The notes below the pieces were generated by a model. That model saw only the letters and a program-made list of their open reading frames with translations. It was not told the DNA's origin and made no database searches. From the NCBI GenBank assembly GCA_021791455.1, contig JAJYWM010000324.1, positions 1 through 32,187 on the forward strand: a stretch of 32,187 nucleotides of DNA, written 5' to 3'. Source of the stretch: a bacterium. Its GTDB lineage: Bacteria > Chloroflexota > Dormibacteria > UBA8260 > Bog-877. The translations under genes and the position numbers were made by a program. The stretch's first letter is position 1, and each line of letters begins with the position of its first letter. Below, piece by piece: positions 1 through 32,187 of the stretch.

Positions 1-1
1 C

Positions 2-625
2 CCGTCACTCGAGAGGTTCTGTGAAGCGATGCGGGCAGCCGGGGTGAGCTCCGACTCCTCTGTCGTGATCTATGACGAGGTGACCGGCGCGGCGGCCAGA
101 GCGTGGTGGCTGCTGAAGTCGTGCGGCCACGACCGGGTCGCGGTCCTCGACGGAGGGCTGTCCGCGTATCTGGAGGCCGGTGGCGAACTCACCGATGAGC
201 CAACCACGGTGGTCCCGGGCACCCTTTCGGCGTCCCAGTTCGGCCACACGATCCCCGCGGATCTGATCAGGGCCCGCCAGGATCAGGGGCACCTGGTGCT
301 CGACGCCAGAGCCCGGGACCGCTACCGCGGGGCTCCCAACCCCCTGGATCCCCGACCGGGGCACCTGCCGGGCGCCAAGAGCCTTCCGTGGACCGACCTG
401 TACCGGGCCGGAGTCCTACTGGAACGGGAGGAGATCCGGCGGCGCCTGCAAGAGGTGGGGCACGACAAAGAGCAGCCAGTGGTTGCCTACTGTGGCTCCG
501 GGGTCACGGCCTGCGCCCTGCTGCTGGGACTGGCCGCCGCCGGCCTTGACCAGCTCTACCTCTATCCGGGGAGCTGGAGTGAGTGGGCGGCAGACCCGTC
601 CCGCCCGGTCACGACCCAGGACTGA
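2..625 (+). CDS. sseA: 3-mercaptopyruvate/thiosulfate sulfurtransferase, 5' end outside window
   Basis: This is a two-domain rhodanese-family sulfurtransferase that moves sulfane sulfur from 3-mercaptopyruvate or thiosulfate to an acceptor in the cytoplasm. The frame is open from base 2, and the residues before the first internal ATG at 29 match the family, so the gene begins upstream of the window. The N-terminal rhodanese domain shows the AARAWWLL and VLDGGLSAY blocks. The C-terminal domain shows LVLDARARDRY, HLPGAK and the active loop CGSGVTA, with the catalytic Cys codon at 491. A CGSGVTA loop is typical of mercaptopyruvate-type enzymes, while thiosulfate-type rhodaneses more often carry CRKGVT. 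It converges on the SDR gene across a short hairpin. The family is secure; the preferred donor is inferred. Confidence 0.9.
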   Translation, partial: PSLERFCEAMRAAGVSSDSSVVIYDEVTGAAARAWWLLKSCGHDRVAVLDGGLSAYLEAGGELTDEPTTVVPGTLSASQFGHTIPADLIRARQDQGHLVLDARARDRYRGAPNPLDPRPGHLPGAKSLPWTDLYRAGVLLEREEIRRRLQEVGHDKEQPVVAYCGSGVTACALLLGLAAAGLDQLYLYPGSWSEWAADPSRPVTTQD

Positions 626-640
626 GAGCCGGCCCGCAGG

Positions 641-656
641 GGCGCTCAGGAGCGCC
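641..656. terminator. Candidate bidirectional terminator hairpin between convergent genes
   Basis: GGCGCT and AGCGCC pair around a CAGG loop, giving a 6-bp all-strong stem. It sits between the sulfurtransferase stop and the SDR stop and overlaps the SDR stop codon. There is no T-tract on either side, so intrinsic termination is only inferred from the convergent position. Confidence 0.4.
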
Positions 657-1389
657 GAACGACCTTGGTGCTGCTGGCCTGCATGAGTGGGCGCAGCACG
701 ATCTGGTCCAGGTTGACGTGGGGTGGACGGGTGATGGCGAATGCCACCACATCGGCCACGTCCTCGGGAGTCAGCGGCTGGAGCCCGGAGTAGACCCCCG
801 CCGCCCGCTCGGCGTCCCCGTCGAAGCGATTGAGTGAAAAGTCGGTCTCCACCATGCCGGGGCACACCTCGGTCACCCGGATCGGCCTTCCAGCCAACTC
901 GAGGCGCAGCGTCTGGGTGATGGCATGCACCGCATGCTTGGCGGAGGTGTACCCAGCACCACCCTCGTACACCTCTATGGCGGCCGTGGACGACAAGTTG
1001 ACGACGTGTCCCATTCGCGACCTCTCCAGGGCAGGCAGCAGCTGCCTGGTCATGGCCACCAGACCTAACACGTTGACCTCCCACATCCAGCGCCATTTCG
1101 CAGGGTCAGCAGCCGACACCGGGTCCAGCCCCCGGGCACCGCCGGCGTTGTTGACCAAGACCCGGACCTCATCCAGGCCGTCGCAGAATGCCCGTACGCT
1201 CTCGGGTTCGCTGACGTCCAGCAGACGAGCCTCACCGTCGATCTGGCGGGCGAGAGCCTGCATCAGATCCAGCCGGCGCGCTCCGAGCAGAACCCGGTAC
1301 CCCTCCTGACTCAGGCGGCGAGCCGTGGCCGCGCCAATGCCGGCCGACGCACCGGTCACCACCGCCAAGGGCCGGGTGTCAGAGGTCAT
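646..1389 (-). CDS. Short-chain dehydrogenase/reductase, YdfG/serine 3-dehydrogenase type
   Basis: This is a 247-aa classical SDR, probably an NADP-dependent 3-hydroxy acid dehydrogenase. The Rossmann motif TGASAGIG lies near residues 11-18, the NNAG motif is present, the catalytic Ser is in VVNLSS, and Tyr and Lys are in YTSAK. The C-terminal block VNLDQIVLRP is characteristic of the YdfG/serine 3-dehydrogenase branch, which oxidises L-serine, 3-hydroxyisobutyrate and similar acids. I chose the ATG at 1389 because the Rossmann strand begins eight residues later. The frame runs further upstream but would overlap the neighbouring gene and adds no conserved sequence. A GAGGAT hexamer sits 7 bases before the ATG, one base off the TANNNT leaderless pattern seen elsewhere here. 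The real substrate cannot be read from the sequence. Confidence 0.88.
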   Translation of the reverse strand: MTSDTRPLAVVTGASAGIGAATARRLSQEGYRVLLGARRLDLMQALARQIDGEARLLDVSEPESVRAFCDGLDEVRVLVNNAGGARGLDPVSAADPAKWRWMWEVNVLGLVAMTRQLLPALERSRMGHVVNLSSTAAIEVYEGGAGYTSAKHAVHAITQTLRLELAGRPIRVTEVCPGMVETDFSLNRFDGDAERAAGVYSGLQPLTPEDVADVVAFAITRPPHVNLDQIVLRPLMQASSTKVVRRS

Positions 1390-1457
1390 GCCCCCAATCC
1401 TCTCATCCTCGCCCACAGGAGCGGCGGGAGTCGTTCGCGAGGCGGTCGACTGCGCCC

Positions 1458-3512
1458 TCAGGCAGCTCCATGCCCGTCGAGCAACCGCACCATCTCCTGG
1501 ACATCCGCAGTCGGGCGCAGGCAGGCAAAGTCGCGGCATACGAAAGCCGTTGCGCGTCCGGCCAGAGTGTCCCGGCCGCGCAGCAGGGGGGGCCCAGCGA
1601 AGTCGTCGCGGTTGGCTTCGGCCACCCGCCCCGACGCGATGACCAGATCGGGTCGATGGCGCTGGCGGGCAGACCTCACAAGCTCATCCCCTGCGGAGCC
1701 CTCGGCCGTCACTACCGCCAGCTCAAGCGGCCCGCCGTCCAGGATCCGGGCACACATGAGCGCGCCGGCCATCCCCTCAGGCATGGCTTCCGACCTGCCG
1801 CGCATGGCTGAGAGGGCGGAGGCGGCCCGCTCCAGCCACATGGATTCGAGGGTCAACCCGTGAAGGCGCAGGCAGACCTCGACCATGAGGGAGTTGCCCG
1901 AGCGCTGGGCTCCGTCCTCCACTGTGAGAGGGCGGATCCCGAAAAGCTGACTGGCGCCGCCGGCGGTGTCGTACCAAAGAGCGTTGCGCGAGTCCCACAA
2001 TTCGGCGTCGGCCTGGCGGGCCAGAGCCAGGGACCACGCGAACCACCCGGCCTGTGCCGTCGCCTCGTGCAGCCACAGCCCCGCCAGTGCGCACTGGGCG
2101 AGGTCCTCCAGTGACGCTGTCAGCCGCCCTGAATCAAGGTCCAGCAGGTGTGGCAACCCGTGACTTCGCTCCTGGGCCCTCCTCAGCAGCGCCCCGAGGC
2201 GTTTGGCGGGGTCGAGATACCTACCCTGCCCGGTCACGATGGCCAGCTCGGACAGAGCCGCGACCATGGAGGCGTTCCAGGCCACGATCACCTTGTCATC
2301 TCTGACCGGCTGGGGGCGGCGGCGCCGAACGGCCAGAAGCTGCCGACGGATCCGGTCGTCCCTGGACGGGTCAAGCCCGGAGGGGGCCGGCCCATCCCGC
2401 CAGCGCTGCCCACCTTGGAGGACGAAGCGACCATCCACGATCGCCGAAGGATCAACCTTCACCACCTGTTCCAATGCCGCGACATCGTCGGGCGCCACCG
2501 CCGCACGGAGCTCATGCTCCTCCCAGAGGTAGGTCGCTCCCTCGACTCCTTCCGTGTCGGCATCCAAGCTGGCGGCAAACGCCCCGGTCGGCAGTTGCAT
2601 GCGCTGGAGCGCAAAGTCGGCGGTTCGCAGAGCGGTCAGGAGCGCTTCGGGCTGGCCTTGAAGCTGGTACAGGTGCAGGTAGCAGGAGATCAGCTGAGCT
2701 TGGTCGTAGAGCATCTTCTCGAAGTGGGGCACCGCCCACCTGGCGTCCGTGGCGTAGCGGTGGAACCCGAACTCTAGCTGGTCCTGGATCCCACCGACCG
2801 CCATCGACTCCAGGGTGAAGGCGACCGCCTCCAGCGCGGGGGCATCCCGATCCAGGGCCGCGCGGCAGAGAAGGAATTCCAGCAGCGGCGCCTGGGGGAA
2901 CTTCGGCGCCCGGCCAAAGCCGCCGTGGCTCCGGTCGGCGCCGGCCACCAGCCGCTTCGCGATCTCACCCAGGGCGACTTCATCCAGCTGGTCGGCCCGA
3001 GGACCGTCCAAAGAGACCTGTCGCTCCAGATGTCGGGTGACCGCCCCGGCCAGGTGAGCGGCCTCCTCGCGCCTGGCCCGGTAGGTCTCGGCCACCGCCG
3101 CAAGGACCCGCGGGAATCCGGGAAGCCCCTGGCGGTCCTGGGGTGGAAAGTAGGTGCCCGCAAAGAAAGGCCGCCCGTCGGGGAGAAGGAACAAAGTCAT
3201 AGGCCACCCGCCCGAACCGGTCAGAGCCTGGAGCGCCGCCATGTAGACCCGATCCACATCGGGACGCTCCTCGCGGTCCACCTTGACCGACACGAAAAGC
3301 CTGTTCTGGAGGGACGCGATCTCCGGGTTCTCGAAGCACTCGTGGGCCATCACGTGGCACCAGTGGCAGGATGAGTACCCCACGCTCAGAAGAACCGGCC
3401 GGTCGTCAGCCCGTGCGGTGGCGAATGCCTCCTCACCCCACGGGTACCAATCAACGGGATTGGATCGGTGCTGGAGCAGATAGAGACTCTTCTCAAGGGA
3501 GAGGCGGTTCAC
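1458..3512 (-). CDS. YyaL-like thioredoxin-domain protein (DUF255)
   Basis: This 684-aa protein has the architecture of the YyaL/SPATA20 family: an N-terminal thioredoxin-like domain followed by a long glycosidase-like (alpha/alpha) barrel. The hallmark SSCHWCHVM redox motif lies near residues 46-54, and the family N-terminus (NRLSLEKS, then [15 protein letters not shown]) is intact. Later family blocks include [21 protein letters not shown] and [12 protein letters not shown]. The biochemical role of the family is not established; a redox or sugar-related role is only suggested by the folds. GTG codons at 3521 and 3518 are possible starts, but TAAGGT lies exactly 7 bases before the GTG at 3512, which also gives the usual MNRL start, so I use 3512. 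It lies divergent from the acyltransferase gene. Confidence 0.9.
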
Positions 3513-3519
3513 GCTCACC

Positions 3520-3525
3520 ACCTTA
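3520..3525 (-). promoter_or_regulatory. -10 element TAAGGT, leaderless start for the YyaL gene
   Basis: TAAGGT on the minus strand is followed by 7 bases (GGTGAGC) and the GTG start at 3512. There is no Shine-Dalgarno sequence. This spacing recurs at seven other genes in the window and fits a transcript that begins at or next to the start codon. Confidence 0.55.
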
Positions 3526-3574
3526 GTCGAGGCTGGCCGGGCCGCTGGGTTGAACGGCCTGAGACAATCGCGCG

Positions 3575-4462
3575 GTGGGTGACTCCGACGCCTCTCAGCC
3601 TAATCCGATCATGAAGATCGGCCTGACGGCAACGGCGCTTCTCCTGCACCGCCTGGGTGGCAGCCGGTACCTAATCTCCGACCGGCTCGCCGACGCCGCC
3701 TTTGCGATTTTGCCGGGCCGCCGCCGGGCCGCGATGGACAACTACGCCGTGGTGTTCCCCAATCTCACCCGGCGCCAGCTGCGGCGCCTGGCCCACAGGA
3801 GCTTTCGGGAGTACGGCCGCACCAGCATCGATTTCATCTACATCTGCCGGCTCCCGCGTGGCCAGGTGATGCGGACCTTTCACGGGTACGGCACGGAGAG
3901 AGTTCTGCGGCTCCGGGCGGAGGGAAAGCCGGGCATTCTTGTGCTGATGCACCTCGGAGCCTGGGACGCGGGGGGAGCCTTTGCCTCAGCCATGGGACTG
4001 CCGCTGACAGCGGTCATGGACGACGCTGGCAATCGCACCCTTCGTGAACTGGTGATCTGGGCCCGGGCAGAGATCGGGCTCCGCGCCGTGGTCGCGTCCC
4101 AGGCGGCCAGGCCGATCCTGACGGCCCTCAAGCGCGGGGAGTGGATCGCTCTTCTGGCCGACATTCCAGGGGCCACGCCATCGGTTGAGGTCGAGTTCCT
4201 CGGCCATGCCGTCGACTTCTCCACCGCCCCGGCGGTGCTGGCGGCGAGGACGGGTGCGCCCATGGTCGCGGTGGTGGCAGTGCGCTCTCCGTCGGGGGGA
4301 TACCTGGTCGAAGTGCATCCCCCCGTGCACGTCGCGCCCGACATTGAACCCGGGGAGGCGCTGCGGCCGATCCTTGAGGTTTTCGAGCGGGCCGTGAGGC
4401 GCTGGCCGGAGCAGTGGTACCCCTTCGATCGAGGACGCCTCCGTGACCGCGCCCGGTGCTGA
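3575..4462 (+). CDS. HtrB/PatA-like lysophospholipid acyltransferase
   Basis: This 295-aa protein belongs to the LpxL/HtrB lipid acyltransferase family, which moves an acyl chain onto a lipid-linked sugar or glycerol at the inner membrane face. The catalytic HX4D motif is H126-LGAW-D131. Other family blocks are [12 protein letters not shown] near residue 54, [11 protein letters not shown], and the late [16 protein letters not shown], equivalent to the D-x-x-x-G segment of this family. The next gene is a GT4 glycosyltransferase, the same order as the mycobacterial acyltransferase and PimA pair, so acylation of a phosphatidylinositol-mannoside-like lipid is a reasonable inference. The GTG at 3575 is 6 bases after GACAAT, a near-match to the leaderless promoter; ATG at 3611 is an alternative start. 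Confidence 0.82.
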
Positions 4463-5624
4463 GGCGGGGGACGAAGGCCTCCAGCTGGCGTGGCTCGGGC
4501 ACGCGGCCGGGCGCCGGACTGACGGGCTCACGTCTTACTCAGAACAGGTGACTGTGGGACTGGAGCGAAGGGGTGTCCGAGTTTACTTCCATCACGCCGG
4601 CAACGAGGGGAAGGAGGTTCCCGGGAATCCGGCCGAGGTGATTGCCTGGCCGACCCTCAACTTCAAGACCGTGACCCTACCGCGACCCGGCTTCCGCCAC
4701 CGGATGGGCCAATGGCTCGAAGATCACCGACCTGACATAGTCCACTGCTCTGTGAGCTTCACCCTGGCCGATGGCTGGGTCGGCACCCGGGGGTTGGGAC
4801 TGGGGAGCGGGACGGTGGCGACCTTCCACCTTCCCTTCGGCAGCTCGGGCACGGGCAGGGCCGCGGTCATGCGAGAGCTGCACCGATTCTGGGCCCGACG
4901 CTTGCGCTCCTACGAGCGCGTGATCGTCTTCAGCCAGGAGCACCTGGAACGCCTGAGCAGGGTGGGCTTCTCCGAGGAGCGCCTGCGGGTTGTGCCCAAC
5001 GCGGTCGACGTCACCCAGTTCAGTCCCGGACCCTCGCGCTTGCGCGCCGGAACGCTGCAGAGCGCGGACCTGGTGATAGGGTACGCGGGCCGGCTGGACC
5101 CGGAGAAGGGGATACGCCAGCTGCTCAGGGCCTTCCGGATGGCCGACCCTGGGCCCGGTGCCCGACTGCTGCTTGCCGGCGATGGCGTGCTTCGGCCGAT
5201 GGTCCAACGGGCCGCCGCAATGGATCCGCGAGTCGTGTATCTGGGGCAGGTCGTGGGGGTCCAGGCGCGGACTGACTTCTGGAGATCGGTCGACGTCTTC
5301 TGTCTGCCCTCCAGCGCAGAAGGCCTCTCGATCTCCATGCTGGAGGCGATGGCAACAGGGTGTGCCGTGGCCGTGACCAGGGCGGGCGGGCTCCAGGCGC
5401 TCGGGGGCTGCGGCCTAGAGCTGGATGAACACCGTCTGACCGAGTCTCTGGCCGAGAGGATGAGGCAGATGTCGGCAGACCGCGAGGACCTCAGCAGGCT
5501 GGGAGCGCTCTGCCGCGCAGAGGCGATCCGTCATCATTCCCTGGAGGCGATGTTGGACCACCTCCTGGACATCTATGCGGAGATCAAGCCCAACCAGGTG
5601 AGTCGGACCAGGCCAAAGCCGTGA
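4443..5624 (+). CDS. GT4-family glycosyltransferase, PimA-like
   Basis: This 393-aa glycosyltransferase has the GT-B fold of family 4. The N-terminal half holds the acceptor side, including HRPDIVHCS and the TFHLP strand. The C-terminal half carries the nucleotide-sugar donor site: VPNAVDVTQFSPG, then GYAGRLDPEKGIRQLLRAF, then LLLAGDG, and the EX7E motif in EGLSISMLEAMATG. Such enzymes add a hexose from GDP-mannose or UDP-glucose to a lipid. The gene overlaps the acyltransferase by 20 bp and is followed by DegV through a GTGA overlap, so it is part of the lipid operon. Which sugar and which lipid are inferred only from gene order, which recalls the patA-pimA pair of mycobacteria. Confidence 0.85.
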   Translation: MTAPGAEAGDEGLQLAWLGHAAGRRTDGLTSYSEQVTVGLERRGVRVYFHHAGNEGKEVPGNPAEVIAWPTLNFKTVTLPRPGFRHRMGQWLEDHRPDIVHCSVSFTLADGWVGTRGLGLGSGTVATFHLPFGSSGTGRAAVMRELHRFWARRLRSYERVIVFSQEHLERLSRVGFSEERLRVVPNAVDVTQFSPGPSRLRAGTLQSADLVIGYAGRLDPEKGIRQLLRAFRMADPGPGARLLLAGDGVLRPMVQRAAAMDPRVVYLGQVVGVQARTDFWRSVDVFCLPSSAEGLSISMLEAMATGCAVAVTRAGGLQALGGCGLELDEHRLTESLAERMRQMSADREDLSRLGALCRAEAIRHHSLEAMLDHLLDIYAEIKPNQVSRTRPKP

Positions 5625-6496
5625 GCGGAAACGTCCGGACCGCCCTGGTTGTGGACAGCGGCGCGTGCCTTGCCCCACAAATCGCCGGGGCGCCGTTTGT
5701 CGAGGTGGTCCCGATGTGGATCGAGCTCGATGGCACAAGTTTGCGGGACGGCCTGGACATCACCAGTGAAGCGCTCTACCGCAGGCTCGGTGGGGAGGGC
5801 CCCCTGCCGAGCAGCAGTTCCCCCGCTCCCGGAGACTACCTGCAGGCATTCAAGAACGCGTCCGCTGAGGCCATCGTCTGCCTAACCATCCCGGGCCGAT
5901 TCTCGACCATGATCAAGTCCGCCAGAATCGCGGCCGACATGCTGCGCGCCGAAGACCCGAAGCGGTCGGTCGAAATTGTCGACACGGGCACCGCCGCCGG
6001 GGGCTTCACCCTGGTCGCGGAGGCGGCGGTCCGCGCCTGCGAGGCCGGGCTGGGCATGGCTGCCGTCGCCGCGTACGCCCGCCAGGTGGCCACCACGGCC
6101 CGGGTCATCGCCGCCCTCGACACCACGCGGTTCCTGGTGCGAAGCGGCCGAATCCCAGCGCTGGCCGGTTTGGGAAGCGACCTGCTGCACGTGAGGCCGG
6201 TGTTCTCCTTCGCGGGTGGCGACGTGCATCGTTTGGCTCTGGTGCGAGGCACCAAGAGGGCGCTGCGCACGGTGGCGGAGCAGTTGCGGGAGCAGATCCC
6301 TGGCAATACCGAGGTGAGATTGGCGGTCTTCTGCGGCGACGCGCCGGACGCAGTCCCCATCCTCACCCAGAACCTCTCGGACAGGTTCGGCGCACAACCG
6401 ATCGAGCGACTCAACCTCACCCCCGTGATAGCACTGCACACCGGGCCAGGGCTGGTGGGGGCGGCTGGGGTCGCGGACCTCCCTCTGCCCTCGTGA
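5621..6496 (+). CDS. DegV/FakB-family fatty-acid-binding protein
   Basis: This 291-aa DegV protein binds a single fatty acid. In Firmicutes, FakB proteins of this family present the fatty acid to the kinase FakA, which makes acyl-phosphate. Visible family features are the N-terminal VVDSGACLAP strand, SSSSPAPGDYLQAF (the usual TSQPSPGDF region that touches the lipid carboxylate), SVEIVDTGTAAGG, and RFLVRSGRIPALAG. It shares a GTGA overlap with the glycosyltransferase before it and another with plsY after it. The partnership with PlsY makes sense, because PlsY consumes the acyl-phosphate that FakA and FakB produce. No FakA kinase is visible in the window. Confidence 0.87.
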   Translation: MSGNVRTALVVDSGACLAPQIAGAPFVEVVPMWIELDGTSLRDGLDITSEALYRRLGGEGPLPSSSSPAPGDYLQAFKNASAEAIVCLTIPGRFSTMIKSARIAADMLRAEDPKRSVEIVDTGTAAGGFTLVAEAAVRACEAGLGMAAVAAYARQVATTARVIAALDTTRFLVRSGRIPALAGLGSDLLHVRPVFSFAGGDVHRLALVRGTKRALRTVAEQLREQIPGNTEVRLAVFCGDAPDAVPILTQNLSDRFGAQPIERLNLTPVIALHTGPGLVGAAGVADLPLPS

Positions 6497-7182
6497 TAGC
6501 GGCGGGGGGACCCTTTCGCGCCCCTGTGGCCGTGGCTCTCCTGTGGGCGGGGGCGTATCTGCTGGGCGGAGTGCCGGTGGGATGGCTGATGGGGCGGGCC
6601 GCGGGCGTTGATCTGAGACGAGTGGGGACGGGCAAGATCGGCACCAGCAACCTCTTCCACTCGGTGGGACTGCTGCCGGCAGCCTTCGTGGGCCCACTGC
6701 AGTTTGCTCAGGGCCTGGCCCCGGTGGCGGCGGCCGAACTGCTCGCCGCGCCGGCCTGGGTGTCCGCGGGGGCGGGCCTCCTGGCCGTGATCGGCAACGG
6801 CTGGCCATTCTACTTCCGCTACAACGGCGGACGCGGGGTGGCGACAGCGACCGGAGCGGTCGCGCTGTGGTCACTGGTGGGGCTGGGCTTCGTGCTCGTG
6901 CTGCTGGCTGTCAGCGGCGCCGCGCGGCGCAGCGGGCTGGGCGTGCTGTTCGCCTACGTCTGCCTTCCGGTCGTGCTCCTGCTAGCCCATGACCCCAGGG
7001 CCTACCCGATCGCCGCCGTCGGGGTCATCGCGTGCCTGGTGCTGCGCAGGTTCGAAGGCTATCCCCTTCGCCGCAGCCGGAGGGCGGGGTCGGGAGACAG
7101 CTGGACCCGGCGCCTCCTGGACGATTGGCGGCCCGGGCCCCAGGCGGATGATCCCGATCAGTCTCTAAACTCAGGAGCGTGA
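6493..7182 (+). CDS. plsY: Glycerol-3-phosphate acyltransferase PlsY
   Basis: This 229-aa polytopic membrane enzyme transfers acyl from acyl-phosphate to glycerol 3-phosphate, the first committed step of phospholipid synthesis. Motif 1 appears as GTGKIGTSNLFHSVG and motif 2 as GNGWPFYFRYNGGRGVATATG, corresponding to the GKGVAT phosphate-binding loop with Arg in place of the usual Lys. Hydrophobic spans lie near residues 12-35, 55-75, 83-100, 118-142 and 148-180. The C-terminus is longer and more polar than in most PlsY proteins. The start GTG overlaps the DegV stop (GTGA), and the stop overlaps the fumarase start in the same way. Family assignment is good, although motif 1 is somewhat divergent. 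Confidence 0.83.
   Translation: MIAAGGPFRAPVAVALLWAGAYLLGGVPVGWLMGRAAGVDLRRVGTGKIGTSNLFHSVGLLPAAFVGPLQFAQGLAPVAAAELLAAPAWVSAGAGLLAVIGNGWPFYFRYNGGRGVATATGAVALWSLVGLGFVLVLLAVSGAARRSGLGVLFAYVCLPVVLLLAHDPRAYPIAAVGVIACLVLRRFEGYPLRRSRRAGSGDSWTRRLLDDWRPGPQADDPDQSLNSGA
7166..7171 (+). promoter_or_regulatory. -10 element TAAACT, possible internal leaderless promoter for fumarase
   Basis: TAAACT is followed by 7 bases and the GTG start at 7179. It lies inside the end of plsY, so fumarase could be read both from the lipid operon and from its own start. An AGGAG is also present but only one base from the GTG, too close to act as a normal ribosome binding site. Confidence 0.45.
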
Positions 7183-8597
7183 GCGAAGAGCCCCAGCGGT
7201 CGGAGCGCGACTCCATGGGCGAACTGGCGGTGCCCGCCCGAGCCTACTACGGCGCTTCCACCCAGAGGGCGGTGGTCAACTTCCCCATCTCCACCCTGCG
7301 TCTGCCCCGGCGCATGATCGCTGCCCTCGGAGCCATAAAGCGTGAGGCGGCCCTTGTCAACCTGGAGCTGGGGCTGCTCAGCGAGGATCGCTCCCGCGCC
7401 ATCGCCGCGGCCGCGGACGAGGTCGTGAAGGGAGTCTTCGACCAGGAGTTCGTGGTCGACGTCTTTCAGACCGGCAGCGGCACCTCGTCGAACATGAACG
7501 CTAACGAAGTGATCGCCAATCGGGCCCTGGAGCTGCTCGGAGCCGATCGCGGGGATCGAGCCACCGTCCATCCCAACGACCATGTCAACCTCGGCCAGTC
7601 CAGCAACGATGTCTTTCCCACCGCCATCCATCTGGCGGCCCTCGAGGCCCTGGCCACGGATCTCGACCCGGCTCTGGAGCTGCTTCAGGCAGCGCTGGAA
7701 CGTCAGAGCAGGGCCCTGTGGCCAGTGATCAAGACAGGGCGCACTCACCTGCAGGACGCCACGCCGATTCGCCTCGGCCAGGAGTTTGAGGGCTACCGCG
7801 GACAGATGGAACGGGCCCGGACCCGCCTTGCGGCGGCTCGGGCCCAGTTGACCGAGGTGGCGCTGGGGGGGACCGCCGTGGGCACCGGGATCGGCTCCCA
7901 CCCTGAGTTCGCCAGCAGAGTGGTGCGCCGACTGGCGGCGATCTACGACTCCAATCTCAGGGAGTCGGACAACCACTTTCAGGCCCAGGCCAGCTTGGAC
8001 GCCGTGGTCTTCGCTTCAGGGGCGGTCCGGTCGGCAGCGATCTCACTGCATAAGATCGCCAACGACATCAGGTTGCTTGGCTGCGGGCCCCGAGCGGGGA
8101 TCGGTGAGCTAAGCCTACCGGCGGTTCAGCCCGGCTCCTCGATCATGCCGGGCAAGGTCAATCCGGTCATCTGCGAGTCGGCTCTCATGGTGGTGGCCCA
8201 GGTCATCGGGTGTGACGCCACGATCTCATTCGCCGGCGCAACCGGCTCTCTGCTGGAGTTGAACGTGATGCTGCCGGTGGCCGCTCACAACCTGCTCGAG
8301 GAGATCGAGCTGCTGGCACGAGCCGCCGCCAATTTAGCCGCCAGCGCCGTGGATGGCCTGACCGCAACCCCGCGCGGGCCGGAGTTGCTGGAACGGGGGC
8401 TCGCGATCTGCACCGGGCTGGTCCCCGCCATCGGTTACGACGCGGCCGCCGCCATCGCGCACGAGGCATTCGCCTCGAATCGCACGGTGCGCGAGGTGGC
8501 GATAGAGACCTCGGGGCTGGCCGAGGACGAAATCGACCGGCTGTTGGACCCAGAGCTCCAGGTGAACCCGACTCTCAACCCCGGCAGCAGCGGCTGA
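7179..8597 (+). CDS. fumC: Class II fumarate hydratase
   Basis: This 472-aa enzyme of the fumarase/aspartase superfamily interconverts fumarate and malate in the TCA cycle. The superfamily signature GSSIMPGKVNP starts at residue 319, and the HPNDHVN with QSSNDVFPTA block is near residue 131, with TGRTHLQDATP further on. The N-terminus ERDSMGELAVPARAYYGASTQR is typical of FumC. Aspartate ammonia-lyase is the close alternative, but the HPNDHVN block favours fumarase. Length is normal for the family. The GTG start overlaps the plsY stop by 4 bp and also sits 7 bases after TAAACT. Confidence 0.92.
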   Translation: MSEEPQRSERDSMGELAVPARAYYGASTQRAVVNFPISTLRLPRRMIAALGAIKREAALVNLELGLLSEDRSRAIAAAADEVVKGVFDQEFVVDVFQTGSGTSSNMNANEVIANRALELLGADRGDRATVHPNDHVNLGQSSNDVFPTAIHLAALEALATDLDPALELLQAALERQSRALWPVIKTGRTHLQDATPIRLGQEFEGYRGQMERARTRLAAARAQLTEVALGGTAVGTGIGSHPEFASRVVRRLAAIYDSNLRESDNHFQAQASLDAVVFASGAVRSAAISLHKIANDIRLLGCGPRAGIGELSLPAVQPGSSIMPGKVNPVICESALMVVAQVIGCDATISFAGATGSLLELNVMLPVAAHNLLEEIELLARAAANLAASAVDGLTATPRGPELLERGLAICTGLVPAIGYDAAAAIAHEAFASNRTVREVAIETSGLAEDEIDRLLDPELQVNPTLNPGSSG

Positions 8598-8610
8598 GGG
8601 CGGCTCAGCC
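8592..8610. terminator. Candidate bidirectional terminator hairpin at convergent stops
   Basis: GGCTGAG and CTCAGCC form a perfect 7-bp stem around a GGCGG loop. The stem contains the TGA of fumarase in one arm and the stop of the minus-strand gene in the other, and only 7 bp separate the two genes. No T-tract follows. Confidence 0.45.
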
Positions 8611-9117
8611 AAGCGGCTCCGGCTCAAGGACGGTGCTGATGTACCAAAGCTTGCCCACCTGGATACTCTGAAGTGTGGAGGGCAGGCCGAGGGGCTCATG
8701 CTGGAGAACCCTGCACGTGTACGGATCCTTCGACTCACGCCGGTAACAGACCTCGACGGTCAGGTCCACCGTGACGTCGCGGCCCTCGCCCAGGGACCCC
8801 TCGATGACCGGCGACACCAAGAGCATGTGATCGGCCTTCAGCGCGGCCAGCTCGGCTGGGGCCTGCCCTCGTTCCGCCGGGGCCAGGTACGCCTCCACGC
8901 TGCTCAGGCTGCCGCTGCGCAGGGCGTCGATGTAACCCACGGCGGCTGCGGCAGGGCTCGCGTGGGAGGCATTCGGCTGGGGGTGGTTGATGGCAAGCTT
9001 CACCACGACCAGGGCCAACAGGATCCCCAGCACCAGCCCCGTCAAACGCCAGTTGGCCCCCCTGGTCGGAGGCCGCAGGACCGGCTCCCTCGGCTCGGGC
9101 AGCGGGTCTTCACTCAA
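8605..9117 (-). CDS. Membrane-anchored protein with NTF2-like outer domain, unknown function
   Basis: I do not recognise a named family for this 170-aa protein. It has a short proline-rich cytoplasmic N-terminus, one membrane span near residues 25-43 (LTGLVLGILLALVVVKLAI), then an outer domain of about 110 residues. The segment AAAAVGYIDALRSGSLSSVEAYLAP and the later beta-rich part resemble NTF2-like or DUF4878-type domains. There are two cysteines in the outer domain. The frame starts at a TTG at 9117, preceded by GGAAGG with 7 bases of spacing, a good ribosome binding site. A single span followed by an NTF2-like domain is also the VirB8/TcpC layout, but distance from the secretion operon and opposite strand make a link speculative. 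Confidence 0.7.
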   Translation of the reverse strand: MSEDPLPEPREPVLRPPTRGANWRLTGLVLGILLALVVVKLAINHPQPNASHASPAAAAVGYIDALRSGSLSSVEAYLAPAERGQAPAELAALKADHMLLVSPVIEGSLGEGRDVTVDLTVEVCYRRESKDPYTCRVLQHEPLGLPSTLQSIQVGKLWYISTVLEPEPLG

Positions 9118-9253
9118 GCTGGCACCTTCCGCGAATCACGAGGACTGTTCCATGGCACTGGCAGTGATTGTCCGCCCTGACGCGAGCCCGGGTCGAGCCC
9201 ACTCCTCTGCTCGGGCTCTTCGATCGAAACCAAACCGGGCCCTCTGGCGTTGC

Positions 9254-9259
9254 TAGGGT
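9254..9259 (+). promoter_or_regulatory. Possible -10 element TAGGGT upstream of the penicillin-binding protein
   Basis: TAGGGT lies in the roughly 235-bp gap between two divergent genes, and nothing else distinctive is seen there. No in-frame start follows at 6-7 bases, so this would be a leadered transcript. No convincing -35 is present. Confidence 0.3.
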
Positions 9260-9352
9260 TGGGCGCGGCGCGAGTTGTGCGCCTCCCCCGCCTGGCCGGG
9301 CTCTGGGTCAAACCCAGGACCGCTGGCCCCGCGCCGCGCCCAATCGACCATC

Positions 9353-11512
9353 ATGCGAGAGATAACCACCCAGCGACAGCAGATGCCTCCTCCGCGGCGC
9401 CGGAGGGGAGGACGCGCCCCCAGTCGCGCCGGTAGTGTCGGCTGGAAGCGCATCGTCAGCGTTGCGGTGCTGGCCGCCCTGGCCGGCGTGGTCGTGCTCA
9501 GCATTCCCGTGACGGCACTTGCCCGAGCCTACAGCGCGCTTCCCAGCGGGGTCAGCCTGCCCACCGACACCGTGATCTACGGCCAGGGGGACCAGGTGAT
9601 AGCGGACCTGCATCCCGCCGGGTCCAGCAGGATCCCTGTCGCTCTGAATCAAATAGCACCGGTGATGCGCACCGCGATCGTCGACATCGAGGACCACACG
9701 TTCTGGACCGCTCCCAGCTTCGACATCGGTCGGATCGTTGAGGCGGGCCTCTTCGATGTCATCCACCACAGTGCCGCCCAGGGCGCCAGCACGATCCCGG
9801 AGCAGGTCGCCAAGATCCTCTACCTGCACGACAACAAGTCGATCACCTACAAGGTCAAGGAGATCCTCTACGGCAACGAGCTGACCTCCCGCCTCAGCAA
9901 ACCCCAGATCCTTGATGACTATCTCAATGATGTCTACTTCGGCCAGGGGGCGACCGGGATCCAGGCGGCCGCCGAGACCTACTTCGGGGTCAGCGCGGCC
10001 CAGCTGACGCCGGAGCAGGCCACGCTGCTGGCGGGACTGCTTCCCGCGCCGTCGTACCTGGATCCCATATCCAACCTTGCCGGCGCCCGGCTCAGGCAGC
10101 AGGCGGTGGTCGACGCCATGGTCAAGTACGGCAACCTCACCTCTGAGCAGGCCAAGGCGATCATGGCCGCCCCACCCGCCCTGACCTCGGGCAGTGAGGC
10201 GCCGGTGGACAACGCCCCCTACTTCGTTGACCAGGTCAAGAGCTGGCTGCAGTCGCACTATGGCTCGGGATACTCCACCATGGGGCTCAAGGTCTACACC
10301 AGCCTCGACCTCGCGCTCAACCAGGTGGCGCAGCAGATGGTCACCGCCGACATCGCGCGCCATCAGGACATGCACATGACCGATGGTGCCCTGGTGGCGG
10401 AGAACCCGACCAACGGCGATATCGAGGTGTGGGTGGGTGGCGCCGGCGCAAGCGTGCCAGGCGGGCAGATCGACATGGCGGCCGTTCCCCGCCAGCCGGG
10501 ATCGACCTTCAAGCTCTACACCTACTCGGCTGCGCTCACGGCTCATAAGATCACGATGACCTCGCCAGTTCTGGACAGCCCGTTCTCGCTTCCAACCGGG
10601 GGACCGAACGGGGGACCATTCGTGGTTCACGACTACGAGGGGACCTACGCGGGCGTGGTGCCGATCCAGGTTGCCCTGGGAAACTCCCTGAACGTGCCGG
10701 CGGTGCGGGTCGAGCTGGCGGTGGGAATCCCCAAGGTGCTCGCCATGGCCAGGGCCATGGGCGTGACCACCCTGAGCGGACCGGCCTCCGATTACGGCCC
10801 CAGCATGACGCTTGGGGCCTACCCGATACCACTTTGGGAGATTGCCCAGGCGGGGTCGGTATTCGCCTCGGAGGGGGTCCTCCACCCCGCGCACTATGTG
10901 CTCGAGGTTGTCGACCAGAGTGGCGCCACCATCTACAGCGCCAACCAGCCGGCGCAGCAGGCGCTCTCTCCCCAGGTCGCCTACATCATGAACACCATCC
11001 TCTCGCGCAATAACAACCGCCTCATCGCATTCGGGCCCGACACCCCGCTGGTGCTACGGGGCCACACGGCGGCGATCAAGACCGGCACCTCAAACGACTA
11101 CAAGGACAACCTGGCCGTGGGTTGGACCCCCACCCTGGTGGGGGCGGACTGGGTAGGGAATGCCAACGACTCGCCGATGTATGGCGGGGGCCTTAACGGG
11201 ATCAGTGGGGCGGCCAGCCTCTGGAACCAGTTCATGGAGTATGCCCTGGCGAAGACTCCGAACAGCTGGTTCACGGAGCCGAGCGGGTTGATCGCGAAGC
11301 AGAGCTCCGGCGAGACCAACTACTACCTGGAAGGAACCGGACCGACCAACACGGTCCTCGGTGGAGGGACCGTCACTCCGACGCCCACCCCAACCCCCGT
11401 GGTCCAGGCGACACCGACACCGCAGGCTACTCCCACGCCGACTCCGCAGCCCACACCGACCCCCACTCCCCAGGGTGGTGGCGGGCCACCCACTCCACCG
11501 CCTACCCCGTAG
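9353..11512 (+). CDS. Class A penicillin-binding protein (transglycosylase-transpeptidase)
   Basis: This 719-aa bifunctional peptidoglycan synthase has a cytoplasmic basic N-terminus, one membrane anchor near residues 31-52, a GT51 glycosyltransferase domain and a transpeptidase domain. In GT51 the catalytic Glu is E113 in EDHTFW, followed by GASTIPEQ, where most relatives have GASTITQQ, and ILDDYLNDVYFGQGATG. Transpeptidase motifs are S384-TFK, S445-LN and K576-TG. The last 45 or so residues are a Thr-Pro repeat tail, probably an extended linker in the wall. I chose the ATG at 9353 because it leaves a normal basic N-terminus; a TTG at 9275 is possible. A TAGGGT at 9254-9259 may be the -10, giving a leader of roughly 85 bases. 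Confidence 0.9.
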   Translation: MREITTQRQQMPPPRRRRGGRAPSRAGSVGWKRIVSVAVLAALAGVVVLSIPVTALARAYSALPSGVSLPTDTVIYGQGDQVIADLHPAGSSRIPVALNQIAPVMRTAIVDIEDHTFWTAPSFDIGRIVEAGLFDVIHHSAAQGASTIPEQVAKILYLHDNKSITYKVKEILYGNELTSRLSKPQILDDYLNDVYFGQGATGIQAAAETYFGVSAAQLTPEQATLLAGLLPAPSYLDPISNLAGARLRQQAVVDAMVKYGNLTSEQAKAIMAAPPALTSGSEAPVDNAPYFVDQVKSWLQSHYGSGYSTMGLKVYTSLDLALNQVAQQMVTADIARHQDMHMTDGALVAENPTNGDIEVWVGGAGASVPGGQIDMAAVPRQPGSTFKLYTYSAALTAHKITMTSPVLDSPFSLPTGGPNGGPFVVHDYEGTYAGVVPIQVALGNSLNVPAVRVELAVGIPKVLAMARAMGVTTLSGPASDYGPSMTLGAYPIPLWEIAQAGSVFASEGVLHPAHYVLEVVDQSGATIYSANQPAQQALSPQVAYIMNTILSRNNNRLIAFGPDTPLVLRGHTAAIKTGTSNDYKDNLAVGWTPTLVGADWVGNANDSPMYGGGLNGISGAASLWNQFMEYALAKTPNSWFTEPSGLIAKQSSGETNYYLEGTGPTNTVLGGGTVTPTPTPTPVVQATPTPQATPTPTPQPTPTPTPQGGGGPPTPPPTP
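11374..11509 (+). repeat. Thr-Pro repeat tail in the penicillin-binding protein
   Basis: A run of degenerate ACNCCN units encodes alternating Thr and Pro with Gln interruptions, ending in a Gly-rich and Pro-rich tip. Such tails are common at the C-terminus of wall-exposed class A penicillin-binding proteins. The DNA is repetitive enough to vary in length between strains. Confidence 0.7.
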
Positions 11513-11514
11513 AC

Positions 11515-12000
11515 TCAGCTCCCGGCCGCGGACTCTGCCCTGGACAGGACCAGCTCGCGATCGGGCCTGGCAGCGCGGATGTCGCTGGCGCTGGCCAGCG
11601 CGTCGCCCACGCAGGCGAGCAACTGGTCGGCGCGGAATGGCTTGCAGAGGTAGTCGAAGCCTCCTGCCAGCATGTCCATCCGCAGATCTGTGCGGGGCGG
11701 ACGGCCGCTGGTGAAAATCACCGGGGTCCAGCCCCACCCAGCCTTGGCGAGGAGGCGCCGGCACAGTTCGAAGGCACCGGTTTCCACCAGGTTGAGGTCC
11801 AGGATGACGCATGAGAATGGACCTCTGCTGGCGTGGCCGAGCGCGGACCGGGAGGAGTCCGCCTCGACCACGTGAAAATTGAGGCGCTGCAGGATCGCCA
11901 CCGTGGCCGTCCGGGTCAGTTCGTCGCGATCCGCGACCAGGATGGTGCGCTCCTGAGGGGGCCGCCGAATGCCGCGCTGAGGGACCTCTGGAGCTGCCAT
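11515..12000 (-). CDS. Single-domain response regulator receiver
   Basis: This 161-aa protein is a CheY-like receiver with no output domain. The acidic pocket is in LVADRDELTR, the phosphoacceptor is D68 in CVILDLNL, the switch Thr/Ser is in IFTSG, and the conserved Lys is in LCKPF. The last 35 residues are helical with no recognisable DNA-binding fold. No histidine kinase is seen nearby. It is divergent from the secretion operon, and a TAGACT 7 bases before the ATG at 12000 gives a leaderless start. It converges on the penicillin-binding protein with only 2 bp between the stops. A regulatory link to the secretion operon is possible but unproven. Confidence 0.85.
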   Translation of the reverse strand: MAAPEVPQRGIRRPPQERTILVADRDELTRTATVAILQRLNFHVVEADSSRSALGHASRGPFSCVILDLNLVETGAFELCRRLLAKAGWGWTPVIFTSGRPPRTDLRMDMLAGGFDYLCKPFRADQLLACVGDALASASDIRAARPDRELVLSRAESAAGS

Positions 12001-12007
12001 CGGAGCC

Positions 12008-12013
12008 AGTCTA
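12008..12013 (-). promoter_or_regulatory. -10 element TAGACT, leaderless start for the receiver protein
   Basis: TAGACT on the minus strand is followed by GGCTCCG and the ATG at 12000, with no room for a ribosome binding site. This is one of the clearest cases of the pattern in the window. Confidence 0.6.
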
Positions 12014-12034
12014 GGTCGGCTGTCGCGGCCCTGT

Positions 12035-12050
12035 GTGCAAATTTCTGCAC
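12035..12050. promoter_or_regulatory. Inverted repeat GTGCA-N6-TGCAC, possible operator
   Basis: Five-base arms flank the AT-rich spacer AATTTC in the region between the receiver gene and the secretion operon. The AT content stands out from the surroundings. Operator function is a guess from position and symmetry. Confidence 0.3.
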
Positions 12051-12103
12051 CGTTTGGGAGATGCCCTGTAACACCCACGCAACCGCCCACAACGAACGTG
12101 TCG

Positions 12104-12117
12104 CGTCGAATTCGACG
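12104..12117. promoter_or_regulatory. 14-bp perfect palindrome CGTCGAATTCGACG upstream of the secretion operon
   Basis: This is a gap-free palindrome just before the more likely coupling-protein start at 12154. If translation began at 12061 it would instead be coding. It could be a repressor site, but I cannot name the regulator. Confidence 0.35.
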
Positions 12118-12153
12118 ACCACCTCAGAGGTCCGGGCGGACGTCCGCAGGAGA

Positions 12154-13821
12154 ATGCCCAGGAAGAGTCCATCGGCAGGGGGAGAGGGGCTGGCTGGCCC
12201 GGTTGCCACGATAGGCCTGGCCCTTCTAGTGCTTCTGGCCAGACTGGTTAGCCATTCGCGGGCTGGTGGCCTCGCTGCCGACGGCGGTGTGACGGTTGCC
12301 AAGTCAGCCTCGCTGTCCTCAGTGCAGATCGCCGAGCTGGCCCTGGGGACCCTGACGGCGCTAGCGCTGGGAGCCTGGGTCCTCACGCGAAGAGGTCGTC
12401 TGCTGCGCCCGGGGCCGCTGGGCGGGGCCAGACCGGCCCGCAGAGGCGATCTCAAAGACTTCCGCCGCCACCGCGGCCAGGGCACCAGGGTGACATTGGG
12501 AACTCACCTCTGGGGGTCCGTGAACCTTCCTGCCGAGGATCACCTGATGGTGCTCGGCCCCACGGGCTCCGGCAAGTCCAGTGGCCTGGCAATCCCCGCA
12601 ATCCTGGAGTGGCCAGGCGCGGTCGTGGTCACAGACCCCAAGGGCGAACTCATCGAGACCACCATGGCTGCCCGGAGAAGAGTTGGCCAGGTTGCCGTCT
12701 TCGCCCCGCTGATGAGGCCGTCGGACCCGTGGAACCCCCTGTCGGCGGTCCACAGCTCGGAGGACGCGCTGAGGACGGCCGGCTTTCTCATGGGCAGGGC
12801 CCCCGAACGGGAGCCCTTCTGGCATGACCTGGCCCACCAGCTCCTCCAGGGGCTCTTGGTTGAGGCCGCCATGACCGGGATGACCCTCGGCGACCTGGTC
12901 GCGATGCTCCAATCCGTGCCCGCCGAGGAATTGGCGTCCGAGATGGGGCACCCGGTGGCGCGGCGGCTGGTTCAGGGGGCGACGTGCGGCGGTGACAGGA
13001 CCGCCATGAGCGTGGTGGCGACTCTGATCTCGAAGTTGGCCCCGTACGCGACCGACAAGGTGGCCGAGGCAACCGCGCAGAGCTCGTTCGACCCAGCCGA
13101 CCTGGGCCGGCAGAGGCTGCAGACGATCTACTGCCTCGTCACCCCACACGACGCCCCCCTGCTGCGGGGTGTGGTGAGCGCGCTGCTGGCCTCGTGCTGG
13201 AGGGCCATCTACCAATCTCCCCCGCTGACGCCGGTGCTCTTCGTGCTCGACGAGTTCGCCCAGCTCACCCTGCTCCCGGAACTGCCCGCGCTGGTCCAAC
13301 TGGGTCGATCTCAGGGGGTACGCATGATGCTGATGGCACAGGATCTCAGCTCGATCACGGCAACCTATGGGCAGGAGACGTCCACCGCACTCTGGGCCAA
13401 CTGCCGCTGCAAGCTGCTCCTGTCAGGGATCTCGGAGATAGACCTTCTCGAGCGGGTTAGCCGCTTGGTCGGCTCCGCCACTGTGCACAGGCAGCAGCCA
13501 GATGGTCCCGACGAACCGATCAGCTCGCATCCGCTGATCACCCCCGATGAGGTCCGTCGGCTGCGGGATGACAGGGCGCTCCTGCTGCGCGGCAGTGGCC
13601 ATCCGGCGGTCATCCGGCAACGTCGCTGGTACCGGGACCGGCGCCTGCGTGCCCTGGGGCAGCTGCCCCTGGATCCTGGCGCAGTTCCGCGGCCAGTGGC
13701 GGGCAGACCACTGTCTGAGTGGCGAGCGCTGCCCGCCACTCAGGTCAGCTACCCCACGGCCCTGCCCTGGAGCAGCGACTTCAACCCCCTGGAGGAACGC
13801 CCATTGGAGACATCGGCTTGA
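12154..13821 (+). CDS. VirD4/TraG-type type IV coupling ATPase
   Basis: This 555-aa AAA+-type ATPase belongs to the VirD4/TraG/TraD coupling proteins, which recruit substrate to a type IV secretion channel. Two N-terminal membrane spans lie near residues 17-33 and 58-77. Walker A is GPTGSGKS at residues 135-142, followed by VVVTDPKGEL, typical of TraG, and Walker B with its acidic pair is VLFVLDEFAQL with D366 and E367. RSQGVRMMLMAQDLSSI fits motif 3 of the family. ATG at 12061 would add 31 residues; I prefer 12154 because the spans then begin soon after the start and the upstream DNA looks regulatory, though neither has a well-spaced ribosome site. It heads the secretion operon and overlaps the next gene by TTGA. 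Confidence 0.9.
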   Translation: MPRKSPSAGGEGLAGPVATIGLALLVLLARLVSHSRAGGLAADGGVTVAKSASLSSVQIAELALGTLTALALGAWVLTRRGRLLRPGPLGGARPARRGDLKDFRRHRGQGTRVTLGTHLWGSVNLPAEDHLMVLGPTGSGKSSGLAIPAILEWPGAVVVTDPKGELIETTMAARRRVGQVAVFAPLMRPSDPWNPLSAVHSSEDALRTAGFLMGRAPEREPFWHDLAHQLLQGLLVEAAMTGMTLGDLVAMLQSVPAEELASEMGHPVARRLVQGATCGGDRTAMSVVATLISKLAPYATDKVAEATAQSSFDPADLGRQRLQTIYCLVTPHDAPLLRGVVSALLASCWRAIYQSPPLTPVLFVLDEFAQLTLLPELPALVQLGRSQGVRMMLMAQDLSSITATYGQETSTALWANCRCKLLLSGISEIDLLERVSRLVGSATVHRQQPDGPDEPISSHPLITPDEVRRLRDDRALLLRGSGHPAVIRQRRWYRDRRLRALGQLPLDPGAVPRPVAGRPLSEWRALPATQVSYPTALPWSSDFNPLEERPLETSA

Positions 13822-14105
13822 TCATCCTTGCCTCCTTCACCACAGGCCTGGACAACATCATTCACACCGTGACCACCCTGGCACTGGGAGCGGTCGCGGT
13901 CCTGTGCCTCAGCTTCGCAGCCATTCGCTACATGACCTCGCTGGACAACAGCCAGCGGCGGGCGGCCGCGCTACAGGGCCTGGTCACGGTCCTGTTGGGA
14001 GTTCTGCTACTGGTCAACGAGGGGGCGATCCTGAGCTTTGTGGAAGGCCTCTCAGGAAGCAACACCGCCTGCTCCACCAGCAGCTGTTCCTCCAGCACCC
14101 CCTGA
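13818..14105 (+). CDS. VirB2/TrbC-like small membrane protein
   Basis: This protein of about 95 residues has two hydrophobic stretches (IILASF onward through AAIRYM, and GLVTVLLGVLLLV) separated by a short polar loop, then a Ser/Cys-rich tail. Size, topology and place between the coupling ATPase and the VirB6-like gene match VirB2/TrbC-type pilin or pseudopilin proteins. No signal peptidase site is obvious. The start is taken as TTG at 13818, whose TTGA overlaps the coupling-protein stop and has GGAG about 9 bases upstream. An in-frame extension back to 13719 would lie inside the coupling gene and looks unlike a membrane protein. Function is inferred from context. Confidence 0.65.
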   Translation: MIILASFTTGLDNIIHTVTTLALGAVAVLCLSFAAIRYMTSLDNSQRRAAALQGLVTVLLGVLLLVNEGAILSFVEGLSGSNTACSTSSCSSSTP

Positions 14106-16288
14106 GCGCCGGCCGCAGGCTCGCCTGGTCACTGCCGGTGCTGGGCTCCGCGCTGCTCCTTACCTGCTCGGGGAGCCTGGCGTCTCGAGCTGCGCAGGCG
14201 GCGGGGGCCAGACCGATCGCCGCCAGCACCACGTCGCTCACCACCGGCACGGACACCACCCCCCAGGCGACCAGCAGCACGAGCCAGCAGTGCGGGGGTA
14301 TCACCGATCCCTTCTGCTACGTCATGGACGCCTTCGTCTCCGGGCCCGTGGCCATCATGGGCAGCCTTGACGGCAGCCCCGACCCCGATCACATCGATCC
14401 CCTGACGGGTGCCGTGACGACCGGCCCGTGGGCTCTGATAACAACCCTGGTCGGCAGCAATCCGGTGGTCGACAACTACGACGGCAGCCTGGGGGAGCCT
14501 GCCCATGAGTGCGGGCCGGCCGGCTGCATTCCCTGGGTGGAGAGGTTGAACAACATCCTCACCCCGCTTGCTCTGGGCCTGATCGTGCTCGCGTTCGCAG
14601 TCCAGGTGTGCCTGTTCATGGTGGGACAGGAGTTGAACCTGCGCGCCGGGGTGGTTCCGTGTCTGCTGGCGGCCGGAGTGATTGCAGCGGGCCTTCCCCT
14701 GCACCTGGCGGGAAGGGTGATCGATGCCGGGGGGTGGTTGTCCCAGGGAGTCCTGCAGACGACGTTCAAAGAGCTGGGCGCCCATTCCCAACAGCCCCTG
14801 GACATGATGACCGTGCTCGCCATGACCGCCTACTGCCCAGAGGACAGCCCGGTCACGCATCCCGGCATCCACATCTCCGCACCAGGTCCATCCCCGCGAC
14901 AGCAGGTCTTGGTCAAACCATGGATGGACCCGTCTTTCAAGCAGTCCCACTGCATAGCCTCGGACAGCCCTGACTTCACCAAGGAGGTCCTGGACCGCTC
15001 CGAGAACTTCTTCGGCCCACCCCTTCACGACGCCAATTGTGATCGTGGCGACGCGGCCCCGGATCAGCCTCTGTGCACCGACACCGACAACCAGGTGAAT
15101 GCCAATCAGAATCAGGACTGCCTGGAGGGGAGCGGCAGCCCCGACATCGGATCGGAGCAGCTGAACCTACTTCCGCTACCAGGGGAACCGCGGGCAGGCA
15201 ATGGGCAGAGCCCCGCCGACTGTCGCTACGCGGACATCTACTGGGGCACCGTGCCCAGTTTCACGGACGTGTGGAACGGCGTCGGCCCCCATGGGCGCAA
15301 TGGGTATGACGTCCCCGACGGGATTCAGGGGATGGTGGCATTCACCGTCCTCACCCTTCTCGGCCTTTGGCTCGCCCTCACCTACCTGGCCCGCTACATA
15401 GTCCTGGCAATCCTGGCGGCCTGCTCGAGCCTGGCATTTCTGGCGCTGGCGCTTCCGGGCGGCCGCGGTATGTTCAACCGCTACTGGCGCACGGTGGCGG
15501 AACTGTCGGCGGTCGTGGTGATCCAGACCATCATCTTCATCGTCTTCATCGCCGTCGTGTCCACCGTGTCCGGCCTGGCGCCGGTCAGCAACTCGGCAAC
15601 CTGCCCTCTCATCTCCCCGGGGGGCAACCCCAAGTGCGAGGCAGCGGTGGGCGGGCTGCTCGCGCAGGTGGGCAGTGGCAACCCTGGAGATCAGTTCGCG
15701 AAGTGCCTTCTGGCGATCGTGACGGTCTGGCTGATGCTGGAGGTTCCCAAGCGCATCAGCCATGGGGAGATGACCACCTACCGCAGCGTGAAGGGCCTGG
15801 CCACTGCATCGACGGGAGCGCTGCTGAGCGGGGCAATCCTGGCGAAGTCGGCAGCCGGCCCGAGGGCATCGCGCTTCGGGGCCACGCTGAGCCCCGCCGT
15901 TCGATCCGTGACGGGCCTCCCGAGCCGTGCGGACCATGAGTTGGCGAGCCAGATGGAGTCCAGAGAAGCCAGTGGGGAGTCCCGCTGGCCCAGCGTCGAC
16001 GGCCATCAGTCCCGAGAGCACTACATCGGCGCAGCGCTCGTCGCGCGGCCCGCAGCGGCCGCGGAGCTGCAACGCGTGCTGAAGGTCACCCCGGAGGAAC
16101 TCCGCGCCTATCGTGAGGCCGCCAACACGGAGAGCGGCCAGCGGCGCATCGAAGATCTCGGTTCCGACTACGTGAGAGCGGGCGGGCAGCTCACCCACGA
16201 TCTGGACGCGGCGTACCTGAACGCCTTGCGCCGCGGGAAGCTGGCACCTCTGAGGACGGCCAGGGCGGACCAAATCAATAGGCAATGA
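14102..16288 (+). CDS. VirB6/TrbL-like channel protein with Cys-rich loop and signal peptide
   Basis: This 728-aa polytopic protein is the best candidate for the inner-membrane channel of the system. A signal peptide is visible (SAGRRLAWSLPVLGSALLL, cut near ASRAAQA). Hydrophobic spans lie near residues 152-175, 183-204, 411-453 (two), 465-493 and 535-549, followed by a soluble tail of about 170 residues. A large polar segment between spans 2 and 3 holds about six cysteines. The frame has no ATG, GTG or TTG in the right place before the signal peptide. The CTG at 14102 overlaps the previous stop as CTGA, as at every other junction of this operon, so a CTG start is proposed; GTG at 14138 is the alternative. 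The family is inferred from topology and context. Confidence 0.7.
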   Translation: MSAGRRLAWSLPVLGSALLLTCSGSLASRAAQAAGARPIAASTTSLTTGTDTTPQATSSTSQQCGGITDPFCYVMDAFVSGPVAIMGSLDGSPDPDHIDPLTGAVTTGPWALITTLVGSNPVVDNYDGSLGEPAHECGPAGCIPWVERLNNILTPLALGLIVLAFAVQVCLFMVGQELNLRAGVVPCLLAAGVIAAGLPLHLAGRVIDAGGWLSQGVLQTTFKELGAHSQQPLDMMTVLAMTAYCPEDSPVTHPGIHISAPGPSPRQQVLVKPWMDPSFKQSHCIASDSPDFTKEVLDRSENFFGPPLHDANCDRGDAAPDQPLCTDTDNQVNANQNQDCLEGSGSPDIGSEQLNLLPLPGEPRAGNGQSPADCRYADIYWGTVPSFTDVWNGVGPHGRNGYDVPDGIQGMVAFTVLTLLGLWLALTYLARYIVLAILAACSSLAFLALALPGGRGMFNRYWRTVAELSAVVVIQTIIFIVFIAVVSTVSGLAPVSNSATCPLISPGGNPKCEAAVGGLLAQVGSGNPGDQFAKCLLAIVTVWLMLEVPKRISHGEMTTYRSVKGLATASTGALLSGAILAKSAAGPRASRFGATLSPAVRSVTGLPSRADHELASQMESREASGESRWPSVDGHQSREHYIGAALVARPAAAAELQRVLKVTPEELRAYREAANTESGQRRIEDLGSDYVRAGGQLTHDLDAAYLNALRRGKLAPLRTARADQINRQ

Positions 16289-16644
16289 CTCAAGCAGAGG
16301 TTCCCCAACCGATCTCCTCCCTGCCCACGCGCTGGGGCAGTTTCACCGGCCACCAGCTGACCTGGCTGGGACTGGCCGCCGTGCCTCCATATCTCCTCCT
16401 GCGGGCGCATCTCCCGCTGGCAGCGACAGCCCTTGCCACGATCCCGTGGTCACTCGTCGCCACGGTGGTGGCATTTGGCCGTTACCGCGGTCGTCAAATC
16501 GATGACTTTCTCGGGGACTGGGCCCTCTTCCAGATCCATCCGAAGGTCATGGAACACCCTGACTCCAACCTCCTCGCCCCCGAGGTCCAATTCACCGCGG
16601 TTGACTCCCACGGCCTGACCTCCCTGCCGTGGAAGGTGCCATGA
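16285..16644 (+). CDS. PrgI-like type IV secretion membrane protein
   Basis: This 119-aa protein resembles the PrgI/TcpE family of Gram-positive conjugation systems, which always precedes a VirB4 ATPase and is thought to be a small inner-membrane partner of it (a VirB3 counterpart). The typical N-terminus (PQPISSLPTRWGSFTGHQL) is followed by two membrane spans near residues 27-45 and 47-65, then a soluble tail. The ATG overlaps the VirB6-like stop as ATGA, and the stop overlaps the VirB4-like start the same way. A homologue with similar neighbours recurs at 30193. Confidence 0.78.
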   Translation: MTQAEVPQPISSLPTRWGSFTGHQLTWLGLAAVPPYLLLRAHLPLAATALATIPWSLVATVVAFGRYRGRQIDDFLGDWALFQIHPKVMEHPDSNLLAPEVQFTAVDSHGLTSLPWKVP

Positions 16645-18908
16645 CAGCCTCTGTGTTGTCAGGGCGGTCGTCCACCACCAAACTGGTCGACCTGCAGGCC
16701 CTGGACGGCGGCTTCGCGCTCCTGAGCTCCGGAGCGCTGCGTTCGGCCCTGGAGGTCGAGCCGCTGAACCTCGCCCTCCAGGACGATCCTTTCCGCGACC
16801 AGATGTGGCGGCAATACCGACGGGCACTGAGTGCCCTAACCGGGCCCGTGTCCCTCTACTCGCTGACGGCGCCCCTTGCCGGCGAGACGGTAAGCCCGTC
16901 GGCTGCGCCCGTCACCGATTCGGGTCCGTCCTGGTGCGACCGGCGGTTCCGGGCCGATCTGGTGGCGGCTCATCAGATCCAGACCCAGCGGCACTTCTGC
17001 GTCGTGTGGGCCAAGGGTCGCTCGCCCCTTCCCGGGCTTGGGGTGCGCGGTCTTGGGCGGGTGCCTCTCCCCAGACCCTCGGTGGACCTGGAGCAACGCA
17101 GCCGGGCGCTGGAGGCGGGGCTCTCCCGGATCGGGCTCCACGCCAAGCGGCTCGACGACGGGAGCTGGTTTGCAGCTCTGCAGGCCTGTACCGGAGGAAG
17201 AAGCGGGCGCCGGCCGCATGACTTCCCCAGCTGGCTGGCGCCCACCAAGGTGATCGTCGAGGCCGACTCTCTCTGCCTCGACGGGAGATTCTGTCGCAGC
17301 CTGCAGCTTTCTGGCTTCCCCCGGCGGGTGGAGATGGGCTGGCTGGCACCGCTCGTACTGGCGCCGCCCTGCCACATCAGAATGGTTCAGCACGTCTACC
17401 CTCAGGCCAAGCTCGCAAGCCTGGGCCACCTGCGGCGAAGGATCCGCGGCTTTGAGACCAGCCTCCAGGTGGACCGGCTGCGCGGCCACCGTCCTGATCA
17501 AGGCACACGCGCCGCCCTTAGCGACGCCTTGGAGCTGGAGCAGCGCGTCCTCCTGGAGGAGGAACGGCTATTCCGCCTGGGGGTGACGGTCACCGTGGAG
17601 GCGGATTCGCGCAGCGCACTTGAGGACGCCTGGCACTGGGTCCGCGCCATCCTGGCCGAGGTCGGGTGCACCGCTACCCCTCTGACGCACCGCCAGGTGG
17701 ACGGATGGAGGTCAACCCTTCCGCTCGGAATCGACCCGCTCGATTGGAGCCGCGACATGACGGCGGGGGCCCTGGCCACGGCACTTCCCTTCATGAGAGC
17801 TGGATTGCGGGGAGCGGATGGCGCTCTCCTGGGTCCAAGCCTGATCTCCAAGGAGCTGGTGATTGCCGATCCCTTCTCGGCCGCCAACCCAAACTACAAC
17901 ACCATCGTCCTCGGCACGTCCGGCGGCGGCAAGTCGTTCACGGCCAAGCTGCTCGCGGCACGACTGTCCTTGCGCGGGGTGCGGGTCAGGTGCGTCGATC
18001 CCTCGGGAGAGTACCTGGCCCTTGCATCGCTTCTGGGTGGACAGTTCCTTGAGCTGGGCGCGGCACCCGGCTCGGGCCTCAATGTGATGGGACCGGTGCC
18101 AGAGAGCGCGGACCTGGTCGGGGTGGAGCACCGCGCCGCCAAAGTCCTCCCAATCCTGGAACGACTCGCCCGGGGACGGGCCGCAGGGGGCGGCCTCACC
18201 CAGGATGCATTGGACCGGCTCGAGCAGCAGCTCCTGCTGGTGCTCAGAGCTGATCCGAAAGGGGCCCGCCTGCGGGATCTGGTTGAGGCTCTGGAGTCGG
18301 CGGGCATGCCGCTTGAAGCCGCTCGTCTGCGGCGCTTCACCAGCGGGACAGAGCGCGGGTTCTTCGATGGGGAGTCGGCGGTGTTTGCAAGCAACTTCGC
18401 GGCCGTCTCCCTGGCCGAGCTGCAGCGGGACCGGGAGCACCTGCTGACCGCGCTGGTCCACCTCGTCTTGGTCCACCTGGAGGCCGAGCTCTCGCAGAAT
18501 CGAGGCTTGGCCCACCTTCTGGTGGTGGACGAGGCTGAGGTGCTGCTGTCCTCAGAGCGCTCGGCGATGGCCCTGGAGAGTCTCACCCGCCGGCTGCGCA
18601 AGCTCGGCGCCGGCCTCATGGTCATCTCCCAGGTGGTGGAGGACTTCCTCTCGTCACCCGTCGGCAATGTGGTCATCCGCAACTGTCACACCAAAATCCT
18701 CCTCCGCCAGGAAGAGGTGGCGATCCCGGCTCTGCGCCAAGCCTTCGGTTTGTCTTCGGTCGAAGCTGATCTCCTCCTGTCGTGCCCGCCTGGCTGTGGC
18801 CTGATCGTCGTCGGTAGGGAACGTGCCGCCTTCAACGGCGCCGCGCCTCCGGAGTGGGTTTCCGCGCTCTCCACCGATCCCCTCTCCTACCCGCCGAGCG
18901 CACCATGA
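16641..18908 (+). CDS. VirB4-like type IV secretion ATPase
   Basis: This 755-aa protein is the energising ATPase of the secretion system. The N-terminal half (about 400 residues) is the divergent VirB4 N-domain. The C-terminal half has Walker A GTSGGGKS at residues 425-432, VRCVDPSGEYLALASLLGG directly after, and Walker B LLVVDEAEVLL with D630 and E631. The later motif GAGLMVISQVVEDF is the VirB4 sensor region. PrgI immediately before it and a CHAP hydrolase immediately after it give the same order as Gram-positive conjugation modules. The start ATG at 16641 overlaps the PrgI stop (ATGA); a GTG 12 bases upstream is possible. Length is somewhat below typical VirB4. Confidence 0.9.
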   Translation: MTASVLSGRSSTTKLVDLQALDGGFALLSSGALRSALEVEPLNLALQDDPFRDQMWRQYRRALSALTGPVSLYSLTAPLAGETVSPSAAPVTDSGPSWCDRRFRADLVAAHQIQTQRHFCVVWAKGRSPLPGLGVRGLGRVPLPRPSVDLEQRSRALEAGLSRIGLHAKRLDDGSWFAALQACTGGRSGRRPHDFPSWLAPTKVIVEADSLCLDGRFCRSLQLSGFPRRVEMGWLAPLVLAPPCHIRMVQHVYPQAKLASLGHLRRRIRGFETSLQVDRLRGHRPDQGTRAALSDALELEQRVLLEEERLFRLGVTVTVEADSRSALEDAWHWVRAILAEVGCTATPLTHRQVDGWRSTLPLGIDPLDWSRDMTAGALATALPFMRAGLRGADGALLGPSLISKELVIADPFSAANPNYNTIVLGTSGGGKSFTAKLLAARLSLRGVRVRCVDPSGEYLALASLLGGQFLELGAAPGSGLNVMGPVPESADLVGVEHRAAKVLPILERLARGRAAGGGLTQDALDRLEQQLLLVLRADPKGARLRDLVEALESAGMPLEAARLRRFTSGTERGFFDGESAVFASNFAAVSLAELQRDREHLLTALVHLVLVHLEAELSQNRGLAHLLVVDEAEVLLSSERSAMALESLTRRLRKLGAGLMVISQVVEDFLSSPVGNVVIRNCHTKILLRQEEVAIPALRQAFGLSSVEADLLLSCPPGCGLIVVGRERAAFNGAAPPEWVSALSTDPLSYPPSAP

Positions 18909-19576
18909 ACCCCCTGAAGGGAATCGGCGGTATCGCCCTGGCCGGGTGCGCGGTGCCTCTCCTGGTGACCCTCTCCTTGGTCGGCATCATTGGAGCCGGC
19001 GCTGCCGCCGCGGGCTGGCCCAGCGTGGCCGGGATCCTCCCCACTCCGGGTGGCTTCATGCTTCCCGTCGGCCGCGTGATCCTGGCGGGAACCCCCGACT
19101 TCCCGTCCTGGGCCGCGCCTTGCGGGCCGGAGCCAGGGGCGCTGGCCATGGATCCATCCGCGTGCACGGGGCATCCCACTCCGTACCCCTACTCGTACCA
19201 GGGATTCGCCACCGGACAGTGCACCTGGTACGTGGCCACCCGCAGACTGGTCACCTGGCACACGGCGGCCGGCCTGCTGGGGGGAAACGGCGGCCAGTGG
19301 CTGGCGCTGGCCTCCCAGGCCGGCTACGCCGTCGGCTCCAGCCCAGCCGTCGGAGCCATCGCGGTGTTCACCGACCAAGGCGATGGGCATGTCGCCTACG
19401 TGGTCGGAGTCGAGGCCGACGGCGACTACACGGTGGCCGAGGCGAATTGGAGCCTCTATGGGCCGACGGCGCCCTACGTCGACCTGAGAGGCGTGGCGGC
19501 AGATGGCACCGGCAGCCCCGAGGAGCAATTGGCCGGGTTCGTGTATGGCCCCGCTGGCGACCCAGGCGCGACGTGA
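18905..19576 (+). CDS. CHAP-domain peptidoglycan hydrolase of the secretion operon
   Basis: This 223-aa protein has an N-terminal membrane span near residues 10-35, then a linker and a CHAP (NlpC/P60-like) domain. The catalytic Cys is C106 in GQCTWYVATRR and the His is H162 in GHVAYVV, with E179 in AEANW as the likely third residue. Such hydrolases are the VirB1 counterpart in Gram-positive systems and open the cell wall for the channel. Its ATG overlaps the VirB4 stop as ATGA. The CHAP domain is closely similar to that of the separate gene at 23797, including a 22-base identical stretch over the active site. Confidence 0.85.
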   Translation: MNPLKGIGGIALAGCAVPLLVTLSLVGIIGAGAAAAGWPSVAGILPTPGGFMLPVGRVILAGTPDFPSWAAPCGPEPGALAMDPSACTGHPTPYPYSYQGFATGQCTWYVATRRLVTWHTAAGLLGGNGGQWLALASQAGYAVGSSPAVGAIAVFTDQGDGHVAYVVGVEADGDYTVAEANWSLYGPTAPYVDLRGVAADGTGSPEEQLAGFVYGPAGDPGAT

Positions 19577-19584
19577 CGGCCCTC

Positions 19585-19590
19585 TATGCT
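19585..19590 (+). promoter_or_regulatory. -10 element TATGCT, leaderless start for the MFS transporter
   Basis: TATGCT is followed by 7 bases (CTGATCC) and the ATG at 19598. It separates the MFS gene from the secretion operon, whose last stop lies 9 bases upstream. Confidence 0.55.
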
Positions 19591-19597
19591 CTGATCC

Positions 19598-20833
19598 ATG
19601 GAGTCTGGGCCAGCCGTGATCGCGCCCCCCGTGCGACGTCGGCGAGCTCTTGGCTTGGTGGCCGCTTCCCACGCCACTCAGCACATGTACTCCGGCCTTC
19701 TGCCCCTCACCTACCCGGCAATCCTGTTGGCGTTCCATTTGAACTACGCCACCCTGGGCCTGGCGGTCGGGCTGATAGGGGTGGTCGGAGGGCTGACCCA
19801 GGCGAGCGCCGGGTACGTCGGCAGGAGGGTCGCCGCTCGTTGGGTACTCGGATCCCAGAACCTGGTGGTTGGCCTGTGCGCCGTTTTGGGGTCGATGGCG
19901 CCCACCTATCCCCTCTTCGCGACCGGGCAGGGAGTGGCAATCGTTGGCTCAAGCCAGCAGCACCCAGTCGGAAGCTCAGTCGCAGCCAGGACCTACCCCG
20001 AACGCCGGGGAATGGCTCTCAGCCTGACCACCATCGGCGGCAGCGTTGGATCCCTGGTGATCCCAATTCCCGGGGCTCTGATGATCGCCGACCTGGGCTG
20101 GCGGCCCGCACTCCTCATCCTGTCGATCCCCCTCTTTGTGATGGGGATAATTCTGCTGCTCACGTTCCCACCCGTGCCTGGCGAGGACCGCCCCAGGGCT
20201 CACTTCCTAGAACGCCCCAAGCTGCATCTGCCCCGAATCGACAAGAGCCAGTTGATCGACCCCAAGGTCGCCCTCTTCGCCATTCTGGCGTCCACCGTGG
20301 CCGCTGGCGGCCGTGGGCTGGGCACCCTCAACGCCTACATTCCGGTGTACCTGCGGGATGGCGTGCACCTACCTGAGGTGGAGGTCGGCGCCATTTTCAA
20401 CCTGGTGTTGCTGGGAGCGGTCCTGGGCCCACTGCTGGGAGGCTTCCTATCCGACAGGATGGGGCGGGTGCCGGTTCTGTGGGCCGCCTACCTGCTCTCC
20501 GCCGTCACCGTCATCACCTTTGGGCTCGCAGCCCATTTCCCGATCGCCCTGCTGGCCCTGCTGGCGCTCGTGGTGGGCCTGTTCGCGTACGTCGAAAACC
20601 CCCTTCTGCAGGCCTTGTTGAGCGACAGCGTCACCGCGGCTTCCCAGTCGAGCGTATTCGGCATCTACTTCGCCGTGTCCTACGGAATCGGATCCCTGTG
20701 GATCATCGGGCTGGGGCAGGCCATCCAGCACCTCGGTTTCGCCGCCGGGTTCGCCATCATGGCCGGCTCCTATCTGGGAGCTGGGCTCCTCCTGATTCCG
20801 TGCTATCGCTCGGTCCGGACACGCCGTGGCTGA
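19598..20833 (+). CDS. MFS transporter, fosmidomycin-resistance (Fsr) like
   Basis: This 411-aa protein has about 12 hydrophobic spans in two halves with a polar linker near residues 195-225, as in the major facilitator superfamily. The N-terminal HATQHMYSGLLPLTYPAILLAF closely recalls the HFLNDLYQGLLP start of the Fsr group of drug exporters. The second half has the MFS loop GGFLSDRMGRVPV. The substrate is not predictable; Fsr-type proteins export phosphonates or other small molecules. It has its own leaderless-type promoter and is followed by a small coiled-coil gene overlapping by 8 bp. Confidence 0.85.
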   Translation: MESGPAVIAPPVRRRRALGLVAASHATQHMYSGLLPLTYPAILLAFHLNYATLGLAVGLIGVVGGLTQASAGYVGRRVAARWVLGSQNLVVGLCAVLGSMAPTYPLFATGQGVAIVGSSQQHPVGSSVAARTYPERRGMALSLTTIGGSVGSLVIPIPGALMIADLGWRPALLILSIPLFVMGIILLLTFPPVPGEDRPRAHFLERPKLHLPRIDKSQLIDPKVALFAILASTVAAGGRGLGTLNAYIPVYLRDGVHLPEVEVGAIFNLVLLGAVLGPLLGGFLSDRMGRVPVLWAAYLLSAVTVITFGLAAHFPIALLALLALVVGLFAYVENPLLQALLSDSVTAASQSSVFGIYFAVSYGIGSLWIIGLGQAIQHLGFAAGFAIMAGSYLGAGLLLIPCYRSVRTRRG

Positions 20834-21086
20834 CCTCGGAGAGCGAGGTCTGGGGTCGGAGGTGCAGCAGTTGGAGTCCGCCATCTCCGAGGCTCGCTCG
20901 GTCCTGCGACGACTTCAGCGGCTTTCGCAGAAGGTCGCACCGCTGCTAGACGGGGAACTCCACACCTTCGCCTCCGAGTCGGTCGAAGCGGTGGAGCGGC
21001 TGCTGGGGCACATGGAGGAGGCGCGGGCCGAGGAGAGAACCCGCCTCAGGTCACTGCTGCGCCCCCCTGCGGATGAGGACTGCTAG
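20826..21086 (+). CDS. Small coiled-coil protein, unknown function
   Basis: This 86-aa protein is predicted almost wholly helical with heptad-like spacing (SEVQQLESAISEARSV, then RRLQRLSQKV, then VEAVERLLGHMEEARAEE). I do not recognise a family. It starts at a GTG inside the last codons of the MFS gene, with an 8-bp overlap, which points to co-translation with the transporter. It converges on the PH-like gene 26 bp away. Confidence 0.6.
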   Translation: MADLGERGLGSEVQQLESAISEARSVLRRLQRLSQKVAPLLDGELHTFASESVEAVERLLGHMEEARAEERTRLRSLLRPPADEDC

Positions 21087-21112
21087 CGTCTGCCGGGATC
21101 GGTCACTGCCAC

Positions 21113-21700
21113 CTATCCCGTGGGCAATCGACTCGCCGTCGACCAGGTTGAGAGCCCATCCAGCCCGGGTCGCCGACTGGCAATCTGGCCCACCAGGGCG
21201 TCGGCGCTGGCTCGGTCCAAGCGCAACTCGAATCCGGACGGGGCATTCCTGGTCATGGCACGCGCCGCTCGCGACCTGCCTCTGGTCAACTTCCGGATAT
21301 CCATCCGGGAGGATTCGATCTTGAAGACGACGATGCGATTCCCTGGGATGGACACCGCAACGCCGGTCAGGTCCGACCACGGCGCGATCACCGAGCAACC
21401 TCTTGAGATCCTCCTAATTCCCTGATCCCCGAGGAAGACGGCATTGTGCCCCTGCCCGAAGTACGACATCACACCGGCGATCACGGGCCAGGCCTCAACC
21501 ACGACGATCCAAACCGGATCACGGGAGAGCAGGGCCAGGATCACCCCGATTGGCAGGCAGAGGAGACCGAGAGTCCTGGTGACCGACACCGCGGCCCGGC
21601 CCCGCTCGCGCTCCGATGGCCTGATGCGCACCTCAAGCCCAAAGCCGCCGTAGTCTCGAGGCGGCTCAAGTGCTGGCTCGGCCGTCACTTCGGTAGCCAC
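21113..21700 (-). CDS. Membrane protein with PH-like domain, unknown function
   Basis: This 195-aa protein has a polar N-terminus, two close hydrophobic spans near residues 41-60 and 65-80, and a C-terminal beta-rich region (LGDQGIRRISRG, then SVIAPWSDLTGVAVS, then NRIVVFKIES) that looks like a bacterial PH domain. The TSS-to-start distance is set by a TAGGAT 6 bases before the GTG at 21700. It follows ubiA on the same strand with 56 bp between them. No function is proposed beyond a membrane-associated role. Confidence 0.65.
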   Translation of the reverse strand: MATEVTAEPALEPPRDYGGFGLEVRIRPSERERGRAAVSVTRTLGLLCLPIGVILALLSRDPVWIVVVEAWPVIAGVMSYFGQGHNAVFLGDQGIRRISRGCSVIAPWSDLTGVAVSIPGNRIVVFKIESSRMDIRKLTRGRSRAARAMTRNAPSGFELRLDRASADALVGQIASRRPGLDGLSTWSTASRLPTG

Positions 21701-21706
21701 GCTGCA

Positions 21707-21712
21707 ATCCTA
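21707..21712 (-). promoter_or_regulatory. -10 element TAGGAT, leaderless start for the PH-like gene
   Basis: TAGGAT on the minus strand is followed by TGCAGC (6 bases) and the GTG at 21700. No ribosome binding site is present. Confidence 0.55.
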
Positions 21713-21756
21713 GCCCGGATCGCGGACGTGGGCCCGAGAGCCGACCTCACCGCGCC

Positions 21757-22626
21757 TCAGCGCGACTCCCGAGCCCCAGTCAACCAGCCGGCCGCCAGAA
21801 CTCCCGCCGCCAGCACAGGGAGCACGAACGGGTGATGGCCAGGGGTTCGGCTCAGTCGACCCTGGTGGCGGTCCACCGCCAGGAGGGCGATGCACCCGGC
21901 CGCGCCCAGGCTGGCCGCCGGTCGACCCCGGCGAGACGCGGAGAAGACGGATAGAAGCGCTCCCACGGTCAGGGCTAGGTGGGTCCCCTGACGGGACTTC
22001 TTCTCGCCGAGCAGTACAGGAAGGCTGCGCCGCCCTGCGAGCCGATCTTTGACCGCATCCGGTCCTCCATTGGCCAGATGAAGACCGAGTCCGAGCAGGC
22101 CGGAGATGGCTGTCATCCAGCGCGGGCTGATGACCTCCTCCTCGCCCGCCAGGACGCCAATCCAGGGGACGGTCATTATCCCGGCGGAGAAGGGCACGAA
22201 CGAGAACGGGGTACGGCTCAGGCCCAGGTCGTACGACCAGCCGGCTGCCAGCCCAAGAACCATCATGCGCGCCACCCGCGAGCCACAGGAGCGGGCCAGC
22301 CACAGGCAACCGAGGCCGCTGGCAAGGGCGAACGCGAACGCCCCCGGCGGGCTCACCTCTCCGCGGGGAATGGGCTTGTAGGGCTGGTGCACCGAGTCAT
22401 GCTCGCGGTCGAACACGTCGTTCAGGCTTCCGGTGCTGATCTGTGCCAGAAACATCGCGAGCGCCGCTCGGGTCAGGTGGTTGCGCCGAATTCCCCCCGC
22501 CTGCGCCGGCCCAGTCCGCCTGGGCCGCCCGGCCAGTAGGGTCAACGCGGTGCAAGCCGCCGCTGGCCCCGGATGCGCTAGTCGGAACCATCCCACGGCG
22601 GGCGCGAGGGCCGCTGGTTTTGTCAT
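21757..22626 (-). CDS. UbiA-family prenyltransferase
   Basis: This 289-aa integral membrane protein attaches a prenyl chain to an aromatic or other acceptor. The first aspartate-rich motif is NDVFDREHD at residues 69-77, and the second is DAVKDRLAGR with D190 and D194. About eight hydrophobic spans are visible. UbiA-family enzymes make quinones, haem A/O, chlorophyll or archaeal-type lipids; nothing here decides which. The start is taken as ATG 22626, just before the first conserved segment WFRLAHPGPAAA; an in-frame ATG at 22638 is possible. The frame stays open far upstream only because it runs antisense through hemE. The start lies within a palindrome shared with hemE. Confidence 0.82.
   Translation of the reverse strand: MTKPAALAPAVGWFRLAHPGPAAACTALTLLAGRPRRTGPAQAGGIRRNHLTRAALAMFLAQISTGSLNDVFDREHDSVHQPYKPIPRGEVSPPGAFAFALASGLGCLWLARSCGSRVARMMVLGLAAGWSYDLGLSRTPFSFVPFSAGIMTVPWIGVLAGEEEVISPRWMTAISGLLGLGLHLANGGPDAVKDRLAGRRSLPVLLGEKKSRQGTHLALTVGALLSVFSASRRGRPAASLGAAGCIALLAVDRHQGRLSRTPGHHPFVLPVLAAGVLAAGWLTGARESR
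22537..22542 (+). promoter_or_regulatory. -10 element TAGGGT upstream of hemE
   Basis: TAGGGT is followed by 7 bases and a GTG at 22550 that is in frame with hemE. If leaderless, HemE would gain a 29-residue extension that overlaps ubiA in antisense. If not, it would drive a leader of about 75-90 bases reaching the conserved start, containing the palindrome. Confidence 0.4.
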
Positions 22627-22646
22627 GCTCATCAGCATGACGAAAC
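22617..22646. promoter_or_regulatory. 30-bp near-perfect palindrome covering the ubiA and hemE starts
   Basis: Thirteen-base arms with a single mismatch (T:G) flank a CATC centre; the inner 8 bases GTCATGCT and AGCATGAC pair perfectly. It contains candidate ATG starts for both divergent genes and, as a result, both proteins would begin with Met-Leu-(Ile/Met)-Ser-Met-Thr-Lys. A dimeric repressor or activator site is the natural reading, but the regulator is unknown. Confidence 0.55.
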
Positions 22647-23734
22647 AGGCCCTGGTCGGCGGTCCGGTGAAACAAGGTGCCTCGCGGATGCTGGCCGCGA
22701 CCAGGCTGGAGTCCAGCGACGCCACCCCGGCCTGGTTCATGCGGCAGGCGGGCCGCTCCCTGCCGTCGTACCGCGCCCTGCGCCAGCGCCTGAGCCTGCT
22801 CGAGATGGTCAGAGACCCAGCCGTCGCGGCGGAGGTGACTCTCATGCCCGTTGACCTGCTGGGAGTGGATGCGGCAGTGCTCTTCGCCGATATCGTCCTG
22901 CCGCTCGAGGGCCTGGGTGTCGCCTTTGAGATACGGGAGGGGGTCGGCCCGGTCATAGACGAGCCCATCCGCAGTGGTGAGCAGGTCGCACGTCTGCGCG
23001 TGGTGGACCCCCTGGAGTCCACTCCGTACCTCTTCGAGACAATCCATCTGGTCAGGCGCTCTCTCGGGGACAGAGCGGCCCTGGTCGGGTTCGGGCCGTC
23101 GCCCTTCACTCTGGCCTGCTACCTGGTGGAGGGCTCAGGATCAAGGGACTACCCTCACGTCCGGGCTCTGATGCAGGGTCAGAGCTCACTCTGGGAAGCG
23201 CTCATGCGCACCCTGACCACGGTGCTGACCGCCTACCTCACTGCCCAAGCGCATGCCGGTGCCCAGATCGTTCAGATCTTCGACAGCTGGGTCGGGGTGC
23301 TACCTGGGGAAGCCTACCAGCGCCAGGTCGTGCCCCATCTGCAGGAGATGTTCCGGGCCCTGGATGGGGTCGTCCCGGCTCTCTACTTCTCGACCGGCTC
23401 CACCCACCTCATGGAAGGGATCCGATCGACCGGGGCGCCCGGAGTCTCCGTCGACTGGCGCCAGGGGCTGAGCCAGGCGTGGAGTCAGCTGGGGTACGAC
23501 CACTTCATCCAAGGCAACCTCGACCCCGCGCTGCTGCTGGCGCCGTTGCCGATCCTCGACGCGGGGGTGCGGGGGGTGCTCGACCAGGCCGCGGGGCGCC
23601 CGGGGCACATCTTCAACCTCGGGCACGGGGTGCTTCCCGAATCTGACCCGGGGCGGCTCCGCCACGTGGTCGATATGGTTCACGAACTCACCTCAGATCT
23701 GGGGCCAGCGGCCGGGAGCTCCGCTCCGGGTTGA
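22637..23734 (+). CDS. hemE: Uroporphyrinogen decarboxylase
   Basis: This protein of about 365 residues decarboxylates uroporphyrinogen III to coproporphyrinogen III in haem biosynthesis. The first family signature is PAWFMRQAGRSLPSYR, the second is the GFGPSPFTLACYLVEG region, and IFDSWVGVLPGE and GNLDPALLLAP are also typical. Three starts compete: ATG 22637 gives the usual distance to the first signature, ATG 22625 adds four residues, and GTG 22550 fits a leaderless promoter. I use 22637. No other haem genes are in the window. It is divergent from a UbiA-family gene, so a link to quinone or haem O formation is possible but unproven. Confidence 0.92.
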   Translation: MTKQALVGGPVKQGASRMLAATRLESSDATPAWFMRQAGRSLPSYRALRQRLSLLEMVRDPAVAAEVTLMPVDLLGVDAAVLFADIVLPLEGLGVAFEIREGVGPVIDEPIRSGEQVARLRVVDPLESTPYLFETIHLVRRSLGDRAALVGFGPSPFTLACYLVEGSGSRDYPHVRALMQGQSSLWEALMRTLTTVLTAYLTAQAHAGAQIVQIFDSWVGVLPGEAYQRQVVPHLQEMFRALDGVVPALYFSTGSTHLMEGIRSTGAPGVSVDWRQGLSQAWSQLGYDHFIQGNLDPALLLAPLPILDAGVRGVLDQAAGRPGHIFNLGHGVLPESDPGRLRHVVDMVHELTSDLGPAAGSSAPG

Positions 23735-23754
23735 CCCACGACCCCTCAATCGGT

Positions 23755-23760
23755 TACCTT
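23755..23760 (+). promoter_or_regulatory. Possible -10 element TACCTT for the CHAP/transglycosylase genes
   Basis: TACCTT lies 36 bases before the ATG at 23797, which has a GGGAGGA ribosome binding site. This would be a leadered transcript, unlike the leaderless cases. No convincing -35 is seen. Confidence 0.3.
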
Positions 23761-23796
23761 CCCCCCTCGTAACGGTCGCGCTATGTGGGAGGACGT

Positions 23797-24768
23797 ATGC
23801 GCGGAGCCCGATGTATTGGGCGTGTCTCGCTTGCGGTCGCGATGGCTGGCATGGTCTGGGTCTCGGCGGTTGCCGGGGCTAGCCTCGACGCCTCAGCCAA
23901 GCAGGGACTAGCCCTCGACAAGGCCCAGCTGAACTCGCTGATCACCCAATTGCAGGCTCAGGGTGATCTGGCGGCGAGGAGCCAGGTCGTGGCCTTGGTG
24001 ACCAAGATCGAGACCGAGCAGAGCTACGTCGCTCAGCTCGACAAGCAGTTGGCGGGGGACCAGGCGACGGCCGCCGTGCTCACCCAGCAGATGACCGGCG
24101 ACAGGACGGCCCTGGTCAGCCTGGTGAGCACGGCCTACGTTGACGGCAACGGCAGCCAGGCCGTTGCCGAGGCTCTGGCCGCCCCCAACATCTCTCAGTT
24201 CTTGGCCAGCTCCACCCTGCCGGCGGCGATTGCCTCTCAGGTCTCGGGACTGGTGGGAGAGATCCGTCACGACCGCCAAGTTGTCGCCACCGACACCGCA
24301 CAGCTCCAGGCGGACGAGAGTCAGGCCATGGCAGCGGAGCAGCAGCTGGGGGTGCAGGCTCAGCAGCTGCTCTCCCAGCTGTCAGCGCCCCAACCGCTGG
24401 TGGGGATCGGTGCCGGAGGATCTGGCAGTTGGTCGTTCGCATACGGCGACTGCACCTGGTACGTGGCCACCCAGCGCAAGGTGACCTGGGGGGGCAACGC
24501 CGACCAGTGGTGGGCGAACGCCGCCGCGGCGGGCTACCTGGAGGGACAGACACCAGAGGTTGGCTCGATTGTCGTATGGGGGCCGGACGTGCCCGGTGAG
24601 AGTTACGGGTACGGGCATGTGGCTTACGTGGAAGCGGTCCAGGGGAATCAGTTCGAGGTTTCCGAGATGAACTTCAGTGGCGTCCCGGGGGGTGGGTGGG
24701 ACAGAGTCGACTATCGATGGGTTCCGGATGGCGCAGGGTACCTGGGTTTCATATACGGCCCGGGTTGA
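23797..24768 (+). CDS. Secreted PcsB/RipA-like coiled-coil CHAP peptidoglycan hydrolase
   Basis: This 323-aa protein has a signal peptide (residues 1-27), a long helical coiled-coil region (about residues 35-195, rich in Gln, Asp and Ala) and a CHAP domain. The catalytic Cys is C219 in YGDCTWYVATQRK, the His is H274 in GHVAYVEA, with E290 likely third. This layout matches PcsB and RipA-type hydrolases, where the coiled coil autoinhibits the enzyme until FtsX or a similar partner engages it during division. ATG at 23797 is preferred over GTG 23785 because GGGAGGA lies just upstream of it. The following gene is a lytic transglycosylase. Confidence 0.87.
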   Translation: MRGARCIGRVSLAVAMAGMVWVSAVAGASLDASAKQGLALDKAQLNSLITQLQAQGDLAARSQVVALVTKIETEQSYVAQLDKQLAGDQATAAVLTQQMTGDRTALVSLVSTAYVDGNGSQAVAEALAAPNISQFLASSTLPAAIASQVSGLVGEIRHDRQVVATDTAQLQADESQAMAAEQQLGVQAQQLLSQLSAPQPLVGIGAGGSGSWSFAYGDCTWYVATQRKVTWGGNADQWWANAAAAGYLEGQTPEVGSIVVWGPDVPGESYGYGHVAYVEAVQGNQFEVSEMNFSGVPGGGWDRVDYRWVPDGAGYLGFIYGPG

Positions 24769-24817
24769 GCTGAGCCTGAGGCCCGAGGCCTCAGCTCGGC
24801 CCACCTCGCTGCCGTTG

Positions 24818-25372
24818 GTGGCCAGTCGCCTACGCTGGCTGATGGCTGCCGTGGCCGTCCTGGTGGTGGCGCCCGTCCTCAGCGTCGCAGCAACTCAGGG
24901 AACGGCGGCCCCGGCGTCCGCCGCCCCGGCCGCGATCAGCAGGATCGCCTTCCAGGCCCGAGCCATCCTGTCGCCCACCAGCTATGAGGTGACGATGCCG
25001 CTCCAGGAGGCCAAGGTGACCCCGCCACCTCCACCTCCACCCGCCGTTTCGGCCAACGCCTCGCTGCCTTACGGCAGCTCCTTCTGGCAGCCGGTGGCCG
25101 AGCCCCCGATCGGGACGATCAAGCAGATCATCTGGGCCGCGGGACAGCGGTACAACGTCTCCTACACCTGGCTCCTGTCCGTGGCAGAGTGTGAGTCCGG
25201 CCTGGATCCCACCGACGTGAACCGATCGTCGGGAGCCAGCGGGCTGTTCCAGTTCATGCCAGCCACCTTCTACGGCCACGGTGGCACCGACATTTGGAAC
25301 CCAACCCAGCAGGCCGATATCGCTGCCAAGATGTTCTCGATCGGAGAGTCCTCGGAGTGGGTGTGCAAGTAG
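24818..25372 (+). CDS. Secreted lytic transglycosylase (SLT-like)
   Basis: This protein of about 184 residues has a signal peptide, a short Pro-rich linker and a C-terminal lysozyme-like domain. AECESGLDPTDVN holds the likely catalytic Glu, and GASGLFQFMPATFYGHGG is the usual SLT block, so it should cleave the glycan strands of peptidoglycan. The start is uncertain. GTG 24818 gives a signal peptide with Arg residues before the hydrophobic core (ASRLRWLMAAVAVLVV). ATG 24842 is 5 bases after TACGCT and fits the leaderless pattern less well. The gene follows the CHAP hydrolase at 50 bp and its stop TAG forms part of the next gene's -10. Confidence 0.8.
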   Translation: MASRLRWLMAAVAVLVVAPVLSVAATQGTAAPASAAPAAISRIAFQARAILSPTSYEVTMPLQEAKVTPPPPPPPAVSANASLPYGSSFWQPVAEPPIGTIKQIIWAAGQRYNVSYTWLLSVAECESGLDPTDVNRSSGASGLFQFMPATFYGHGGTDIWNPTQQADIAAKMFSIGESSEWVCK

Positions 25373-25375
25373 ACT
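25370..25375 (+). promoter_or_regulatory. -10 element TAGACT made from the transglycosylase stop codon
   Basis: The TAG stop and the next three bases read TAGACT, followed by 7 bases and the GTG at 25383. It is the main reason to accept the small downstream gene. Confidence 0.55.
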
Positions 25376-25382
25376 GACCGTA

Positions 25383-25601
25383 GTGCGGTTGCTCTCCCAA
25401 CTCTTGTTGAGTCGGCGGTGGCAGGAGTCCAGCTTTCGCAAGGATGCGGCGGCCATGGTGCTGCTGATCGGGTCTTTCTTCGGCCATCAGCCACCCCACA
25501 TCGAGCCCCTGCCAACGGTGATCGGGACGCCCCTGGGGCATGACCCAGATGCCGACGAGGTCGAGGTGCGGCTCCCGGATTCTCAGCGGCCACTCCCATA
25601 G
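25383..25601 (+). CDS. Small 72-aa protein, unknown function
   Basis: This small gene fills the gap between the transglycosylase and the M20 peptidase. It begins with a GTG 7 bases after TAGACT, a spacing shared with seven other genes here. The N-terminal half is basic with a short hydrophobic stretch (AAAMVLLIGSFFG near residues 23-35), and the C-terminal half is polar with a PPHIEPLPTVIGTPLG segment. I recognise no family. Its stop TAG forms the -10 of the next gene. Confidence 0.5.
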   Translation: MRLLSQLLLSRRWQESSFRKDAAAMVLLIGSFFGHQPPHIEPLPTVIGTPLGHDPDADEVEVRLPDSQRPLP

Positions 25602-25604
25602 AAT
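25599..25604 (+). promoter_or_regulatory. -10 element TAGAAT, leaderless start for the M20 peptidase
   Basis: TAGAAT is followed by CGTTCG (6 bases) and the GTG at 25611. Its TAG is the stop codon of the small upstream ORF. Confidence 0.6.
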
Positions 25605-25610
25605 CGTTCG

Positions 25611-26774
25611 GTGGCTGCTAGCGAATTCGCTGCTGGCACCCGCCTGGGCTGGCTCACGGAGCGTCGGCCCAGGTGGGTGGAGATCTTGGAGCAGCTGGTT
25701 GTGCTGGAGTCTCCCAGTGGAGACCGAGCTCGGCTCCGGGCGGTGAGCGAAGCAGTGCGGGATCTCGCTGCCGCACTCTTCGCTCCCGAGGAGCTGGAGA
25801 TCGTCGAGGAGTTTGGTGTGCCGGCCGTCCGGGCGCACATGGGAGCCGGGGAGGGGCCAGCCACCCTCCTCCTGTGTCATCTCGACACGGTCTGGGAGGT
25901 CGGGGCGTTCCAGCCCCTCTACCAAGAGGCGGACGGAAGGGCAAGTGGCCCTGGGGTGTTCGACATGAAGGGTGGGGTCGTGATCGCTCTCGCTGCCCTG
26001 GCAGCCCTGCGCGCCCTGGGTCCCGGCGAGGTCCGGGCAACTCTGCTGTGCACCGGCGACGAGGAGCTGGGCAGTGCCGGGTCCAGAGCCCTGATCGAGG
26101 CCGAAGCCCGTAAGGCTGGCGCGGTCTTGGTCCTAGAGGCTCCGGCCGGCACGGCGGTCAAGGTCGCTCGCAAGGGTGTGGGCACATATCACCTGCGCAT
26201 GAAGGGGCGGGCGGCGCACGCTGGCCTGGAGCCCGAGCGGGGCGTCAACGCGGTGGTGGAGCTTGCTTCCCTGATCCCGCAAGTGGCGGCGCTCGCCCGC
26301 CCAGACCACGGCACGACGGTCACCCCCACAGTGTTCCAAGGGGGCGGGCGAGTCAACGTGGTCCCCGCGGCAGCTGAGCTGCAAGTCGACGTGCGCTTCG
26401 CCACTTTTGCTGAGGCGGACCGGGTCGATCGAGCCATGAGGTCGCTTGTTGCCGCGGACCCGGAGGCGACCATGACCGTAGGCGGGGGGCCCAACCGCCC
26501 TCCCATGGAGAGAGGCGCCTCCCGCGACCTTTTCAAAGTTGCCGCCCGGGAGGCCGCGGAATTGGGCCTTCCCGCCCTGGAGGGGACCAGCGTCGGCGGG
26601 GGGAGTGACGGCAACTTCACGGCTGCCCTCGGGATTCCCACCCTGGACGGTATGGGGATCGTGGGCGGCAACGCTCACGCCGCCGGAGAATGGGCTGAAA
26701 CCAGCAGCATCGCGCCCAGGGCCGCCCTGGTCGCCGGCTTGGTCAGAGCAATTTCTGAAGGAGCTTTGGGGTGA
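25611..26774 (+). CDS. M20-family metallopeptidase (CPG2-like), possible N-succinyl-amino-acid hydrolase
   Basis: This 387-aa enzyme is a two-zinc amidohydrolase of family M20. Zinc ligands are visible: H90 in CHLDTVW, D118 in FDMKGG, E152 of the TGDEELG pair (E151 being the likely base), E176 in VLEAPAG, and a His in GGNAHAAGE near residue 362. A dimerisation domain interrupts the catalytic fold (near residues 185-300). It resembles glutamate carboxypeptidase and acetylornithine deacetylase relatives. The next gene is an OSBS/N-succinylamino-acid racemase sharing a GTGA overlap, as in Geobacillus loci where the M20 partner is an N-succinyl-L-amino-acid hydrolase, so that substrate is the best guess here. 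Confidence 0.87.
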   Translation: MAASEFAAGTRLGWLTERRPRWVEILEQLVVLESPSGDRARLRAVSEAVRDLAAALFAPEELEIVEEFGVPAVRAHMGAGEGPATLLLCHLDTVWEVGAFQPLYQEADGRASGPGVFDMKGGVVIALAALAALRALGPGEVRATLLCTGDEELGSAGSRALIEAEARKAGAVLVLEAPAGTAVKVARKGVGTYHLRMKGRAAHAGLEPERGVNAVVELASLIPQVAALARPDHGTTVTPTVFQGGGRVNVVPAAAELQVDVRFATFAEADRVDRAMRSLVAADPEATMTVGGGPNRPPMERGASRDLFKVAAREAAELGLPALEGTSVGGGSDGNFTAALGIPTLDGMGIVGGNAHAAGEWAETSSIAPRAALVAGLVRAISEGALG

Positions 26775-27898
26775 GAGTTGACGAACTGGCGGCGCTGAAG
26801 ATCGAGCGGGCGCGCCTCAGGGTGGTGTCGCTGCCTCTGGTCTCTCCCTTTACGACCAGCTTCGGGACTCAAACCGAACGGCGGGCCCTGCTCGTCGAGC
26901 TCTTCTCGGACGGACTGGTGGGCAGAGGCGAGTCAGCGGCGGGGATAGATCCCGGCTACTCGGGAGAGACCTACCGTACTGACATGGAGGCGCTGCGACG
27001 CCACATCCTGCCCTCGGTCGTCGGGCACCCGCAGGCCAACGTCGACGAGCAGAGGCAGCGGTACGCCTGGGTGCGGGGCTACAACATGGCCAAGGCCGCA
27101 GTGGAGATGGCCCTCCTGGACCTGGCGGGGCAGGCTCATAGCCTCAGTTTGGCGGCGATTCTGGGAGGCTCCAAGAAGCGAATTCCGTGTGGTGTCAGCA
27201 TCGGCATCCAAGCCTCCATTCCGGCCACTCTCGACGCCATCGAGGGGTACCTGGCCAAGGGTTACCAGCGGGTCAAGCTCAAGTGCAAGCCGGGGTACGA
27301 TCTGCAACTGGCGGAGGCGGTTCGGAGCCGTTTTCCCGACACTCCGATCATGCTGGATGCCAACAGCGCCTACACCCTTGAGGATGCGCCAAGGTTGCGC
27401 GGCCTCGACCAGTATCGGCTGATGATGATCGAACAGCCGCTGCCGCACGACGACCTCATCGACCACGCCGCGCTTCAGCATCTGCTGCAAACACCGATCT
27501 GCCTCGACGAGAGCGTGGAGTCGCTTGCCGATCTGCGCGCCGCCCTGGCGCTCGGCTCGGGCCAAATTCTCAACATAAAGCTGGGCCGGGTCGGCGGCCT
27601 GCTCCCCGCGCGTGAGATCCACGACAGCTGCAAGGAGGCTGGGTGGCCCGTTTGGTGCGGAGGCATGTTGGAGACGGGCATCGGCCGAGCAGCCAACCTG
27701 GCCCTGGCGTCACTCGAGGGCTTCACCCTGCCTGGGGACACCTCCGCCAGTGATCGATACTTCACCAGGGATCTGCTGGAGGAACCGTTCGCCCTGGCCG
27801 CCGACGGCACGCTTCCGGTCCCGGACGGTCCCGGGCTGGGCATTGCGGTGGACCAGAGGCGGCTTGATGAGGCCACCGTGGCGCTGGAGGAGGTCTGA
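26771..27898 (+). CDS. menC: o-Succinylbenzoate synthase / N-succinylamino-acid racemase
   Basis: This 375-aa enolase-superfamily enzyme belongs to the OSBS/NSAR group. Catalytic lysines are K171 in VKLKCKPG and K270 in LNIKLGRVGG; metal ligands are D196 (MLDANSAY), E221 (MMIEQPL) and D246 (CLDESVE). WCGGMLETGIGRAANLALAS and TLPGDTSASDRYF are characteristic of the NSAR branch, which can racemise N-succinyl amino acids as well as make o-succinylbenzoate for menaquinone. No other men genes are nearby, and the upstream M20 peptidase points to amino-acid racemisation. The symbol menC therefore describes family rather than proven role. Starts with GTG in a GTGA overlap. Confidence 0.88.
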   Translation: MRVDELAALKIERARLRVVSLPLVSPFTTSFGTQTERRALLVELFSDGLVGRGESAAGIDPGYSGETYRTDMEALRRHILPSVVGHPQANVDEQRQRYAWVRGYNMAKAAVEMALLDLAGQAHSLSLAAILGGSKKRIPCGVSIGIQASIPATLDAIEGYLAKGYQRVKLKCKPGYDLQLAEAVRSRFPDTPIMLDANSAYTLEDAPRLRGLDQYRLMMIEQPLPHDDLIDHAALQHLLQTPICLDESVESLADLRAALALGSGQILNIKLGRVGGLLPAREIHDSCKEAGWPVWCGGMLETGIGRAANLALASLEGFTLPGDTSASDRYFTRDLLEEPFALAADGTLPVPDGPGLGIAVDQRRLDEATVALEEV

Positions 27899-27983
27899 GT
27901 CCGGTGATCGACGGGCCTGAGCTTGGCGATCCGTTTTCTGGGCTCTCAACCGCCCTGGCCCCACCCGGGCTGTTCGGTGCACC

Positions 27984-28631
27984 ATGAGTTTGGTGGTGGT
28001 GGTGGGGGATCAGGATCTTTACCAGCGCACTCGGCAGCTCCTGCCGAACTTCCAGGTGATCGGCCTCGTCGACGAGCCTGAGTTGGCCGACCCGGTCACA
28101 AGCGTGGGACCGATCCGCTCCCTGATCGACAGCACCAACACCCCAGACGCGGTCGTCAGCGGGGGGAGCCCCGGGTTCACGGTGTTGAGTCAGATCGCGC
28201 AGCTGTCACCCAGCCGCTGCTATGTATACCCCGGCGAGGCCGCCGGGTGGCCGCCCGACACCCTGCGATGGATTGCTGAGGCGACTGGAATGAGCCTGCT
28301 GCCTCAGCTGGAGAGTCTGCCCGCGGCCATTCTGGCGCGGGGCGCGGTGCCGGCTGGGCCGGCCGACCCGCCGCTTCCTGCGCCACCGCCGCAGGCATCC
28401 ACGCCGACCGCTCGTAAGCCGGACGGCCGCGGAGTCCCCACGGCTGGCGGAGGCGACTATTCGTGGGCTGACGCGACCCCGGTGCAGGTTCCCCCGCCTC
28501 CTGTGTCGCTGGACAAGGACCCAGTTCCCGGCCCTCCGCAGGTGATCGATGCCGGCCCAGCCCCGCGAGCGCCCGAGACCGCCTACCTGCCCACCGATGT
28601 GCTGCGGCCCCTCCGGCCCCGGGACAATTGA
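27984..28631 (+). CDS. Receiver-like N-terminal domain plus Pro-rich tail, unknown function
   Basis: I do not recognise a family for this 215-aa protein. The first 125 or so residues look like an alpha/beta fold (MSLVVVVGDQDLYQRTRQLLP start, then later strand-like CYVYPGEAAG), similar in feel to the pseudo-receiver domains of CpaE-type proteins, but without the phosphoacceptor Asp. The rest is rich in Pro, Ala and Gly with no fold. The ATG overlaps the stop of a possible 27-aa ORF (27904-27987). It begins a run of three small unknown genes before folB and a second PrgI/VirB4 pair. Confidence 0.6.
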   Translation: MSLVVVVGDQDLYQRTRQLLPNFQVIGLVDEPELADPVTSVGPIRSLIDSTNTPDAVVSGGSPGFTVLSQIAQLSPSRCYVYPGEAAGWPPDTLRWIAEATGMSLLPQLESLPAAILARGAVPAGPADPPLPAPPPQASTPTARKPDGRGVPTAGGGDYSWADATPVQVPPPPVSLDKDPVPGPPQVIDAGPAPRAPETAYLPTDVLRPLRPRDN

Positions 28632-28637
28632 CGCTCG

Positions 28638-29045
28638 ATGCCCAGCATTCCCCTGCGCCGCCGGGCCCAGAGCTCAGAGCTGCCAAGCCGCTGCAGATCA
28701 GAGCTCCAACGCATCCTAGCGACCCTGGACGACGCCGCCATGACGGGGAATCTGGCACGCCTTGGCCAGGCCTTCTCGGGGGACGCTCTGAGCGAGATCA
28801 GGGCCCGCTTCCATGCCTATCAGATGGCGGGGATCCAAGTGAGCCCCTTTCGCGAGGCATTACATGTTGAGATGAGCCCAGATAGGTTCCCGGACGGGCT
28901 GCACCTAAGGGTCCAGTATCGGGATCGGACGAGCTTTCTGTGCTCGGGCGCTCAACCGGCCACGGCCAACGACCCGGTGCAGCTCTCAATTGTCCTGGAC
29001 ACGGGAAGCGATCCCTGGCGCGTCGCCACGATCTCAGAGGATTGA
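28638..29045 (+). CDS. NTF2/Tim44-like domain protein, unknown function
   Basis: This 135-aa protein has a helical N-terminus (LQRILATLDDAAMTGNLARLG) and a beta-rich C-terminal half (LHVEMSPDRF, then LHLRVQYRDRTSF, then VQLSIVLDTGSDPWRVATI) that fits an NTF2/Tim44-like domain. There is no signal peptide or membrane span. VirB8-like proteins of secretion systems share this fold, but lack of a membrane anchor makes that role unlikely for this protein alone. It starts 6 bp after the previous gene ends. Confidence 0.6.
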   Translation: MPSIPLRRRAQSSELPSRCRSELQRILATLDDAAMTGNLARLGQAFSGDALSEIRARFHAYQMAGIQVSPFREALHVEMSPDRFPDGLHLRVQYRDRTSFLCSGAQPATANDPVQLSIVLDTGSDPWRVATISED

Positions 29046-29072
29046 CCACAGGAAGGCCCGGACGGCACGTGC

Positions 29073-29078
29073 TAGGCT
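29073..29078 (+). promoter_or_regulatory. -10 element TAGGCT with leader, for the acidic KOW-like gene
   Basis: TAGGCT lies in the gap between 29045 and the next gene. A start would fall near 29085, giving a leader of about 50 bases that contains AAGGAG and GGGAG. No well-spaced -35 is present; a TTGACC at 29042 is 25 bases away, too far. Confidence 0.35.
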
Positions 29079-29137
29079 GAATTATTCTCACGCGGGCCAC
29101 GGCCTGCAAGGAGCCATCGACGGGATTGGGAGCACCC

Positions 29138-29596
29138 TTGGCCAAAGACTCGCCGGAAGAAGACATTCAAGAACCGCGACCAAGGGCCGACGGCCTGGAG
29201 AGACAGGCGGCCCTCGACGAAGACGAGATCGGATCGGAGGAGGAGGTGGTCGTCGAAGCGGACGAAGCCCTGGTCGAGGAGGTGGTGCCCGCGAGGCCCC
29301 CGACCCGCACCTCCCCGCCACGTCCCTGGGGAGGCAACCGAGGCAACCTCTCTGCGGAGGATCTCTCTCCCGAGGAACTCACCCCTGAAATGCGCTGGCC
29401 CCCGGGTAGCTGGGTACGGGTCACCGATGTCCACCGCCACAGCACCGGAGAGCCCATCGGAACGATAGCGGTTGGGGATGTCGGGCAGGTGACAGCCGCT
29501 CTATCGCAGACTCTGGTGGTGCTGTTCCCGACCCGGGACAACCGACGCGAGGTGATCCACATCGACTCCATCGAGGCGGTCGACGCCCCGGAGTGA
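29138..29596 (+). CDS. Acidic protein with SH3/KOW-like C-terminal domain, unknown function
   Basis: This protein of about 152 residues has an acidic, disordered N-terminal half (repeated Glu/Asp around DEDEIGSEEEVVVEADEALV) and a compact C-terminal beta domain (WPPGSWVRVTDVHRHSTGEP, then GTIAVGDVGQVTAALSQTLVVLFP) that resembles an SH3-like or KOW-like fold. I do not know its function. I use the TTG at 29138 with GGGAG five bases upstream; TTG 29126 is 12 bases from AAGGAG and is possible. Its stop overlaps folB as GTGA. Confidence 0.6.
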   Translation: MAKDSPEEDIQEPRPRADGLERQAALDEDEIGSEEEVVVEADEALVEEVVPARPPTRTSPPRPWGGNRGNLSAEDLSPEELTPEMRWPPGSWVRVTDVHRHSTGEPIGTIAVGDVGQVTAALSQTLVVLFPTRDNRREVIHIDSIEAVDAPE

Positions 29597-30039
29597 GCAC
29601 CCCAACCTCAGGTCAAGGGAACGCGCCGAAGCTCCACGCTCACGAGGGGCCGGCCACGGATGATCCGGTGCTGCCCCCTGGGCCGCTTCCGGGCAGGCTT
29701 CTACTCCACGGGCTGAGATTCTTCGGGCACCACGGCGACGGCGAGCCGGAGCGCCGCCTGGGGGGCCACTTCGTGGTGGACGTTGAGCTGACGGTGGACC
29801 TGTCGGAGGCGGCGAGGTCCGACCGCCTCGCGGACACGGTCCCATATCCGCTGGCCCACGAGGTGGCCCGGCGGATCACCGAGGAAGGCGAGTATCACCT
29901 GTTGGAGGCTCTGGCCGCCCGGATCGCCGCCGCCGAACTGGCCCTGCCAGGGGTGCTCGGGGTCCGCGTCAGGGTCACCAAGCAGCCCCGACTTCCCCAA
30001 CAGACGGTCGGATTCGCAGTGGAGCTCGCCCTTCCCTGA
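29593..30039 (+). CDS. folB: Dihydroneopterin aldolase
   Basis: This 148-aa protein converts 7,8-dihydroneopterin to 6-hydroxymethyl-dihydropterin in folate synthesis. The family start is LLLHGLRFFGHHGDGEPERRLGGHF near residues 36-60, then VVDVELTVDL, the conserved Glu in YHLLEALAARIA near residue 105, and the catalytic Lys K130 in RVRVTKQPRLP. About 30 extra residues precede the domain, so a later start is possible. It shares a GTGA overlap with the acidic gene. No other folate genes are in the window; the next genes are secretion components. Confidence 0.85.
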   Translation: MSTPTSGQGNAPKLHAHEGPATDDPVLPPGPLPGRLLLHGLRFFGHHGDGEPERRLGGHFVVDVELTVDLSEAARSDRLADTVPYPLAHEVARRITEEGEYHLLEALAARIAAAELALPGVLGVRVRVTKQPRLPQQTVGFAVELALP

Positions 30040-30192
30040 CGCCCGGGACCCCGGCTCTCCCCGCTGAGCCCGGTTCCTGCGAGGAGGTCGGGGGCGGGTG
30101 CCCTGCCCCGTGGTTGACGTCGCCGTCGCCGGGCCTCCGGCGGACTTACACACAAGTGCTCCTCGACCCTCGCAAGCTGAGGTTGAATCCAA

Positions 30193-30525
30193 ATGTCAGG
30201 GACCACCTTCACTGATTCGTCGCCCCATGAAGAGGTAATCGCCTGGGGCCTGCCGGCGGGCCGTCTCGCCTTGGTCGCCGGCGCGACCCTACTGGCCGCC
30301 GCCTGCCTACATCTCCCGGGGCCGAATCTTGAACGGCTGGCGGCGGGGACCATCACTCTCCTTTGCGGCTGTGGCCTGGGATGGATCCGCGTTCAGGGAG
30401 TTCCCCTGGCGACCTGGGCCCTGAGGGCCACGAGAGCGGTGTGGCGTACCCGGCTTGAGGCGCGGTGCAGCCCCACCCGGTGGCGCTGCGTGGACGAGAC
30501 GACGAGCTGCCCCAGTGGCACCTAG
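30193..30525 (+). CDS. Second PrgI-like type IV secretion membrane protein
   Basis: This 110-aa protein has two membrane spans (near residues 20-41 and 46-67) and a basic C-terminal tail, and stands three bases before a VirB4-like gene, the same pairing as at 16285-18908. A GAGG precedes the ATG by 9 bases. The 153-bp gap upstream contains GC-rich repeats and no clear promoter. Family assignment rests on size, topology and neighbour rather than a strong motif. Confidence 0.65.
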   Translation: MSGTTFTDSSPHEEVIAWGLPAGRLALVAGATLLAAACLHLPGPNLERLAAGTITLLCGCGLGWIRVQGVPLATWALRATRAVWRTRLEARCSPTRWRCVDETTSCPSGT

Positions 30526-30528
30526 GCA

Positions 30529-32187
30529 GTGGCCCCTGAACCAACGCTCTGGCACAGTCACGGCCTCGACATTCTGGATCGGAGTGAGGCGGAGCGGACG
30601 CGCCTCAGGGCGGGATTCACGACCTGGTTGCAGCTGCTGGCCCACCCGCTGACGATGATCATCTGCTGCCGGCGCCGGCCGGAGCAGAGGCCGACGATCA
30701 AGCCCGACGGGAGGGGATGTGCGCGCCGGGAAGCGCCGGCATGTCCTCCTGGTTGTGCTGCCTTCAGCAGGACCACGTACCTTCTGCTCCCTCACCAAGA
30801 CGGTCAGGACGACTTCCGGCTGCTGGCCGCGCTCCAAGCCGCCTGCCAGGTGGAGACGCATGCCGCCACGCGGCTCCCCGCCCTTGGGGAGGGGCCGTGG
30901 TCGGAGCGGTCCCGGGGACTGGTGGTGGGGGGCCGCTGGATATCGTCCTGGAGGATGGCAGGTCCGCCCGGGGTTGAGGTTGACGCCGGGTGGCTCTGGG
31001 ATCTCGTCGGCACGCCGGGAGAGTTCGACCTCGCGATTCGGGTCGTCCCCAGACCGGCGGGGGCCACGGACCGGAGTCTCCGGCGACGGCTGCGGGGCCT
31101 CATGGCTCAGGAGTTGGTGGGTTCGCCCAGCGGCTCCGACCCCCGAGTGGTGGGGGCAGCCCACGCTGTCCGCGAACTGCGCCAGGTGCTAGCCCGAACT
31201 GGCGGTCGGCTGTTCCACGTAGAGATGACCGTGAGCCTGTGCGCTGACTCCGCCGCAGAGGTCAGTGCGCTTGCCGCGGTCTTTCGCACCCGTGCCTCGC
31301 AGCTGCGGATGAAGTGGACCCCGGCATGGTTCGATGAGCTGCCGGCCCGCCTCGAGACTCTCGGGCGTCCGCTTCCCGGCGGGCGGCCACGGTTTCTCAT
31401 GGCCACCGAGGAGGTGGGCACCATGTGGCCGTGGGTCGCGACGACCGAGGCCAGCATCCAGGAGCGCACCGTGCTGGGACGGCACCGGAGGACGGACAGC
31501 CTGGTCACCCTGGACCTGGACCCGGGGACGGGACAGGCCAATGCGAATGTGGCCGTGGTGTCAGCATCGGGAGGGGGCAAGTCCTACCTGGCGGGGCTGG
31601 TCGGGATCGAAGCCGTACGCCGGGGGCAGACCGTCGTCGTCATCGATCCCGAGAACGAGCACGGGAAGTGGTGTTCGGCGGTCGGCGGCGACTACGTGGA
31701 CCTGGCCCGATCCCAGGGGTGCGGATTCAACGCCCTGGAGCTCGGGTCGACGGCTGAGGCGTCCGCCTTGGCCCTGGACCTCGTCGACGTCCTGACCGGG
31801 CCACTGTCCGTTCAGGAGCGCTCTGCTGCGCTGCGGGCGGCCACCCATGTGATCGATTCGTCCGAGCCCCAAAGACCAGGGGTGCTTGGGGATTGCCTCT
31901 CCGCGTTGCGGCAAGAGGAGGGTGGACGCAACCTGGCCGAGAGGTTGTCGCCCTGGGTCCAAGGTGAGGCGGGACTTCTATTCAGCAGCCCGGGGAGGGG
32001 CCCCTCAGTTCGAGCGGTGTGCGTGATCGGGATGAGGGACCTGCCGGAGGGATGGCTCGGCGCGGCCACCTTGCTGGTATCGGCCTGGGTCTGGTATTGG
32101 CTCAAAGCCACCTCCGGCGCGAAGCAGATCATAGTGGACGAGGCCGGCCTGCTCGCGGACGTTCCGGCTCTGCGGAGGTTGATGGCG
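30529..32187 (+). CDS. Second VirB4-like secretion ATPase, 3' end outside window
   Basis: The frame is open from GTG 30529 to the end of the window (553 residues so far). The first 340 residues or so are a divergent N-domain. Walker A is SASGGGKS near residues 345-352, followed by VVVIDPENEHGKWCSAVGG, as in VirB4. Near the window end, IIVDEAGLLADVP is the Walker B with DE. The gene begins three bases after the second PrgI-like gene. It is a paralogue, not a copy, of the VirB4-like protein at 16641, since only the motifs are shared by eye. Its C-terminus and downstream partners are not visible. Confidence 0.87.
   Translation, partial: MAPEPTLWHSHGLDILDRSEAERTRLRAGFTTWLQLLAHPLTMIICCRRRPEQRPTIKPDGRGCARREAPACPPGCAAFSRTTYLLLPHQDGQDDFRLLAALQAACQVETHAATRLPALGEGPWSERSRGLVVGGRWISSWRMAGPPGVEVDAGWLWDLVGTPGEFDLAIRVVPRPAGATDRSLRRRLRGLMAQELVGSPSGSDPRVVGAAHAVRELRQVLARTGGRLFHVEMTVSLCADSAAEVSALAAVFRTRASQLRMKWTPAWFDELPARLETLGRPLPGGRPRFLMATEEVGTMWPWVATTEASIQERTVLGRHRRTDSLVTLDLDPGTGQANANVAVVSASGGGKSYLAGLVGIEAVRRGQTVVVIDPENEHGKWCSAVGGDYVDLARSQGCGFNALELGSTAEASALALDLVDVLTGPLSVQERSAALRAATHVIDSSEPQRPGVLGDCLSALRQEEGGRNLAERLSPWVQGEAGLLFSSPGRGPSVRAVCVIGMRDLPEGWLGAATLLVSAWVWYWLKATSGAKQIIVDEAGLLADVPALRRLMA

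What the first reader, a model, noticed from the sequence alone, without database searches (positions are those of the whole stretch)
12154..19576. Compact six-gene type IV secretion operon with its own wall hydrolase but no relaxase
Coupling ATPase, VirB2-like, VirB6-like, PrgI-like, VirB4-like and CHAP hydrolase are contiguous on one strand. No relaxase, VirB11, integrase or origin of transfer is visible, and the flanks are housekeeping-type genes rather than mobile ones. This suggests a resident chromosomal secretion machine, for protein export, DNA release or contact-dependent transfer, rather than an obvious integrative element. The coupling protein argues for a defined substrate.
Basis: partly seen in the sequence, partly recalled or inferred. 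Interest (0 to 1): 0.7.

Follow-up and report, generated by a model that had tools for sequence, protein, structure and literature searches.

The report
Resident paired secretion system, no relaxase
A group of uncultured bacteria carries, as inherited chromosomal genes rather than cargo of a mobile element, a small cell-to-cell transfer machine (and a second, related one nearby) with no linked gene for the enzyme that starts ordinary DNA mating, so it has probably been put to another use that is still untested.

Summary
Window 12154-19576 encodes VirD4 (coupling ATPase), a VirB2-like pilin, VirB6-like, PrgI/VirB3, VirB4 and a CHAP hydrolase on one strand; four of five junctions are 4-bp ATGA/TTGA overlaps. 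In relatives it continues with a conserved 198-aa protein, a two-helix protein and a TrbL/VirB6.

The host is a Dormibacteria bacterium. All 17 genomes found with VirB4-1 also carry VirB4-2; in the 8 with both on one contig they lie 13-21 kb apart on one strand. For ten taxa, set 1 and set 2 trees are identical (7 of 7 splits) and match neighbouring genes in 6 of 7; dN/dS among three relatives is 0.08-0.24. Set 2's VirB4 is class-wide; set 1 is confined to this lineage. It is a resident machine, not an ICE.

MOBP and MOBQ relaxase profiles hit 0 of 17 genomes; MOBF hits 6 of 17, none at this locus. ComEC, the usual DNA-uptake channel, was not found in these 17 but in 67 of 93 other class members.

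Closest known: Patescibacteria relaxase-less T4SS and archaeal Ced/Ted. Substrate unproven; DNA exchange is my first choice, protein export second.

The parts
12154..13821 (+). VirD4/TraG-type coupling ATPase (T4CP), 555 aa, two predicted N-terminal TM helices
   Evidence: PF02534 178 bits; Walker A GPTGSGKS in 11 of 11 sequences, window included, Walker B LDEFA in 10 of 11 (LDEFT in one); weak sequence matches to solved TrwB and Cag5, E about 1e-6
13818..14105 (+). VirB2-like pilin, 95 aa, two TM helices, TTG start overlapping the T4CP stop (TTGA)
   Evidence: PF18895 23.3 bits, sub-threshold; 79-92% identical to 11 orthologues; 38 database relatives; TM helices
14138..16288 (+). VirB6-like polytopic membrane protein, about 716 aa, Cys-bearing conserved stretch between TM groups and a helical C-terminal region; start codon uncertain
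   Evidence: 65-73% identity across 14 orthologues; TrbL_4 16.4 bits, sub-threshold; TM prediction
16285..16644 (+). PrgI/VirB3-like protein, 119 aa
   Evidence: PF12666 27.5 bits, cut-off 27
16641..18908 (+). VirB4-1 ATPase, 755 aa
   Evidence: PF19044; alignment A1 matches solved VirB4 4ag5/4ag6 at E 1.4e-47; Walker A and B in 13 of 13 sequences, window included
18905..19576 (+). CHAP-1 wall hydrolase (VirB1-like role inferred), 223 aa, one N-terminal TM
   Evidence: PF05257 65.6 bits; CHAP Cys and His motifs in 6 of 6 sequences examined, window included
30193..30525 (+). PrgI-2-like protein, first gene of the second set; no Pfam or NCBIfam hit, called by position, length and similarity to the gene beside VirB4-2 in relatives
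   Evidence: no family; 40% to the G002 gene
30529..32187 (+). VirB4-2 ATPase, runs off the window; in relatives followed by a 198-aa protein, D-aminoacyl-tRNA deacylase (named by eye), a two-TM small protein and a TrbL_4 VirB6
   Evidence: relatives; Walker motifs in 10 of 10; class-wide clade
23785..24768 (+). CHAP-2 (PcsB-like) protein between the two sets; conserved neighbour, membership of the machine not shown
   Evidence: PF05257 67.7 bits; synteny
24677..25372 (+). SLT transglycosylase-like protein beside CHAP-2; membership not shown
   Evidence: PF01464 37.6 bits; synteny

Best explanation
The operon is a resident, vertically inherited type IV secretion system of the kind found in monoderm bacteria (MPF_FATA-like), with no linked relaxase. 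It is kept together with a second, older related set in one lineage of Dormibacteria. Shown by sequence: a coupling ATPase, PrgI/VirB3, VirB4 and a wall hydrolase, with intact ATPase motifs and purifying selection; a pilin and a VirB6 by weaker evidence. Inferred: the VirD4 ATPase feeds substrate to a VirB3/B4/B6 channel, the CHAP enzyme opens the wall, and the VirB2-like pilin forms a contact or conduit structure. Inferred and unproven: the main substrate is DNA passed between cells, either chromosomal DNA made single-stranded by some non-relaxase route or relaxase-bearing elements that lack a VirB4 of their own and borrow this machine.
For: Part identities. Residency: VirB4-1 and VirB4-2 both in 17 of 17 genomes, with no further VirB4 locus once pieces of one gene are merged; order and flanks largely conserved; set 1 and set 2 trees of ten taxa share 7 of 7 splits, 6 of 7 each with eight neighbouring genes; dN/dS 0.12-0.22 (VirD4, VirB6-1, VirB4-1), 0.09 (CHAP-1, one pair) and 0.08-0.24 (set 2), dS as in flanks. 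DNA as substrate: T4CP present in 16 of 17; MOBF relaxases in 6 of 17 genomes, away from this locus; 0 of 9 fetched MOBF regions has a VirB4 by my profiles and these genomes show only the two resident VirB4s; ComEC not found in 17 of 17. [quoted passage not shown]
Against: No relaxase or oriT is linked, and nothing here shows a DNA substrate. DprA, used in transformation, is also missing in 12 of 17 genomes, so incoming DNA would need another recombination route. ComEC was also not found in 26 of 93 class members without VirB4-1, and its absence in this lineage may be one evolutionary event. MOBF elements also occur in 9 of 93 genomes without set 1; 3 of 9 MOBF regions in the 17 have a VirD4-like gene of their own. 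MAG bins drop plasmids, so absence of other VirB4s is weak. No VirB8-like protein was identified. The VirB6-1 model was poor (pLDDT 43).
Confidence: 0.5

Rival explanations
1. The same resident machine exports proteins: the VirD4 ATPase recruits effectors or enzymes that are released or delivered to neighbouring cells, as reported for the Streptococcus suis 89K T4SS.
For: Coupling ATPase with no linked relaxase; a VirB1/B3/B4/B6/D4 set like the one the review describes for S. suis (PMC12857230 section 22); a strongly conserved Cys-bearing stretch of VirB6-1 between predicted TM groups.
Against: No toxin/immunity pair or effector-like gene was recognised among the window ORFs scanned; the flanks look like housekeeping genes; PADLOC gave only ATPase cross-hits.
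Confidence: 0.3
2. DNA import: set 1 took over DNA uptake when this lineage lost ComEC, in the manner of the archaeal Ced/Ted systems.
For: ComEC 0 of 17 against 67 of 93 other class members; repeated with a profile of 13 ComEC proteins from the class, 0 of 18 (the 17 and G240) against 5 of 5 positive controls not in the profile. Ced/Ted are described as domesticated VirB2/B4/B6 DNA transfer systems (PMC9905601, passages).
Against: In the passages seen, Ced/Ted have no VirD4-type coupling protein among their named parts, whereas set 1 does; DprA is mostly missing too; ComEC not found in 26 of 93 genomes without VirB4-1; single lineage, so the association has n=1.
Confidence: 0.12
3. It is a decaying or incomplete ICE/IME: a conjugative module that lost its relaxase and integrase and persists as a remnant, or one whose relaxase lies further out.
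For: Its best NCBIfam hits are conjugative families (CD1110, CD1115); MOBF relaxases exist elsewhere in 6 of 17 genomes, in G001 on the same contig about 74 kb away.
Against: ATPase motifs intact, dN/dS 0.12-0.22, same place and order in the relatives covered, tree congruence, no tRNA, only weak, chance-like direct repeats, and on 72,556 plasmid records only distant VirB4 relatives, the best rows at 29-35% identity and none covering 80% of VirB4-1.
Confidence: 0.06

Closest known systems
Patescibacteria (CPR) relaxase-less T4SS, MPF_FATA class (PMC12102498)
   Same: Chromosomal, widespread in the group, VirB4/PrgI/VirB6/T4CP and VirB2-like pilins, relaxase mostly absent, function other than classical conjugation proposed (abstract and passages).
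   Different: VirB4-1 and VirB4-2 do not group with the 13 Patescibacteria VirB4s in my tree. These hosts have assemblies of 1.9-3.7 Mb, against typically under 1 Mb for Saccharibacteria (review section). Here two sets co-occur, and set 1 has one pilin gene, not an array.
Archaeal Ced/Ted DNA exchange systems (PMC9905601)
   Same: Domesticated chromosomal VirB2/VirB4/VirB6 systems without relaxase; Ted loci commonly carry MinD/ParA-like ATPases (passages), and some other Dormibacteria have a PrgI-like protein with a MinD-like part beside VirB4-2 (L160, L171; read by eye).
   Different: Set 1 has a VirD4-type coupling ATPase, a PrgI and a wall hydrolase. Sulfolobales or Thermoproteales sequences were not compared here.
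CD1110/CD1115-family conjugative T4SS of Gram-positive elements
   Same: Best NCBIfam hits of VirD4 (CD1115, 145 bits) and VirB4-1 (CD1110, 183 bits).
   Different: Both lie below the family cut-offs (250 and 325 bits); no linked relaxase or integrase; vertical inheritance.
Streptococcus suis 89K island T4SS
   Same: Reported VirB1, B3, B4, B6, B8, D4 set with protein export in a Gram-positive (PMC12857230 section 22).
   Different: That system lies on a pathogenicity island and has VirB8; no VirB8 was recognised and no island seen here.

Membership tests
Type IV secretion system, monoderm (MPF_FATA-like) | VirB4 ATPase with intact nucleotide-binding motifs | tested here: met
Type IV secretion system, monoderm (MPF_FATA-like) | VirD4/T4CP coupling ATPase | tested here: met
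   PF02534 178 bits; 16 of 17 lineage genomes
Type IV secretion system, monoderm (MPF_FATA-like) | PrgI/VirB3 | tested here: met
   PF12666 27.5 bits against 27, marginal
Type IV secretion system, monoderm (MPF_FATA-like) | VirB6 polytopic channel protein | tested here: inconclusive
   set 1: TrbL_4 16.4 bits, sub-threshold, model too poor to compare; set 2 protein of a relative passes at 37.3 bits
Type IV secretion system, monoderm (MPF_FATA-like) | VirB1-like wall hydrolase | tested here: met
   CHAP domain, 65.6 bits
Type IV secretion system, monoderm (MPF_FATA-like) | VirB8-like protein | tested here: inconclusive
   no such hit among genes scanned; divergent VirB8 would be missed
Type IV secretion system, monoderm (MPF_FATA-like) | Host envelope is monoderm | not tested
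   no envelope markers were examined
Integrative and conjugative element | Relaxase linked to the T4SS | tested here: not met
   none among 32 window ORFs by Pfam; MOBP PF03432 0 of 17 and MOBQ PF03389 0 of 17 genomes; MOBF in 6 of 17, in G001 on the same contig about 74 kb away, otherwise on other contigs. MOBV, MOBT, MOBC and MOBH were not searched in whole genomes
Integrative and conjugative element | Integrase and att sites bounding an element | tested here: not met
   no integrase among the window ORFs scanned, no tRNA, no convincing flanking repeat in 11000-21200, where 20 of 37 repeat families were listed
Integrative and conjugative element | Patchy, phylogeny-incongruent distribution | tested here: not met
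Patescibacteria T4SS clade | VirB4 inside the Patescibacteria clade | tested here: not met
   13 Patescibacteria VirB4s form their own clade in a quick tree
Ced/Ted DNA exchange system | Demonstrated intercellular DNA transfer without relaxase | not testable with these tools
   needs living cells

The most novel reading that the evidence does not exclude
In this Dormibacteria lineage a chromosomal, pilin-bearing type IV secretion system has replaced the ComEC transformation route as the resident way of exchanging DNA between cells. It would be a bacterial counterpart of archaeal Ced/Ted with a coupling ATPase added, working beside a second class-wide T4SS of unknown role, and relaxase-only elements would ride on it.
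Probability: 0.15. Interest if true: 0.85.

Novelty: new variant of a known kind. Interest (0 to 1): 0.6.

Why it matters
A review dated 31 December 2025 (PMC12857230; section 22 read, other passages seen; [quoted passage not shown] This locus is a candidate further case, in bacteria with ordinary-sized genomes and with a defined coupling ATPase. The paired, co-inherited sets and the missing ComEC turn 'what does a resident relaxase-less T4SS do' into specific predictions. In the held library, 'Dormibacter' with 'type IV secretion' gave two papers, with 'VirB4' one, and 'Dormiibacter' with 'secretion system' none; PMC12102498 names Dormibacterota once, as a relative of the CPR, and PMC12640132, a soil resistome study, was seen only in the listing. 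A description in a paper not held could exist.
Full report
What is there. The window is 65-72% GC per kilobase and comes from a Dormibacteria genome: of the ten VirB4 relatives that bear an organism name, nine are called Dormibacteria, Dormibacteraeota or Dormiibacterota and one Acidoferrales. That the class lies in Chloroflexota is recalled from GTDB. No whole genome is held for the window, so genome-wide statements are about relatives. On the + strand, VirD4 (12154-13821), a VirB2-like pilin (13818-14105), a VirB6-like protein (14138-16288), PrgI (16285-16644), VirB4 (16641-18908) and a CHAP protein (18905-19576) follow each other. Four of five junctions are 4-base overlaps, one TTGA and three ATGA. 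VirD4, VirB4 and CHAP are firm by profile; PrgI is marginally over its cut-off; the pilin and the VirB6 are below theirs.

A second set was missed. At 30193-30525 and from 30529 to the window's end lie a second PrgI-like gene and a second VirB4-like ATPase. In relatives this set continues with a 198-aa protein without a Pfam family, a D-aminoacyl-tRNA deacylase (named by eye), a two-helix protein of about 80 aa and a VirB6 that passes TrbL_4 at 37.3 bits. The window's own contig probably carries the 198-aa protein too: the database entries of VirB4-1 (P0001) and of a member of that family (P0070) both list a longest contig of 172,066 bases.

Residency. A profile of 33 VirB4-1 relatives found 17 genomes with VirB4-1 in the GTDB collection, 8 titled Candidatus Dormiibacterota and 9 titled only 'bacterium' (best 80 of 449 places kept; L047 is a second piece in one of the 17). 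In the class of G001 no further genome scored above 351 bits, against 918 or more for the 17. All 17 have a second VirB4 locus and no third, once pieces of one gene are merged (G001, G004 and G013 show three or four pieces). Profiles show the second locus to be VirB4-2 in 17 of 17, nine and eight; VirB6-2 follows in 16 of 17, the contig of G007 ending inside VirB4-2. In 8 of 17 both VirB4s lie on one contig, same strand, 13 to 21 kb apart; in 9 they are on different contigs. T4CP is found in 16 of 17, not in G004.

Order and neighbours (fumarase, penicillin-binding protein, response regulator, the operon, an MFS transporter, HemE, CHAP-2 and SLT, a peptidase, an enolase-like enzyme, set 2) largely agree where contigs cover them. 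Exceptions: no MFS gene was matched in L011, FolB was matched in 5 of 9 relatives, and G002 has about 5 kb more before PrgI-2. Concatenated trees of ten taxa gave identical topologies for set 1 and set 2 and 6 of 7 shared splits with eight neighbouring genes, the difference lying within G008/G010/G012 at low to middling support. Pairwise dN/dS among G008, G010 and G012 was 0.12-0.22 for VirD4, VirB6-1 and VirB4-1 and 0.08-0.24 for VirB4-2, VirB6-2 and the 198-aa protein, against 0.04-0.29 for most neighbours (u195 0.33, deacylase up to 0.32); dS was alike. ATPase motifs are intact in the sequences examined. There is no tRNA, no integrase among 32 window ORFs scanned and no convincing flanking repeat.

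Age of the two sets. In the class search 98 of 110 genomes have a VirB4-family match. In a tree of 127 VirB4s, VirB4-1 is one clade of 18 with the window, and VirB4-2 forms one clade of 33 with VirB4s of other class members. In 11 of 20 neighbourhoods from other class members the 198-aa protein lies beside VirB4-2. So VirB4-2 is the older, class-wide one; set 1 belongs to the window's lineage. VirB6-2 was not seen in those 20 neighbourhoods, so whether set 2 is complete there is unknown. In some (L160, L171) the PrgI-like protein carries a MinD-like part, read by eye. The pilin is the most conserved part of set 1: 79-92% identity to the window in 11 orthologues, against 65-73% for VirB6-1 in 14 and 43-65% for VirB4-1 in the 17.

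Relaxases and competence. MOBP (PF03432) and MOBQ (PF03389) profiles matched 0 of 17 genomes. MOBF (PF08751) matched 6 of 17 and 9 of 93 other class members. Of nine MOBF regions fetched, three have a VirD4-like gene and none a VirB4 by my profiles; several carry ParA- or resolvase-like genes, judged by eye from a listing that was cut. Since these genomes show only the two resident VirB4s, such elements may need a channel in trans; this is inference, and MAGs lose plasmids.

ComEC (PF03772) matched 0 of 17 but 67 of 93 others. With a profile of 13 ComEC proteins from the class it matched 0 of 18 genomes (the 17 and G240, which I place in this lineage only from its position in the listing) and 5 of 5 positive controls outside the profile. 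DprA (PF02481) matched 5 of 17 (one weakly, G016) against 89 of 93. So the lineage seems to have lost the usual transformation route. That fits a swap to set 1, but equally a loss with no link: 26 of 93 others show no ComEC and have no VirB4-1, and the lineage may be one event.

What it most likely does. Shown: a conserved, selected, resident T4SS with coupling ATPase and wall hydrolase, and no linked relaxase. Inferred: a channel for passing a substrate out of the cell. DNA is first because nearly all known Gram-positive T4SS functions are DNA translocation (PMC12857230 section 22) and because relaxase-bearing elements without VirB4 live in some of the same genomes; protein export is second, with the S. 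suis system as the reported precedent (same section). DNA import in the manner of Ced is the boldest reading.

Comparison. The Patescibacteria T4SS (PMC12102498; abstract and passages seen) is the closest in kind: chromosomal, relaxase mostly absent, VirB2-like pilins. It is not the same clade. Archaeal Ced/Ted (PMC9905601; passages) is the closest in idea. The 2025 review says VirB2 and VirB5 are not found in Gram-positive T4SSs apart from Patescibacteria (passage); the Dormibacteria pilin would be a further case if its identity holds and if Dormibacteria are monoderm, which was not tested here. NCBIfam's nearest model to the pilin, a pilin-like conjugal transfer protein family (Mbov_0395), scored 19 bits against a cut-off of 40. 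I rate this a new variant of a known kind.

Noticed in passing
window 30193-32187, and L133, L136 beyond: Second PrgI-VirB4 pair; in relatives followed by a strongly conserved 198-aa protein (invariant DETD stretch) with no Pfam family and weak ferredoxin-like matches for its N-terminal half; function unknown.
   Followed up: partly
G001-G017 (relatives): ComEC not found in any of the 17 genomes with set 1, and DprA not in 12 of 17, while 67 and 89 of 93 other class members have them.
   Followed up: partly
L186-L194 (G001, G002, G008, G010, G014, G017): MOBF relaxase regions, three of nine with a VirD4-like gene and none with a VirB4, in genomes whose only VirB4s are the two resident ones.
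   Followed up: partly
L160, L171 (other Dormibacteria): PrgI-like protein with a MinD/ParA-like ATPase part beside VirB4-2, recalling the MinD/ParA genes of archaeal Ted loci.
   Followed up: no
window 23785-25372: A PcsB-like CHAP protein followed by an SLT protein, conserved between the two T4SS sets; could serve the machines or ordinary cell-wall turnover.
   Followed up: no
L193:13460-16420: Reading frames with a recurring 'LQWGHGLAAVET' peptide, perhaps a CRISPR-like or other short repeat array read as protein.
   Followed up: no
G172, G234, G239 (other Dormibacteria): MOBF relaxases in genomes with extra VirB4s; in G172 one contig (C13) carries relaxase, VirB4 and T4CP within about 55 kb, which looks like a real ICE.
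   Followed up: no
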